Origin: an uncultured Pelagibacteraceae bacterium
Lineage (GTDB): Bacteria > Pseudomonadota > Alphaproteobacteria > Pelagibacterales > Pelagibacteraceae
Assembly (NCBI GenBank): GCA_902554035.1
Contig: CACDMX010000004.1
Location: forward strand, 1 to 64,000
Direction of reading: 5' to 3'
DNA length: 64,000 bases
The notes beneath the pieces were generated by a model, which saw only the letters and a program-made list of their open reading frames with translations, had not been told where the DNA came from and ran no database searches. Position numbers and translations under genes: made by a program. Shown here one piece after another: positions 1 through 64,000 of this stretch. Each line of letters opens with the position of its first letter. Position 1 is the stretch's first letter.

Positions 1-32
1 ACAAAAAATTAAAGATTAATTAGTATAAAGAT

Positions 33-1190
33 ATGAAATTTAACTGGAATTACCCAACAACTGTTTGGGTAGGAAAAAATAGAATTGATGATTTGCCAAA
101 TGCATGTGAAAGCTTAAAAGTTGTTAACCCTTTACTTGTAACTGATAAAGATCTAATAGAATTGCCGTTCATTAAAAATATTATATCTAATTTAAAAAAA
201 AAATTTAGTCAGTTTAATATTTTTTCAAATTTTACAGGTAATCCTATAGGTGAAAATATTGAAGAGGGTGTAGAGATATTTAAAAAAAATAATAGCGATG
301 GTGTTATTGCTATTGGAGGAGGAAGCGCTCTTGATGTTGGAAAAGCAGTTGCATTCATGTCTGGACAAAATAGACCAATTTGGGATTTTGAGGATATTGG
401 AGATTATTGGAAAAGAGCAAATGGTGATAGTATTGCTCCTATAATTGCAATCCCAACAACAGCAGGAACAGGTTCAGAAACAGGTAGAGCATCTGCGATT
501 ATTAATAAAAAAACAGGAGTAAAAAAAATTATATTTCATCCAAAATTTTTACCTTCAATAGTCATTTTAGATCCAATTTTAACTTTAGATCTTTCACCAA
601 GATTAACTGCAGCAACTGGAATGGATGCATTAGCACACAATTTAGAAGCATTTTGTGCTCCAGGTTTTCATCCAATGGCTGACGGAATTGCTTTGGAAGG
701 AATTAATCTCATAAAGACATCGCTTATGACAGCTTTTAATGATGGAAAAAACATTGAAGCTAGACAAAATTTATTGGCAGCTTCATCAATGGGATCAACA
801 GCTTTTCAGAAAGGGCTAGGAGCGATACACTCATTAAGCCATCCAATTAATGCTAAGTTTAATATGCATCATGGTTTATCAAATGCAATTTTTATGCCTT
901 ATGTTTTAACATTTAATAAAAAATTTATCGAAAAAAGAATTTCTATAATAAGTAAATTTATTGGTTTAGAAAATACATTTGAAAGCTTTTTAGACTGGAT
1001 AATTAAATTAAGAAAGGAGCTTAAAATTCCTCATAAATTATCAGAATTAATTCAAATAAATCCCGATCAACTTGAAGAACTTTCACAGATGGCTTTAGAA
1101 GATCCTTCTACCACGACAAATCCAACTAAACTTACAAAAGAAGATTTTAGAAAAATGTACCAATATAGTATCGAGGGCAAGTTATTTTAA
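33..1190 (+). CDS. Iron-containing alcohol dehydrogenase
   Basis: GGGSALDVGKA, PTTAGTGSE and metal-binding H residues (DALAHNLEAF, HSLSHP, HHGLSNAI) typical of Fe-ADH. Confidence 0.9.
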   Translation: MKFNWNYPTTVWVGKNRIDDLPNACESLKVVNPLLVTDKDLIELPFIKNIISNLKKKFSQFNIFSNFTGNPIGENIEEGVEIFKKNNSDGVIAIGGGSALDVGKAVAFMSGQNRPIWDFEDIGDYWKRANGDSIAPIIAIPTTAGTGSETGRASAIINKKTGVKKIIFHPKFLPSIVILDPILTLDLSPRLTAATGMDALAHNLEAFCAPGFHPMADGIALEGINLIKTSLMTAFNDGKNIEARQNLLAASSMGSTAFQKGLGAIHSLSHPINAKFNMHHGLSNAIFMPYVLTFNKKFIEKRISIISKFIGLENTFESFLDWIIKLRKELKIPHKLSELIQINPDQLEELSQMALEDPSTTTNPTKLTKEDFRKMYQYSIEGKLF

Positions 1191-1987
1191 TGAAAGAAAT
1201 AAGTTTATTGGTTGTTGAAGGTAATTTGGCAAGCGAAAATAAAAACTTTAAGGAAGCCGGAATACAAACCCATACCGAGAGTTTAAAAGAAAGTATTGCA
1301 AACTATCACAACAAAATTAATTATAGCGTTTTAAATCCATCTAGTGAAGAAAACTTTAATGAAATAATTAGTAAACTTGAAAGTTTTAATGGAATTGTTT
1401 GGGGAGGCAGCAGTTTAAATATTTATAATGATACACCAGAAATAAGAAGACAAATATACTTTATGAAAGAATGTTTCAAAAAAGTAAAAAATATTTTAGC
1501 TATTTGTTGGGGTATGCAAGTTGCAGTGACTGCTGCTGGTGGTGTTGTTAGAAAATCAAAAAATGGTGCTCATATTGGCATTGCAAAAAATATTAAAATT
1601 AATAACGAAGGTTTGAAACACCCAATCTATAAAGATAAAAAATCATTATTTAATACTCCAGCTTTTAACTTTGATGAGGTAGAAACTCTTCCAAAAGGAA
1701 CAACATTACTTTCTTCAAATCCAGTTAATAGTGTACAGGGGTTACAATTTGAAATTGGAGTAAGTAAAGTTTGGGGGATACAATACCACCCAGAGATAAC
1801 CTATGAAAAAATGATAAGTTTAATTAATTTTAGAAAAGATAGATTGATAAACTTTAGAAAAGTTTTTGAGAGTGAAAATGATATTGATATTCACATTAAA
1901 AATATTGAACAAGAAAATGAAGCCACAGACAAACATTCTAGAATGCAAGAGCTTAAAAATTGGTTACAATATTTAAATGAAAATTAA
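1190..1987 (+). CDS. Class I glutamine amidotransferase-like protein
   Basis: Nucleophile elbow AICWGMQ and IQYHPE; start overlaps the upstream stop. Confidence 0.8.
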   Translation: MKEISLLVVEGNLASENKNFKEAGIQTHTESLKESIANYHNKINYSVLNPSSEENFNEIISKLESFNGIVWGGSSLNIYNDTPEIRRQIYFMKECFKKVKNILAICWGMQVAVTAAGGVVRKSKNGAHIGIAKNIKINNEGLKHPIYKDKKSLFNTPAFNFDEVETLPKGTTLLSSNPVNSVQGLQFEIGVSKVWGIQYHPEITYEKMISLINFRKDRLINFRKVFESENDIDIHIKNIEQENEATDKHSRMQELKNWLQYLNEN

Positions 1988-3218
1988 TTCTAAAGAAGAT
2001 ATTATAAAATATTTTAATAGTGGTTGTACAAATAATTTATCTATAGGTGTTGAGAATGAAAAATTCTTATTTGATATAAAATCAAATAAAAGAGCTAATT
2101 ATAATCAAGTAAAAAATATTTTAATTTATTTAAAAAAATTTGGTTGGCAAGAAATCTACGAAGATTCCAATATTATTGGTTTAAGTAAAAATGGACAATC
2201 AATAACACTAGAGCCAGGAAATCAAATAGAGTTAGCTGGCGGCCTATGCCAAAATATTCATGAAGTATGTTCTGAGTCTTATGTTTTCCAAAAACAACTA
2301 GATGAAGCTTGTGATCGATACGGATTAAAAACTATTTCAATTGGCTACGATCCAATAACAGATTTAAAAGATGTGCCTAATAATCCAAAAAAGAGATACG
2401 ATATAATGACAGAAGAGATGCCAAAAAATGGCAATTTAAGTCTTGAGATGATGTATCTTACAAGTGGAACACAAATTAACCTAGACTATACTTCAGAGAG
2501 CGATTTTAAAAAAAAATTTAAAGTTATTTCTTTTTTAACTCCATTAACAATTGCTCTTTTTTCTAACTCAGCTATAAAAAAAAATAAACCAACAGGCTTC
2601 TTGTCTTATAGATCAAAAGTGTGGCAAAGTACTTCAAGAGGAGGTTTGCCAGATTTTTTTTTAGAAGAAATGAGTTTTGAAAAATATGCAGATTTTAGTT
2701 TAGATTTTTCATTATTATTTCTCATTGAAAATAATAAATATATTTCTCCAAATAAAAAATCTTTTAGAGATTTAATCAAAGAAGGTAAAGCTAATACAGA
2801 AAATTTTCAATTGCACCTATCTACAATATTTACTGAATTGAGATTAAAAAAATATATTGAATTAAGATCTATTGATGCATGTGAATGGGATTGTCACTGC
2901 GCCGGTCCTGCATTTTTTACAGGTTTATTATACGGTGGCTTAGATGAAACATATGACATTGTAAATAAATGGGAAAAAAAAGATGTTAAACAGGCTTATT
3001 CTATTTCTTACAAAGATGGATTGAATACTATTATCAACGGTAAAGATTTTTTATTTTGGTCAAAAGAGTTACTTAAGATCTCAAAAAAAGGTTTAGAAAA
3101 AAGATCTTTTTTAAATAAGAATAAAAATAATGAAATAGTTTATTTAAAAAATATTGATAATATTTTATTAAATAATCTTACTAAGGCACAACAAGCATTA
3201 AAAGAAATTAAAAAATGA
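1977..3218 (+). CDS. gshA: Glutamate-cysteine ligase (plant/proteobacterial type)
   Basis: SIGVENEKFLFD, QIELAGG, LSLEMMYLTSGTQINLDY, FLSYRSKVWQSTSRGGLP; overlapping start with previous ORF and followed by gshB. Confidence 0.85.
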   Translation: MKINSKEDIIKYFNSGCTNNLSIGVENEKFLFDIKSNKRANYNQVKNILIYLKKFGWQEIYEDSNIIGLSKNGQSITLEPGNQIELAGGLCQNIHEVCSESYVFQKQLDEACDRYGLKTISIGYDPITDLKDVPNNPKKRYDIMTEEMPKNGNLSLEMMYLTSGTQINLDYTSESDFKKKFKVISFLTPLTIALFSNSAIKKNKPTGFLSYRSKVWQSTSRGGLPDFFLEEMSFEKYADFSLDFSLLFLIENNKYISPNKKSFRDLIKEGKANTENFQLHLSTIFTELRLKKYIELRSIDACEWDCHCAGPAFFTGLLYGGLDETYDIVNKWEKKDVKQAYSISYKDGLNTIINGKDFLFWSKELLKISKKGLEKRSFLNKNKNNEIVYLKNIDNILLNNLTKAQQALKEIKK

Positions 3219-4144
3219 GAAAGATACTTGCAATTCAATCAAATGCTTTAAGCGAAATTAATACAGAAACTGATACAACGCTTTCACTAGCTCTAGAAGC
3301 ACAAGAAAGAAATTATCAAATTATTTGGTATGAAACTAAAGATTTAAATTTAATAAGATCAAAGGTTTTTGTTGAAGGAAAAAAAGTAAGATTTTTAGAT
3401 AAATCCAAAAAATTTTATAAAGTAATAAAAAAGATAAAATTTGATTTGGATCAAGCAAAATTTATTTTTATTAGACAAAACCCGCCCTTTAATATGGATT
3501 ATATTAATTCAACTCATTTTTTGGACTACATTAAAACAAAAAAAATAATTAATAACCCAACTTCAATAAGAAATGTATCTGAAAAATTTTACTCAACTAA
3601 ATTTTTAAAATATATGCCAGAAACAATTTTCACTAAAAACATTAAACAAATAAATTCTTTTCTGAGGAGACATAAAAAAATTGTAGTTAAACCAATTCAT
3701 GGTTATGCAGGTAAAAATATTATCTTCATTAATAAAACGTTAAACCAAGGAATTTTAAAAAAATATATTAAGAAGTTTGATCATGTAATGGTTCAAAAAT
3801 ATTTAAATAAGGTTCAAGAAGGAGATAAAAGGGTTTTTATCATTAACGGTAAAGTAAAAGGAGTAATAAGAAGATTACCTAAAAAAGGTTCAATACTATC
3901 AAATATTTCTCAAGGAGGTGTCGCTCTTAAGACCAAACTTAATTCAAGAGAATTAAAAATATCCAAAATTGTTGCTAATAGTTTAAAGAAAAGTGGTATT
4001 TTTTTTGCAGGAATTGATTTGGTCGGTGGATATTTAATTGGAGATATAAATGTAACTTCTCCAACAGGTCTTCCACAATTTAAAAATTTAACTGGAAAAA
4101 ATTTAGCAATTGATTTTTGGAACGAATTAGAAAAACTAAAATAA
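3215..4144 (+). CDS. gshB: Glutathione synthetase
   Basis: ATP-grasp: [49 protein letters not shown]. Confidence 0.9.
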
Positions 4145-5821
4145 ACCCTCTACTTCACCATCTTTATTTACTTTTATATTTTCAGCAGCTGGTCTTTCAG
4201 GTAATCCAGGCATAGTCATTATTTCTCCACATATAACTACAATAAATTCAGCTCCAGAGGAGAGCCTTACTTCTCTAACAGGAAGAACATGTCCAGTCGG
4301 CGCACCTTTTAAACTCGGATCTGTCGAAAAGCTGTATTGAGTTTTAGCAACACAAATTGGAAGTTTTCCATACCCTTTTTTTTCGAAATCTTTTAGCTGA
4401 TTTCGAACTTTTGTATCAGCTACTACTTCACTTGCGTGATAAATTTCTTGGCCAATTTTTTCAATTTTTTTAAATAAAGGAAGCTTATCTTCATATAAAT
4501 ACCTAAAGGTATTTTTACTTTTATTACAAATTTTTACCACAGTGCTAGCTAGATCTCTTGTACCATTTCCTCCATCTGACCAGTGAGTACATAAAGATAT
4601 ATCTACTCCAAAATTTTTACAAAAATCGATTAGAAAATTTACTTCCTTATTTGAGTCTGATGCGAAGTGGTTTACAGCAACTGCCACAGGTATTCCAAAT
4701 TTTCTAGTATTATTTATGTGTCGCTCTAAATTAGCCAATCCTTTCTTTAGCGCATCTAAATTTTCTTTTTTTAATTCATCTTTTTTTACTCCACCATGCA
4801 TTTTAAGAGCTCTTATTGTTGCGACTATAACAACGCAATCTGGTTTGAGACCAGATTTTCTACATTTAATATCTATAAATTTTTCAGCACCAAGATCGGC
4901 TCCAAATCCAGCTTCAGTAATTACATAATCTGATAATTTTAATGCAGCCTTTGTTGCTATTACCGAATTACATCCATGAGCAATATTTGCAAATGGACCT
5001 CCATGAATAATAGCAGGATTGTTCTCTAAAGTTTGAGTAACGTTTGGTCTAATTGCGTCTTTTAAAAGAACAGTCATTGGTCCTTCTGCTTTAAGATCTT
5101 TAGCGTAAATTGGTTTTTTATCTCTAGTATATCCAATAGTAATATTTCCAATTCTTTTTTCTAAATCCTTTAAATCTTTAGACAAACAAAAGATTGCCAT
5201 GATTTCAGAAGCTACAGTTATATCAAAACCATCTTGTCTAGGATATCCATTTGCAATACCTCCAAGATCAACAACAATAGATCTTAAAGATCTATCATTC
5301 ATATCTATAACTCTTTTCCAAACAATTCTTCTTACATCTATATTTAATTTGTTACCCCAATAAATGTGATTATCTATTAGTGCTGAGAGTAAATTGTGTG
5401 CAGATGTAATGGCGTGAAAATCTCCTGTAAAATGTAAATTTATTTGTTCCATTGGAACAACTTGTGCATAACCTCCTCCAGCAGCCCCTCCCTTCATTCC
5501 AAATGATGGTCCTAAGCTAGGTTCTCTAAGACAAACTATAGATTTTTTTCCAATTTTATTCAAACCATCACAAAGACCAACCGATGTTGTTGTTTTTCCT
5601 TCACCCGCTGGCGTTGGCGTAATAGCTGTAACCAAGATCAGCTTTCCATTTTTTTTATCTTTAAGTTTTTCTAAATAATCTGATTTAATTTTAGCCATAT
5701 ACCTTCCAATCGGACTATAGGCTTCAGGTTTATCTGGGACATTTATGCCATCAAGAATTTCTTGGATGGGTTTCATTTTTGCCGCTCTGGCAATTTCTAT
5801 ATCTGATTTAACTTTTCTCAT
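4136..5821 (-). CDS. fhs: Formate-tetrahydrofolate ligase
   Basis: [53 protein letters not shown]. Confidence 0.97.
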
Positions 5822-5956
5822 AAATAACGGCTTTTTATAGCCCTTAAACCATTTGAAGGTGGATTAGTATCTCTTTTTTTGGAATTTTGAAAGTTCTAAA
5901 AATTATATATAAAAAAAATAAAGAACTAATTATACTTATTACTATAAAATTTTAAT

Positions 5957-7213
5957 ATGCAAAAATACTCAGCATTTAGTTTATTTAAAAACGCTTTAAA
6001 AGGCCATAAAGACTGGCAAGTTGCCTGGAAAGACCCGACCCCTAAAGAGGAATATGATGTAGTAATAATTGGCGGAGGAGGCCATGGTTTGGCAACAGCA
6101 TATTATCTTGCTAAAGAACATAATATTACGAACGTCGCAATCGTAGAGAAAGGCTGGATAGGCGGCGGTAACGTTGGAAGAAATACAACGATTCTTAGAT
6201 CAAACTATATGCATGACGAAAATGGTTTGTTTTACGAAAAAGGAATGGAATTATGGAGAAATATGAGCCAAGAGCTTAACTTTAACGTAATGTATTCTCC
6301 AAGAGGAATAATAAATCTTGCTCATTCTGATGCGCAAATGAATGCATACGCACGAAGAGGAAACTCCATGAGATTGAATGGTATTGATGCAATACTTTTA
6401 GGTCGAGAAGAAATAAAGAAACTAGTTCCTATATTAGATTTTTCAGAAAACGTAAGATTTCCTATTTTTGGTGGATTAATGCAGCCTAGTGGTGGAACCG
6501 CAAGACACGATGCTGTGGCGTGGGGATATGCAAGACAAGCTGATTCAATGGGGGTAGATATAATTCAACACTGTGAGGTAACTGGATTTGAAGTTGTAAA
6601 CGGAAAAATAAAAGGAATAAAAACTTCAAGAGGAAATATTAAAGCAAAAAAAGTTGGACTTTGTGTTGCTGGAAGTACTTCAGTTTTAGCAGAGATGTTA
6701 AATATGACATTACCTTTAGAAACTCATTTATTACAAGCGTGCGTGTCCGAACCAATTAAACCAATACTAGATCACGTTGTAACCTTCGGTGCAGGACATT
6801 TTTATTGCAGCCAATCTGATAAAGGTGAGATGGTAATGGGTGGAGATTTAGATGGTTATAACAGTTATGCTCAAAGGGGGAATTTACCAACTTTACAACA
6901 TGTCCTTACAGAAGGAATAGCTATGCTTCCTTTTTTAAGTAAGCTTAAAATGTTAAGAACTTGGGGTGGAATTATGGATATGTCAATGGATGGATCACCA
7001 ATTATTGATAAGACACACATAGAAGGATTATATTTAAATTGCGGGTGGTGCTACGGAGGCTTCAAAGCTACGCCGATTTCGGGTTGGACATTCGCACATA
7101 CAATTGCCCAAGACAAAGTTCATGATTTAAATGCTGGATTTAATTTGAACAGATTTAATACAGGACACTTAATTGATGAAAAAGGGCTTGGTACAAAAAC
7201 TTGGATTTCTTAA
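5957..7213 (+). CDS. soxB: Sarcosine oxidase beta subunit
   Basis: FAD Rossmann VVIIGGGGHGLATAYYLA, GGWCYGGFKATP; soxBDAG order. Confidence 0.95.
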   Translation: MQKYSAFSLFKNALKGHKDWQVAWKDPTPKEEYDVVIIGGGGHGLATAYYLAKEHNITNVAIVEKGWIGGGNVGRNTTILRSNYMHDENGLFYEKGMELWRNMSQELNFNVMYSPRGIINLAHSDAQMNAYARRGNSMRLNGIDAILLGREEIKKLVPILDFSENVRFPIFGGLMQPSGGTARHDAVAWGYARQADSMGVDIIQHCEVTGFEVVNGKIKGIKTSRGNIKAKKVGLCVAGSTSVLAEMLNMTLPLETHLLQACVSEPIKPILDHVVTFGAGHFYCSQSDKGEMVMGGDLDGYNSYAQRGNLPTLQHVLTEGIAMLPFLSKLKMLRTWGGIMDMSMDGSPIIDKTHIEGLYLNCGWCYGGFKATPISGWTFAHTIAQDKVHDLNAGFNLNRFNTGHLIDEKGLGTKTWIS

Positions 7214-7480
7214 ATGTTGTATATTAAATGTCCTTATTGCGGCCTAAGATCACAAAACGAATTTGCTTATGGTGGAGATGGGACTGTAAAAAGACCAACT
7301 TTAAACAAAGAAGTCTCAGATAAAGAATGGGATAATTTTGTTTATAATAGAAAAAGTCCCAGAGGAAAACATGTTGAACTTTGGCATCATATTTCTGGAT
7401 GCAGACAGTGGATAAAAGTTCAAAGAGACACCGTAACTCATGAAATTTTTAAAACAGTCAGTGCAGATAAAGAAATATAA
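7214..7480 (+). CDS. soxD: Sarcosine oxidase delta subunit
   Basis: Zn-ribbon CPYCG start, WHHISGCRQWIKVQRDT; operon position. Confidence 0.95.
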   Translation: MLYIKCPYCGLRSQNEFAYGGDGTVKRPTLNKEVSDKEWDNFVYNRKSPRGKHVELWHHISGCRQWIKVQRDTVTHEIFKTVSADKEI

Positions 7481-7483
7481 ACC

Positions 7484-10480
7484 ATGAGCCAAACTTATAG
7501 ACTAAATAATTCTGGACAAATAAATAGAGATAAAAAAATATCTTTTAAATTTAATGGCAAAAAATATTTTGGTTATGAGGGCGATACCTTGGCGTCTGCA
7601 TTGTTGGCTAATGGTGTACATCTTGTTGGTAGAAGTTTTAAATATCACAGACCAAGAGGATTTTTTGGTGCTGGGGTTGATGAGCCTTATGCAATTGTTC
7701 AAATGGTTAGAAATAATGAAACAGAACCGAATGTAAGAGCTACAGAACAAGAGCTATTTGAAGGACTGGAGGCAAAAAGTGTAAATTGTTGGCCAAGTGT
7801 TAATTTTGATATAGGTGCAATAAATAATTTTTTTAACAAGTTTTTACCAGCAGGTTTTTATTATAAAACATTTATGTGGCCAAAAAGTTTTTGGTATAGA
7901 ATTTATGAACCATTCATTAGAAAAGCAGCTGGGTTTGGCGTAGCATCCACAAAATACGATAGTGAAAGATATGAGCATAAATATGAGTATTGTGATTTAT
8001 TAATAGCTGGTTCAGGTCCAGCAGGTTTATCAGGAGCCTATGCAGCAGCAAAAAATGGTGCAAATGTAATCTTAGCTGAAGAAAAACCTCGTTTTGGAGG
8101 AAGTTTGTTAACAAGCGAGGTCAATATTGGCAACCAAAGTGGTAAAGACTGGGCTGAAAAAATCATAGCAGAACTAAAAGGAATGCCAAATGTTACTGTC
8201 AAAAACCGATCACAAGTTTTTGGTTATTATGATCATAACATGCTGGTGATGTCGGAAAAAGTAAGCGATCATTTACCTAGATCAAAAAAATTTAGTCCAA
8301 AACAAAGGCTTTGGTACATAAGGGCTAAAGAAGTCTTAATTTCTTCAGGCTCAATAGAAAGACCTATAGTATTTGGAAATAACGATACACCAGGAGTTGT
8401 TTTAGCATCAGCTGCAAAAGAATATTTGAAAGTTTATGGAGTTTTAGTCGGAAAAAAACCATTAGTCTTCACTAATAATGATAGCGCTTATGAAACAGCA
8501 ATTGAATTTAAGAAAAATGGAATTGACCCAATTATATTAGATTCAAGAAACGCTCCAAAATCAGAAATCATAGAAGAAGCAAAAAATTTAGGAATACAGA
8601 TTAAATTTTCTTATGTAGTTGTAGCAGCAAATGGTTATAAAAAAGTTAAATCTGCACAGATCGCCCAAATTTCACCTGATAAAAAAAATTTAGGAAAAAT
8701 AGAAAAAATAAATTGTGATTGTATTTGTGTATCAGGTTTTTGGACACCAACTATTCATTTATCATCTCAATCAGGAAATAAAACCAAGTTTGATGAAAAA
8801 ATTGATGCCTTTGTTCCTGGTAAATCAAAACAAAATGAAACAACGGTTGGATCTGCAAATGGTATCTTTAATCTAGAGGAGACAATAAGTTCATCATTTG
8901 AAAAAGGATATCAGTTATCAAAAAAAATTACTAATAATGATAATAAAGTCTCAACACCTCAAGTCTCTGAAAAAAAATTTACAAACCATGACAAATTTTG
9001 GTGTGTACCACTACCAGATAAAAAGAATTTAAAGAGATTTTTAGATTTTCAAAACGATGTCACAGTTTCCGATATAGAGCTTGCACTAAGAGAAGGGTAC
9101 AGATCAATAGAACATGTAAAAAGGTATACCACATTAGGTATGGCAACCGATCAAGGCAAAACTAGTAATCTTAATGGACTCCAACTAGTCTCAGATGTAG
9201 AAAATAAGGTAGTACCTTCTGTAGGACATACTACCTTTAGACCTCCTTACACACCAGTTTCAATTGGAGCAATAGTCGGGCGAGAAATAGGAAAACATTC
9301 TAAACCAACCAGAAAATCACCGATACATTCATGGCATGAAAAAAATAATGCAGTATTTGTTGATGCAGGCATGTGGCTAAGACCAAGATACTATAAAAAA
9401 GGAAGCGAGGGTTTATTTGAAGCTTCAAAAAGGGAAGCAGCGAATGTTAGAAAAAACGTTGGAGTTTGTGACGTTACCACATTAGGAAAAATAGATATCA
9501 AAGGTCCAGATGCAGCAGAACTTTTAAATAGAGTTTATACAAACGCATGGTTAAAACTCCCAGTTGGAAAAGCAAGATATGGAGTGATGCTAAGAGAAGA
9601 TGGAATAGTAATGGATGATGGTACAACAACGAGAATTTCTGAAAACCATTATCATATGACAACAACAACTGCACAAGCCGCAAATGTGTTATCTCATTTG
9701 GAGTATTATTTACAATTGGTTTGGCCAGAATTAAATGTAAATGTTGTTTCTACAACTGAACAATGGGCAGGAGCAGCAATAGCTGGACCGAAATCAAGAA
9801 GCTTACTACAAAAACTATTTCCAGATAAAGATTTGTCTAATGAGGGCTTACCTTTTATGGGATATACCGAAGGAGATTTATTTGGTGTTCCTGCAAGAAT
9901 TTTTAGAATATCCTTTTCAGGTGAATTGGCTTACGAGTTAAATGTTCAGTCAGATTTTGGAAACTTTATGTGGGAAAAAATAATTGAACTAGGTAATGAA
10001 TTTGAAATTCAACCATATGGAACTGAGGCTTTATCAACGTTAAGAATTGAAATGGGACATGTAGCTGGATCCGAGTTAGATGGAAGAACCACTCCTTATG
10101 ATAATGGTCTTGATGGATTAATAAGTAAAAAAAAAGATTTTATTGGTAAAAGATCATTAAATAGAGAAGCTTTTATTGCTAAATCTAGACAGAAGGTAGT
10201 TGGAGTTGTTCCATTAGATAAAAAAACAAGTATTCCTGAGGGTTCTCATTTAGTTAAAGATGCGTCAGCTAAATTACCAAATCCCAAACTAGGTCATATC
10301 TCGGCATCATGTTGGAGCGTTGAATATAATAACCCTTTTTCATTAGCTATTATGAAAGATGGAAAAAATATGATCGGTAAAAAATTATATGCACTTTCAC
10401 CACTTAAAAACAAATCAATTCCTGTTGAGATAGTATCCTCACATTATGTAGATCCTAAGGGCGAAAGGGTAAGATCATGA
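7484..10480 (+). CDS. soxA: Sarcosine oxidase alpha subunit
   Basis: 998 aa; N-terminal GRSFKYHRPRG, LIAGSGPAGLSGAYAAA, C-terminal GcvT-like domain. Confidence 0.95.
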   Translation: MSQTYRLNNSGQINRDKKISFKFNGKKYFGYEGDTLASALLANGVHLVGRSFKYHRPRGFFGAGVDEPYAIVQMVRNNETEPNVRATEQELFEGLEAKSVNCWPSVNFDIGAINNFFNKFLPAGFYYKTFMWPKSFWYRIYEPFIRKAAGFGVASTKYDSERYEHKYEYCDLLIAGSGPAGLSGAYAAAKNGANVILAEEKPRFGGSLLTSEVNIGNQSGKDWAEKIIAELKGMPNVTVKNRSQVFGYYDHNMLVMSEKVSDHLPRSKKFSPKQRLWYIRAKEVLISSGSIERPIVFGNNDTPGVVLASAAKEYLKVYGVLVGKKPLVFTNNDSAYETAIEFKKNGIDPIILDSRNAPKSEIIEEAKNLGIQIKFSYVVVAANGYKKVKSAQIAQISPDKKNLGKIEKINCDCICVSGFWTPTIHLSSQSGNKTKFDEKIDAFVPGKSKQNETTVGSANGIFNLEETISSSFEKGYQLSKKITNNDNKVSTPQVSEKKFTNHDKFWCVPLPDKKNLKRFLDFQNDVTVSDIELALREGYRSIEHVKRYTTLGMATDQGKTSNLNGLQLVSDVENKVVPSVGHTTFRPPYTPVSIGAIVGREIGKHSKPTRKSPIHSWHEKNNAVFVDAGMWLRPRYYKKGSEGLFEASKREAANVRKNVGVCDVTTLGKIDIKGPDAAELLNRVYTNAWLKLPVGKARYGVMLREDGIVMDDGTTTRISENHYHMTTTTAQAANVLSHLEYYLQLVWPELNVNVVSTTEQWAGAAIAGPKSRSLLQKLFPDKDLSNEGLPFMGYTEGDLFGVPARIFRISFSGELAYELNVQSDFGNFMWEKIIELGNEFEIQPYGTEALSTLRIEMGHVAGSELDGRTTPYDNGLDGLISKKKDFIGKRSLNREAFIAKSRQKVVGVVPLDKKTSIPEGSHLVKDASAKLPNPKLGHISASCWSVEYNNPFSLAIMKDGKNMIGKKLYALSPLKNKSIPVEIVSSHYVDPKGERVRS

Positions 10481-11064
10481 AAAGTCAATCTCCACTAAAT
10501 AAAATTTATAAAAAAGGATTTTATGGTGATTTTGAAAATAAAAATGAAGAGAATCTTATAAAGATTAAAGAAGTTAGTAATTTAAGTATCTTCCAAATCG
10601 TAAAATATAAAAATTCAAGAGTCTCAATTAATGACTTAGATATTGATGGAATTAAATTAAGTGAAAAAATAAATTCTGTTACGTCAAAAGAAAAAACAAG
10701 AATCTTATGGTTTGGACCAAATAATTGGCTAGTAGTATCAGAGGATAAAAATTTATTTCATAAAGTAAATAAAAATACGAAAGAAACTGATTTTGCCGTC
10801 ACAGATTTATCCAACTCTAGAGCAATAATTGAGATTGAGGGTAAATTAATAAAAGAAGTATTAAAAAAAGGGTGCCCTTTTAATTTTAATGAATTAAATA
10901 AAAATAATTGTATCAATTCAGTTTTTCACGGGATCACAATAACAATTGATATGATAGAGGACTCTCCAGAAAAAATAAGATTATTTGCGCTAAGAAGTTT
11001 TGGAGAATCTTTATACCACTCAATTACAGATGCAAGTTTGGAATTTGGTTATCAAAGTATTTAA
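10477..11064 (+). CDS. soxG: Sarcosine oxidase gamma subunit
   Basis: LWFGPNNWLV, VTDLSNSRAIIEIEG, overlaps soxA stop. Confidence 0.85.
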   Translation: MKSQSPLNKIYKKGFYGDFENKNEENLIKIKEVSNLSIFQIVKYKNSRVSINDLDIDGIKLSEKINSVTSKEKTRILWFGPNNWLVVSEDKNLFHKVNKNTKETDFAVTDLSNSRAIIEIEGKLIKEVLKKGCPFNFNELNKNNCINSVFHGITITIDMIEDSPEKIRLFALRSFGESLYHSITDASLEFGYQSI

Positions 11065-12354
11065 TTAATTGGTTTTTACTGAGTAGAAATGTTTGTAGTT
11101 TGCTACAGGATGATAAGAAAAGTCTAATATACAATTATCTATCATAAATAGTATTTTATTAAAAAAATTAATCTTCTCACTATCACTCAAATTTAAAGAT
11201 ATTTCAGTAATCATTTTTTTACCATTTAATATATCTTTGATATTAATTTTATTATTTTCGAAATTCATCTTAAAAAGATTATTATTAATTTTATCTTTTA
11301 TATTTAATTCATTCTCATTAATTTCATACTCAACTCCGTGATATTGATATGTATATACTTTTTCTAAATTAATTTTATTATATACAACTGAATTATTTTT
11401 ATTTTTTGATTTACAACAAATAATATCAATTTTTCTATCGTTCCAATTTAAAATTTGTGAAATTTCTAACTTTTCTTCAACTGACATGCTTTCGATTTTT
11501 TCTCTTATTTCTTTAGATGAATCTGAAAAAAATTTTGAAAGAGGCTTTATTCTACCATTAGCAAAATTTTTTATAATTAGATTGTTATTTTTAAGTAATT
11601 TAATTAGTTCTTTTATTGAATAAAAATTTTCTTTTTTATGTAAAAAAAAATCTACTATTCCTGATGGATGACTTAAATCTTGTTTTATTTCAGTTTCAAT
11701 AAATACTTTTGCTGGATGCAAATTATTTAACTTGCTTGTTATTTTTTTAATGAAGTCTATTGAGCTATTGTTCTGTTCTAAATTTAATTTTCTGAATAAT
11801 TGTTTCAGTTGGTTTGTTGCATAAGATTTTTTGTCCCCATAAACCATAATATAAATTACCCCATCATCTTTTAAATTATTATTAAAATACTCAAGCCCTG
11901 TTGATGGATCTTCTAAATGATGTATCACTCCTGAACTTATAATATAGTCAAACTTTTGTTTAAATTTAACTTTTCTAAAATCATCACAAATTAATTTGAG
12001 ATTAATTATATTATTTTCATTAATAAGTTTTTTTTGATGTTTTAAGCTATTTTCAGATAAATCAATTCCAATAAAATTATGATTAGGGTTACATTTTGCT
12101 AAAATTGCTGCCTGATCAGAGCCACATCCTGCTATTAAAATCTCAAGTCTCTTTGTACTATATGGTTTTTCAGGCCAAAGTCTATGCCAACAATAATTAG
12201 GGTCGCAAATTTGAAAACGATTTTTTTTTATCCATTCTTCATTTAAGTTTTCAGTTGGTTTTGGGTAAATAAAATTATTGTATTGATCTTTTAAATCCAA
12301 AATATTTTTATTTTTCATTTTTGGTAATTTATTATTTATAAAATAAAATGACAT
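11065..12354 (-). CDS. SAM-dependent methyltransferase with C-terminal extension
   Basis: ILIAGCGSDQAAILAK, FIGIDLSENSL, FDYIISSGVIHHLEDP. Confidence 0.8.
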   Translation of the reverse strand: MSFYFINNKLPKMKNKNILDLKDQYNNFIYPKPTENLNEEWIKKNRFQICDPNYCWHRLWPEKPYSTKRLEILIAGCGSDQAAILAKCNPNHNFIGIDLSENSLKHQKKLINENNIINLKLICDDFRKVKFKQKFDYIISSGVIHHLEDPSTGLEYFNNNLKDDGVIYIMVYGDKKSYATNQLKQLFRKLNLEQNNSSIDFIKKITSKLNNLHPAKVFIETEIKQDLSHPSGIVDFFLHKKENFYSIKELIKLLKNNNLIIKNFANGRIKPLSKFFSDSSKEIREKIESMSVEEKLEISQILNWNDRKIDIICCKSKNKNNSVVYNKINLEKVYTYQYHGVEYEINENELNIKDKINNNLFKMNFENNKINIKDILNGKKMITEISLNLSDSEKINFFNKILFMIDNCILDFSYHPVANYKHFYSVKTN

Positions 12355-12451
12355 CTATAAATAATTAATTCTACTACAGGTTTAACTTTTTTAACTGTTG
12401 GTAAACTTAAAAAACCACATTGTTTAAAATTTTAATTGTCTATATCAAAAT

Positions 12452-12823
12452 TTGGGAGGCGAATCGTTGAAAATTAAAAAATTTATATTTTATCTATTTA
12501 GTCTTGTAACATTAAGTGGTTGCGTGGAGACCACTGCGCTCTTAGGACCGGTCATAACCGTTAGTTCTACAGGCAATATTTATCAAGCAAGTTTGTCTTA
12601 TGCCTCAAACAACGTCATTTATAAGAGCACCGGAAAAACAACCCTTGATCATGTTAATGACTTTTTTAAATCTACAGAAGACAATAAGGATAACTCTGCT
12701 TTAAAAGTAAAAAATAATTTAGATAATATTAAACCAGTATTAGAAAAAAAACCTGAACCTATTTCAATGTCAGAGTTAGAAAACCTAAGAGAATATTCTC
12801 AAGATCAATTTATACTTTTTTAA
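12452..12823 (+). CDS. Small lipoprotein of unknown function (likely start is the internal TTG at LKIKKF)
   Basis: Lipobox VTLSGC; GGGAGG upstream of the TTG codon at about 12467. Confidence 0.65.
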   Translation: MGGESLKIKKFIFYLFSLVTLSGCVETTALLGPVITVSSTGNIYQASLSYASNNVIYKSTGKTTLDHVNDFFKSTEDNKDNSALKVKNNLDNIKPVLEKKPEPISMSELENLREYSQDQFILF

Positions 12824-12835
12824 AATAGATAGTTT

Positions 12836-13297
12836 CTAATTATTTATTAATAGACTCATATAAACAGAATTAACATCATTTTTATAATGAGCAAATGGCT
12901 CACATTTTTTAAAACCACATAAAATAAATAGTTCACGCGCTGGTTTAAAAAAATTACCTGCTCCAGTTTCTAAACTTATTTTTTTAATTTTCAGTTTTCT
13001 TGCCTCATCAATAAGGTGTTTAATTATTTTTATTCCATTACCTTTTCTTCTAAATTCATCAGCAAGCCTTATAGATTTAAATTCACCATGATCTTTATTT
13101 AAAAATTTTAATGCGCCACACCCAATCAATTCATCATTTTCCCACATACTCCAAAATTTTATTGAAGTATCTTTAAGCCCCTCTATGTCCAAAACGTGGG
13201 TACTGCCTGCAGGTGAAACAGATCTAAGTTCAACAAAATGTTTTCTTAATAGTTTATCTACATCTTGGTTATCAAAATTTCCCTCAATTGATTTCAT
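12836..13297 (-). CDS. GNAT family N-acetyltransferase
   Basis: IRLADEFRRKGNGIKIIKHLIDEARK, LETGAGNFFKPARELFILCGFKKC. Confidence 0.85.
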   Translation of the reverse strand: MKSIEGNFDNQDVDKLLRKHFVELRSVSPAGSTHVLDIEGLKDTSIKFWSMWENDELIGCGALKFLNKDHGEFKSIRLADEFRRKGNGIKIIKHLIDEARKLKIKKISLETGAGNFFKPARELFILCGFKKCEPFAHYKNDVNSVYMSLLINN

Positions 13298-14349
13298 TTT
13301 AATAAATTTTCAATTTTTTCTAATTGTCCGATTTTAAAAACAATTACATCGTCAGTATGATAACCGTATTGATTAGAAGAATTTTTAAATCTTTTACCTG
13401 GCTCCATTATTGGTTCTAGAGACAAAACAACCGTTCCCCAATGCATACCCAAAACTTTTTTACTTTTCAAGTCTTTTCCAATGTTGAGAGCTTCTTCAGG
13501 GTTGGTATGATAAATTGATTTATCTTTTTTGGGAGCCATAGGATAAAAATTATACGCACCAATATTTATAAAAGTTAAGTCGATAGGTCCATATTTATTA
13601 CCAAGTTCTTTATAAATATTTCCATATCCCGTATCACAAGCGAAGAAAAATTTTTTATTTTTATATTCAATTAAAAAGCTTCCCCACAATGTTTTATTGG
13701 TATCCCAAAGGCTTCTTTTTGACCAATGTACAGCAGGTACAAAAGTTATTTTAAGATCATTAATTTTTATTTCATCATACCAATCCATTTCATGGACGTC
13801 ATTAAAACCGTTTTTTGTAAAATATTTTCCAAGTTTTAAAGCCGTGGCAACCTTAGCCTTTTTAAATGGAAATCTTTTTATTGTTCTAGTACTAAGATGA
13901 TCATAATGATTGTGTGTTAAAAGAAATAAATCGATATTAGGTAACTCATTTAAATTTATTGCTGGATCAACAAATCTTTTAGGGCCAAAAATTAATGGCC
14001 CCATATTTTTTTCAAATACAGGATCAGTAATGATAGTTGTATTTCCCAGCTTTATTAAAAAAGTTGCATGTCCGATCCACAATATATAATCATTATTTTC
14101 ATTTTCTTGTAGAGATTTAATTACTTTCTTTTTTTCAATCACGTGATCTTTGGGGATATTAATATCTAGCTTCTTTTTTTCTTTATTGAAAACTTTATAA
14201 CTCCATTTAAATTTTATATCTCTTACTGGAGAACCTTCTGGATTTCTAAAAGAGCCATCTTTCAAATGATGATAACGCTTATTTTCCATGGCATTTAAAT
14301 TTACTATACAGTTTGTTAAAAATATTATGATTATAAAATGTCTTAACAC
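13294..14349 (-). CDS. MBL-fold metal-dependent hydrolase (NAPE-PLD/RomA-like), exported
   Basis: LLTHNHYDHLS, HWSKR, FFACDTGYG, MHWGT; N-terminal signal-like segment. Confidence 0.85.
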   Translation of the reverse strand: MLRHFIIIIFLTNCIVNLNAMENKRYHHLKDGSFRNPEGSPVRDIKFKWSYKVFNKEKKKLDINIPKDHVIEKKKVIKSLQENENNDYILWIGHATFLIKLGNTTIITDPVFEKNMGPLIFGPKRFVDPAINLNELPNIDLFLLTHNHYDHLSTRTIKRFPFKKAKVATALKLGKYFTKNGFNDVHEMDWYDEIKINDLKITFVPAVHWSKRSLWDTNKTLWGSFLIEYKNKKFFFACDTGYGNIYKELGNKYGPIDLTFINIGAYNFYPMAPKKDKSIYHTNPEEALNIGKDLKSKKVLGMHWGTVVLSLEPIMEPGKRFKNSSNQYGYHTDDVIVFKIGQLEKIENLLK

Positions 14350-14378
14350 AAATTAATTATAAAATTGAAGTTTGTTTT

Positions 14379-15428
14379 TCAACATTTTTCTGTAATTGTT
14401 AAGTGTCCCATTTTTCTTTTTTTTTTAATGTCTTTTTTTAAATAATCAAAAAAGAACTCATTATCTTTAAATTTTTTTCCCCGATAAGCTGTAATATTGT
14501 CACCCAGTAAATTAATCATTTTAGCATTAAAGTTTTTTTTAATTTTAATTTGCTCTAAGCCACAAATTGCTCTTATATGGTTTTCAAACTGACTAATATT
14601 ATGACTATTAATTGTTAAGTGACCGGAATTGTGAACTCTTGGCGCAATTTCATTTACATATAAATTATCATTTTTATCAATAAAATATTCAACACATAAA
14701 GTTCCAATATAATCTAGCTCCTCAGATATTTTTATAGCCCAGTCTTTAGATTTTTCCTGGATACTTTTACTTATGTCAGCAGGTATTTTTGAATATTTTA
14801 ATATTTGGTCCTCGTGAATATTTTCTATCGGTTCGTATATCTCATACTGAAGTTTACTAAATCTAGTTATAATTATTGAAATTTCTTTTTTTAAATTTAT
14901 GACTTTTTCAAAAATAAATTCTTTTGTAAAATCCAATTTAAGACTATCCAACTCTTTATTTGAATTGACTTTATATTGTCCTTTTCCATCATAACCCATC
15001 GTACAAGTTTTTATAATTCCAGGTACTAAATTATTATTCGATTTTAATTCTCTTTCATTTTTTACTGAAACATAATTTGTCGTATTAATATTTATCTTAT
15101 TTAAAAAATCTTTTTCTGTTAATCTATTTTGAACTATTCTGTTTATTTCTGGATTAGGTAAAACTTTTTTTGTTTTATTTATATTATTTAAGGTTTTGTA
15201 AGGAATGTTTTCAAATTCAAATGTAACTAAATCAACTTTATTTATAAATTCTTTAATTTTATTTTCATCATCGTAATTAGCAAAAATAAATTCATCAGAG
15301 AAATTCTTTGCTGGAGAATCTATATTATCACTAATTATAACTGTTTTAATATTTATTTTTTTTGCAGCAACTGACAACAAACTTCCTAGTTGTCCTCCTC
15401 CAATTATGCCAACAACAGGATTTACCAT
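14379..15428 (-). CDS. purK: 5-(carboxyamino)imidazole ribonucleotide synthase
   Basis: GIIGGGQLGSLL, ATP-grasp, NEIAPRVHNSGHLTI. Confidence 0.93.
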   Translation of the reverse strand: MVNPVVGIIGGGQLGSLLSVAAKKINIKTVIISDNIDSPAKNFSDEFIFANYDDENKIKEFINKVDLVTFEFENIPYKTLNNINKTKKVLPNPEINRIVQNRLTEKDFLNKININTTNYVSVKNERELKSNNNLVPGIIKTCTMGYDGKGQYKVNSNKELDSLKLDFTKEFIFEKVINLKKEISIIITRFSKLQYEIYEPIENIHEDQILKYSKIPADISKSIQEKSKDWAIKISEELDYIGTLCVEYFIDKNDNLYVNEIAPRVHNSGHLTINSHNISQFENHIRAICGLEQIKIKKNFNAKMINLLGDNITAYRGKKFKDNEFFFDYLKKDIKKKRKMGHLTITEKC

Positions 15429-15429
15429 T

Positions 15430-15924
15430 TTAATTAGGCTTCTTTTTTACTGAATTAGTTTGTTTCTTTCTCCAGAGATTTAAATTCTTTCTTATAGTTT
15501 TGTCACTTATTGAAATTATTGATGCAGCAAGCAAAGCTGCGTTTATAGCTCCATCTGATCCAATCGCCACTGTACCAACTGGAATTCCTTTTGGCATTTG
15601 AGCAATTGACAACAGGCTATCAAGACCTTTTAATTTTTTACTTTCTATCGGTACCCCAATAACTGGCAAACTTGTTAATGCAGCGATCATTCCTGGAAGG
15701 TGTGCTGAACCTCCCGCACCAGCAATAATTACCGAAATGCCATTTTTTTCAGAATTTTTGGCAAATTTATACATTCGGTCAGGAGTTCTATGTGCAGAAA
15801 TTATTTTGGTTTCACAATTAATTTTCATTAATCTGAGTACTTTTTGAGCCAATTTCATCGTTGAGTAATCTGACTGGCTACCCATAACAATACCAACTTT
15901 AGGTCTTTTTTTTTTATACGACAT
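15430..15924 (-). CDS. purE: 5-(carboxyamino)imidazole ribonucleotide mutase
   Basis: VGIVMGSQSDYSTM, SAHRTPDRM, GAGGSAHLPGM; adjacent to purK. Confidence 0.95.
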   Translation of the reverse strand: MSYKKKRPKVGIVMGSQSDYSTMKLAQKVLRLMKINCETKIISAHRTPDRMYKFAKNSEKNGISVIIAGAGGSAHLPGMIAALTSLPVIGVPIESKKLKGLDSLLSIAQMPKGIPVGTVAIGSDGAINAALLAASIISISDKTIRKNLNLWRKKQTNSVKKKPN

Positions 15925-15973
15925 TTATATCTTTTAATATCAAAAATTTAAGCACTAATATATATCTAATAGT

Positions 15974-16939
15974 ATGAATTATAAAATTGATAATTTACAG
16001 TACTGCAACTGGTCAAGAGAGGTATTTAAAATAAATCGTGAGGCAGGTCTAGATGCTGTACATGTTACTTTGGTCTATCATGAAGATTATGATGAATTTT
16101 TAACAAGAGTAAAAGAATGGAATAAACATTTTAAAGAAAACCAAGATTTAATTTTTCAAGGCAAAACTTTTAAAGATATAGAGAAAGCAAAGAAACAGAA
16201 AAAAACTGCTATTTTTTTTGGTTTTCAAAACTGCTCACCTATTGAGGATGATATAAAGTTAATTGAAAAAGTTTATCAAAATGGATGTCGTTTTATGCAA
16301 CTTACCTATAATAACCAATCACTTTTGGCTACTGGATGTTATGAGAAAAGTGACAGTGGGGTCACAAATTTTGGAAGAGAGGCTATTAAAGAAATGAATA
16401 GATTAGGAATTGTGATTGACATGTCTCACTCAGCAGAAAAAAGCACACTAGATGCTATTGAAATCAGCGAAAAACCTATTGCAATAACCCACGCTAATCC
16501 TTTTTTTTGGCATAATGCTTTAAGAAATAAATCTAACGAACTTTTAAAAACACTAGGTGATAGCGGAGGAATGTTAGGATTATCTTTATATTCTCACCAT
16601 CTGAAAGATGGTGAAAATTGTAAGCTAGAAAGTTTTTGTGAAATGACTGCAAAAACTTGCGAAATAATGGGAGTTAATAATATTGGGATTGGTTCAGATC
16701 TTTGCTTAAATCAGCCAGATGAAATAGTTGAATGGATGCGAAATGGAACTTGGGCAAAAAAAAAAAATTTTGGAGAAGGATCAAAAACGAAGCCAGGATT
16801 TCCAAAACAACCCACATGGTTTACTGACGCTAGAGGTTTTAAAAATTTAGAAAATGGACTTAAAAAAGTTGGGTTTGATGATAAAGAAATAAATGGAATT
16901 TTAGGCAATAACTGGTTTAACTTTTATAAAGGAATATAA
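15974..16939 (+). CDS. Membrane dipeptidase (renal dipeptidase family)
   Basis: FFGFQNCSPIEDD, RFMQLTYNNQS, DMSHSAEKSTLDAIE, NIGIGSDL, ILGNNWFNFY. Confidence 0.85.
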   Translation: MNYKIDNLQYCNWSREVFKINREAGLDAVHVTLVYHEDYDEFLTRVKEWNKHFKENQDLIFQGKTFKDIEKAKKQKKTAIFFGFQNCSPIEDDIKLIEKVYQNGCRFMQLTYNNQSLLATGCYEKSDSGVTNFGREAIKEMNRLGIVIDMSHSAEKSTLDAIEISEKPIAITHANPFFWHNALRNKSNELLKTLGDSGGMLGLSLYSHHLKDGENCKLESFCEMTAKTCEIMGVNNIGIGSDLCLNQPDEIVEWMRNGTWAKKKNFGEGSKTKPGFPKQPTWFTDARGFKNLENGLKKVGFDDKEINGILGNNWFNFYKGI

Positions 16940-18600
16940 TGGAAGTTCAATTAAGAGATCCAAAAGTAGTAATGAAACTATCAAAGCTTGGTTCGTTTCA
17001 TCAGTCTAAGTTATCTTTCTTAAGATCTTTTTTAAATGAATTTAAAGATTGGGAGTATAAGAGAGATTTATTTGATTTGAATGAAAATGGATACGGAAAA
17101 GCTGTTTACTCATTTAAAAAACAAAATAGAACTTACTCCTTGGTATGTTTTGCAAATCAAATTAGCGATACTGAAAGATCAGACAGAGTAATAGCAACTA
17201 AATGGGATGCAGCGTTTACATTGCACGATGGAATACCTACTAAAAAAGATTTAGATAGACTGTTAGAAAATGTTCCAAAACAAGAAGTAGGGAGACTATC
17301 TTACAAGGAACTGACATTATCTAGAGCAAATAAGTCATTAAGAATATTTAATCATGTTGTTGAGAACTTATCTTTAGGTAAACAACCAGATATAAATAAA
17401 GTTTTAGAGGTTGGATATCTATATAGAACCACAGCAGTTTATGGATCAGGTAAATTTGGTTTAGCTGATAGATTTAGAATAAAGAATAGAACTGAGATTT
17501 GTGGCCCGTTTAGATTGGAGATGATGTTGGTATATCTAGTAAGACAATTTACATTTGATCAAGTAAATCATATAGCAAAACAAAAAAATCCAAGAAAAGC
17601 TGTAGAACTAGACAGGGAGATTTGTAGAAATTTAGGAATTGGAAATTCTACAGGACTTGGAATGGCTCCATTTATAGTAAATCACCCAACATTATTAAAT
17701 AATTGGGTTTTATCAAGAGAATTATCTTTAAAAAAAATTAGAGAGATAAAAATAGTTAATAATAATGATGCAGAAATATTTAAAAAATATTTAAAAAAAT
17801 CTATTAAAAATATAAGTTTTTGGAATACTAGTAGCGAGTATCAAAAATTAAAAATTTTAGATTTAAAACAAGATTTAAAAAAGCTGATTTCTTATTTAGA
17901 TGAAGATTTCGATTTTAAAAAAAACTATCCATTTAACGATTTATATATTTGGTGTGAAAAAAACTTAAAAGATGAATGTATTGAGTACACAGTTTCAATG
18001 TTAATGGAGCCATATGATAATATTACGAATCCATTAATTAACCAAATGAGCTCAGATGAGGATAAATTTTTTACCATACCAACTCAAAAAAAAATTGAGA
18101 CTTTGAAGGGTATTCTTGAAAAAAATTACTCTGAAATCATTAAAATTGATTTTTCCAAGAAAGAAAACAATCAAAATTTTTGGTTTATTTCAAAAAATAA
18201 AGAAGAACCAAGATTAGCTAACAGGTATATAGAAAAAGGATCTGAACTAGAGCAGCCATTAGCAATTGCAAGAGATATTAACAAACTTTATAAAAGAATT
18301 TTAAATTTAAGAAATAGCCTAACAATCGGAAATTTTTTATTTGAAAATAACGATTTAAGACATGTAGTTAGAAGAGCATTTATTTCAGAAAATTTTCCAT
18401 ATGCAGAGATTCAAGATAATACAATTGGATCAAAATTGATGCCAATTGATATGCTTAGACTAAAATTATCTTTTTTTGGTGCAGTCAAGTTTGATCCAAG
18501 ATCGGATAAATGGTTAAGAATTTGTATGTTTCAAGGAGCACCATTACCAGATGAACTTAAATCTTTTGATAGTGGATGGATATATAATTCTATTAATTAA
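16939..18600 (+). CDS. Uncharacterised 553-aa protein
   Basis: Long ORF, ATG overlaps the dipeptidase stop; family not recognised. Confidence 0.8.
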   Translation: MEVQLRDPKVVMKLSKLGSFHQSKLSFLRSFLNEFKDWEYKRDLFDLNENGYGKAVYSFKKQNRTYSLVCFANQISDTERSDRVIATKWDAAFTLHDGIPTKKDLDRLLENVPKQEVGRLSYKELTLSRANKSLRIFNHVVENLSLGKQPDINKVLEVGYLYRTTAVYGSGKFGLADRFRIKNRTEICGPFRLEMMLVYLVRQFTFDQVNHIAKQKNPRKAVELDREICRNLGIGNSTGLGMAPFIVNHPTLLNNWVLSRELSLKKIREIKIVNNNDAEIFKKYLKKSIKNISFWNTSSEYQKLKILDLKQDLKKLISYLDEDFDFKKNYPFNDLYIWCEKNLKDECIEYTVSMLMEPYDNITNPLINQMSSDEDKFFTIPTQKKIETLKGILEKNYSEIIKIDFSKKENNQNFWFISKNKEEPRLANRYIEKGSELEQPLAIARDINKLYKRILNLRNSLTIGNFLFENNDLRHVVRRAFISENFPYAEIQDNTIGSKLMPIDMLRLKLSFFGAVKFDPRSDKWLRICMFQGAPLPDELKSFDSGWIYNSIN

Positions 18601-19208
18601 TGATAAGTTTAAGTGAAATCGATACAACTGTGAAAAGAGCAACCAAAGCGGTTGGTTTTCCTTGGGGTATAGCTGAGGAAGTAGGAAAAAGTATTCGTAT
18701 TTTAGAGATGTTTGGATTGCCAGGATTAAAAAATCTTAATGAATATTTTAAAGTTTTTAACTCCAAAAAATTTCAAAATGTAACTGTAATATCAAAATCA
18801 AATATCTCTAAAATTTCATACTGTCCAATTATATCAGGTATAAACTTCTTGGACCAAGTGCATACTTTAGAAGGATTTGAAAAAATTGAGTTTGAAAATT
18901 TTGCATTTCCAATTTTGTTTATTCCTTTTTTAAGTAGATCTTCTGAAATAATTGGAAAAAAAATATTTCTTAAAATTGATGAAAAAGAATTTTTATTAAA
19001 CTTTAATCAATCTATGTACTCAAGTAATTTAAATGTAAATATTATTGAAAGAGCAAATAACATAAAAATAAATTTTTTGAATAACGAAAATTCATTTTCA
19101 AATCAAGATTGGCAAGAACTTTACAAATTATCAGAAAAAACTTTTGTTGAGGAAACAGAGGAGCTTAAGAAAAAAGCTGCTGGTGCAGGACTAACAGATA
19201 ATGATTAA
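18600..19208 (+). CDS. DUF3726-like protein
   Basis: MISLSEIDTTVKRATKAVGFPWGIAEEVGKSIRILEMFGLPG N-terminus; ATG overlaps upstream stop. DUF name from memory. Confidence 0.65.
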   Translation: MISLSEIDTTVKRATKAVGFPWGIAEEVGKSIRILEMFGLPGLKNLNEYFKVFNSKKFQNVTVISKSNISKISYCPIISGINFLDQVHTLEGFEKIEFENFAFPILFIPFLSRSSEIIGKKIFLKIDEKEFLLNFNQSMYSSNLNVNIIERANNIKINFLNNENSFSNQDWQELYKLSEKTFVEETEELKKKAAGAGLTDND

Positions 19209-19359
19209 AAAATTAAATAAAAATGAAGATAAAGAAAAAAATGATCAACTTTGTGAAGAATGTAGCATAGAAGATGAAAGTGTTAGACAGAACTCGATTT
19301 TAATAGGTTTTAAGATTTGTGAGTCCTGCAGGATCTCCAAAACTATTTTTCCTTTTTAA
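19201..19359 (+). CDS. 52-aa putative zinc-ribbon mini-protein (not in supplied ORF track)
   Basis: Read directly: MIKKLNKNEDKEKNDQLCEECSIEDESVRQNSILIGFKICESCRISKTIFPF*; CEEC and CESC; ATG overlaps upstream stop (ATGATTAA). Confidence 0.65.
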   Translation: MIKKLNKNEDKEKNDQLCEECSIEDESVRQNSILIGFKICESCRISKTIFPF

Positions 19360-19901
19360 CTTATAGTGCTTACAGGCAATGCATCCATCCTGCTCATAAC
19401 AAAAGATATTGAAACAAAAGCAATTATTAAAAAAGATAGTATGATTATACCAAAAGCTTTAAGATTAGATTTTAAATTAAGCGTTTGTTTCGCTGAAATA
19501 ATTAAACCAGCAAAAATCCAAAATTGAGTAATAAAAATTACAGGTATGATAAGATCTGGTGTCACAGCAAAAAATCTTAATATACCTGGTGCATGCGCAT
19601 AACCAACACCTATAAGAACTTTTTTAAAAGGTATTTTATTGTCTTTATCTGGAAATAATTTAGCTCCAATAACATAAATTAAAATACCCCAAACAAACCA
19701 TGTAAATATAGCAGTTAAACCTGATAAACCTATTGCAGTTTTAATTATTGTATTCGCAGCAACAGCTCCAGCAACTCCATCTAAAATCATTATTAATCCA
19801 GCAAAATATATAGCAGCTTCTCCAAAATTATTGTTATCTTTATATAAATTCTTATCTAGTTTTAGTGAACGAAATATTATATTTAAAAATTCTCCAAACA
19901 T
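19356..19901 (-). CDS. Yip1-family-like integral membrane protein
   Basis: Multiple hydrophobic helices; GYAHAPGILRFFAVTPDL. Confidence 0.65.
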   Translation of the reverse strand: MFGEFLNIIFRSLKLDKNLYKDNNNFGEAAIYFAGLIMILDGVAGAVAANTIIKTAIGLSGLTAIFTWFVWGILIYVIGAKLFPDKDNKIPFKKVLIGVGYAHAPGILRFFAVTPDLIIPVIFITQFWIFAGLIISAKQTLNLKSNLKAFGIIILSFLIIAFVSISFVMSRMDALPVSTIS

Positions 19902-19902
19902 T

Positions 19903-20562
19903 TTAAAATAGTGTAGTTTCCTTTTTTATATATTTGTCCAAAGTTTTGATTAGACTTTCCTCAGATTTTGTAAAAAAATGATTAGCATCACTTACTGATT
20001 GAAAGTCAACTTTAATTCCTTTTTGAGCGCTTAATCTTTTGTCTAATTCATTTATTGAATCAATTGGAACTAATTCATCTTTTTTTCCATAGACCATTAA
20101 CCCTGAAGTAGGACAGGGTGATAAAAATGAAAAGTCATAAACATTTGGTTGAGGCGAAATAGCAATAAATCTATTAATTTCAGGTCTTCTCATAAGTAAT
20201 TGCATTGCTATTAAGGATCCAAAAGAAAAGCCAGATATCCAACATTGAGAGTTGTCAAAATTTTCCTTTTCTAACCAATCTAAAGCAGCCGCAGCATCTG
20301 CTAGCTCACCTTGGCCGTTATCGAAATCTCCATCACTTTTTCCTACACCTCTAAAATTAACTCTACAAACCGAAAAATCATTATCCATAAAAGCATGGAA
20401 TGTTTCTACAACAACTTTATTGTTCATAGTTCCTCCGTACTGAGGATGTGGTTGCAAAACAAGCGCTATCGGAGAAGTTTTCTTTTTACTTTTGAAGTAT
20501 TTGGCTTCAAGTCTACCAGCAGGCCCAGGTATGAATATTTCTACAATTTTATTTTTTTCCAT
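19903..20562 (-). CDS. Alpha/beta hydrolase
   Basis: LQPHPQYGGTMNNKVV, RVNFRGVGKSDG, ISGFSFGSLIAMQL. Confidence 0.88.
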   Translation of the reverse strand: MEKNKIVEIFIPGPAGRLEAKYFKSKKKTSPIALVLQPHPQYGGTMNNKVVVETFHAFMDNDFSVCRVNFRGVGKSDGDFDNGQGELADAAAALDWLEKENFDNSQCWISGFSFGSLIAMQLLMRRPEINRFIAISPQPNVYDFSFLSPCPTSGLMVYGKKDELVPIDSINELDKRLSAQKGIKVDFQSVSDANHFFTKSEESLIKTLDKYIKKETTLF

Positions 20563-20653
20563 AAATGCAACTGATAATTAATCTCACAAATTTTATTAAT
20601 AAAAAAATTATATCTAGCATAACTGAGCGACAAATTGCTAATTTTAAATTAAG

Positions 20654-20678
20654 AAACTTGACTATTTTAGTATGGTAT
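20654..20678 (+). promoter_or_regulatory. Candidate IscR/Rrf2 operator overlapping a TTGACT -35-like element
   Basis: AAACTTGACTATTTTAGTATGGTAT, imperfect palindrome about 30 nt upstream of iscR ATG. Confidence 0.4.
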
Positions 20679-20709
20679 ATATATAAAATGCTGTAAAATA
20701 TAGGATTTT

Positions 20710-21135
20710 ATGAAACTAACAACAAAAGGTAGATACGCTGTAATGGCTTTAGCAGACATTGCTAAGTTTGAAAGTAATAACCCAGTTTCGCTTAGAGATA
20801 TTTCTCTTAGACAGGGGATATCTTTACTTTATTTAGAACAAATTTTTTCAATGTTAAAAAAAAATCAAATCGTTCAAAGTGTGAGAGGAACAAATGGTGG
20901 TTATAAGTTAGCTAAGAATCCTGAACAAATTAAGATTTCAAATATTTTTTCTGCTGTTCAAGAAAATGTTAAAACAGTTCGTTGTAAAAAAGAGTCTAAA
21001 AAAGGCTGTAATGGTAAATCTGCAAAATGCATAACACACAACTTATGGGACGAGTTGGAAGTACATATAAATGATTTTTTCAGTAAAAAAAATCTCAGTG
21101 ATTTAGTAAAGGGTAAAAATGAAAATAGATTCTAG
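20710..21135 (+). CDS. iscR: Rrf2 family Fe-S regulator (IscR/SufR-like)
   Basis: [29 protein letters not shown], three cysteines in [16 protein letters not shown]; heads suf operon. Confidence 0.9.
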
Positions 21136-22579
21136 TCAAATTTCTCGAGAAAAGGAAATTGAAAAATTAAAAAAATATAAATATGGATTTTCTACTGAAA
21201 TAGAAAATATAAAAGCTCCAAAAGGTTTGAGCGAAGAAGTAATAAAGTTTATTTCTAATATGAAAAAAGAACCTCAATGGCTATTAGATTGGCGATTAAA
21301 AGCATACAATAGACTTAAAGCTCTTAAAGAACCAGACTGGCAAAAACCAAAATATCCAAAAATAGATTATCAGGATTTATATTATTATTCAGCTCCAAAA
21401 AGCTTTAAAGAAAAACCTAAAAGTTTAGATGATTTAGACCCAAAATTATTAGAAACTTACAAAAAATTAGGTATTCCTTTGCAGGAACAAAAAAGACTAA
21501 ATAATATAGCTGTAGATGCAGTATTTGACTCAGTTTCTGTTGCCACTACTTTTAAAGATAAATTAACAGAAAAAGGAATAATCTTTTGTTCTATTTCTGA
21601 GGCAATCCAGAAACATCCTGAGCTTGTTAAAAAATATTTAGGATCAGTTATACCGTTGACCGATCACTTTTTTGCAACATTAAACTCAGCAGTATTCACT
21701 GATGGTTCTTTCGTATACGTGCCTCCGGGAGTCAGGTGTCCAATGGAGCTATCTACATATTTTAGAATAAATGCCTCTGATACTGGACAATTTGAAAGAA
21801 CATTAATCATAGCTGACAAAGGAAGCTATGTAAGTTATTTAGAAGGATGCACAGCACCAATGCGTGATGAAAATCAACTTCATGCTGCAAACGTAGAGCT
21901 TGTAGCTTTAGATGATGCGGAAATTAAATATTCTACGGTTCAAAATTGGTATCCAGGAGATAAAGATGGCAAAGGGGGTATTTATAATTTTGTAACTAAG
22001 AGAGGACTGTGTAAAGGTAAAAATTCAAAAATTTCTTGGACACAAGTAGAAACTGGTTCAGCGATTACCTGGAAATATCCAAGTTGCATATTAAAAGGAG
22101 ATAATTCAATAGGTGAATTTTATTCTATAGCTATAACGAATAATCATCAAAAGGCTGATACTGGTACAAAAATGATCCATATAGGAAAAAATACTAGAAG
22201 CAAAATAATTTCTAAAGGAATAAGTGCTGGTTTTTCTGATATGACATATAGAGGCTTAGTTGATATTGCCGCGAAAGCAAACAATTCCAGAAACTATACT
22301 CAATGCGATTCATTACTTATGGGAAACAAATGTGGCGCTCACACAGTTCCTTATATTAAAAATAAGAATTCCGAGTCAAATTTAGCTCATGAAGCAACAA
22401 CGTCAAAAATTAGTGAAGAGCAACTACATTATTGCCAGCAAAGAGGTTTAAATTCTGAAGAAGCCGTAGGACTAATTGTTAATGGTTTTTGTAAAGAGGT
22501 ACTTCAACAATTACCAATGGAATTTGCTGTTGAAGCTCAAAAATTAGTTGGAATTAGTTTAGAAGGGAGTGTTGGTTAA
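21119..22579 (+). CDS. sufB: Fe-S cluster assembly protein SufB
   Basis: [63 protein letters not shown]. Confidence 0.97.
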
Positions 22580-23314
22580 GTGCTTAAAATTAATAATCTT
22601 AAAGCAAAAGTTGAGGAAAAGTCTATCCTAAATGGTTTTACGCTAAACATAAACCCCGGAGAAGTTCATGCAATTATGGGACCAAATGGATCTGGCAAAA
22701 GCACTTTATCAAATATTTTATCGGGAAAAAAAGGTTATGATGTATCCGGAGAAATATTATTTGAAAACTCTGATTTATTCTCCCTAGAAACAGAGGAAAG
22801 AGCGCACAAAGGTATTTTTTTAGCTTTTCAATACCCATTAGAAATACCGGGTGTGAACACAAGTGTTTTTTTAAAAACCTCTTTAAACGCAATTAGAAAA
22901 GCCAGAGGTGAAAAAGAATTAGATGCATTAGAATTTCTAAAATTAGTTAAACAAAAATCAAAAGACCTTAAATTTGACGAAGAAAAACTTAATAGACAGC
23001 TCAACGTAGGTTTTTCCGGAGGTGAGAAGAAAAAAAATGAAATTTTGCAAATGTCAATACTTAATCCCAAACTTTCAATATTAGATGAAACAGATTCAGG
23101 ATTGGATATTGACGCACTCAAGATTGTTGCAAATGGAGTTAATTCTTTAAGGAGAAAAAATAATGCCTTTTTAATTATTACTCATTATCAAAGATTACTT
23201 GATTATATTAAACCAGACCATGTGCATGTTTTAATGAATGGAAAAATAATTAAATCAGGAGGTCCTGAACTTGCATTAGAATTAGAAAAGAAAGGATACG
23301 AAAGTTTTAGCTAA
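22580..23314 (+). CDS. sufC: Fe-S assembly ATPase SufC
   Basis: Walker A GPNGSGKST, FSGGEKKKNEILQM, LDETDSGLDIDALK. Confidence 0.97.
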   Translation: MLKINNLKAKVEEKSILNGFTLNINPGEVHAIMGPNGSGKSTLSNILSGKKGYDVSGEILFENSDLFSLETEERAHKGIFLAFQYPLEIPGVNTSVFLKTSLNAIRKARGEKELDALEFLKLVKQKSKDLKFDEEKLNRQLNVGFSGGEKKKNEILQMSILNPKLSILDETDSGLDIDALKIVANGVNSLRRKNNAFLIITHYQRLLDYIKPDHVHVLMNGKIIKSGGPELALELEKKGYESFS

Positions 23315-24562
23315 ATGGAAGAACAACTTAAAAATGATTTTGAAAAATCTTTTAAAAATTCAAATTTTTCATCAAAAAGTATTAGCCTTAAGAAGGAATT
23401 TTTAAATAAATTTATTAAAGATGGTTTGCCTAATAAAAGCCTAGAGAATTGGAAATTTTCAGACATAAACCAGATTATTAAAAAAGAAATTGGTGATCTA
23501 AGTTTTTATAACGATATATCAACTCCAAATAAAATTGATTCAGCTATTTATCTTAATGGTTTGGAGCAAAATTCAATAGTTTTCATAAATGGAAGAGCTG
23601 AGAAAATAGATTTTCAATTTGAAGAAAAAAACAAAATAGAAATACTTGACGATTTCGAGCTGAATAACAATTATTCAGAAATTAATTCATTAATTGATTT
23701 AAATAGTGCATTTGTAGAGAAAAGTTTTAAAATTCTAATTAAAGAAAATTACTCCCTTAAAAAACCCTTAGTAATTTACCATTATACAAATAAAAAAATT
23801 AAATCAAAAAACATAAATCTTAGATTAAATTTTATTTTAGAAAAAAATAGCTCTTTAAAACTGATAGATGTTTTAAACGATATATCGGAAAAAAATTTTA
23901 TAAATACCTTTTATAGTTTTAAATTAAATCAGGATGCGATATTAAAAAACTATAAAATAGATAATAAAAATAACAATAATATAAAATATTCCTTCACTAA
24001 TATTGAGCATGAAAAAAACAGTTTATCAGAAACATTTATAGTATCCTCTGGTTCTAATTTTAATAAAAATGAGATAAATTGTAATTTGAACGGAAAATAT
24101 GCTTCAGCATTTATCAATGGAATATTTTCTTTAAATAAAAAAAAACATCACGAAATTAGAACCAGTGTAAATCATTTAACTGAGCTTACAAAAAGTTATC
24201 AACTAATAAAAAGTGTTTTGGAAAACGAAGCAAGGGCTGTTTATCAAGGAAAAATATATGTAAATTCTGAAGCTCAAAAAACTGATGGTTATCAACTAAG
24301 TAAAGCAGTTTTACTTGATGAAACAACAGAGTTTAATGCTAAACCTGAGTTAGAAATTTATGCAGATGATGTAAAATGTTCTCATGGTTCTGCATCTGGC
24401 AGTCTTAATGAAAACTCAATATTTTATCTTATGTCCAGAGGACTTAATTATAAAGAAGCTAAAGAACTTTTGATAAAAGGATTTTTATTAGATGTTGTTG
24501 AAAAAATTACGGATAGTGAAATTAAAAATTTAATCAAAAATATTGTTGGTTTAAAAGAATGA
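23315..24562 (+). CDS. sufD: Fe-S assembly protein SufD
   Basis: LENWKFSDIN; C-terminal LEIYADDVKCSHGSASGSLNENSIFYLMSRGL. Confidence 0.95.
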   Translation: MEEQLKNDFEKSFKNSNFSSKSISLKKEFLNKFIKDGLPNKSLENWKFSDINQIIKKEIGDLSFYNDISTPNKIDSAIYLNGLEQNSIVFINGRAEKIDFQFEEKNKIEILDDFELNNNYSEINSLIDLNSAFVEKSFKILIKENYSLKKPLVIYHYTNKKIKSKNINLRLNFILEKNSSLKLIDVLNDISEKNFINTFYSFKLNQDAILKNYKIDNKNNNNIKYSFTNIEHEKNSLSETFIVSSGSNFNKNEINCNLNGKYASAFINGIFSLNKKKHHEIRTSVNHLTELTKSYQLIKSVLENEARAVYQGKIYVNSEAQKTDGYQLSKAVLLDETTEFNAKPELEIYADDVKCSHGSASGSLNENSIFYLMSRGLNYKEAKELLIKGFLLDVVEKITDSEIKNLIKNIVGLKE

Positions 24563-25773
24563 AAATAGAAGATATTAAAAAAGAGTTCCCAATATTTAAT
24601 AATAAAGTTCATAATAATGATCTTGTTTATTTAGATAGTGCAAATTCATCTCAAAAACCTCTAGTAGTTATTGATAGAATTTATGATTTTTATACAAAAG
24701 AATTCTCAAATGTAGGAAGAAGTGTTCACTACTTAGCTGTAGCTGCTACAAATTTATATGAAAATACAAGAACTTCTGTTCAAAAATATATTAATGCCAA
24801 AGATAAAAATGAAATTGTATTTACTAAAGGTGCAACAGAGGCAATCAATCTTGTTGCAAGCACTTTTGGACAAAAATATTTGAAAGAAGGCGATGAAGTT
24901 TTGTTAACAGAACTTGAACACCATTCTAATTATGTTCCTTGGCATTATTTAAGAAAATCCAAAGGTATTAAAATTAAGTTTGCAGAAGTTAATGAAGATG
25001 GCGAAGTCACTTTAGAAAGTATTAAAAAAAAAATAACAGATAAAACCAAAATTATAGCAATTACACATCTTTCTAATGTTACAGGGGCTATATTACCTGT
25101 TAAAGAAATTGTTGAACTTGCCCATTCAAAAAATATTCCTGTTTTGATAGATGGATGCCAAAGTGCACCACACTTAAAATTGGATATGCAAGAACTTGAT
25201 TGCGATTTTTATGCAATTTCATGTCATAAAATGTATGGACCAACAGGTTTAGGGATACTATATGCAAAAAAAAAATGGCTCGAGGAATTACCACCATATC
25301 AGGGTGGTGGAGGAATGATAGGTGAAGTTAAAAAAGAAGGTATAACATATGGTGATTTACCAAATAAGTTTGAAGCTGGAACTATGGCAACTGCTCAAGT
25401 GATTGCTTTTAATGAGTCTATTAAATTTTTAAATAAAATAGGAATAGATAATATTGTTAAACATGAAAATGAACTTATAAACTATGGCCAAGAATTACTT
25501 AGAAAAAATAATTCAGTCAAATTAATTGGTAATCCTAAAAACAGAGGAGCAGTTTTATCATTCACAATAGATGGTATTCATCCTCATGATATTGCAACAA
25601 TTTTAGATGAGGATGGGGTAGCTATTAGGGCAGGACATCATTGTTGTCAAATTTTGCATGAAAAATTAGATCTAGTTGCAACTGCAAGGGCATCTTTAGG
25701 CGTTTACAATACTAAAGAAGATCTTGATCAGCTTAACTCTTCAATTAATAAATGTAAAAAAATATTTGAATAA
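24559..25773 (+). CDS. sufS: Cysteine desulfurase
   Basis: YLDSANSSQKP, FTKGATEAINLVA, SCHKMYGPTGLGILY, RAGHHCCQ. Confidence 0.95.
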   Translation: MKIEDIKKEFPIFNNKVHNNDLVYLDSANSSQKPLVVIDRIYDFYTKEFSNVGRSVHYLAVAATNLYENTRTSVQKYINAKDKNEIVFTKGATEAINLVASTFGQKYLKEGDEVLLTELEHHSNYVPWHYLRKSKGIKIKFAEVNEDGEVTLESIKKKITDKTKIIAITHLSNVTGAILPVKEIVELAHSKNIPVLIDGCQSAPHLKLDMQELDCDFYAISCHKMYGPTGLGILYAKKKWLEELPPYQGGGGMIGEVKKEGITYGDLPNKFEAGTMATAQVIAFNESIKFLNKIGIDNIVKHENELINYGQELLRKNNSVKLIGNPKNRGAVLSFTIDGIHPHDIATILDEDGVAIRAGHHCCQILHEKLDLVATARASLGVYNTKEDLDQLNSSINKCKKIFE

Positions 25774-26247
25774 ATGAATTTAAAAGAACTTTATCAAGAA
25801 ATCATCTTAGATCACGGCAAGAATCCTAGAAATTTAAGAAAGACAGATAATTTTAATAAAGACGCAAAGGGTCACAATCCTTTATGTGGTGACAAAGTTC
25901 ACATTTATCTAAAATTAAATGAAAATAAAAAAGTTGAAGATATATCTTTTGAGGGTCAAGGTTGTGCAATATCTATGGCCTCAGCATCAATAATGACTAG
26001 CTTAGTAAAGGGAAAAGAAGAGAAGGAAGTAAAAGAGATAATCAATGATTTTTTAGAAATGATTAAAGAAAAAGAAAGTTTAAATACAAAACTTTTGGAA
26101 GAGGATGAAAAAATAAAATTAATGTGTTTATCTGGCGTTAAGCAATATCCTATGAGAGTCAAATGTGCCACTTTATCATGGCATACGCTGATCTCGGCTA
26201 TTGATAAATCTCAAAACGAAATTAATATAGAAAGTAAAGAATTTTAA
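25774..26247 (+). CDS. sufU: SufU/IscU-like scaffold protein
   Basis: ILDHGKNPRN, NPLCGD, FEGQGCAISMASASIM, VKCATLSW. Confidence 0.92.
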   Translation: MNLKELYQEIILDHGKNPRNLRKTDNFNKDAKGHNPLCGDKVHIYLKLNENKKVEDISFEGQGCAISMASASIMTSLVKGKEEKEVKEIINDFLEMIKEKESLNTKLLEEDEKIKLMCLSGVKQYPMRVKCATLSWHTLISAIDKSQNEINIESKEF

Positions 26248-26543
26248 TGAATTTAAAAGATCAAGTAATTACCGAAATTAAAAAAATTTATGATCCAGAA
26301 ATTCCTGTAAATATTTATGAACTGGGTTTAATTTACGATGTTTCTGTTAAAGATAAAGATGTAAGTGTAAAAATGACATTAACAACACCAAACTGTCCTG
26401 TAGCAGAGAGTTTGCCAAAAGAAGTGAAGGATAGTATTATTGCAATTGAAGGTGTTGGAAAGGTAGACCTTGATTTAGTTTGGGATCCTCCTTGGGACAA
26501 ATCTATGATGTCCGAGGCTGCTAAATTAGAATTAAATTTATGA
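26247..26543 (+). CDS. sufT: MIP18/DUF59 family SufT-like protein
   Basis: IYDPEIPVNIYELGLIYDV, TTPNCPVAESLP, WDPPWDKSMMSEAAKLELNL. Confidence 0.9.
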   Translation: MNLKDQVITEIKKIYDPEIPVNIYELGLIYDVSVKDKDVSVKMTLTTPNCPVAESLPKEVKDSIIAIEGVGKVDLDLVWDPPWDKSMMSEAAKLELNL

Positions 26544-26875
26544 CAAAACAGATAATAACTTTAAGCGATAGTGCTGCTGAAAGAATTAAACAATTAATGT
26601 CTTCAGCCAAAGATAATTCTATTGGGGTAAGAATTGGTGTAAAAAGTGGGGGTTGCGCTGGAATGGCATATGTAATGGAATATACTGACAAAACCAATCC
26701 AAGTGATGAGATGATAGAAGAAAAAGGGGTAAAAGTTTTTATTGATGCTTCTGCAGTTATGTACTTATTGGGAACCGAAATGGACTATAAAAAAGGTGAT
26801 TTTTCCTCGTCTTTTGTATTTAAAAACCCTAACGAGAGTGAAAGGTGTGGATGTGGAGAATCTTTTAAGGTATAG
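26540..26875 (+). CDS. sufA: A-type Fe-S carrier (SufA/IscA/ErpA)
   Basis: GVKSGGCAGMAYVMEY, CGCGESF. Confidence 0.93.
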   Translation: MTKQIITLSDSAAERIKQLMSSAKDNSIGVRIGVKSGGCAGMAYVMEYTDKTNPSDEMIEEKGVKVFIDASAVMYLLGTEMDYKKGDFSSSFVFKNPNESERCGCGESFKV

Positions 26876-26883
26876 TTCCTTAC

Positions 26884-27072
26884 ATGAGAGATACTAAACA
26901 TTTAGAAAAACACTCTAATAAAATTGCTGATAGTAAAAAAGAGAAAAATTTATTCAGGACTCTAAGAAAAGAAGTTGAAGCAGGGGCAAACGGAACTTTG
27001 GATTATACTATTAAAGAGGGTATAAATAAAAATAAAATAGCCGACGAAAAAATTTTAAAAAGCAAGAAATAA
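26884..27072 (+). CDS. Small basic protein of unknown function
   Basis: 62-aa ORF 9 nt after sufA, co-directional, lysine-rich. Confidence 0.45.
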   Translation: MRDTKHLEKHSNKIADSKKEKNLFRTLRKEVEAGANGTLDYTIKEGINKNKIADEKILKSKK

Positions 27073-27074
27073 TT

Positions 27075-28481
27075 TTAACAGCTGTAATACATTTCGAACT
27101 CAATTGGATGTGGCGTATGTTCGAAATTATATATTTCTTCAAATTTTAATGCAATATAAGCATCAATTTGATCATCAGTGAAAACGTTTCCTTCCTTAAG
27201 AAAGGCTCTGTCTCTATCTAAACTTTCCATTGCTTCTCTTAAAGATCCGCACACCGTTGGAACTTTTTTAACTTCACTTTCTGATAAAGCATACAAATCT
27301 TTATCAAATGATTTCCCTGGATCAATTTTATTTTTTATTCCATCAAGTCCTGCCATTAACATCGAAGCAAATGTCAAATAAGGGTTTCCAGAAGCGTCAG
27401 GAAATCTTATTTCACATCTTGCACCGTTTTTACTTAGCGTTATTGGAATTCTGCAAGATGCTGATCTATTTCTTGCTGAGTAAGCCAATAAAACTGGTGC
27501 CTCAAAGCCCGGGATTAATCTTTTATAACTGTTTGTAGTTGCATTTGAAAATGCGTTGATTGCCTTAGCATGTTTTAATATACCGCCTATATAATATAAA
27601 GCTGTCTGAGATAAACCAGCATACTTATTTCCTGAAAATACTGGAGTCTTACCTTTCCAAATTGATTGATGAGTATGCATACCAGAACCATTATCACCTT
27701 TCACTGGTTTTGGCATAAAAGTTGCTGTTTTACCAAATGAGTGAGATACCATCTGAACTACGTATTTATATAATTGTACGTTATCTGCTTGATCAACCAA
27801 AGTTCCAAAATACATTCCAAGCTCGTGTTGACTTGGTGCCACCTCATGGTGATGTTTTTCAACTTTTATACCAACATCTCTTAAACCTTTTAGGTATTCA
27901 CTTCTCATATCATGTGCACTATCAACTGGGGGAACGGGAAAATAACCACCTTTGATACCAGGTCTGTGTCCCATGTTTCCATTTTCATATTTTCTTCCGG
28001 AATTATAAGGACCTTCCATGCTATCAATTGAAAAGCTTGTTTCATTCATATCATTTTTAATTCTAACATCATCAAATACAAAAAATTCTGGCTCTGGACC
28101 AAAATAAGCTTTATCTCCTACACCTGATTTTTTTAAATATGCTTCAGCTTTTTTTGCAATACCTCTTGGATCTCTTTCATATGGATTTTTATTAACAGCA
28201 TCTAAAATATCACAAAACAAAATAAGAGTATTATGTGAGGTATATGGATCAACAATTTTTCTGCTTAGATCAGGTTTTAAAATCATATCAGACTCATTTA
28301 TAGCTTTCCAACCAGCTATTGATGATCCATCAAAGAAAACTCCACTATTTAACATATCGCTATCTACGACTGTTTTATCCATTGTTAAGTGTTGTAGTTT
28401 TCCTCTCGGGTCTGTAAATCTAAGATCTACGTAGTCTATTTCTTTATCTTTAATTAGTTTTAAAACTTCATTTGAACTCAT
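27075..28481 (-). CDS. glnA: Glutamine synthetase type I
   Basis: VDLRFTDPRGKLQHLT, FFDGSSIAGW, GNNGSGMHTHQS-like GDNGSGMHTHQSIW, RSASCRIP. Confidence 0.97.
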   Translation of the reverse strand: MSSNEVLKLIKDKEIDYVDLRFTDPRGKLQHLTMDKTVVDSDMLNSGVFFDGSSIAGWKAINESDMILKPDLSRKIVDPYTSHNTLILFCDILDAVNKNPYERDPRGIAKKAEAYLKKSGVGDKAYFGPEPEFFVFDDVRIKNDMNETSFSIDSMEGPYNSGRKYENGNMGHRPGIKGGYFPVPPVDSAHDMRSEYLKGLRDVGIKVEKHHHEVAPSQHELGMYFGTLVDQADNVQLYKYVVQMVSHSFGKTATFMPKPVKGDNGSGMHTHQSIWKGKTPVFSGNKYAGLSQTALYYIGGILKHAKAINAFSNATTNSYKRLIPGFEAPVLLAYSARNRSASCRIPITLSKNGARCEIRFPDASGNPYLTFASMLMAGLDGIKNKIDPGKSFDKDLYALSESEVKKVPTVCGSLREAMESLDRDRAFLKEGNVFTDDQIDAYIALKFEEIYNFEHTPHPIEFEMYYSC

Positions 28482-28636
28482 ATTTCATCCTTAAATAATT
28501 ATTGATGTGTCTTAATATCAAAAAAATATAGATTAATGTTGTTTATTATTAAGATATCACCTATGCATTTCTTACATATATAAATGGTATTTAATATGAA
28601 ATTATCAATTCACATATTGTTACAATTATTAGTTGC

Positions 28637-29119
28637 ATGGAAAATGTTCTGAACAAAGAATCGGTAAAAAGAGTTGAAAAGGATTTAAAAGCTTTTGATT
28701 TAAAATTAAAGGTTGAGATTTTAAATAGCTCAGCAAGAACAGCAATTGATGCTGCTAACTCCTTAAAATGTGAAGTAGGTGCGATTGTAAAAAGTCTTCT
28801 TTTGAAAGCGGATAATGGTTTTGTATTATGTTTAGTTTCCGGAGATAAGAAATGTTCATTAAGTAAAATTAAAAAAATAACAGGAAAAAAGGATGTTTGT
28901 ATGGCTAACGCAGAAGACGTTAAAAAACAAACTGGTTTTACAATTGGTGGCGTTTCACCAGTGGGACTCGTCAATAATTTAGATATTATGATCGATGATC
29001 AGCTTAACAGATTTCAAGATATTTTTGCAGCCGCAGGTCATCCAAACGCGATTTTTAAAATTGATTTTAGTAGTTTAAATAAAATTACCAAAGGTAAAAT
29101 TATGGATATATCTGAATGA
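28637..29119 (+). CDS. YbaK/EbsC-type aminoacyl-tRNA deacylase
   Basis: CEVGAIVKSLLLKA, SGDKKCSLSKI, FTIGGVSPVGL, FAAAGHPNAIFKI. Confidence 0.85.
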   Translation: MENVLNKESVKRVEKDLKAFDLKLKVEILNSSARTAIDAANSLKCEVGAIVKSLLLKADNGFVLCLVSGDKKCSLSKIKKITGKKDVCMANAEDVKKQTGFTIGGVSPVGLVNNLDIMIDDQLNRFQDIFAAAGHPNAIFKIDFSSLNKITKGKIMDISE

Positions 29120-30003
29120 GACAACCTAATCTAAGTGATTATATTTTTCTTATTGTGCTAGCTCTTATATGGGCATCTGCCTTTTTTAATATTAAAATTG
29201 CAACTTATTCATACGGGCCAGTAACTATTGCATTTCTTAGAATATTTTTAGGGGCGATTCCAGTTATAGGACTTTGCTTATTTAAAAAAATTAAAATAGA
29301 AGCTTTTTCTAAAGATTGGTATTGGTTTGCATCTATTGGTATTATAAATTTAGTAATACCTTTTTTTTTAATTGCATATGGAGTTCAAAAAGTTCAAAGT
29401 AATCTTGCAGCCATTCTTATGGCAAGCACACCACTTAGTGCTACTATTTTAGCCCATATATTCACTGATAACGAAAAAATAAATTCTATTAAAGTTTTAG
29501 GTGTACTAATAGGTTTTTCAGGAATAGTTTTTTTATTTTCAGATGATATTTTAATAAATGAAAACAATATTTTTTCTGCTTTACTGATTTTAGGAGGCTC
29601 AACTTTTTATGTGATAGGTGGATTATTAACTTTAAAAGTTAGTAACAAAAAAAATGAAAATGTTACAGCTTCTATATTAATATGGGCTACAATATTTTTA
29701 TTTCCGATTACGGCTTATACAGAGCAACCTTGGAATTTAAATCCACGATTAGACTCAACCATTTCGTTATTTTATCTCGGTATATTTTCAACAGGAATTG
29801 CTTGGCTTATGAGATTTAGAATATTAAAAAACAATGGCTTAGTTTTCCAAGCACAGGTAGCTTATTTAATTCCAATATTTGGAATAATATTAGGTTTTGT
29901 TTTCTTAGATGAAATAATTACAACCAAAGTAATCTTTGCTGTAGCTGCAGTAGTTGTAGGAATTTATTTTGTAAGACGTTCTATTAAAAATAATATTACC
30001 TGA
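29116..30003 (+). CDS. EamA family transporter
   Basis: Ten hydrophobic segments, ALIWASAFFNIKIA, two EamA repeats. Confidence 0.88.
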   Translation: MRQPNLSDYIFLIVLALIWASAFFNIKIATYSYGPVTIAFLRIFLGAIPVIGLCLFKKIKIEAFSKDWYWFASIGIINLVIPFFLIAYGVQKVQSNLAAILMASTPLSATILAHIFTDNEKINSIKVLGVLIGFSGIVFLFSDDILINENNIFSALLILGGSTFYVIGGLLTLKVSNKKNENVTASILIWATIFLFPITAYTEQPWNLNPRLDSTISLFYLGIFSTGIAWLMRFRILKNNGLVFQAQVAYLIPIFGIILGFVFLDEIITTKVIFAVAAVVVGIYFVRRSIKNNIT

Positions 30004-30925
30004 GTTTTGCTATTTCTTTTATATGTGTAGCATTTGTTTCACAACAACCACCTAAAATAGTCGCACCATTTTTAATAATTTTTTCCGTAAATTTACCAAA
30101 AACTTTGTCAGTTATATCATCTCTTTTTCCTAAAGTGATGTTTGGATTTTTTCCTATTTCATTAAATTTAGCATTATTAAATTTATGAACTGGCAAAGGT
30201 TCTTCAACACCCCATAAATTTGCTTTAAAACCAAAAGGAATATCTAATTTTTTAAATTCATCACAAGTTTTTTCTATTATTTCTAGGGATACACAAGCCG
30301 CAATGACGCCTAACCATCTTTGATTTTTATACTTTTGTACTGTCTCAGTTATTGATTCACCAGATGGGAGTTTTCCATTTTTTTTAATATGTACACCAAC
30401 CAAAACTAATTTATTTAACTTTTGTGTGACATTCATTGCTATTTCTATTTCTCTACCACTTGACAAAACATCTAAATAAAAAAAATCAACATGTGGACTA
30501 AGAATTTTAGCTTGGTCGAAAAAATCTTTTTCAATTATTTTTTTGTCTCTTTTGTCAACTTCATATGTATCATTTTGTGCCGGAAGACTTCCCGCAATAA
30601 AAATATTTTTTTTTGATAATTCTTTTGCTTTTAGAGCAAGCTCACAAGCTTTTTTATTTACTAAATTAAAACTTTCTAATACTTGGTTTTGCTCCATTCT
30701 TACTTTTCTGGTAGTGAATGTATTTGTTAAAATCACATCTGATCCAGCTTTAATAGATGATAAATGAGTATCTATTACTAATTGGTAATATTTTTCATCT
30801 AATAATGAAGTCGCTGACCAAAGAGTCCCTTTCGTTACCAGTCCTCTCGCAAGTAGTTCCTGACCCATACCAGCATCTAAAATCCTTATTTTTTTAAAAA
30901 AATCTTTATCCATAAATTTATACAA
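29996..30925 (-). CDS. Homocysteine S-methyltransferase family protein
   Basis: LDAGMGQELLARG, DVILTNTFTT, Zn motif LGGCCETNATHI. Confidence 0.85.
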   Translation of the reverse strand: MYKFMDKDFFKKIRILDAGMGQELLARGLVTKGTLWSATSLLDEKYYQLVIDTHLSSIKAGSDVILTNTFTTRKVRMEQNQVLESFNLVNKKACELALKAKELSKKNIFIAGSLPAQNDTYEVDKRDKKIIEKDFFDQAKILSPHVDFFYLDVLSSGREIEIAMNVTQKLNKLVLVGVHIKKNGKLPSGESITETVQKYKNQRWLGVIAACVSLEIIEKTCDEFKKLDIPFGFKANLWGVEEPLPVHKFNNAKFNEIGKNPNITLGKRDDITDKVFGKFTEKIIKNGATILGGCCETNATHIKEIAKLR

Positions 30926-31664
30926 ATATTTTTAAAGACATTCTAACAGCAACAAATAAAACTAATATAGCAGTAATCAGGGCTAATATTCGAGTGGGGA
31001 ATATTTTTAAATTTAAATAATTACCTATTTGCCCCCCAATCAAAACTACCAATAAAAGAAACCAATAATTTTGAATTTCATTTAACACTGTAGACTTTGT
31101 TAATTGACCTGCGATTCCCGATAAGGAATTTATTAATATGAATAAAGAGGCGGTAGTAACGATATGTTTTGGTTTTCCAGCTCTTAATAAAAAAAGAATT
31201 GGACTTAAAAAAATTCCTCCCCCTATACCCACAACTCCAGAAATTAAACCTAAAATTCCTCCAATTACAACAGAGATAATTAACGGAAGTTTTCTTATCG
31301 CTTCTTCCTTTTCATCAAAGGATTTAAATTTAAATAATAATAATATTCCTGCTATAATTAAAACTACACATAACATTACTTCGAAAAAATCTTTTTCAAT
31401 AGCTAAAGATCCACCAATAAAAGCTAGTGGAATAGATCCAAATAGGTAAGGTACTAATAATTTTAAATTAAGATGTCCTGCTTTTATATAATTAATGCAA
31501 TTCCCAGAGACGACTATAATATTACAAGATAAAGCTATTATTGGAAATATAAAGTAGGGCACTCCCCATAATAAAAGGAGAGCCAAATATGTTGAACCTC
31601 CTCCAAACCCAACACTTGCATATAATATTGCAGTTACAAAAAATAAAATTGATAATATAATCAT
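30918..31664 (-). CDS. TauE/SafE family membrane permease
   Basis: YASVGFGGGSTYLALLLLWG, ISGVVGIGGGIFLSPIL. Confidence 0.88.
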   Translation of the reverse strand: MIILSILFFVTAILYASVGFGGGSTYLALLLLWGVPYFIFPIIALSCNIIVVSGNCINYIKAGHLNLKLLVPYLFGSIPLAFIGGSLAIEKDFFEVMLCVVLIIAGILLLFKFKSFDEKEEAIRKLPLIISVVIGGILGLISGVVGIGGGIFLSPILFLLRAGKPKHIVTTASLFILINSLSGIAGQLTKSTVLNEIQNYWFLLLVVLIGGQIGNYLNLKIFPTRILALITAILVLFVAVRMSLKIFV

Positions 31665-31684
31665 ATTAAAAACTAACTTATTTT

Positions 31685-32185
31685 ATGAAAGTAAATATAG
31701 CACTTTTAACTGTAACCGATACTAGAAATATAAAAACTGATAAATCAGGAGGAATTTTGGTAAACAAAATTAAAGACGCCAAACATAATTTAGTTGAGCG
31801 CAAAATTTGCAAAGATAATAAAAAAGATATTAAAAAAATTTTAAAAAAATGGATAAAGAAAAAAAATATAGATGTAATTATTACAACAGGAGGCACAGGT
31901 TTAACTGGTAGAGATATTACTCCTGAAGCACTTAATGAAATCGCAGATAAGCAAATACCAGGTTTTGGAGAAATTTTTAGATATTACAGTCTAGAAACAG
32001 TTGGAACTTCATCTATTCAATCTAGAGCATGTGCTGTTCTTGCTAATGGTAAGTATATATTTGCGTTGCCGGGTTCTTCAGGTGGTGTTACGGATGCTTG
32101 GGATAAAATTTTATTAAAACAATTGGATATTAATCACAAACCTTGTAATTTTGTGGAACTATTCCCAAGACTTAAAGAAAAATAA
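31685..32185 (+). CDS. moaB: Molybdenum cofactor biosynthesis protein MoaB
   Basis: VTDTRNIKTDKSG, ITTGGTGLTGRDITPEAL, FALPGSSGGVTDAW. Confidence 0.92.
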   Translation: MKVNIALLTVTDTRNIKTDKSGGILVNKIKDAKHNLVERKICKDNKKDIKKILKKWIKKKNIDVIITTGGTGLTGRDITPEALNEIADKQIPGFGEIFRYYSLETVGTSSIQSRACAVLANGKYIFALPGSSGGVTDAWDKILLKQLDINHKPCNFVELFPRLKEK

Positions 32186-32190
32186 AAAAC

Positions 32191-33045
32191 TTACTTATTT
32201 TCTCTTGTGGCAATAAATACCCCGATAGATGCAATCGCAAAACCAAAAATATCATAAATATTTAAAGTCTCGTTTAAAAAAATCCATGCAATGAAAGCTG
32301 ATGTAGCAGGAATTAAAAAAAATATAGATACTGTTTTACTAGCTGAATTATGTTTTATTAAATACATTAAGATTGTAAAAGCACCGAAAGAAACTAATAA
32401 AATTTGGTGACTCATAGCAATTATGAAAGTTGGAGAAAAATCAATGTAAGGTTTTGTAAAAAATAAAACTATAATTAGATGGAATATAAATCCACCAATA
32501 GCCTGATACATATTACTTACTGGTAATGCCAGGTTGTCACTTAGCTTTTTTTGCCACAAAGTTGCACTAGTTACAGCTAGAAGTGAAATAAAAACTGCAA
32601 TTATACCAATTAGCGGTAGCTCTGAACCTACATCAAAACCTAAAACAATTATTGCGCCTAAAAAACCAAGTATCACCCCAACCCATTGTTTCCATGTAAC
32701 TTTTTCCTTTAGCAAAGGACCTGCTAAAGCGTTAGTTAGAACCGGATTAAGAGTCACTACTAATGCAGCAATTCCTGTTGGGAGACCTTTTGATATGGAA
32801 AAAAAAACACCACCAAGATAAAAACCATGAAATAAAACACCACTTAAAATTGATTCTATAACGTTTTTTTTTGGAACAAAAATATTTTGTCTTTTGATAA
32901 TTGAAAATAAGAAAAAACCAAATGCTACAATTACAAATCTAAATGCTAAAGCAGCAAAAGGATCGCTATAATCAACAATAGGTTTTGTGGTAATAAATGC
33001 TGAAGACCAGAGAACAATAAATATTAATGGGAACAGCCTAATCAT
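32191..33045 (-). CDS. EamA family transporter
   Basis: LWSSAFITTKPIVDYSDPFAALAFRF, DMT topology. Confidence 0.88.
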   Translation of the reverse strand: MIRLFPLIFIVLWSSAFITTKPIVDYSDPFAALAFRFVIVAFGFFLFSIIKRQNIFVPKKNVIESILSGVLFHGFYLGGVFFSISKGLPTGIAALVVTLNPVLTNALAGPLLKEKVTWKQWVGVILGFLGAIIVLGFDVGSELPLIGIIAVFISLLAVTSATLWQKKLSDNLALPVSNMYQAIGGFIFHLIIVLFFTKPYIDFSPTFIIAMSHQILLVSFGAFTILMYLIKHNSASKTVSIFFLIPATSAFIAWIFLNETLNIYDIFGFAIASIGVFIATRENK

Positions 33046-33060
33046 TAAAAAGAAAAGTAT

Positions 33061-33306
33061 TTACTTTTGATATTTTTCTTTCCATTCAGAATAAGGCATA
33101 CCATAAACATGCGTTCTAGCATCTGGATCTGAAATTTCGATACCTTTTTTTTCTGCTTCCTCTCTGTACCATTTTGATAAACAATTTCTACAAAAACCGG
33201 CAAGATTCATTAAATCTATATTTTGAACATCTTTTCTTTCTCTAAGATGATTTAATAATCTATCTAAAGTAGCAGATTGTAATTCTTTTTTTATATTATC
33301 ATCCAT
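33061..33306 (-). CDS. DUF1244 family protein
   Basis: LAGFCRNCLSKWYREEAE, DPDARTHVYGMPYSEWK. Confidence 0.8.
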   Translation of the reverse strand: MDDNIKKELQSATLDRLLNHLRERKDVQNIDLMNLAGFCRNCLSKWYREEAEKKGIEISDPDARTHVYGMPYSEWKEKYQK

Positions 33307-33314
33307 AATTTTTT

Positions 33315-33908
33315 ATGTTAAGTTTTTTTATATTTATGAAACTTAATGGATCATATCAAATTAATTTAGAAAAACAAAAAGTTTGGGAAGCTCTTAATAA
33401 TCCTGAAATTTTAAAACAATCGATACCTGGATGTGAAGAATTTAAAAAAAATTCTGATACAGAATTTACAGCAACAGCTACAAATAAGATTGGTCCATTT
33501 AATGCAAGTTTTACAGGAGATATTGAACTAAAAGATATCGATGCTCCTAACAGTTACGTTATCGAAGGTTCTGGAAACTCACCTGTTGGTTTTGCATCCG
33601 GTTCAGCCAAAGTTAGTCTTGAAGATTGTGAAGGTGGTACAAAATTAAATTATGAGTTAGACGCAAATGTTGGAGGAAAGATAGCCCAAGTTGGATCAAG
33701 ACTTATTGATATGACTGCTAAAAAAATGGCTGATATTTTTTTCGGAAAATTTTCAGAGCTAGTTTCAAATAAAGATGTATCAAGCAGAGGAAAGTCTCAT
33801 GAAATTGAAAAAGAAAAACCAAATGGAAAAAAATTAAATAAAAATATTTATATTTATTCATCCATAGCACTTCTAACGCTTATTATTATTGGTTATTTAA
33901 TATTTTAG
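33315..33908 (+). CDS. coxG: CoxG-type SRPBCC protein with C-terminal membrane anchor (likely start MKLNGSYQ at about 33336)
   Basis: LNGSYQINLEKQKVWEALNNPEILKQSIPGCEEF; hydrophobic C-terminus IYIYSSIALLTLIIIGYLIF. Confidence 0.88.
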   Translation: MLSFFIFMKLNGSYQINLEKQKVWEALNNPEILKQSIPGCEEFKKNSDTEFTATATNKIGPFNASFTGDIELKDIDAPNSYVIEGSGNSPVGFASGSAKVSLEDCEGGTKLNYELDANVGGKIAQVGSRLIDMTAKKMADIFFGKFSELVSNKDVSSRGKSHEIEKEKPNGKKLNKNIYIYSSIALLTLIIIGYLIF

Positions 33909-34000
33909 TTCGCGTAAGGCTAGAACTTAATTCTCATATATAATTGAAGATGATTAAAGATTATGTTTAAATAGGGAAATTTTTTATAGGAGGGAAGACT

Positions 34001-34462
34001 ATGAAAAAATTAAATTTGGAAGTTAACGGAAAAAAAGTTAGCAAAGAAATCGCTGATCATACAGTTCTATCAGTTTTTTTAAGAGAGGTTTTAAACTTAA
34101 CAGGTACACACGTTGGATGCGATACAAGCCAATGTGGCGCTTGCGTAGTACACGTTGATGGAAAATCTATAAAAAGCTGCACTGCATTAGCAGCTGATCT
34201 AGATGGAGCAAAAGTTACGACTATTGAAGGTTTGGTAAAAAATGGAAAAATGCATCCTATGCAAGAGGCATTTAAAAAAGAGCACGGTTTACAATGTGGA
34301 TTTTGTACTCCAGGAATGGTCATGAGCGCAATTGACCTACTTAATCATAAAAAAAACCCAACGGATAAAGAAATAAGAGATTGGTTAGAGGGAAATATTT
34401 GTAGATGTACAGGTTATCAAAATATAGTAGCGGCAGTCAAAGAAGCTGCCACAAAAATGTAA
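34001..34462 (+). CDS. coxS: CODH-family small [2Fe-2S] subunit
   Basis: [38 protein letters not shown]. Confidence 0.93.
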
Positions 34463-34480
34463 TGGAAGGAGAAATTTAAT

Positions 34481-36856
34481 ATGGCAAGTTTAGTTGGATC
34501 AAGAGTTGAGAGAAAAGAGGATAAAAAACTTTTAACTGGGAGAGGCAAGTACACTGCAGATGTTACTTTTGCTCATCAAACATATGCATATTTTGTTCGT
34601 TCTCCACATGCTAGAGCTCAAATAAAAAATGTAGATACTTCAAAAGCAGAAAAAGCATCAGGAGTAGTTGCTGTGCTTACTGGTAAAGATATAGTAAACG
34701 ATAAAATTGGAGGATTAATAGCGGGATGGAGAATTAAAAGTGAAGATGGTTCTGACATGAAAGTACCTGCGCACCCGCCATTAGCTAGTGAAAGTGTAAA
34801 CTACGTTGGCGACCATGTAGCAGTAGTAATTGCCGAAAGTCTTGACGAGGCTAGAAATGCCGCTGAACTAGTAAAGGTAGATTATAAAATTTTAAAAGCT
34901 GTTGTTAAAACAGATAAAGCAATGGACTCAGAGAATATTTATAAAGATATTCCAAAAAATTTATGCTTTGATTGGTTGTTAGGTGATAGAGCTAAAACTC
35001 AAGAAGCTTTTGATAAAGCAGATAAAATTATTAAAATTGACTTAATTAATAATAGATTAATTCCAAATGCCATGGAACCAAGAGCTGCAAATGCAGATTA
35101 CAATCCATCGACTGAAGAAATAACTTTATATACAACAAGTCAAAATCCACATTTAGCTAGAATAATTATTTCAGCATTTAATGGTGTTGCACCAGAAAAT
35201 AAACTAAGAGTAATAGCACCAGACGTTGGAGGAGGATTTGGATCAAAAATTTACCCTTATGCTGAGGAAGTAGTTTGTAGTTGGGCATCTAAGAAAATTG
35301 AAAGACCGGTGAAATGGGTTGCTGATAGAACTGAGTCATTTTTGTCTGATTGCCACGGAAGAGATCATGTTACTCATGCAGAATTAGCAGTGAAGAATGA
35401 TGGTACTTTTTTAGGATTTAAAAATGAAACGATAGCAAATCTTGGAGCTTATGCTTCAGTTTTTGGAACTGTAACACCAACATATCTATTTGGTCCATGC
35501 GCAACCGGTGTTTATAAAATGCCCGCAGCTTATAGTAATGTAAAAGCAGTTTTTACCAATACTGCTCCAGTAGATGCTTATAGAGGAGCTGGAAGACCTG
35601 AAGCAACATATACTATAGAAACACTTGTAGAAAAAGCAGCTAGAGAATTAGGAATGGATCCAGCAGAAATCAGAATGAAAAACTTTCCAACAGAATTTCC
35701 TTTTCAACAAACTTTAGTTCATTCAGTAGACTCAGGGGATTATAATGCAGGATTAAAGAAAGCAATGGAAGTTGGCGATTACAAAGGTTTCGAAGCAAGG
35801 AAAAAAGAGTCAGAGTCTAAAGGAAAATTAAGGGGTGTAGGATTTTGTAGTTATTTTGAAGCATGCGGTATTGCACCTTCTGCCGTTGTAATGTCTCTAG
35901 GATGTGGAATTGGTTTATGGGAATCAGCTGAGGTAAGATTTAATCCAACAGGAAACGTTACGGTTTTTACCGGTTCACATAGTCATGGACAAGGACATGA
36001 TACAACCTTTGCACAAATAGCTGCTGATAGATTAGGTGTTCCTATCGAAAATATAGAAATTTCACATGGTGATACTGACAAAGGTCCTTTTGGATATGGT
36101 ACTTATGGTTCTAGATCTTTAACAGTAGGAGGAACTGCTATTGTTAAAGCTTGTGATAAAATAGTTGCAAAAGGAAAAAAAGTTGCAGCAAAAATGCTTG
36201 AAGTCAATGAAAGTGATGTTGAATTTAAAGACGGCGAATTTATTGTAGCTAAATCAAATCAGAAGAAAACAATTGGAGAAGTAGCTTTTGCTTGCTACCT
36301 ACCCGGACAATATGGTGAGGTAAAATCACCATTACCAGAAGGTGAAGAGCCAGGTTTAAAAGAAACTTCATTTTTTGATCCTGGAAATTTTTCTTTTCCA
36401 GCTGGCTCACATATTTGCGAAGTAGAAATTGATCCTGATACAGGAAATACCGAAGTAGTTAAATACACAGCTGTTGATGATTTTGGAACGATTATAAATC
36501 CTTTAATCGTGGAAGGTCAAGTTCACGGAGGTTTAGCACAGGGCATTGGACAAGCACTTTATGAAAATTGTCACTATGATGATACAGGTCAATTAGTTAC
36601 TGCATCATATATGGATTATACAATGCCAAGAGCGGATAATTTTCCAGAATTTAATTTAGGATTTACTTGTACACCAGCAACATCAAACCCATTAGGTACA
36701 AAAGGATGTGGAGAGGCAGGAGCAATTGCTGCACCGCCTGCAGTAATGAATGCGGTAATGAATGCAGTTGGTACTGAAGTATCTATGCCAGCAACTGCCG
36801 AGAAGGTTTGGAAAGCCTGTCAAAAAATGAATAAATCAAACTCTAAAGCAGCGTAG
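34481..36856 (+). CDS. coxL: CODH-family large molybdopterin subunit, form II type (AYRGAGR)
   Basis: GSRVERKEDKKLLTGRGKYTADV; PVDAYRGAGRPEATY; GTKGCGEAGAIAAPPAV. Confidence 0.92.
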   Translation: MASLVGSRVERKEDKKLLTGRGKYTADVTFAHQTYAYFVRSPHARAQIKNVDTSKAEKASGVVAVLTGKDIVNDKIGGLIAGWRIKSEDGSDMKVPAHPPLASESVNYVGDHVAVVIAESLDEARNAAELVKVDYKILKAVVKTDKAMDSENIYKDIPKNLCFDWLLGDRAKTQEAFDKADKIIKIDLINNRLIPNAMEPRAANADYNPSTEEITLYTTSQNPHLARIIISAFNGVAPENKLRVIAPDVGGGFGSKIYPYAEEVVCSWASKKIERPVKWVADRTESFLSDCHGRDHVTHAELAVKNDGTFLGFKNETIANLGAYASVFGTVTPTYLFGPCATGVYKMPAAYSNVKAVFTNTAPVDAYRGAGRPEATYTIETLVEKAARELGMDPAEIRMKNFPTEFPFQQTLVHSVDSGDYNAGLKKAMEVGDYKGFEARKKESESKGKLRGVGFCSYFEACGIAPSAVVMSLGCGIGLWESAEVRFNPTGNVTVFTGSHSHGQGHDTTFAQIAADRLGVPIENIEISHGDTDKGPFGYGTYGSRSLTVGGTAIVKACDKIVAKGKKVAAKMLEVNESDVEFKDGEFIVAKSNQKKTIGEVAFACYLPGQYGEVKSPLPEGEEPGLKETSFFDPGNFSFPAGSHICEVEIDPDTGNTEVVKYTAVDDFGTIINPLIVEGQVHGGLAQGIGQALYENCHYDDTGQLVTASYMDYTMPRADNFPEFNLGFTCTPATSNPLGTKGCGEAGAIAAPPAVMNAVMNAVGTEVSMPATAEKVWKACQKMNKSNSKAA

Positions 36857-36865
36857 GAGAAAAAT

Positions 36866-37651
36866 ATGAAAACATTTAATTATCATTCTGCTAAAGATGT
36901 AAAGGAAGCAACAAAGCTAGCTTCATCAAGTTCTGCTTTCTTAGCGGGAGGAATGACTACTCTCCCTTCAATGAAATTAGGATTAGCTACTTATAAAGAT
37001 ATTATAGATATTAAAAGAATTAAAAAATTATCAGGAATAAAGGTAAGTGGCAAATCCGTTACAATTGGCGCAACCACAAAACATACTGAGGTTGCTCACT
37101 CAAAAGAAGTTAAAAAAGCTATTCCATCTTTAGCTGCTTTAGCTGAAGGTATAGGTGATCCACAAGTAAGAAATAGAGGAACAATTGGAGGATCAATTGC
37201 AAACAACGATCCATCAGCTGATTATCCATCAGCATGTATTGCACTTAATGCAACAATTCATACAAATAACAGAAAAATTAGTGCTGATAAATTTTTTACT
37301 GGAATGTTTGAAACATCACTTAAAAAAGGAGAATTAATTGAAGCGATAGAATTTCAAATTCCTGAAAAGTCTTGTTACCAAAAATATCCTAATCCAGCAT
37401 CTAGATATGCTGTAGTAGGAGTTTATGTTGCAAAACATAAAAGTGGTGTAAATGTAGGGGTAACAGGTGCTAAATCATGTGTTTACAATGACAAAAATAT
37501 TTCGAACGCCCTTTCAAAAAGTTTCTCTTCATCGGCAATAGATAGTGTTAAGATTTCATCAAGTGGCATGAATTCTGATGTTCATGCATCAGCTGATTAT
37601 CGTGCAAATATGGTAAAAATATTTGCAAAAAAAGCCGTTGAAGCTTGCTAA
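36866..37651 (+). CDS. coxM: CODH-family medium FAD subunit
   Basis: LAGGMTTLPSMKL, IGDPQVRNRGTIGGSIANNDPSADYP. Confidence 0.92.
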   Translation: MKTFNYHSAKDVKEATKLASSSSAFLAGGMTTLPSMKLGLATYKDIIDIKRIKKLSGIKVSGKSVTIGATTKHTEVAHSKEVKKAIPSLAALAEGIGDPQVRNRGTIGGSIANNDPSADYPSACIALNATIHTNNRKISADKFFTGMFETSLKKGELIEAIEFQIPEKSCYQKYPNPASRYAVVGVYVAKHKSGVNVGVTGAKSCVYNDKNISNALSKSFSSSAIDSVKISSSGMNSDVHASADYRANMVKIFAKKAVEAC

Positions 37652-37681
37652 TTAAATATATCAGTATTACCTTTACATCTA

Positions 37682-38011
37682 ATGAAAAACTCATTTGATG
37701 AAAAGATTTTAGAAGAGGCAAACGATTGGATAAAAACCAATCAAAAGGTAGTGCTCGCAACTGTCATTCAAACTTGGGGATCATCCCCACGTCAAGTTGG
37801 AAGCAGAATGATTGTTAATGAAAAAGGGGATTTTTCCGGATCTGTATCTGGTGGTTGTGTTGAATCAGCGGTAGTTAGAGAGTGTATTGGTATAATAAAA
37901 GATAATAAACCCTTTAAAAAAATTGAATTTAAAGTTTCCAATGAAAGCGCATGGGAAGTAGGACTTGCTTGCGGTGGTGAAATAGCTGTTTATTTAGAAC
38001 AAATAAACTAA
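37682..38011 (+). CDS. XdhC/CoxI N-terminal domain protein (stand-alone)
   Basis: ATVIQTWGSSPRQVGSRMIVN, GSVSGGCVESAVV, GLACGGEIAVYLE. Confidence 0.87.
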   Translation: MKNSFDEKILEEANDWIKTNQKVVLATVIQTWGSSPRQVGSRMIVNEKGDFSGSVSGGCVESAVVRECIGIIKDNKPFKKIEFKVSNESAWEVGLACGGEIAVYLEQIN

Positions 38012-38691
38012 TGAAATTAGAAATCTTAAAAGAAATAATAAAAAAAAAAGAAAAAAAAACTGAATTCGCAATTATTACCAATCTTTCTAGTGGCGAAAGT
38101 GAAATTTTTGAGGAAGATAAACCTTTAAGCAAAAACTTTGAAAAATACATCGATCAAATTAAAAATTTTTATAAATCAAAAAAAAATGGTGTAGTGGATA
38201 ATACAGATATATTTGTAGAAACCTATATAAGACCTATCAAAGTCATTATTGTGGGAGCTGTTCACATAGCACAATATTTAGTTGATTTTGCTAAAAGCTT
38301 GAATTTTGAAATATTAATTATTGATCCAAGAGGGTATTTTGCTTCAGAGCAAAGATTTCCAAATATAAAAATCATAAATAAATGGCCAAATGAAGCTTTT
38401 AAAGAAATTGAAACAAATACGAATACCGCATTAATTGCACTAACTCATGACCCAAAAATAGATGATCCTGCTTTGCAACATGCGTTAAAAAAAAATTTTT
38501 ATTATATAGGAGCTCTCGGAAGTAAAAAAACTCATGAAAATAGATGTCAAAGATTAAGAGACGCTGGATTTAGTGATGATAAAATAAAATCAATTCATGG
38601 GCCGATAGGAATAAAATTGGGTGGAAAATCTGCGCCAGAAATAGCCTTATCAATTGTTTCACAATTAGTTTCTGAAACATATAAAAAATAA
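38011..38691 (+). CDS. XdhC C-terminal Rossmann domain protein
   Basis: VIIVGAVHIAQYLVDFAKSL, DPRGYFASEQRFP, YIGALGSKKTHENR, GPIGIKLGGKSAPEIALSI. Confidence 0.88.
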   Translation: MKLEILKEIIKKKEKKTEFAIITNLSSGESEIFEEDKPLSKNFEKYIDQIKNFYKSKKNGVVDNTDIFVETYIRPIKVIIVGAVHIAQYLVDFAKSLNFEILIIDPRGYFASEQRFPNIKIINKWPNEAFKEIETNTNTALIALTHDPKIDDPALQHALKKNFYYIGALGSKKTHENRCQRLRDAGFSDDKIKSIHGPIGIKLGGKSAPEIALSIVSQLVSETYKK

Positions 38692-38692
38692 T

Positions 38693-39112
38693 ATGCAACA
38701 AGTTTTTGAAGAAATAAAAGTAAAAACTAACGGACAAGGATTTTATAATTTTACTAAAAGCACCTTAGAATGGTTAAATAAACAAAAAATTAAAAATGGA
38801 ATATTAAATATCAACATAATGCATACAAGCGCATCACTAATAATACAAGAAAATGCTGATCCTGATGTACTTTATGATCTCAAAAATTTTTTTCATAAAT
38901 TAGTTCCCATGGATGAAAAACTTTATAAACATACAACAGAAGGCAAAGATGATATGCCTGCACATATAAAATCTGCACTTACTAATAATCAACTTACTTT
39001 GAGTTTAAAAAATAAAAATTTAGTTCTTGGAACTTGGCAAGGTTTATATTTATTTGAGCATCGAATTGAAAAACAAAATAGGGTTCTGTCGCATCATTTA
39101 ATTGGAGATTGA
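38693..39112 (+). CDS. YjbQ/UPF0047 family protein
   Basis: LNINIMHTSASLIIQENADPDV, DMPAHIKSAL, GTWQGLYLFEHR. Confidence 0.88.
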   Translation: MQQVFEEIKVKTNGQGFYNFTKSTLEWLNKQKIKNGILNINIMHTSASLIIQENADPDVLYDLKNFFHKLVPMDEKLYKHTTEGKDDMPAHIKSALTNNQLTLSLKNKNLVLGTWQGLYLFEHRIEKQNRVLSHHLIGD

Positions 39113-39115
39113 TAA

Positions 39116-39688
39116 ATGATTAAAACAATTCTTTTAGCCGCAGGTCAATCTAAAAGATTAAAGAATGAAAATAAACTGATTAAAAAATTTAAAGGCAAAC
39201 ATCTTATTAATCATGCATTAAAATCTCTTTTAAAAAGTAAAATAAATAAAATTATTATAGTTTTAGGCTTTCAAAATAAACATTTAAAAAAAATAATTAT
39301 TAAAAATAAAAAAATTATATACGTAATAAATAAAAAATTTAAATTAGGGATTTCAACATCAATTAAATCTGGTATTAAAAAAATATCGAAAAAGGATGAA
39401 GGATTCTTAATTGCTCAAGCCGACATGCCATTTGTAAAATCATCAGATATTAACAGAATTTATAATTCTATTAAAAGGAAAAAAACTTTAGTTCATGTCC
39501 TTAGTTATAAAAATAAAATAGGAAATCCCATCGGTTTTGATATTTCATTATTAAAAAAATTTAAAAAAATAAAAGGAGATGTTGGTGCTAAGTTTATGGT
39601 AAAAAAATTAAAAAGAAATACAAACTTTATTAAAGTTTCATCAAATAAAATTTTTAAGGATTTTGATTTAAAAAAAGACTTTAATTAG
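39116..39688 (+). CDS. MobA/MocA-like nucleotidyltransferase
   Basis: ILLAAGQSKRLKNENKL, AQADMPFV, GNPIGFD. Confidence 0.87.
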   Translation: MIKTILLAAGQSKRLKNENKLIKKFKGKHLINHALKSLLKSKINKIIIVLGFQNKHLKKIIIKNKKIIYVINKKFKLGISTSIKSGIKKISKKDEGFLIAQADMPFVKSSDINRIYNSIKRKKTLVHVLSYKNKIGNPIGFDISLLKKFKKIKGDVGAKFMVKKLKRNTNFIKVSSNKIFKDFDLKKDFN

Positions 39689-40130
39689 CTTGAATAGGGT
39701 TACCCTTTAACCATTCACTATCTTCACTTTCGTAATGTTCTTTTTTCCAAATAGGTGATCTTTTTTTGATTTCTTCAATAATATATCTTGAAAGAGTATA
39801 GGCTTCGGCTCTATGAGGACAGGCAACCGCAATAATAATACTTATTTCACCAAGACCCACATACCCTTTAACGTGCTCAATAAAAACCGATTTATTTTTT
39901 ATATTAAGCTTTTTATCAGTTTCATTATAAATATCTTTGAAACTTTTAATTACCATTAGGTCATGTGCATCGTAAGTTATGCCTGTTACTTTTTTATTTT
40001 CATTATTATTTCTTACTGTTCCGTAAAAGACTATTGAAGCACCAAAATTTGATGATGCGATAAATTCCTCTGCGTTTTCTGGTTTTATCTTTTCTTTTTC
40101 TAGATCAATTATTTTTGCGTGAAGCATCAA
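39681..40130 (-). CDS. moaE: Molybdopterin synthase catalytic subunit
   Basis: ASIVFYGTVRNNNENKKVTGITYDAH, ACPHRAEAY, PIWKKEHY. Confidence 0.93.
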   Translation of the reverse strand: MMLHAKIIDLEKEKIKPENAEEFIASSNFGASIVFYGTVRNNNENKKVTGITYDAHDLMVIKSFKDIYNETDKKLNIKNKSVFIEHVKGYVGLGEISIIIAVACPHRAEAYTLSRYIIEEIKKRSPIWKKEHYESEDSEWLKGNPIQAN

Positions 40131-40396
40131 CCTCCTCCAATAGGGGGGATAATTCCGATTTTTTGGTCTTTATTTATTAAATAATTGTCTGAAATAATAT
40201 TGTTATCTTCTGAGCAAAAAGCTGATGACTCTATTATTTTTTTGAAATTATTATTCCCCTTAAAATTATTGTCAACGTAGTTTAATATTTTTTTTTTAAG
40301 ATCCTTAATTGAGCTTTTTTTATCTAAATTAAATTCAATAAAATTTTTCTCACTTAAATCTCTACTGGCTCCATATAATTCAAGTTTTACTTTCAT
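40127..40396 (-). CDS. moaD: Molybdopterin synthase sulfur carrier subunit
   Basis: C-terminal IGIIPPIGGG; overlaps moaE. Confidence 0.9.
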   Translation of the reverse strand: MKVKLELYGASRDLSEKNFIEFNLDKKSSIKDLKKKILNYVDNNFKGNNNFKKIIESSAFCSEDNNIISDNYLINKDQKIGIIPPIGGG

Positions 40397-40398
40397 AT

Positions 40399-40944
40399 TT
40401 AAAAAATATTTTCTAAAAATTTTGGTAGACCATCAGGATTTTTCCAAAGTCCACTTTTCCCACCTTCTTTAATTAATAATTTTACATTATCAATTGTAAG
40501 ATGTGGGTTTACTATTTTACTTAAATCATAAATAGTAATTAATGCTGCGTTAACACCCATAATAGCTTCCATTTCAACGCCAGTTTTTGCAATTGCTGAT
40601 ACGACGCAAAAAACTTCTAGTGAGCTATCAACTTCATTCATAATAATTTTTGTTGCAGTGTGATCAATTGGCAGAGGATGGCACAAAGGTATTAATTCGC
40701 TTGTTTTTTTTACACCTAGAACCGCTGATACTTCAGCTAGTGTAATTGGATCACCTTTAGGCATTTTTTTATTTTTTATTAAATCGAAAACTTTTTTACC
40801 TACATAAATTTTTCCAGATGCAAGCGCTCTTCTAAAAGTTTCTTTTTTAGAAGATACATCAATCATATTAAAAGTATTTTTCTTAAAAATTTCTTTTGCC
40901 CAGTCTTTTAATTCTTCCTGATTTACTAATTTAATGTTTTTCAT
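40399..40944 (-). CDS. moaC: Cyclic pyranopterin monophosphate synthase
   Basis: MIDVSSKKETFRRA, ELIPLCHPLPID, KTGVEMEAIMGVNAALITIYD. Confidence 0.93.
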   Translation of the reverse strand: MKNIKLVNQEELKDWAKEIFKKNTFNMIDVSSKKETFRRALASGKIYVGKKVFDLIKNKKMPKGDPITLAEVSAVLGVKKTSELIPLCHPLPIDHTATKIIMNEVDSSLEVFCVVSAIAKTGVEMEAIMGVNAALITIYDLSKIVNPHLTIDNVKLLIKEGGKSGLWKNPDGLPKFLENIF

Positions 40945-41936
40945 TATCCTCCAGTAGTAGACAGATTTTTTGTTAAACCTGTTTCGCCAAGCTCTAAGTA
41001 ATGAGATTCCTTTTTAAATCTCATTTGTTTTAAAATCAGATCCTTTAATTCTTCAAGTTGTTCATCTTTTTGTAATAAATGTCTAATACTGATCCCAGTA
41101 TTGCCAAACAAACATAACCTCAAGTCTCCTCTGGAAGTAATCCTTAAACGATTACAGGATTTACAAAAATCTTTTGAGTATGGAGCAATTATTCCAAACT
41201 TACCTTTATAATCAGGATTAATATAATTTAATGAAGGGCCGGCATCTTTTCCAAGTGTTTGATAAATCCATTTATTTTTATTTAAATAATCCTTAAAGAC
41301 TTTTGAAGAAACATGGTATTTATTAAAATAATCCAAGTTATCGCCAGTTCTCATTAATTCAATATATCTATAGTCAATTTTATTATTTTTAATAAATTCA
41401 GACCAGTTATTAAAATCTTTTTCAGAGGCATTAACCCCATTTAAAAGAACACCGTTAATTTTTATATTCTCAAATCCTAGATCTTGAAGATTTTTTATTC
41501 CCCGCAAAATTTCTGGTAATCTGTCATGGTTTGTAATATTTTTGAAAGTTTCACGATCAAGACTATCTATGCTAATATTTATTCCGTTAAGTCCACTGTC
41601 AATCAATTGTTTTGCTTTTTGATCTAAATGATAGCCATTTGTTGTAATGACAACTTTTTTAATTCCTGACTCAAACTTTAATATTTTAACTATATCAAAA
41701 AAATCTTTTCTAACAGTTGGTTCTCCACCAGTTATTCTTATTTTACAAACTCCTAGTTCTGAAAAACATTTAGCAAGTCTTTTAATTTCATCTAGATGAA
41801 GGAATTTTCTATTATCACTTTTGTCTGCTTGATAGCCATTTGGCAAACAATAGCCACATTTAAAATTACAAACGTCAGTTATAGACATTCTAATGTAAGG
41901 AAATTTTCTACCAAAACTATCTCTAAGAAGCTGCAT
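40944..41936 (-). CDS. moaA: GTP 3',8-cyclase
   Basis: Radical SAM ISMTDVCNFKCGYC-like (MSITDVCNFKCGYCLP), RITGGEPTVR, CKSCNRLRITSRGDLRLCLF, terminal GG. Confidence 0.95.
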   Translation of the reverse strand: MQLLRDSFGRKFPYIRMSITDVCNFKCGYCLPNGYQADKSDNRKFLHLDEIKRLAKCFSELGVCKIRITGGEPTVRKDFFDIVKILKFESGIKKVVITTNGYHLDQKAKQLIDSGLNGINISIDSLDRETFKNITNHDRLPEILRGIKNLQDLGFENIKINGVLLNGVNASEKDFNNWSEFIKNNKIDYRYIELMRTGDNLDYFNKYHVSSKVFKDYLNKNKWIYQTLGKDAGPSLNYINPDYKGKFGIIAPYSKDFCKSCNRLRITSRGDLRLCLFGNTGISIRHLLQKDEQLEELKDLILKQMRFKKESHYLELGETGLTKNLSTTGG

Positions 41937-42115
41937 AACTATCTAAATTTATACTAGAAAAAATGATTAATAAATTCAAAATTTCTTGATAAAAGCCTAC
42001 AAGATAAGATTTATACAACTTGAAAGTGCAAAACTTAAAATTGAAAATATTTTCTTTTTTTTATTTTTGAGATGCCTTTTTTTTGGTAAATTTAAATATT
42101 GTTTAAGGAGGGGTC

Positions 42116-43333
42116 ATGAAAAAAAAAGAGAGAAAACTTAATTTAAATAGAAGAAATTTTTTAGCAAGCACAGCATCAATAGCTGGATTGGCTGCAACAG
42201 CATCAGTTGTACCAATTAGTATATCTAATGCAAATCATAAGGATGGCGAAAAAGGATTACCTGAATTTATTAGCTGGAAAGACAGAGACGCTTTAATCGT
42301 TCATTCAGACAAGGGAATTGAGACCCATAGAAGTGCAATTGGAGAAAGTTTAATTACCCCTAATAGAAATGTTTATATAAGAAATAATATGCCAACTATG
42401 ACGGATGATCAAATTGGCGATAGAAATAATTGGAAAGTTTCAATTGAAGGTGTGAAGAATCCAAAAACTTTTACTTTAGCTCAACTTAAAAAGTTAGGCC
42501 ATACAACAATGGCTACAATTTTACAGTGTTCAGGTAACGGTAGAGGTTTTTTTGAACACAAAGTAAGAGGATCTCAGTGGAAAACGGGAGCAGCTGCTTG
42601 TGTTTTTTGGACTGGAGTTCCAATGAAGGTAGTTGTAGAAGCATGTGGCGGTGTAAATGCTAGCGCCGTATTTATGACTTCAGCTGGAGTTGATCATGAA
42701 CCAACTGGATTAGATCCTAAAAAGGCAATGGTTGAAAGATCGGTACCAAAAGTGGTTTTTAAAGATGCTATGTTGGCTTGGGAAATGAATGGTGTTCCAT
42801 TGCCAAATGCTCATGGCGGACCTTTGAGAATGGTTACTCCTGGTTATTTTGGTATAAACAATGTTAAACATCTTGGCAAAGTAGCTTTCACTGAAAAAGA
42901 ATCCTCAGTTAAATATATGAAAAAAAGTTATAGAATTTCACCAATTGGCAAAAAAGGATCTCAATATCCATCATGTTGGGAAATGCCAGTGAAATCTTGG
43001 ATCACAAGACCAACTGACGAAACAGGAACAGTAAGAGCTGGAAAAGTTCAGATAGTTGGTGTTGCCATGGGTGGTACTAAAAAAGTTAGAAGTGTTAAAG
43101 TATCTGTTGATGGTGGCAAAAGTTGGAAAAGAGCAAAATTCATTGGACCTGATTTAGGAAAGTATGCTTGGAGACAGTTCGCTTTTGAAGCAAATCTAAA
43201 ATCAGGAACTTACAATATAGCAAGCCTTGCTTCAAATGGTTCTAAAAAGCAACCAGAATTGAGAATGGAAAATAGAAGAGGTTATGCTCATAATGGTTGG
43301 AAGGATCACAGCGTAAATATTACTGTAGTATAA
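42116..43333 (+). CDS. Sulfite oxidase-family molybdoenzyme (SoxC/SorA-like), Tat-exported
   Basis: Twin-arginine NRRNFLASTASIAG; TILQCSGNGRGFF; PLPNAHGGPLRMVTPGYFGINNVKHL. Confidence 0.88.
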   Translation: MKKKERKLNLNRRNFLASTASIAGLAATASVVPISISNANHKDGEKGLPEFISWKDRDALIVHSDKGIETHRSAIGESLITPNRNVYIRNNMPTMTDDQIGDRNNWKVSIEGVKNPKTFTLAQLKKLGHTTMATILQCSGNGRGFFEHKVRGSQWKTGAAACVFWTGVPMKVVVEACGGVNASAVFMTSAGVDHEPTGLDPKKAMVERSVPKVVFKDAMLAWEMNGVPLPNAHGGPLRMVTPGYFGINNVKHLGKVAFTEKESSVKYMKKSYRISPIGKKGSQYPSCWEMPVKSWITRPTDETGTVRAGKVQIVGVAMGGTKKVRSVKVSVDGGKSWKRAKFIGPDLGKYAWRQFAFEANLKSGTYNIASLASNGSKKQPELRMENRRGYAHNGWKDHSVNITVV

Positions 43334-43360
43334 TACTTCCAACAGTTATAAAATAAATTA

Positions 43361-43687
43361 ATGAAAATTTTGAGATTTTTATTAATTATTCTATTTTATT
43401 TTATAATTAGTATTCAAAAAACAATTGCTGATGAAAAAAAGATGCTTAAAGGTCTTGAAATTTTTAATGAGACTGCCGCATGTGCTGGTTGTCATACAAT
43501 GAAAGCAGCAGGAGCAGATGGCAATGTTGGACCAAATCTTGATACTGTAGATTTAACAATCGAATCTGTAATAGATATGGTTACTTATGGACTTGGTGTA
43601 ATGCCAGCTTATGGTGAAGATGGAATTCTAACAAAAGAGGAAATTGAAATTGTTTCTAATTATGTAGTCAATTCAGCAGGTAAATGA
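43361..43687 (+). CDS. Class I c-type cytochrome (SorB/SoxD-like partner)
   Basis: Signal peptide then CAGCH, GPNLD, MPAYG. Confidence 0.88.
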   Translation: MKILRFLLIILFYFIISIQKTIADEKKMLKGLEIFNETAACAGCHTMKAAGADGNVGPNLDTVDLTIESVIDMVTYGLGVMPAYGEDGILTKEEIEIVSNYVVNSAGK

Positions 43688-44478
43688 GAAATCCTTTAGT
43701 TTCAATTTTAATTGCTTGTTACAACAGGGAAAAATATATAGATAGATGCATTAAATCTTGTCTTGATCAAACTTATAAAAATTTAGAAATAGTTTTTGTA
43801 GATGACAGTTCAACAGATAAATCTTATCAAATAGCAAAAAAGTTTAAAAGAGTAAAAGTTTATAAAAAAAAAAGAAAAAATTTTAAATCTAAATTTGGTA
43901 CATTTTATTTATTAGATACATACCTTTATGCTTTTAAAAAATCAAAAGGAAAAATTTTATCTTTTTTAGATGCAGACGATTTTTTCAACAAAAAAAAAGT
44001 CGAAAATATTGTCGAATATTTTAATAGAAATAAGGATAAAAAAATTTTATTTGATAAGCCAATCATTTATTATTCAAAAAAAGATTATATCTATAGCAAA
44101 GACTACAAAAATGCATCTAAAAGAAAAAAGTGGCCGAAATTTCCTCCAACAAGTTGCATATCAATAAAAAAAAATTTTTTTTCAAAGATTAAAAATGAAC
44201 TTAAACCAAAAAGTTTTGATCTTTTATCCATGGATTTTCGGTTAGCTGTTATATCAAAATTTATTTTCAAGGATTTTAAAATTTTAAATAAACACTTAAC
44301 TTTTTATTTCCAAAATAAAAAGGGAGAGATCAACTCAAATTTTAGAAAATTTAGAAAAAATTGGTGGCTCAGAAGAATGCAGGCTCATGAATATATGAAA
44401 TATTTGCTTAAAAAAAATAATGTTAAATATCAAAATTTTGATTATACTTTAACAAAAATTATCAATTTATTTTTTTAG
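43684..44478 (+). CDS. Family 2 glycosyltransferase
   Basis: VSILIACYNREKYIDRCIKSCLDQTYKNLEIVFVDDSSTD, SFLDADD. Confidence 0.92.
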   Translation: MRNPLVSILIACYNREKYIDRCIKSCLDQTYKNLEIVFVDDSSTDKSYQIAKKFKRVKVYKKKRKNFKSKFGTFYLLDTYLYAFKKSKGKILSFLDADDFFNKKKVENIVEYFNRNKDKKILFDKPIIYYSKKDYIYSKDYKNASKRKKWPKFPPTSCISIKKNFFSKIKNELKPKSFDLLSMDFRLAVISKFIFKDFKILNKHLTFYFQNKKGEINSNFRKFRKNWWLRRMQAHEYMKYLLKKNNVKYQNFDYTLTKIINLFF

Positions 44479-44483
44479 TTTAG

Positions 44484-45320
44484 ATGGAAAAAATACTTTC
44501 AAAAAAACAAATTAATCAATTTCAAAAAGACGGTGCTATATTTTTAAAGGGACTATTTAATTTAAGTTGGATAAAAAAATTAGAAAAAGGAATTGAAAAA
44601 GATATAAAAAATCCCAGTCCCAGATTTAAATCTCATACAGTAGAAAAAGATATTCCAGCTTACTTAGAAGATTATTGGACGTGGGATGTAATTCCAGAAT
44701 TTAAAGATTTTGTTTTTAATTCTCCATATGCAAAAATTGCTGCTGAATTAATGTCTGCCAAAAAAATCAACCTTGTTATGGACAACTGGTTTTTAAGAGA
44801 AGGCGGATCTAAATCATCAACACCTTTTCATCATGATATAAGTTATTTTGATATGGATGGAACAATGTGTGTTTTGTGGTTACCATTACAACCTACAGGA
44901 AAAAATGAAGGAGTTGTTTGGGTTAAAGGGTCTCATTTATGGAATAAGTTATTTTTACGGGTTTTATTTAAAGATGGGCACAAAGTTGAGGGAAAAGAAT
45001 GTGTTGTAGGTGGAAAAAAATACGAACTTCCACCCGACATTTTAGGAAATAAAGATAAATATGAATTTTTAAAATGGGATTGTGAATTGGGTGATTGCGT
45101 AATATTCGATATGAGAACACTTCATGGCACACTTAGTTCCTCAATACCAGAGAAAACGTTAAGTCGCTACACATTAAGAGTGGCAAAAGAGGATGCAAAA
45201 ATTAGTTATGTGGGTGATTGGACAAGTTATAATTATAGAAAATCTATGCAAGACGCTGGATATAAGGATGGTGATCCACTAGGTGGAAAAATGTTTCCAG
45301 TTCTTTACGAAACCATTTAA
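44484..45320 (+). CDS. Phytanoyl-CoA dioxygenase (PhyH) family protein
   Basis: Fe-binding HHDISYFD, GVVWVKGSHLW, MRTLHGTLSS. Confidence 0.88.
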   Translation: MEKILSKKQINQFQKDGAIFLKGLFNLSWIKKLEKGIEKDIKNPSPRFKSHTVEKDIPAYLEDYWTWDVIPEFKDFVFNSPYAKIAAELMSAKKINLVMDNWFLREGGSKSSTPFHHDISYFDMDGTMCVLWLPLQPTGKNEGVVWVKGSHLWNKLFLRVLFKDGHKVEGKECVVGGKKYELPPDILGNKDKYEFLKWDCELGDCVIFDMRTLHGTLSSSIPEKTLSRYTLRVAKEDAKISYVGDWTSYNYRKSMQDAGYKDGDPLGGKMFPVLYETI

Positions 45321-45347
45321 CTTCTGGTAAAATACCAGAAGTTAAAT
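45315..45347. terminator. Perfect inverted repeat, probable bidirectional terminator
   Basis: ATTTAACTTCTGGTA-AAA-TACCAGAAGTTAAAT, 15-bp arms, 3-nt loop, between convergent genes. Confidence 0.8.
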
Positions 45348-45357
45348 ATATAATTTG

Positions 45358-45681
45358 CTACTGTCCAGGTCCTTTATAAGCAGCTGCAATTTTTGCTGCG
45401 TTTGCAGCAACATCATTAATATTAATTTCTTCACAGATTGTAATGTTACAAAGAGAACCACTTGCTTCTGTTGCCATTTTAATACCGGCGCCTTGTTCAA
45501 AAGATCCTTCGAATATTACAAAGAAATCATATGCTCCTCTTAAACCAGTATAGGAAACCATTTTAGCTCCAACTGCCTCTGCTGCAGCTTGCGCCGCTTT
45601 AGATCTGTCGGATTTTGGATCTTTTATAAAACCTTGAAATCCTTGGGTAGTATAATTTCCAAAACAATAAAATTTAGCCAT
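45358..45681 (-). CDS. GYD-like small protein
   Basis: MAKFYCFGNYTTQG, GAKMVSYTGLRGAYDFFVIFEG; resembles ORF 63346..63669. Confidence 0.7.
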   Translation of the reverse strand: MAKFYCFGNYTTQGFQGFIKDPKSDRSKAAQAAAEAVGAKMVSYTGLRGAYDFFVIFEGSFEQGAGIKMATEASGSLCNITICEEININDVAANAAKIAAAYKGPGQ

Positions 45682-45784
45682 ATCAACCTCCTTTCTTAAA
45701 TATTAAGAATATCATTAATTCAAAAATGTTATAATGAGTAAATTGTGTAGTAGACACAACCTATAGTAATGTTAAATTAAATTT

Positions 45785-47227
45785 ATGTACGAAAAATTTG
45801 GACAATTCATTGATGGAAAGTGGCAAGCATCTTCTAACAATGAGACTTATGAAGTTATAAATCCAGCCAATGAAGAGGTTATAGGTCGTGCATCAAAAGC
45901 TACTCCAGAAGATGTAGAACGAGCACTTAAATCTGCTGAAAAAGGTTTAGAAGTTTGGAAAAAAACTTCCCCTTGGAAAAGGTCCTCAGTCATTAGAAAA
46001 GTCGCTGATATAATAAGAGCTAAACAAGATGTTCTTGCAAAATGGATAACACTTGAAGTTGGAAAACCTTTTCTTGAAGGCAAAGGCGAAGTAGGAGCTA
46101 CAGCAGATATTTTTGAGTGGAATTCAGAGGAAACAAAAAGAATCTATGGACAAACAGTAGAAAGCAGATTTGAAGAAACCAGAATTCATGTTTACTATCA
46201 ACCAATTGGAGTTGTTGCAGCAATGTCTCCTTGGAATTTTCCTTTAGTTTTATCAGGAAGAAAAATATCAACTGCTTTAGCTGCAGGATGTTCAGTTATA
46301 ATTAAACCTGATGTGATTGCACCTGGTGGTGTGATGGAGTTAGTTGATATTTGTAGAGAAGCCGGAGTTCCTCCAGGAGTGGTTAATTTATTATCTGGCG
46401 ACCCTCCAAGCATAGCCTCTCAATTAATTTCGTCAGACATAGTTAAAAAAATTTCTATCACAGGATCTACAAGAGTTGGAAAATTAGTACTTAAACAAGC
46501 GGCTGAAAAAGTTCAAAGAGTTACTATGGAGTTAAGCGGTCATGCACCATTTATTGTGTTTAGTGATGCAAATATTGAGAAAGCAACAGACATGGCAATA
46601 GCCTCAAAATTTAGAAACAATGGCCAAGTTTGTATTTCTCCAAGCAAATTCTACATTCAAGACAATAAGAAAAAAGATTTTGTAAATTTATTTGTAGAGA
46701 AAGCTAAAAAATTAAAAATTGGAAATGGAATGGATGTGGATGTTCAATTAGGACCCATGACAACTAAAAAAAGACTTAATGAAATTGAAGATTTGGTTGA
46801 AAAAACCAAAAAAGAAGGAGCTAAAGTTTTGTTAGGAGGAAAAAAACCTTCAGGGTTTAATAAAGGTTTTTATTATGAACCAACAATTTTTGATGATGTA
46901 AAAGATGATTTTACAATTATGAAAGAAGAACCTTTTGGACCTTTATGTCCAATGCTGTCGTTTAAAACATTTGATGAAGTTATTGAAAGAGCAAATAATC
47001 ATGAACTAGGTCTTGCAAGCTACATTTGCACTAATTCAATGGAATTAGCAACAAAGGCTTCTGAACAAATAGAAACTGGAGCAGTTGCAGTGAATACACC
47101 TTTAGTAGCACAAGCCGAGGCACCTTTCGGTGGTATTAAACAAACAGGCGATGGTAGAGAGGGCGGCTCAATGGCAATCAAAGACTATTTAAATATTAAA
47201 TATACTCACCTTGGTATTAAAGGTTAA
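45785..47227 (+). CDS. NAD(P)-dependent aldehyde dehydrogenase
   Basis: MSPWNFPLVLSGRKI, ITGSTRVGK, MELSGHAPFIVF, NNGQVCISPSKF. Confidence 0.95.
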   Translation: MYEKFGQFIDGKWQASSNNETYEVINPANEEVIGRASKATPEDVERALKSAEKGLEVWKKTSPWKRSSVIRKVADIIRAKQDVLAKWITLEVGKPFLEGKGEVGATADIFEWNSEETKRIYGQTVESRFEETRIHVYYQPIGVVAAMSPWNFPLVLSGRKISTALAAGCSVIIKPDVIAPGGVMELVDICREAGVPPGVVNLLSGDPPSIASQLISSDIVKKISITGSTRVGKLVLKQAAEKVQRVTMELSGHAPFIVFSDANIEKATDMAIASKFRNNGQVCISPSKFYIQDNKKKDFVNLFVEKAKKLKIGNGMDVDVQLGPMTTKKRLNEIEDLVEKTKKEGAKVLLGGKKPSGFNKGFYYEPTIFDDVKDDFTIMKEEPFGPLCPMLSFKTFDEVIERANNHELGLASYICTNSMELATKASEQIETGAVAVNTPLVAQAEAPFGGIKQTGDGREGGSMAIKDYLNIKYTHLGIKG

Positions 47228-47237
47228 TTAAATTGTT

Positions 47238-47945
47238 ATGGCTGAAATTTTTATTGCTTTCGGAGCAGGATTAATAAGTTTTTTGTCACCGTGTGTATTA
47301 CCTTTGATACCTGGTTATATTTCATACATTTCTGGAAGTTCGCTTAATGATTTGTTAGAAAAGAAAAATATAAACTTATTACCAATAATTTTATTCACAC
47401 TTGGATTTTCAATAGTATTTATAATTTTTGGTGCATCAGCAACTTTTTTAGGAAAATTTCTATTAAGCAATTCCTTTCCTTTAAGAATAGTTGCAGGACT
47501 AGTAATAATTATATTTTCACTTCATATGTTAGGAATATTTAAAATTAATTTTTTGAATTATGAAAAGCGTATCCAAGCAGATAGAAATAAAAGTATTTTT
47601 AGTTCAGTTCTAATAGGAATGGCTTTTGCGTTTGGTTGGACTCCCTGTATAGGTCCAATTCTTGGATCAATTTTACTTTTAGCCTCAACCACAGAATCTA
47701 TTTCTAGAGGTATATTATTATTGTGTTCATACTCTCTTGGTCTTGCCCTTCCATTCATTTTATCTGGATATCTAATTCAAAAATTTATTATATTTTCAAA
47801 AAATATAAGGCAGAAGGTTAAGCTTATTGAAAAAATAGGTGGAACTTTACTTCTAATAACAGGTATTTTAATCATTACAAACCAACTTCAAGTATTAGGT
47901 TTTTACTTACTTAATTATTTACCTTTTCTTCAGGGAATTGGTTAA
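47238..47945 (+). CDS. ccdA: CcdA-type cytochrome c biogenesis/DsbD transmembrane protein
   Basis: GLISFLSPCVLPLIPGYISYISG, AFGWTPCIGPILGSIL. Confidence 0.93.
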   Translation: MAEIFIAFGAGLISFLSPCVLPLIPGYISYISGSSLNDLLEKKNINLLPIILFTLGFSIVFIIFGASATFLGKFLLSNSFPLRIVAGLVIIIFSLHMLGIFKINFLNYEKRIQADRNKSIFSSVLIGMAFAFGWTPCIGPILGSILLLASTTESISRGILLLCSYSLGLALPFILSGYLIQKFIIFSKNIRQKVKLIEKIGGTLLLITGILIITNQLQVLGFYLLNYLPFLQGIG

Positions 47946-48801
47946 TTTTTTTTGGTTTATTAAAAACTATAAGCATAACTCCAATAACAATTATAGCACC
48001 TCCAAGAAACAATTCTTTTGTTGGTTGTTCGCCTAAAAGAAAAATTGCAGCTAACAGTCCCGTTGGAGGTATACCCATAGTTACTATAGGTAAAACTTTG
48101 TAAATAGGATTATTTTTTAAAACGTAATAAAAGCAACCGTATGTGATAGGTTGCATAATAAAGCCTAAATATAAAGCAATCATCCACGTTTCAAGACTCG
48201 CATTCTTAAAATAAGTAATTGTATTACCATCAAAAATAGCTGAAAGTCCAATTAAGATTGGACCAGAAAAAAAACCTAACCAAGCTACAAGAGCCAATGG
48301 ATTTAATTCTTTACTTAAAGGTTTAACCAAAACTTGTCCAAGTGCCCAAATACCTGAGCCTAAAATTACTAACCCTATACCAAAATATTTACCATCTAAA
48401 TTAGGTGATCCTGTTAAGATATAAACCCCGATAAAGGCTATACTAATACCAAACAAACTTTTTACGGTTGGTTTTTCTTTAAGCATAAAATATGCAAAGA
48501 CTACTCCAAATGGAACTTCTGTTTGAACAAGTAGTACAGCTGCGGATGCATCTATTAAACTTAAACCAGTATAGGTAATACTATACTGAAGTGTATTCGC
48601 TATAAGAGATACAATAAATATTTTTTTAAGAAATCCTTTTGGTATTGGAAACCACCAAATTAATAATGATGCTACAAAAGTAAAACGCAAACCCATCAAC
48701 AAAAAAGGAGGAAGTTCAACCATTGCTGGTTTAGCAATTACAAAACCAAATCCTAAAAAAATAGGAACTAATGAAGCAATTAATGAGTCACGAAGAGTCA
48801 A
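47911..48801 (-). CDS. EamA family transporter
   Basis: Ten hydrophobic segments, DMT-type repeats. Confidence 0.88.
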   Translation of the reverse strand: MTLRDSLIASLVPIFLGFGFVIAKPAMVELPPFLLMGLRFTFVASLLIWWFPIPKGFLKKIFIVSLIANTLQYSITYTGLSLIDASAAVLLVQTEVPFGVVFAYFMLKEKPTVKSLFGISIAFIGVYILTGSPNLDGKYFGIGLVILGSGIWALGQVLVKPLSKELNPLALVAWLGFFSGPILIGLSAIFDGNTITYFKNASLETWMIALYLGFIMQPITYGCFYYVLKNNPIYKVLPIVTMGIPPTGLLAAIFLLGEQPTKELFLGGAIIVIGVMLIVFNKPKKINQFPEEKVNN

Positions 48802-49901
48802 ATTTTGAATTTTCTTTTTAAATGTCTTAATTTACCTTCTGTGCTATCGAAATCTATATAACAACCTTGTAAAAATCTATTACCTTCATCAGGATCATAC
48901 CTTGTTCTTCCGTGTAGCACTCTATAATTATCCATCATCATAAGATCATTTGGTGCTAATTTAAATTCTATTCTATTCTTTTCTGAATTATACATATCAG
49001 ATAATTTTTTTCGGGCTTTATAATACTGATCTAATTTTTCTTTTTCTAACATTGGAACATAATCTAATCTTGGACTAAATCTTACCTGTTTAAAATTTTT
49101 TTCATCGTCTAAATGAATTAATTCTGACCAGTCCTCAAGTATTACATTTTTATCTGTAAATTTAAATCTTACTTTAATTTCTGTAAGGATGTTGTATGCA
49201 TCTAGGTCATTTTTTTTTAAATTTTCAGTAACAGTATAACCATCAACTAAAGTTGAATAACCTCCACTTACCTCATTTTCAATACAATGTAATAATTGAA
49301 TACACGGTACAGGATTTCTATATGGATTATCTGTATGTGGGCTTAAATGCAAAGTTGTATACGCTAAATCGTTTGGATTTGATTTTGATTTTACATTAAA
49401 ATGTTCTCCAAAGTTTGTTCTTCTTACACTTCCTATAGAATTCGCGAATTTAACAATATAATTATTTTCTGTAGGAACATTTTTAATTATAACAAAACCA
49501 TATTCATAAAAAGCAACCAACAAATCATACATTTCTTTTGACTCGTAAAAATCTTCTTTAAATTCAAAATTTTTTACATCTTTCAAAGTTGAGTCCCATT
49601 TTTTTTTAGGAATTGATTTTATTACAGTATCTTTATTTGAAAATTCAGTTTCTAGTTTACCAATATCAATTTTAGAATTAACTCCATCATTGAAATTAAC
49701 TTCAAGAAAACCATTTTTAATTTCAGCTTTTTTTATATCTATTTCACCATTCATTGTTGAAGGATCAAACAATCTTTGTTGAGTACCTTTATCTAAATAC
49801 TGATCACCATCCACTCTTTCTCTCAACCAAAATGGGTGTATTTCTTGAACAGATTGACCGTTGTTAAAAAAAATTTTATTTTTATTTAATTCAATTTTCA
49901 T
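48798..49901 (-). CDS. Gamma-butyrobetaine hydroxylase-like 2-oxoglutarate dioxygenase
   Basis: IHPFWLRERVDGDQYLDKGTQQRLFDP; LSPHTDNPYRNPVP; MMMDNYRVLHGRTRYD. Confidence 0.87.
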   Translation of the reverse strand: MKIELNKNKIFFNNGQSVQEIHPFWLRERVDGDQYLDKGTQQRLFDPSTMNGEIDIKKAEIKNGFLEVNFNDGVNSKIDIGKLETEFSNKDTVIKSIPKKKWDSTLKDVKNFEFKEDFYESKEMYDLLVAFYEYGFVIIKNVPTENNYIVKFANSIGSVRRTNFGEHFNVKSKSNPNDLAYTTLHLSPHTDNPYRNPVPCIQLLHCIENEVSGGYSTLVDGYTVTENLKKNDLDAYNILTEIKVRFKFTDKNVILEDWSELIHLDDEKNFKQVRFSPRLDYVPMLEKEKLDQYYKARKKLSDMYNSEKNRIEFKLAPNDLMMMDNYRVLHGRTRYDPDEGNRFLQGCYIDFDSTEGKLRHLKRKFKI

Positions 49902-49969
49902 AAGCTTTTTTGAGAATTATTTAAAATTATGCTTTAATCAAGATAAATAAAATAGTATGTGATAACCTT

Positions 49970-50776
49970 ATGTCAGAATTAAATTCAAAAAAGATTAGAT
50001 TTTTTGCTGCTTTTTTAAACAAATTAGCGAGAGACATGACAAGATACTACACCCAAAAACTGGATAAACCTTATAAGGTTATAAACAAAAGCAAAGGAAA
50101 AGGTTATGATCCAGTGACAAAGGCGGACAGGGCTTTTGAAAAGTTTATAAGATCAAGAATTAAAAACAAGTTTCCTAAACATAATATAATTGGAGAAGAA
50201 TTTGGTAACAAAAAAACTAAAAGTGACTTTACTTGGGTAATCGACCCAATCGATGGAACAAGATCATTTATAATTGGTAACCCAACTTGGAGTAATTTAA
50301 TTGGTTTAAATTACAAAGGAAATCCAGTTGTAGGATTAGCAAACTTTCCAAAGTTGAATAAGTATTATTTAAATACTTCAACAAAAAATGCTTATGTAAT
50401 TGAAAAAGGTAAAAAAAGAAAATTACAAGTTAATAAGAAAGCAACTTTAAAAAATATGAAACTTGCAGGAGCTTTTCATGGTTGGTTATCATTAAAAAAA
50501 CAAAGCAGAATAACAAGAGTCTTAAAACTAATGCAATTTCCGTGCTTTGATGCTTTAAGTTATATGCATTTTTGTGAAGGTAAAATTGATGTTGTGCTTC
50601 AATGTCAAAATAAAATCTGGGATGTCCATGCAATAATTCCAATTATTTCTGCAGCCGGTGGTGTTGGTTCAACTTGGAATAATAGAGATGCAAAGTATGC
50701 TGGTAATATTTTATTTTCTGCAAACAGAAATATCCACAAAAAAATGTTAAAATTTTTAAGACCAGCACTAAAATAA
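49970..50776 (+). CDS. Inositol monophosphatase family protein (possibly histidinol-phosphatase)
   Basis: DPVTKADRAFEKFIRS, IIGEEFG, WVIDPIDGTRSFIIG, WDVHAIIPIISAAGG. Confidence 0.88.
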   Translation: MSELNSKKIRFFAAFLNKLARDMTRYYTQKLDKPYKVINKSKGKGYDPVTKADRAFEKFIRSRIKNKFPKHNIIGEEFGNKKTKSDFTWVIDPIDGTRSFIIGNPTWSNLIGLNYKGNPVVGLANFPKLNKYYLNTSTKNAYVIEKGKKRKLQVNKKATLKNMKLAGAFHGWLSLKKQSRITRVLKLMQFPCFDALSYMHFCEGKIDVVLQCQNKIWDVHAIIPIISAAGGVGSTWNNRDAKYAGNILFSANRNIHKKMLKFLRPALK

Positions 50777-50788
50777 AATTATAAAAAA

Positions 50789-53071
50789 ATGAAATTTGTT
50801 AAAAAATATAGATTAAAAAATTTAATTTTTTTTCTATTTTTATTATTATATAGCACAAATATTTACGCAGAAATTACCCGAACATTTGTTACTGCTATTA
50901 GACCGGGAACAAGTGGATTTACAAATATGGATGGCAATGTAAGTGTTAGAGACGCTTTGGAAGATCCATTTGGAGTTTTTGTAAGTCCAGATGGTAAGAC
51001 TGTCATAAATGCAAACAATAATACCTCTAGCAACCACAGATGTTTAACCCAATTGGAACTGTCAACACCTTTTGAACTTTCAACTGCTACACTTGTAGAG
51101 GAATCAAATATATTAAATACTATTGCCAAACGATCAGGTGGAAGAGATGATTGTCATGACATTTATATAAGCCCGGATGGTTTAAATATGTCTGTAACAA
51201 ATGAACAAGGAGCTATTTTTGATTTTAAATTAGTAACTCCTTTTCAATTAAAAGGAGCTACTTTAAAAGATGGTTATCTTAATCCTTGGGTTAATTCTGC
51301 TATAAGAGGTGATGATATTTGGTTTAATAATGATGGATCAAAAATGTATGTCATAGATGTAGCTGGCGACAACCTTAAAGAATATACAACTGCATCACCT
51401 TTTTCCTCTATAGGCGTTACAATAATAAATACAGTCGATTTAACAAGTGAAGCTGTTATTGATGGAACAGAAACTGCTCATGATTTTCTTTTCAATGATA
51501 CAGGAGAGACATTAATGATATTAGTAAACGATACTGGAGATGGTGAACATGACGATACAATTTTCCAATTTAGCTTAAGTGTAGCATTCGATACAACTAC
51601 TCTAACCTTAGTAGGTTCTAGTGTTATAAGTGGATACGATGGAACTGAAGATAATTCTGATGCGGTAGCTATTTCTTTTGGTAATGATGGGACAAAGTTA
51701 TATATTATGAATTTAGATGGTGGCCCAAATGTTAGCGGTAAGGTTGACACACTATCTCAATTCAATTTAAAATGTCCTTATGGAATAGTTCAATGTGTTT
51801 CTGATACAAGAGCATCTATCGTTTCTCAAGTAGAATTAGCCAAACAAAATATCAGTTTAAATACTTCTACAATTTTTAAAAGATTTGAGTGGATTAAAAG
51901 AAATAGAGATAATGAGGATCTTTCTAGTCATAATATAAATATAAATTATCCAAATCCTCTATTAAAATCTTTAGTAAGTAAATTTGAGCCATCCTTAAAA
52001 AATAACTTAGCTGCACTAGTAAAAAATACTGAAAAAAAGGCAAAAAATAAAAAATCCAAATGGTCATCGTGGAGTATAGCGGAAGTATCTATTGGAAATT
52101 ATGAAGAAACGATTTTAGATAAACCAAAGGATATTTACACCAAAGGACTAACATTTGGTGCAGATAGAAAAATTGGAGATAATAAGTTTTTTGGTTTGGC
52201 TCTAAGATATGGAAATAGCGAGTCTGATATGAGAAGGTCTGTTCAAGAAGTCGATCTTGAGTCATTAACTTTAAATATCTATGGGGTCGTTCCAACAAGT
52301 AATACTCAGTATATAAATGCAGTTTTAGGTTTAAGCGTACTAAGATTTGACAATAAGTATTTAGGAGGATTATCAGGTGAAAGAAATGGAAAACAAGCGT
52401 TTGGAACAATTAATTATAGAACAAAAACTGCCTACAGTAAGATTAATATAACACCAACTGGAAAATTAACTTATGGAGTGACGCAATTATCTGAATTTAC
52501 TGACTTTATAAGTAATACTATTGATAGCCCCAGCAAAAACGTTAGATATGCAGAGGACACTTTTAAAAGCGGACAGTTCGCCGGAGGTCTCTTATTTGAA
52601 ATGGAAAAATATGTATCAGATCAAGTAACAGTTCAACCTTTGGGAGGAATTGAAATAATTTATGATTTAACAGATGATATTACTTATAAATATCAAAATG
52701 CAGGAGAAACCGCTGTTACTAAAAAAACCCTTCCAGGAAAATATTCAAGAAAAGATTTGAAAACAAATATTGGATTTGAGGCGATATATACAAATGGCTT
52801 TACTATTTCTGCAGACTATCAAAGAAAAATTAGTTTAAATGATGACGAATCTCCATCTTTTACAGATAAAAGATTCATAGTTAAATTTAGTAATTCAAAA
52901 GAAAAAAATACTCAGTTCGCTTTTGATTTTGATCCTCTTATGAATAATTTTGCAAATTTAAGCTATGCTAAAGATATTGGAAATTTTATTTTAAAATTTA
53001 ATTCTAATTATAGTTCGATAAATAAAATTTCTGATTATGTTGCAAATATAGAGCTTACTGGTACTTTCTAG
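50789..53071 (+). CDS. Exported protein: beta-propeller-like N-terminal domain plus autotransporter-like C-terminal barrel
   Basis: Signal peptide; repeats such as VSPDGKTVINAN, NNDGSKMYVIDV, GNDGTKLYIMNL; C-terminal beta-rich region ending IELTGTF. Confidence 0.75.
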   Translation: MKFVKKYRLKNLIFFLFLLLYSTNIYAEITRTFVTAIRPGTSGFTNMDGNVSVRDALEDPFGVFVSPDGKTVINANNNTSSNHRCLTQLELSTPFELSTATLVEESNILNTIAKRSGGRDDCHDIYISPDGLNMSVTNEQGAIFDFKLVTPFQLKGATLKDGYLNPWVNSAIRGDDIWFNNDGSKMYVIDVAGDNLKEYTTASPFSSIGVTIINTVDLTSEAVIDGTETAHDFLFNDTGETLMILVNDTGDGEHDDTIFQFSLSVAFDTTTLTLVGSSVISGYDGTEDNSDAVAISFGNDGTKLYIMNLDGGPNVSGKVDTLSQFNLKCPYGIVQCVSDTRASIVSQVELAKQNISLNTSTIFKRFEWIKRNRDNEDLSSHNININYPNPLLKSLVSKFEPSLKNNLAALVKNTEKKAKNKKSKWSSWSIAEVSIGNYEETILDKPKDIYTKGLTFGADRKIGDNKFFGLALRYGNSESDMRRSVQEVDLESLTLNIYGVVPTSNTQYINAVLGLSVLRFDNKYLGGLSGERNGKQAFGTINYRTKTAYSKINITPTGKLTYGVTQLSEFTDFISNTIDSPSKNVRYAEDTFKSGQFAGGLLFEMEKYVSDQVTVQPLGGIEIIYDLTDDITYKYQNAGETAVTKKTLPGKYSRKDLKTNIGFEAIYTNGFTISADYQRKISLNDDESPSFTDKRFIVKFSNSKEKNTQFAFDFDPLMNNFANLSYAKDIGNFILKFNSNYSSINKISDYVANIELTGTF

Positions 53072-53131
53072 TTGATTTATAAGACTTTTTGTAAAAAAAA
53101 ATAGTTTTCTATACTAGATTGTTACATTATT

Positions 53132-55270
53132 ATGCGCCAATTGTTATTATTTATGATTTTAGTGTTAAAAAAAATTTTTACAATTTTTGGCATTTCATTA
53201 TTCGTTCTTAATTTTTTCAACTCTGTAGCTTTGGGAGCAGTTAGTGGTGTAGTTGATAATTTTCAAGTTACACAAAGAATTCCAACAGGCATTGTATTTA
53301 ATCCAGATGGAACGAAGATGTTTATTTCTGGAATGAGTCAAAACAAAGTTTATGAATTTGATTTAACTACAGCTTTTGATATTTCAGAAGCTACAAGAAA
53401 TTCTAATGAATGTAATCATCAACCCAAAGATGAGGATGTTGTTGATTTAAGATTAAATTCAGATGGAACCAAATTATTTTTAGTTGGATCTGAAAACAAT
53501 ATTTTATTGGAGTATTCACTATCTACTGCTTACGATGTCTCAACCTGTTCTTATGAAAATACTTTTTTTAGTGGAGCTGGACTAGATCCAAGATCAATGG
53601 CATTTAATACTAATGGTACTAAGTTATTTATTTACGATCAAACTGGAAACTATTCAGTTAAACAATATTCTCTTAATAGTGCTTATAATCTCTCAAATGC
53701 AACTTTAGAAAAACAATATACTGGAACAGCAAGTGAAACTTTAAAGGAAATTGAGCAATTTGCTCAAGGAATGGCATTTAGTGCTGACGGCACAAAGATG
53801 TATTTAACAGGCGACAAAGAAGATAACGTTGTAGAGTTTTCTTTGAGTACACCTTTTGATTTATCTGATGTAACTAAAGAGGGAGGCTATAGTGTTGCTG
53901 GCGAAATTGCTAAAATGTCTGGAATAGCATTTAGTGCGGATGGGTTAAAAATGTTTATTACAGATTTCAGTAACGGAGCTTCCGATAAAGATGTCACTGA
54001 ATTTGATTTAACATGTGGTTTTGGGGTTGTTAAATGTATTGATCCCACATCAAATAAAGATGATGTTGCATCTGTTGAGTCTCAATCTGAAGGAGCAAAA
54101 AAACTAATACAACATACAACATATCCAGTGTTAAATCGTATGGAATGGCTAAGAAGAAACAGTGGCAGAGTAAACTTAACTAATCAAAATATTAAGTTTC
54201 AATTTAATAATGAAATGCTTAATGCACTTTCAAGTAGTTTAATACCTATTTATTTTTCTAATGATAACTCCAATGAATTAAATTATCAAAATTCAAATTG
54301 GTCTTTTTGGAGCGAAGGTACCATCAGCATTGGTTTAACAGGGGATTCAGAATCATCCTCGTCAAAAAGCATTAATACTTCGGCCATTACTCTCGGGGCA
54401 GATAAAAAAGGAGAGGATAATATAATGAGGGGTATTGCATTAAGATTTGGTACTGATGACGTTGATGTGGGAGATTTGGGAAGTGCACTAGATATGAGTT
54501 CGTTTGGTTTAACTTTTTATGAAAGCAGACCAAGAGGAGAGCGAAGATTTGTAGATCATTTAATAGGCTTAAGTTTTATAAATTCTGATCTAATTAACAA
54601 TAGCGGTTCTGCCTCAACAAACGGTGAAAGATATGGTGAACAATTATATGGGTCCTTAAGTTTAAGAGATACATTTTCAAAAAACAGATTAAATTTTACA
54701 CCTAAATTAAAAATTAATTATGGGATAACTCATCTTGGAGCTTACACTGAAACTGGATCTTCAGGATTAAACTTAGAATATAAAGATCAATATATTGGAA
54801 ATTTTACGTCTTCATTAGGAACAAGTTTAGATAATACTTATGATTTTGAAGCTGGATCTTTTGTTCCATATTTTGATTTTGAATATTATGCAGACATGAG
54901 TCCGGCTTCAAAACAAATATTCTCTTATGAGTCTAATGGTGAGAGTTTTACCTTGGAAAATATTCAAAACTCTACTCATAATTTTATGAGCGGTGTTGGA
55001 TTTGATTTTATCTCAGAAAATGGACTAACCTTAATGACTAAATACACTAGAAACCAATCTCAAAATAATAAAAATGATAGTTTTATAATTGCTATGGATT
55101 ATAGAGGTTCTCAAAGGTCTTCTTATGCCATGTCTTTAGAAGATACTTCAGCAGAGTTATCTCACAATAGAAAATTTAAGAGTTTTAATCTTGATATAGA
55201 TAGTCATTATGATTTTTTTAAAGATGATCCTGAATACGGGATATATATTCAAGTTTCAAATATAAATTAA
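53132..55270 (+). CDS. Paralogue of the upstream propeller/barrel protein
   Basis: Five NPDGTKMFISG-like repeats; CGFGVVKC and RMEWLRRNSG linker shared with upstream ORF; beta-rich C-terminus. Confidence 0.75.
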   Translation: MRQLLLFMILVLKKIFTIFGISLFVLNFFNSVALGAVSGVVDNFQVTQRIPTGIVFNPDGTKMFISGMSQNKVYEFDLTTAFDISEATRNSNECNHQPKDEDVVDLRLNSDGTKLFLVGSENNILLEYSLSTAYDVSTCSYENTFFSGAGLDPRSMAFNTNGTKLFIYDQTGNYSVKQYSLNSAYNLSNATLEKQYTGTASETLKEIEQFAQGMAFSADGTKMYLTGDKEDNVVEFSLSTPFDLSDVTKEGGYSVAGEIAKMSGIAFSADGLKMFITDFSNGASDKDVTEFDLTCGFGVVKCIDPTSNKDDVASVESQSEGAKKLIQHTTYPVLNRMEWLRRNSGRVNLTNQNIKFQFNNEMLNALSSSLIPIYFSNDNSNELNYQNSNWSFWSEGTISIGLTGDSESSSSKSINTSAITLGADKKGEDNIMRGIALRFGTDDVDVGDLGSALDMSSFGLTFYESRPRGERRFVDHLIGLSFINSDLINNSGSASTNGERYGEQLYGSLSLRDTFSKNRLNFTPKLKINYGITHLGAYTETGSSGLNLEYKDQYIGNFTSSLGTSLDNTYDFEAGSFVPYFDFEYYADMSPASKQIFSYESNGESFTLENIQNSTHNFMSGVGFDFISENGLTLMTKYTRNQSQNNKNDSFIIAMDYRGSQRSSYAMSLEDTSAELSHNRKFKSFNLDIDSHYDFFKDDPEYGIYIQVSNIN

Positions 55271-55332
55271 TTGTTTAAAAAAGGTTCAACCATAGAAGTT
55301 TCAAGCACGTTCTAGTATACTCTCATTAGAAA

Positions 55333-56061
55333 ATGAGAATAATAATATTACAACATATCAAAATAGAAGATCCTGGTTTTATAAAAGATTTAATGATTAA
55401 AGATGGAGCCGAACTAACAACAGTAGAACTAGATGAGGGCGAAAAAATTCCAAGTGATCTCTCGAGATTTGATGCAATGTTTTGCATGGGTGGACCTATG
55501 GATACTTGGATGGAAAAAAAGCATCCATGGTTAATTAATGAAAAAAAAAAAATAAAAGAATTTGTTCTTGATTTAAAAAAACCTTATTTGGGTTTTTGTC
55601 TTGGTTGTCAGCTACTTGGTGAAGTAGTTGGAGGAAAAGTTGTAAAAACAAACAATCCAGAAATTGGGATGTTAAATATTAATTTTTCTCAAAATAAAAA
55701 TAACGATCCTTTATTTTCAAATTTTCCAGAACAAATTACATCTTTGCAGTGGCATTCATATGAGGTTCAAGGCTTAGAAGATAACAAAGATATAACTCTT
55801 TTAGCATCTTCTCCAGAGACTAAATATCAGATTTTCAAATATCAAAATCACGCTTATGGAATTCAATTTCATATAGAGGTGAAAAAAACTACCGTAAATG
55901 AGTGGGGGTGTGTTCCAGAGTATAAGTCTGCTTTAGAAAAAGCATTAGGTCCAAATGCTCTTAAAAAATTTGACAATGAAGCACAAACTAACATGGAAAA
56001 AATGAACAATTATTCTAAAATTTTGTATTCAAAATTTAAGAGTGATATTCTTAAAATATAA
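55333..56061 (+). CDS. Class I glutamine amidotransferase
   Basis: YLGFCLGCQLLGEVVGG, SLQWHSYEV, YGIQFHIEV. Confidence 0.88.
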   Translation: MRIIILQHIKIEDPGFIKDLMIKDGAELTTVELDEGEKIPSDLSRFDAMFCMGGPMDTWMEKKHPWLINEKKKIKEFVLDLKKPYLGFCLGCQLLGEVVGGKVVKTNNPEIGMLNINFSQNKNNDPLFSNFPEQITSLQWHSYEVQGLEDNKDITLLASSPETKYQIFKYQNHAYGIQFHIEVKKTTVNEWGCVPEYKSALEKALGPNALKKFDNEAQTNMEKMNNYSKILYSKFKSDILKI

Positions 56062-56072
56062 CAGGAGGAAAA

Positions 56073-56465
56073 ATGCCAATATTTAAACCGATAGAGGAAA
56101 ATGAAGCAAAAGAAAAAGTCAAAGAAATATATGATGAAATAAAAACAACAAGACAAATTACTGAAGTTCCAAATTTTTGGAAAATGTTAGCAAATGATCC
56201 TAATGAATTAGATAGAACATGGAATTCTTTAAAAGATATTATGAAAAAAGGTGCTTTGGATCCTGTAACGAAAGAACTTATATATGTTGCAGTATCCATA
56301 ACTAATAGTTGTGAATACTGTATTAAATCCCATTCAGCAGCTGCAAAAAAGAAGGGAGCTACTGATGAAATGTTAAAAGAAATGTTTGCAGTAGTCGGGT
56401 TAGCAAATAAAAATAATAAACTAGTGGACTCATATCAGGTTGAGGTAGACAATATTTATAAATAA
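56073..56465 (+). CDS. Carboxymuconolactone decarboxylase/AhpD-like protein
   Basis: VAVSITNSCEYCIKSHSAAAKKKGATDEML (CxxC). Confidence 0.88.
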   Translation: MPIFKPIEENEAKEKVKEIYDEIKTTRQITEVPNFWKMLANDPNELDRTWNSLKDIMKKGALDPVTKELIYVAVSITNSCEYCIKSHSAAAKKKGATDEMLKEMFAVVGLANKNNKLVDSYQVEVDNIYK

Positions 56466-56533
56466 AATCTTTCTGGTCAAACCTGACGCATTATAAATTT
56501 ACTCAGCGCAATATATAATCTTCAAATAAGATT

Positions 56534-58030
56534 ATGAAACTACTTTTAATTCTTGGCAATCAACTGTTTCCATCAAACAATATTGAAAAGTTTAAAAAAG
56601 ATCATGTAGTTTTTATGTCTGAAGATTACGAACTTTGTTCATATGAAAAACATCATAAATTAAAAATTTTATTATTTTTATCTTCAATGCGTTCTTACGC
56701 TGAGAATTTAAAAAAAAATAACTTTAAAATAATATATACAAGAATTGATTCAACTGATTTTAGAAAAAATTATATGGAAAAACTTAAAAGAGTTATTGCA
56801 TCTAAAAATATAAAAGAAGTAACTAGCTTTGAAATTGAGGATAAATTTTTTGAAAATAAAATAAAAAACTTTTTAAATAAATCAAAAATTAAGTTGAATT
56901 ATATAAAATCACCAATGTTTTTGAACTCTAGAGAAGATTTTAAAAATTATTTATCTAAAACAAAAAGACCATTTATGGCTAATTTTTATAAAGAGAAAAG
57001 ACAAAAATTTAATATATTATTAAAAAAGGACGGTAGTCCAGAAGGCGGGAAATGGAGTTTTGATGAAGATAATAGAAAGAAATTACCTGCAAGTATTAAC
57101 GTACCAAAGTTTCCGAAAATAAAACCATCAAAACATACCGAAACTTTAGCTCCAATAATAGAAAAATTATTTAAAAATCACCCAGGTCAAACTAAAAATT
57201 TCTGGTTTGCAACAGAATATCAAGATGTAATTAAATTATTAAATTTTTTTATTAAAGAAAAAGCTAACCTATTTGGAGACTTTGAAGATGCGGTCAATCA
57301 AAAAGATAATATACTTTTTCACAGTGCTCTTAGTCCTTACTTAAATTTAGGTTTAATAACACCCGATATTATTATTAAAAAAATTTTAGAATCTCATAAA
57401 AAAAATAAAATAAGATTAAACTCATTAGAGGGTTATATTAGACAAGTTATAGGTTGGCGTGAATTTATGAGAGGCATTTATCAGACTTATAGTTCTGAAA
57501 TGGAAAGTGGAAATTTTTTTAAACAAAATAGAAAAATGAAAAATTCTTGGTATGAAGGTACAACAGGTCTCCCACCATTAGATTATGCAATTAAAAATGC
57601 AGCAAACTATGGATGGTCACATCACATTGAAAGATTAATGATTTTATCAAACATTATGAACCTTTGTGAAATTAAACCAAAGAATGTTTATAAATGGTTT
57701 ATGGAAATGTTTGTAGATTCATCAGACTGGGTAATGGTACCCAATGTTTATGGAATGGGTCTTTATAGTGACGGAGGAATTTTTGCAACAAAACCATATA
57801 TTTGCGGATCAAGTTATTTTATGAAAATGATGGATTTTAAAAAAGGTGATTGGTGCAATACAATGGATGGTTTGTATTGGAGGTTTATAAATAGAAATAG
57901 AAAATTTTTTTTAAAAAACCCAAGACTTTCAATGATGGTTAGAGTATTTGATAAAATGAAATTAGATAGAAAAAAATTAATTTTATCTGAAGCTGAAAAA
58001 TTTATTGTACAAAATACATATGGCAATTAA
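56534..58030 (+). CDS. PhrB/CryPro-type photolyase-related protein
   Basis: LILGNQLF start, IRQVIGWREFMRGIY, NYGWSHHIERLMILSNIMNLC, DWVMVPNVYGMGLYSDGGIFATKPY. Confidence 0.9.
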   Translation: MKLLLILGNQLFPSNNIEKFKKDHVVFMSEDYELCSYEKHHKLKILLFLSSMRSYAENLKKNNFKIIYTRIDSTDFRKNYMEKLKRVIASKNIKEVTSFEIEDKFFENKIKNFLNKSKIKLNYIKSPMFLNSREDFKNYLSKTKRPFMANFYKEKRQKFNILLKKDGSPEGGKWSFDEDNRKKLPASINVPKFPKIKPSKHTETLAPIIEKLFKNHPGQTKNFWFATEYQDVIKLLNFFIKEKANLFGDFEDAVNQKDNILFHSALSPYLNLGLITPDIIIKKILESHKKNKIRLNSLEGYIRQVIGWREFMRGIYQTYSSEMESGNFFKQNRKMKNSWYEGTTGLPPLDYAIKNAANYGWSHHIERLMILSNIMNLCEIKPKNVYKWFMEMFVDSSDWVMVPNVYGMGLYSDGGIFATKPYICGSSYFMKMMDFKKGDWCNTMDGLYWRFINRNRKFFLKNPRLSMMVRVFDKMKLDRKKLILSEAEKFIVQNTYGN

Positions 58031-58370
58031 AGTTTTTTTTAATAACTCTTGCAATGTTTGCAAGTTAGAAATTGATCATTACAAAAAAATTTCTGATAGC
58101 AGTTTAGAGTGGATAGATATAACAAATAATGATGAAGCTTTAAAACTTACCTCAAAATCACAGAAAGAGTTATTAAGAAGATTACACGTTATTGACAATG
58201 GTGAAGTTATTGGTGGCGCAAAAGCTTTTGTTATTATTTGGTCAAAAATCCCAAAGTATAATTTTTTAGCAAAAATTTTTTCAATAAAACCTTTATTTGT
58301 TTTGTTCCACTATGGCTATGAAATTGTTGCATACTTTCTTTTTTTAAAAAATAAACATCAACTCAAATGA
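58020..58370 (+). CDS. DCC/DUF393-family thiol-disulfide oxidoreductase-like protein (internal ATG preferred over 58005)
   Basis: IKVFFNNSCNVCKLEIDHYKK; overlaps photolyase stop. Confidence 0.8.
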   Translation: MAIKVFFNNSCNVCKLEIDHYKKISDSSLEWIDITNNDEALKLTSKSQKELLRRLHVIDNGEVIGGAKAFVIIWSKIPKYNFLAKIFSIKPLFVLFHYGYEIVAYFLFLKNKHQLK

Positions 58371-58492
58371 AAAAACAGAATTTACCTTCCAAAATTTGTC
58401 CAGTTTGCAAAAGGTCTTTTAATTGGAGAAAAAAATGGAGACTAAATTGGGAGAGGGTTAAATATTGTTCAAAAAAATGTTCTTTTAAATAA
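58367..58492 (+). CDS. 41-aa DUF2256-like mini-protein (not in supplied ORF track)
   Basis: Read directly: MKKQNLPSKICPVCKRSFNWRKKWRLNWERVKYCSKKCSFK*; CPVC and CSKKC; ATG overlaps upstream TGA. Confidence 0.85.
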   Translation: MKKQNLPSKICPVCKRSFNWRKKWRLNWERVKYCSKKCSFK

Positions 58493-59630
58493 ATTCTGTC
58501 ACTATTTTTGGAATATAATTTTTAAAGTTGAAAAAACCTTTATTACAATATTTCCATGCATATTGATCAATTTTTCTGTAAAGATATTTAATATTTTTTA
58601 AATTATTTGAAATTAAAAAATCATTTATTTCACCAATAGAGGGATATAGAGCAATATTATTTCCATCTAAATTTTTTAAATCTTTAACATTTATTATTTC
58701 AATTTTACTAGATTTATTTTCAAGTCTAATTTTTTGGTCACTTATAAGATCCTCTTTAAATTTTAAAACTTTTTCATCTAATTTTATTTCTCTTGTGTCA
58801 TTATCCTTTTGAACTAAATAAACATTCTTAAAATCAAACTCTTTAAAATCTGAACACTCAATCGATAAACTGTTTTCAAACACAATTAAATTGTCATTTT
58901 TATTTATTTCATTATTTAAAAAATCATTTTTTAAAATACTATAGTTTTTATTATCTATAATGGGTTGTGGATTTTCGTTTAGTTTTATTTGGCTGAAACG
59001 ATTATTAGTAAATTTCTTTATATTCCATTCTGAAGCTATATAGTTTTTTCCTTTAGTTTGAACACCAGCTACCCACCTCCAACCAAGAGTATTTGAAGCG
59101 CTGTCACCATCTAAAAGATATTTCATAAAAAATTCTGCTCCTAATTGCCACGGAAGATTAAGTGTAAATATCCAAATACTTGCGAACCACATCCTTGCAT
59201 GATTATGTAGATAATTATATTTTTTAATTTCAGATATCCAATAATTGAAGCACTCTATGTTTGTTTTGCCTTCAATTGCATTTAAATAATTTTTATTATT
59301 ATAAAAATCTTTTTTTAATTTTTTTAACTCAATAATATAATCTGACCAAACCATTGGTCTTAATTCTAACCATCCTTTCCAATAAATTCTCCACAGAACC
59401 TCTTGAATAAATTTTTCATTCTTAGCAAAAGAAAATTTTTTTAGTGAGTTTTTAATAATCTCAGTTTCACTCAGAATACCATGTGTTATATAAGGAGATA
59501 TAGAGGAAACGTTTTTTCTTTGTTCCGGTCCAAAATCAAAGTTTCTAAGCTTTGAATACTCATGAAGATTTTTATCAATAAAATCTTCAAGCTTTTTTAT
59601 TGCAAATTCTCTAGAAGGCTCAAAATTCAT
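58485..59630 (-). CDS. Photolyase/cryptochrome FAD-binding domain protein with unusual domain order
   Basis: SPYITHGILSETEI, EVLWRIYWKGWLE, NHARMWFASIWIFTLNLPWQLGAEFFMKYLLDGDSASNTLGWRWVAGVQTKGKNY. Confidence 0.88.
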   Translation of the reverse strand: MNFEPSREFAIKKLEDFIDKNLHEYSKLRNFDFGPEQRKNVSSISPYITHGILSETEIIKNSLKKFSFAKNEKFIQEVLWRIYWKGWLELRPMVWSDYIIELKKLKKDFYNNKNYLNAIEGKTNIECFNYWISEIKKYNYLHNHARMWFASIWIFTLNLPWQLGAEFFMKYLLDGDSASNTLGWRWVAGVQTKGKNYIASEWNIKKFTNNRFSQIKLNENPQPIIDNKNYSILKNDFLNNEINKNDNLIVFENSLSIECSDFKEFDFKNVYLVQKDNDTREIKLDEKVLKFKEDLISDQKIRLENKSSKIEIINVKDLKNLDGNNIALYPSIGEINDFLISNNLKNIKYLYRKIDQYAWKYCNKGFFNFKNYIPKIVTEFI

Positions 59631-59841
59631 AATTATTATATTTTGCTCTAGTCTTTTTTCTGTGCTTAGCTGGTCTACCCCTAACTCTTTTTCTCCAGAG
59701 AATATAACTATTTTTTTTTAAATTTTTTCTCATTATGGATATTACTTCAGCTTCTTTTAAACCTGTTCTTTTTTTTATTTCTTCAAAAGAAATTTTGTCT
59801 GACCAAGCCATTCCAATGACATCATCAATGTTTACTTTCAT
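59620..59841 (-). CDS. DUF2805/TIGR03643-like protein
   Basis: VIGMAWSDKISFEEIKKRTGLKEAEVISIMRKNLKKNSYILWRKRVRGRPAKH. Confidence 0.82.
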   Translation of the reverse strand: MKVNIDDVIGMAWSDKISFEEIKKRTGLKEAEVISIMRKNLKKNSYILWRKRVRGRPAKHRKKTRAKYNNYEF

Positions 59842-59853
59842 TTAAAAATTATT

Positions 59854-60567
59854 TTAGTTTAAAGAGGATTTACCACCATCAACACCAATGATTTGTCCAG
59901 TTATGAACGGACTTTCATCTGTTAATAAAAATTTAGCCATAGAAGCAACATCCTCTGGTTTGCCTACTCTCTTCATTGGATGTGATTTAGCTATTCCTTC
60001 AGCCATTAATTTACTTTTTAGAATATTTTGAGACATTTTTGAGTTTGTTAAGGTCGGCGCAATACAATTTACTCTGATGTTTGGTGCGAATTCTGCAGCT
60101 AAAGAAACTGTCAAACCTTCTATAGCTCCTTTTGCAGAGGCAATTATTGCATGATTAGTAAATCCCTTTTGAACAGCAACGGTTGAAAAAAGAACAATTG
60201 AACCATTATTTTTTTTTAAACTATCTTGAAGAGATTTAATTATTTCAATTACAGGAAAAAAATTTAAATCTAAACATTTTTTAAAATCTTCTTTTTTTGT
60301 ATTTTTTAAAGGTTTAAGATCAATTGAACCAATGCAATAGGCGACACCGGATATATCCATACTGCCAAACTCTTCTTTTAAAAATTCTGGTAAATTTTCT
60401 GAGAGAATATCTAAGACACTATAATCACAATTTAGTTTTGCAGATAAACTTTTAAGTTCATCCTCTTTCCTACCAACTAAATGTATCTCTTTATTTGATT
60501 TGTTTAATTGCTCTGAGAGACTAGTACCAATTGACCCTGTTGCACCAAAAATTAAATATTTACTCAT
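59854..60567 (-). CDS. Short-chain dehydrogenase/reductase
   Basis: IFGATGSIGTSL, ASAKGAIEGLTVSLAAEFAPNIRVNCIAP, GQIIGVDGGKS. Confidence 0.92.
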   Translation of the reverse strand: MSKYLIFGATGSIGTSLSEQLNKSNKEIHLVGRKEDELKSLSAKLNCDYSVLDILSENLPEFLKEEFGSMDISGVAYCIGSIDLKPLKNTKKEDFKKCLDLNFFPVIEIIKSLQDSLKKNNGSIVLFSTVAVQKGFTNHAIIASAKGAIEGLTVSLAAEFAPNIRVNCIAPTLTNSKMSQNILKSKLMAEGIAKSHPMKRVGKPEDVASMAKFLLTDESPFITGQIIGVDGGKSSLN

Positions 60568-60570
60568 TTT

Positions 60571-60813
60571 TTAATTTTTTCTTGGATCTTTTATACTTTT
60601 CAAAATTTTTGATATGCCAGTTATTTTTAAGCTAATAAAAATAATATAAATCAGTGTTGTTCCAAGAGCCATGGTTGATAAAAATACAAATATTGCAGTT
60701 AAGAATTTTTCTGTAAACCAATTTTCTATATCTGAGTTAGATAAATATAAAATATTCCAAAATAGTAAGAATATTAATTCGTAGGTTATTATTACTTTAT
60801 ATAATGAATTCAT
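60571..60813 (-). CDS. Small two-helix membrane protein
   Basis: Two hydrophobic segments, 80 aa, 3 nt from SDR gene. Confidence 0.55.
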   Translation of the reverse strand: MNSLYKVIITYELIFLLFWNILYLSNSDIENWFTEKFLTAIFVFLSTMALGTTLIYIIFISLKITGISKILKSIKDPRKN

Positions 60814-60877
60814 AGTTTATAATGGTTATAAACTATAAATAATTCTTTATAACCTTTTTTCAATTATATTATAAAAT

Positions 60878-61216
60878 TTAGGTACCTGATTTACCTAATA
60901 AATTTACCATTAAGACACCAGCGACAATTAATCCAAGTCCAATTATTTCATAAAGATTTGGCATTTGATTAAATTTGTATATTCCAACTATCGTAGTAGC
61001 GATAATACATAATCCTGCAAAAGATGCATAAGTTATTCCAACGGGAATAGTTTTCATCACTAGAGATAATGTGAACATGCATCCAACTATAGCTATTGCT
61101 GTTAAGATGCTAGGTATTATTATAGTGAAACCTTGTGCGCCTTTAGCAAATCCGTTAGCTGCAGTTCCAAGCACAACAGCGACAATTAAAATGAAGTAAG
61201 CAGATGTATTTCCCAT
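60878..61216 (-). CDS. SMR/EmrE-family small multidrug transporter
   Basis: Four TM helices; IPVGITYASFAGLCIIATTIVGIYKFNQMPNLYEIIGLGLIVAGVLMVNL. Confidence 0.85.
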   Translation of the reverse strand: MGNTSAYFILIVAVVLGTAANGFAKGAQGFTIIIPSILTAIAIVGCMFTLSLVMKTIPVGITYASFAGLCIIATTIVGIYKFNQMPNLYEIIGLGLIVAGVLMVNLLGKSGT

Positions 61217-61806
61217 TATTTTTTAGACCAGTTTATAGCATCTTCCATTCTATCATCTCCCCAAAAAATTTCATTATTTACTATAAACGATGGACTGCCG
61301 AAAACTTTATCTTTTCTGGCACTATCAGTATTCTTTAAATATTGTTTTTCAATTTCATCTGAATTAGCTTTTTCTAAGGTTTTATCTTTATCAATATTTA
61401 ATTCTTTACAAATTTCTGAAATATTTGGTTCAATGGCTGGTTCTTTTCCATCTTGAAACCATCGTTTATAAGTTGTTCTTACATAGTCGATACCCCAACC
61501 TTCTCTAAGTCCAGCTATCGCTATTTTATTTGCCAAATCAAACTCAGTTAAAGGGTAGGGAACTGGAGTTTTTGCAAAAAAACCATATCCATCAGCACGT
61601 CTTTCAATATCTCTCCACATATAATTTACTTTATTAATTTTTTCTTTTGGGAAAGGAATATTGTTCATCTCCTTCATAATTGCTCTTACACTAAATGGTT
61701 TCCAGTTAAATTTTACTTCATGTTTTTTTTCTACATCTAAAATTCTAGTTACAGTTAGATATGTGTAAGTACTTCCAATAGAAAAATAAAAATCAATTTC
61801 TTTCAT
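61216..61806 (-). CDS. DsbA-like 2-hydroxychromene-2-carboxylate isomerase family protein
   Basis: EIDFYFSIGSTYTYL, FGSPSFIVNNEIFWGDDRMEDAINW. Confidence 0.87.
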   Translation of the reverse strand: MKEIDFYFSIGSTYTYLTVTRILDVEKKHEVKFNWKPFSVRAIMKEMNNIPFPKEKINKVNYMWRDIERRADGYGFFAKTPVPYPLTEFDLANKIAIAGLREGWGIDYVRTTYKRWFQDGKEPAIEPNISEICKELNIDKDKTLEKANSDEIEKQYLKNTDSARKDKVFGSPSFIVNNEIFWGDDRMEDAINWSKK

Positions 61807-62187
61807 CTAATTAACAACGCATCTTACTGTTATTTTATTTCCATCTAAGTCTCTTATGTAACCATAATAATTACCATCTGATCTCAAACCTGGTTTGCCT
61901 TCATCTACTGCTCCATTTTCTAAAGCTTTCGCATGAAAACTATCAACAATCTCTTTTGTATCTGCAGATAAAGCAACCATAGTACCATTTCCAAATGACG
62001 CTTTTTCCTTATTATGCGGTTTGGTAATATAAAATTTAACTTCATCGCTTTGGTGACCATATCCAATATATCTATCAGTCACAGAAACTTGTTTTAGTCC
62101 AAGCAATTTCATTATTGGTTCATAAAATTTTCTAGATTTTTCAAGATCATTTGTTCCTACCATAACAAAACTAATTATATTATTCAT
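61807..62187 (-). CDS. VOC (glyoxalase) family protein
   Basis: VMVGTNDLEKSRKFYEPIMKLLGL, YGYIRDLDGNKI. Confidence 0.88.
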   Translation of the reverse strand: MNNIISFVMVGTNDLEKSRKFYEPIMKLLGLKQVSVTDRYIGYGHQSDEVKFYITKPHNKEKASFGNGTMVALSADTKEIVDSFHAKALENGAVDEGKPGLRSDGNYYGYIRDLDGNKITVRCVVN

Positions 62188-62735
62188 ATAGACTGTTTCT
62201 TAATAAGCAGATTTAGTTTTTCTATCATTATCAAAGGTGTTTCCATAGCAGGATAAATTTTATGCGCTTCAATATAGCTGTCAATAGCTTTCTGATAATT
62301 TTGTAATGCTGTTTGAACCAAACCTTGACCTGAAAGAGCTCCAAAATGTCTTTGTTCTAAACTTAAAACTATATCTATATCTTTTTGAGACAATTCGTAA
62401 TTGCCCATCAAATATAAAACAGTAGCTCTTTTATTCCATCCTTCGGCCCAATCAGGATCTAACTCAATTACTTTTGAAAAAACATTATGAGCACTAGTTA
62501 ATTGGTTTTGAAACATGTACTCAGAACCTTTTGCCAAAAGATCAGTCAAACTTTTTTCAGAGGGATGCGTTATCCATAAATTCCAGATTTTTTCCTCAAT
62601 TTTTTTTGCAGATTCAGGATTGTTTGTTTTCTTTAATTTTTCAAATAAATTATCTAACTCCGTGCTAGCATTATTCTGGGCAAACGTTCCAGAAGAAAAT
62701 AAAAATATAATTAATATAAAAAATATTTTTTTCAC
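62184..62735 (-). CDS. Exported TPR-repeat protein
   Basis: Signal peptide IFFILIIFLFSSGTFAQ; LDPDWAEGWNKRATVLYLMGNYELSQKDI. Confidence 0.85.
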   Translation of the reverse strand: MKKIFFILIIFLFSSGTFAQNNASTELDNLFEKLKKTNNPESAKKIEEKIWNLWITHPSEKSLTDLLAKGSEYMFQNQLTSAHNVFSKVIELDPDWAEGWNKRATVLYLMGNYELSQKDIDIVLSLEQRHFGALSGQGLVQTALQNYQKAIDSYIEAHKIYPAMETPLIMIEKLNLLIKKQSI

Positions 62736-63056
62736 TTATTTTGACATTGGTGTAGCGCCAGTCTCTAGACTGATGATTTTTCCTTCTTTATATTTATAAA
62801 CTGCCATTACAGCCTCAACATTTCCATCATCAAAAGTAACAAATGAATGGTGTATACCTACTTCATTATTTTCGTATACCACTCTTGTCTTATCTTGTTT
62901 AATATCACCACTCATTGCCCACTTAATTACATCTGATTTTCCTAAAGTATTACCTGATTTATGCATAGTAAATTTAAAATCATCATGCAAAAGTTCATTC
63001 ATAGATGCTTCATCTTTATTTTTTATTGCATCAGTATATTTTTGTAACATAGACAT
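62736..63056 (-). CDS. SnoaL/NTF2-like small protein
   Basis: LQKYTDAIKNKDEASMNELLHDDFKFTMH. Confidence 0.75.
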   Translation of the reverse strand: MSMLQKYTDAIKNKDEASMNELLHDDFKFTMHKSGNTLGKSDVIKWAMSGDIKQDKTRVVYENNEVGIHHSFVTFDDGNVEAVMAVYKYKEGKIISLETGATPMSK

Positions 63057-63058
63057 AT

Positions 63059-63346
63059 TTATACTCCTTTTATTATTATTAAATTACCCTCAGAGTTTTC
63101 TACTCTTAAATTTTTGATTTGATTGTATTCATCTGAGTTATACCATTCCAAAGCTCTTTCATAGCTTGGAAATTTTATTATTACATTTCTTGTAAAATCC
63201 CATTTACCCTCTAATGACTTAAATTCTCCTGCTCTCACAAGATATTCACCTCCATACTTTTTTACAGTTTCTGGAACTTTATTTGCATAGTCTTTAAAAC
63301 CATCTTTCTTTTTTAAGTTAACTTGAGCTATAATATAACCAGTCAT
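63059..63346 (-). CDS. DUF1330 family protein
   Basis: GYIIAQVNLKKKDGFKDYANKVPETVKKYGGEYLVRAG, FPSYERALEWYNSDEYNQIKNLR. Confidence 0.88.
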   Translation of the reverse strand: MTGYIIAQVNLKKKDGFKDYANKVPETVKKYGGEYLVRAGEFKSLEGKWDFTRNVIIKFPSYERALEWYNSDEYNQIKNLRVENSEGNLIIIKGV

Positions 63347-63669
63347 TATTTGCCAGGTTTAATAACCGTATTTGCAGCATTAGCAGCATTTTGAAAAGCT
63401 TTATTATAATCTATAACTTCATGCACCATTAAATCATCCATAAGGCCAGAATTTTTAAAAGCTATTTTTAAGGCAACGGCTTGCTCGTATTCACCCTCAA
63501 CACAAGAAATTACGTCAAATCTACCTCTTACCCACTCGTAAGAAATAAGTTTTAAACCAGCTGCTTCTGTTACCTTTTTTGTAGATGCGAATCTGTCTGC
63601 AGTTGGTTCATTCTGCATTCTCTTCATTAACTCTCCACTTATTTTACCAATTAGATAAAACTTAGCCAT
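63346..63669 (-). CDS. GYD-like small protein, paralogue of 45358..45681
   Basis: MAKFYLIGKISG, GLKLISYEWVRGRFDVISCVEGEYEQAVALK. Confidence 0.7.
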   Translation of the reverse strand: MAKFYLIGKISGELMKRMQNEPTADRFASTKKVTEAAGLKLISYEWVRGRFDVISCVEGEYEQAVALKIAFKNSGLMDDLMVHEVIDYNKAFQNAANAANTVIKPGK

Positions 63670-63681
63670 GTATCCTCCTTT

Positions 63682-63981
63682 TTAGTATAAAGTTTGCACA
63701 ACTTTTTCTACTCGTTCTTTACCATTTGGAATTGTCTTCTCTAAAAATGCATGACAACTATCAGTCAACTCTTTGTCATACTTAGAACCATAATGTTTAT
63801 CTACAGCTTTATTAGTTCCTTCGTCCCAATCTTTCTCTTTAATACCAATCTCTAAAGCATATGTTTTCCATACTTTAACTGATGATATAGATTTTTCTTT
63901 CATGCTGTATTCAAAAGTCTCTCCCGGAGGTAAAAAATAGTTAGCCATGTATATACCAACACAATCCCAGGCTTTTTCCAT
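63682..63981 (-). CDS. Uncharacterised protein, probably truncated at the window edge
   Basis: ORF; codons upstream of the listed ATG (D L S K K D) are open to the window edge, so the true start may lie outside. Confidence 0.5.
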   Translation of the reverse strand: MEKAWDCVGIYMANYFLPPGETFEYSMKEKSISSVKVWKTYALEIGIKEKDWDEGTNKAVDKHYGSKYDKELTDSCHAFLEKTIPNGKERVEKVVQTLY

Positions 63982-64000
63982 ATCTTTCTTACTTAAATCT

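Follow-up and report, generated by a model that had tools for sequence, protein, structure and literature searches.

A conserved three-gene core in SAR11 with a probable role in the catabolism of N-methylated betaines

The adjacent genes for an M19-family protein, a 553-aa protein of an undescribed family and a DUF3726 protein in a Pelagibacteraceae (SAR11) assembly are probably the core of a pathway for the catabolism of an N-methylated betaine, with uptake by a BCCT or ProXWV-type transporter and with homarine (N-methylpicolinate) as the most likely substrate. From the linkage and co-occurrence of the genes, the class of the transporters, the loss of metal ligands in the M19 protein and the fold resemblance of the DUF3726 protein, we infer the substrate, the order of the steps and the chemistry of each protein. 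SAR11 bacteria rank with the commonest cells of the ocean. If the pathway is that of homarine, a locus misnamed as a 'dipeptidase operon' marks the use by SAR11 of an abundant algal nitrogen compound, an osmolyte, and the soxBDAG cluster beside it becomes assignable to N-methylglutamate; for SAR11 this assignment was still open in 2011 (PMC3160333). The DUF3726 family gains a likely fold, and the 553-aa family, which has no known relative, becomes a candidate new ring-opening enzyme.

Layout and conservation of the gene block

The window is the whole stretch of DNA that was analysed, 64,000 nucleotides from an assembly of approximately 1.07 Mb in 28 contigs. The features discussed are as follows.

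5957–11064, + strand: soxBDAG-type cluster (TIGR01373 and TIGR01372 above cut-off; TIGR01375, gamma, below)
15974–16939, + strand: M19-family amidohydrolase-fold protein ('membrane dipeptidase'), 321 aa (Pfam M19, PF01244, E=4e-69)
16939–18600, + strand: 553-aa protein of an undescribed family (no match in Pfam, NCBIfam or PDB)
18600–19208, + strand: DUF3726 protein, 202 aa (Pfam DUF3726, E=7e-21)
19201–19359, + strand: 52-aa CxxC...CxxC protein (no family match; passenger)

The four open reading frames from 15974 onwards share a strand. The first two junctions are both TAATG with a 1-base overlap and the last two genes overlap by 8 bases, exactly as drawn in the original prediction of four co-directional genes with overlapping starts and stops. 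The Pfam matches likewise bear out the identities given there to the M19 and DUF3726 genes.

Across 80 Pelagibacterales loci, the M19 gene adjoins the 553-aa gene in every case and the DUF3726 gene does so in 79, with a spacing at the junctions of approximately 3–34 bp. A profile scan covered 50 loci of Alphaproteobacteria, a gammaproteobacterium and a haloarchaeon; named plasmids in this set came from roseobacters, rhizobia, a Pseudomonas and a haloarchaeon. The DUF3726 gene abuts the 553-aa gene in 47 of these, and an M19 gene is found within 3 kb of it in 44; an aldehyde dehydrogenase (ALDH) gene is within the same distance in 21 loci and an Ldh gene in 19. This arrangement is far beyond chance, and because of these adjacency counts the core should be seen as the M19, 553-aa and DUF3726 genes. 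The 553-aa gene itself is present in 26 out of 41 closely related genomes and in 53 out of 386 genomes of the class.

The 52-aa gene is present in 74 of the 80 Pelagibacterales core loci. Its product has four invariant cysteines, is probably zinc-binding and, marginal matches aside, is confined to the Pelagibacteraceae. In one SAR11 genome (G321) the gene is 0.5 Mb from the core, where its neighbour is the convergent 181-aa gene that it also has in the window, and a SAR11 genome without the core (G395) still carries it. The 52-aa gene is therefore a passenger rather than part of the core. As an operon member it was rejected, since it travels with its convergent neighbour independently of the other three genes. 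The idea that the tight coupling of the genes reflects one pathway or complex, which had included the CEEC/CESC protein, is thus supported for the M19, 553-aa and DUF3726 genes, whose neighbourhood is kept well beyond this strain, and is not supported for the fourth gene.

Proteins of the core

The M19 protein fits the overall M19 profile but fails at the binuclear metal site, which is made up of His-x-Asp/Glu/His/His. Canonical M19 membrane dipeptidases, which belong to the same fold family, have His-x-Asp and Glu as ligands, whereas the window protein has Leu-x-Tyr and Gln. Throughout the subfamily L8/Y10 stand in place of His-x-Asp and Q85 in place of the bridging Glu, such that three of the five metal ligands are replaced, with the H152 and H173 ligands kept. 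The Glu to Gln position was taken from the 3id7 alignment and the N-terminal positions were placed by motif. L8, Q85, H152 and H173 are invariant in 21 relatives, and the altered ligand positions are overall invariant or nearly so. No signal peptide is apparent in the sequence. The closest solved relative is the 'amidohydrolase' 2i5g (E=4.7e-59), of the same fold family, with an alignment that spans nearly the entire protein. Having lost these ligands, the protein is unlikely to act on peptide substrates, and classic dipeptidase activity is, judging by its sequence, unlikely. It may instead be an amidohydrolase whose substrate is an N-acyl or lactam intermediate. A dipeptidase processing (D-)amino acids or peptides, as originally proposed, is not supported, given the ligand replacements and the neighbours found elsewhere: betaine transporters, ALDH, an oxidoreductase of the Ldh_2 family and a cluster like that of N-methylglutamate dehydrogenase.

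The AF2 model of the DUF3726 protein has a pLDDT of 83.4, and in Foldseek its best 17 matches are all of the Ldh_2 family (probability 0.82–1.00, E 0.013–0.2, TM approximately 0.4–0.5). This family includes malate and ureidoglycolate dehydrogenases and delta1-piperideine-2-carboxylate reductase, and the model matches part of its fold. With hhalign the N-terminal helices of DUF3726 and Ldh_2 align at E=9e-4, with a probability of only 23%. The Ldh_2 profile also picks up a haloarchaeal DUF3726 counterpart, at E=4.8e-9, which narrowly misses the curated cut-off. The catalytic Ser-His-Gly motif of Ldh_2 proteins is invariant in the Ldh proteins linked to the core but absent from DUF3726 proteins, which are also approximately 130 aa shorter. 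The DUF3726 protein looks like a degenerate Ldh_2 relative that serves as partner to the 553-aa protein. Its C-terminal tail GAGLTDND is conserved, the family form being GAGxGxxDND; this tail (window 19176–19205) is far more conserved than the remainder of the protein, and the lone model shows it as disordered. No mention of DUF3726 was found in a literature search. On a Natrinema versiforme plasmid (L171:9091-11621) a haloarchaeal 553-aa homologue is followed by an Ldh_2-like/DUF3726-like protein, and this pair is an apparent evolutionary intermediate.

The 553-aa protein could not be assigned at the outset, and profile searches agree: no family match came from Pfam, NCBIfam or PDB, and a 32-member profile run against PDB and Pfam gave chance matches only. 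Nothing was found by hhalign between this family and Ldh. Identity is approximately 65–85% within SAR11 and approximately 45% across the class. Two strongly conserved loops, GIGNSTGLGMAPF and YGSGKFG, are suggestive of a ligand-binding site. Foldseek matches were set aside because the AF2 model has a pLDDT of 58.9, on an alignment limited to Pelagibacteraceae. Of the two partners, the 553-aa protein rather than DUF3726 would be the main catalytic subunit. Its placement at the first, ring-attacking step, the least certain one of the pathway, is by elimination, since roles can be recognised for the other linked genes. The pair could, tentatively, be a new two-subunit class of enzyme for opening homarine's pyridinium ring with no recognisable flavin, metal or haem domain, in which the GAG...DND tail may reach the active site. 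On S. meliloti pSymB (L172:8716-12390) there are also a divergent 553-like gene, a 251-aa gene and an M19 gene, unannotated in the record, with an ABC transporter after them; this locus is perhaps for a related betaine pathway.

Genes linked to the core

In Ruegeria TM1040 the gene order is a soxBDAG-type cluster, a helix-turn-helix regulator, LysR, ALDH, M19, BCCT, 553-aa, DUF3726 and Ldh, in which the M19 protein is annotated as 'membrane dipeptidase' and the 553-aa protein as hypothetical; the operon carries the locus tags TM1040_RS02315-RS02345. The part from LysR to Ldh is present in Tritonibacter, and Phaeobacter DSM 17395 has LysR-ALDH-M19-553-DUF3726. In Pararhizobium and Aminobacter a ProXWV glycine-betaine ABC transporter comes after the same operon. 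The LysR, ALDH, BCCT, ProXWV and Ldh neighbours of the core are hallmarks of betaine catabolism.

A close orthologue of the core-linked ALDH was not found in the Pelagibacter genome of the window at 1e-80, and the only Ldh there is 36% identical and located elsewhere in the genome. Since the linked ALDH and close Ldh are not kept in Pelagibacter, SAR11 either uses other enzymes or stops at a different product; any ALDH and Ldh that it uses would need to be distant paralogues or not orthologous at all. The ALDH at 45785–47227 of the window was considered as the core-linked enzyme and rejected, its closest matches being succinate-semialdehyde dehydrogenase models, below their cut-offs. Elsewhere in the window, judged from open reading frame translations only, a molybdenum hydroxylase cluster of CoxG/CoxS/CoxL/CoxM-like genes, together with XdhC-like and MobA-like ones, lies at 33315–39688. 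Two tandem large proteins at 50789–55270 have beta-propeller-like N-terminal repeats, and in their C-terminal part they resemble an outer-membrane beta-barrel.

The soxBDAG-type cluster is located 5 kb upstream of the core and consists of beta (5957–7213), delta (about 7213–7484), alpha (7484–10480) and gamma (10477–11064) subunits. It is syntenic with the core in 63 of the 68 Pelagibacterales loci with enough flanking sequence. The SoxA/Mgd-type alpha subunit is present in 51 of 53 genomes that have the 553-aa gene, compared with 95 of 333 that do not (Fisher p=3e-22, phylogeny ignored). The window cluster shares its four subunits and their order with MgdABCD and with the SoxBDAG sarcosine oxidase, and for the sox copies of SAR11 the choice between N-methylglutamate dehydrogenase and sarcosine oxidase has been left open (PMC3160333). 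In a small tree the window copy falls on the roseobacter mgd-type side, with weak support (0.54 at the joining node), and the second SAR11 copy is elsewhere. The cluster is a candidate N-methylglutamate dehydrogenase, with linkage and tree weakly favouring Mgd over sarcosine oxidase. By gene order it corresponds to soxB2D2A2G2 of HTCC1062, described in PMC3160333, and it adjoins formate-THF ligase and glutathione synthesis genes.

Proposed pathway, alternatives and known systems

In the proposed pathway, the 553-aa/DUF3726 pair would first attack the homarine ring, the M19 protein would hydrolyse a C-N bond in an intermediate such as an N-formyl compound or a lactam, and an aldehyde dehydrogenase would then oxidise the aldehyde. 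An Ldh_2-type imine reductase would generate N-methylglutamate, the Ldh_2 family being one that includes imine reductases. The SoxBDAG-like N-methylglutamate dehydrogenase (window 5957–11064) would convert this to glutamate, with transfer of a C1 unit to tetrahydrofolate. Papers on diel and bloom transcriptomes mention homarine, with the catabolic genes not given.

Betaine-class transporters leave the exact substrate unfixed, and around the divergent members from Sinorhizobium, Neorhizobium and Natrinema the transporters and regulators are different ones. The core might thus degrade another cyclic or quaternary betaine, such as trigonelline, stachydrine or N-methylproline, and homarine would then be no more than one among several substrates of the family. 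The soxBDAG-type clusters act on sarcosine too, and the family extends to rhizobia and a haloarchaeon, for which other betaines are plausible substrates. However, the N-methylglutamate-dehydrogenase-like cluster is linked to the core in several lineages as well as in SAR11, which fits an N-methylglutamate product, and a different betaine is rather unlikely.

A role for the 553-aa/DUF3726 pair as a regulatory or assembly complex for other pathway proteins, instead of as an enzyme, would account for the missing catalytic motif of DUF3726 and for the failure to recognise a cofactor family in the 553-aa protein. This is improbable given the strong conservation of the latter, with many invariant Arg, Asn and Gly residues typical of an active site. 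The M19 family match of the first gene is what speaks for a true dipeptidase at the head of a pathway for peptides or D-amino acids, a reading made very improbable by the ligand replacements throughout the subfamily and by the conserved core neighbourhood, in which no peptide transporter or amino-acid racemase recurs. The catabolism of an N-methylated betaine, most likely homarine, is the preferred reading.

The published homarine operon is reportedly named homABCDER, with SAR11 among its carriers. The roseobacter locus has five enzyme genes and one regulator, which by gene count would fit hom A–E and R; the Pelagibacter cluster holds just three of these five enzyme genes. The soxBDAG-type cluster and helix-turn-helix regulator of TM1040 resemble the tmaR-mgd arrangement (PMC13390433). 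According to a statement in that paper, citing Nat Microbiol 2026 11:1531-1546, Mgd takes part in homarine catabolism. The published pathway, as mentioned there, thus involves N-methylglutamate dehydrogenase, and the core described here is likewise linked to, and co-occurs with, genes of this type.
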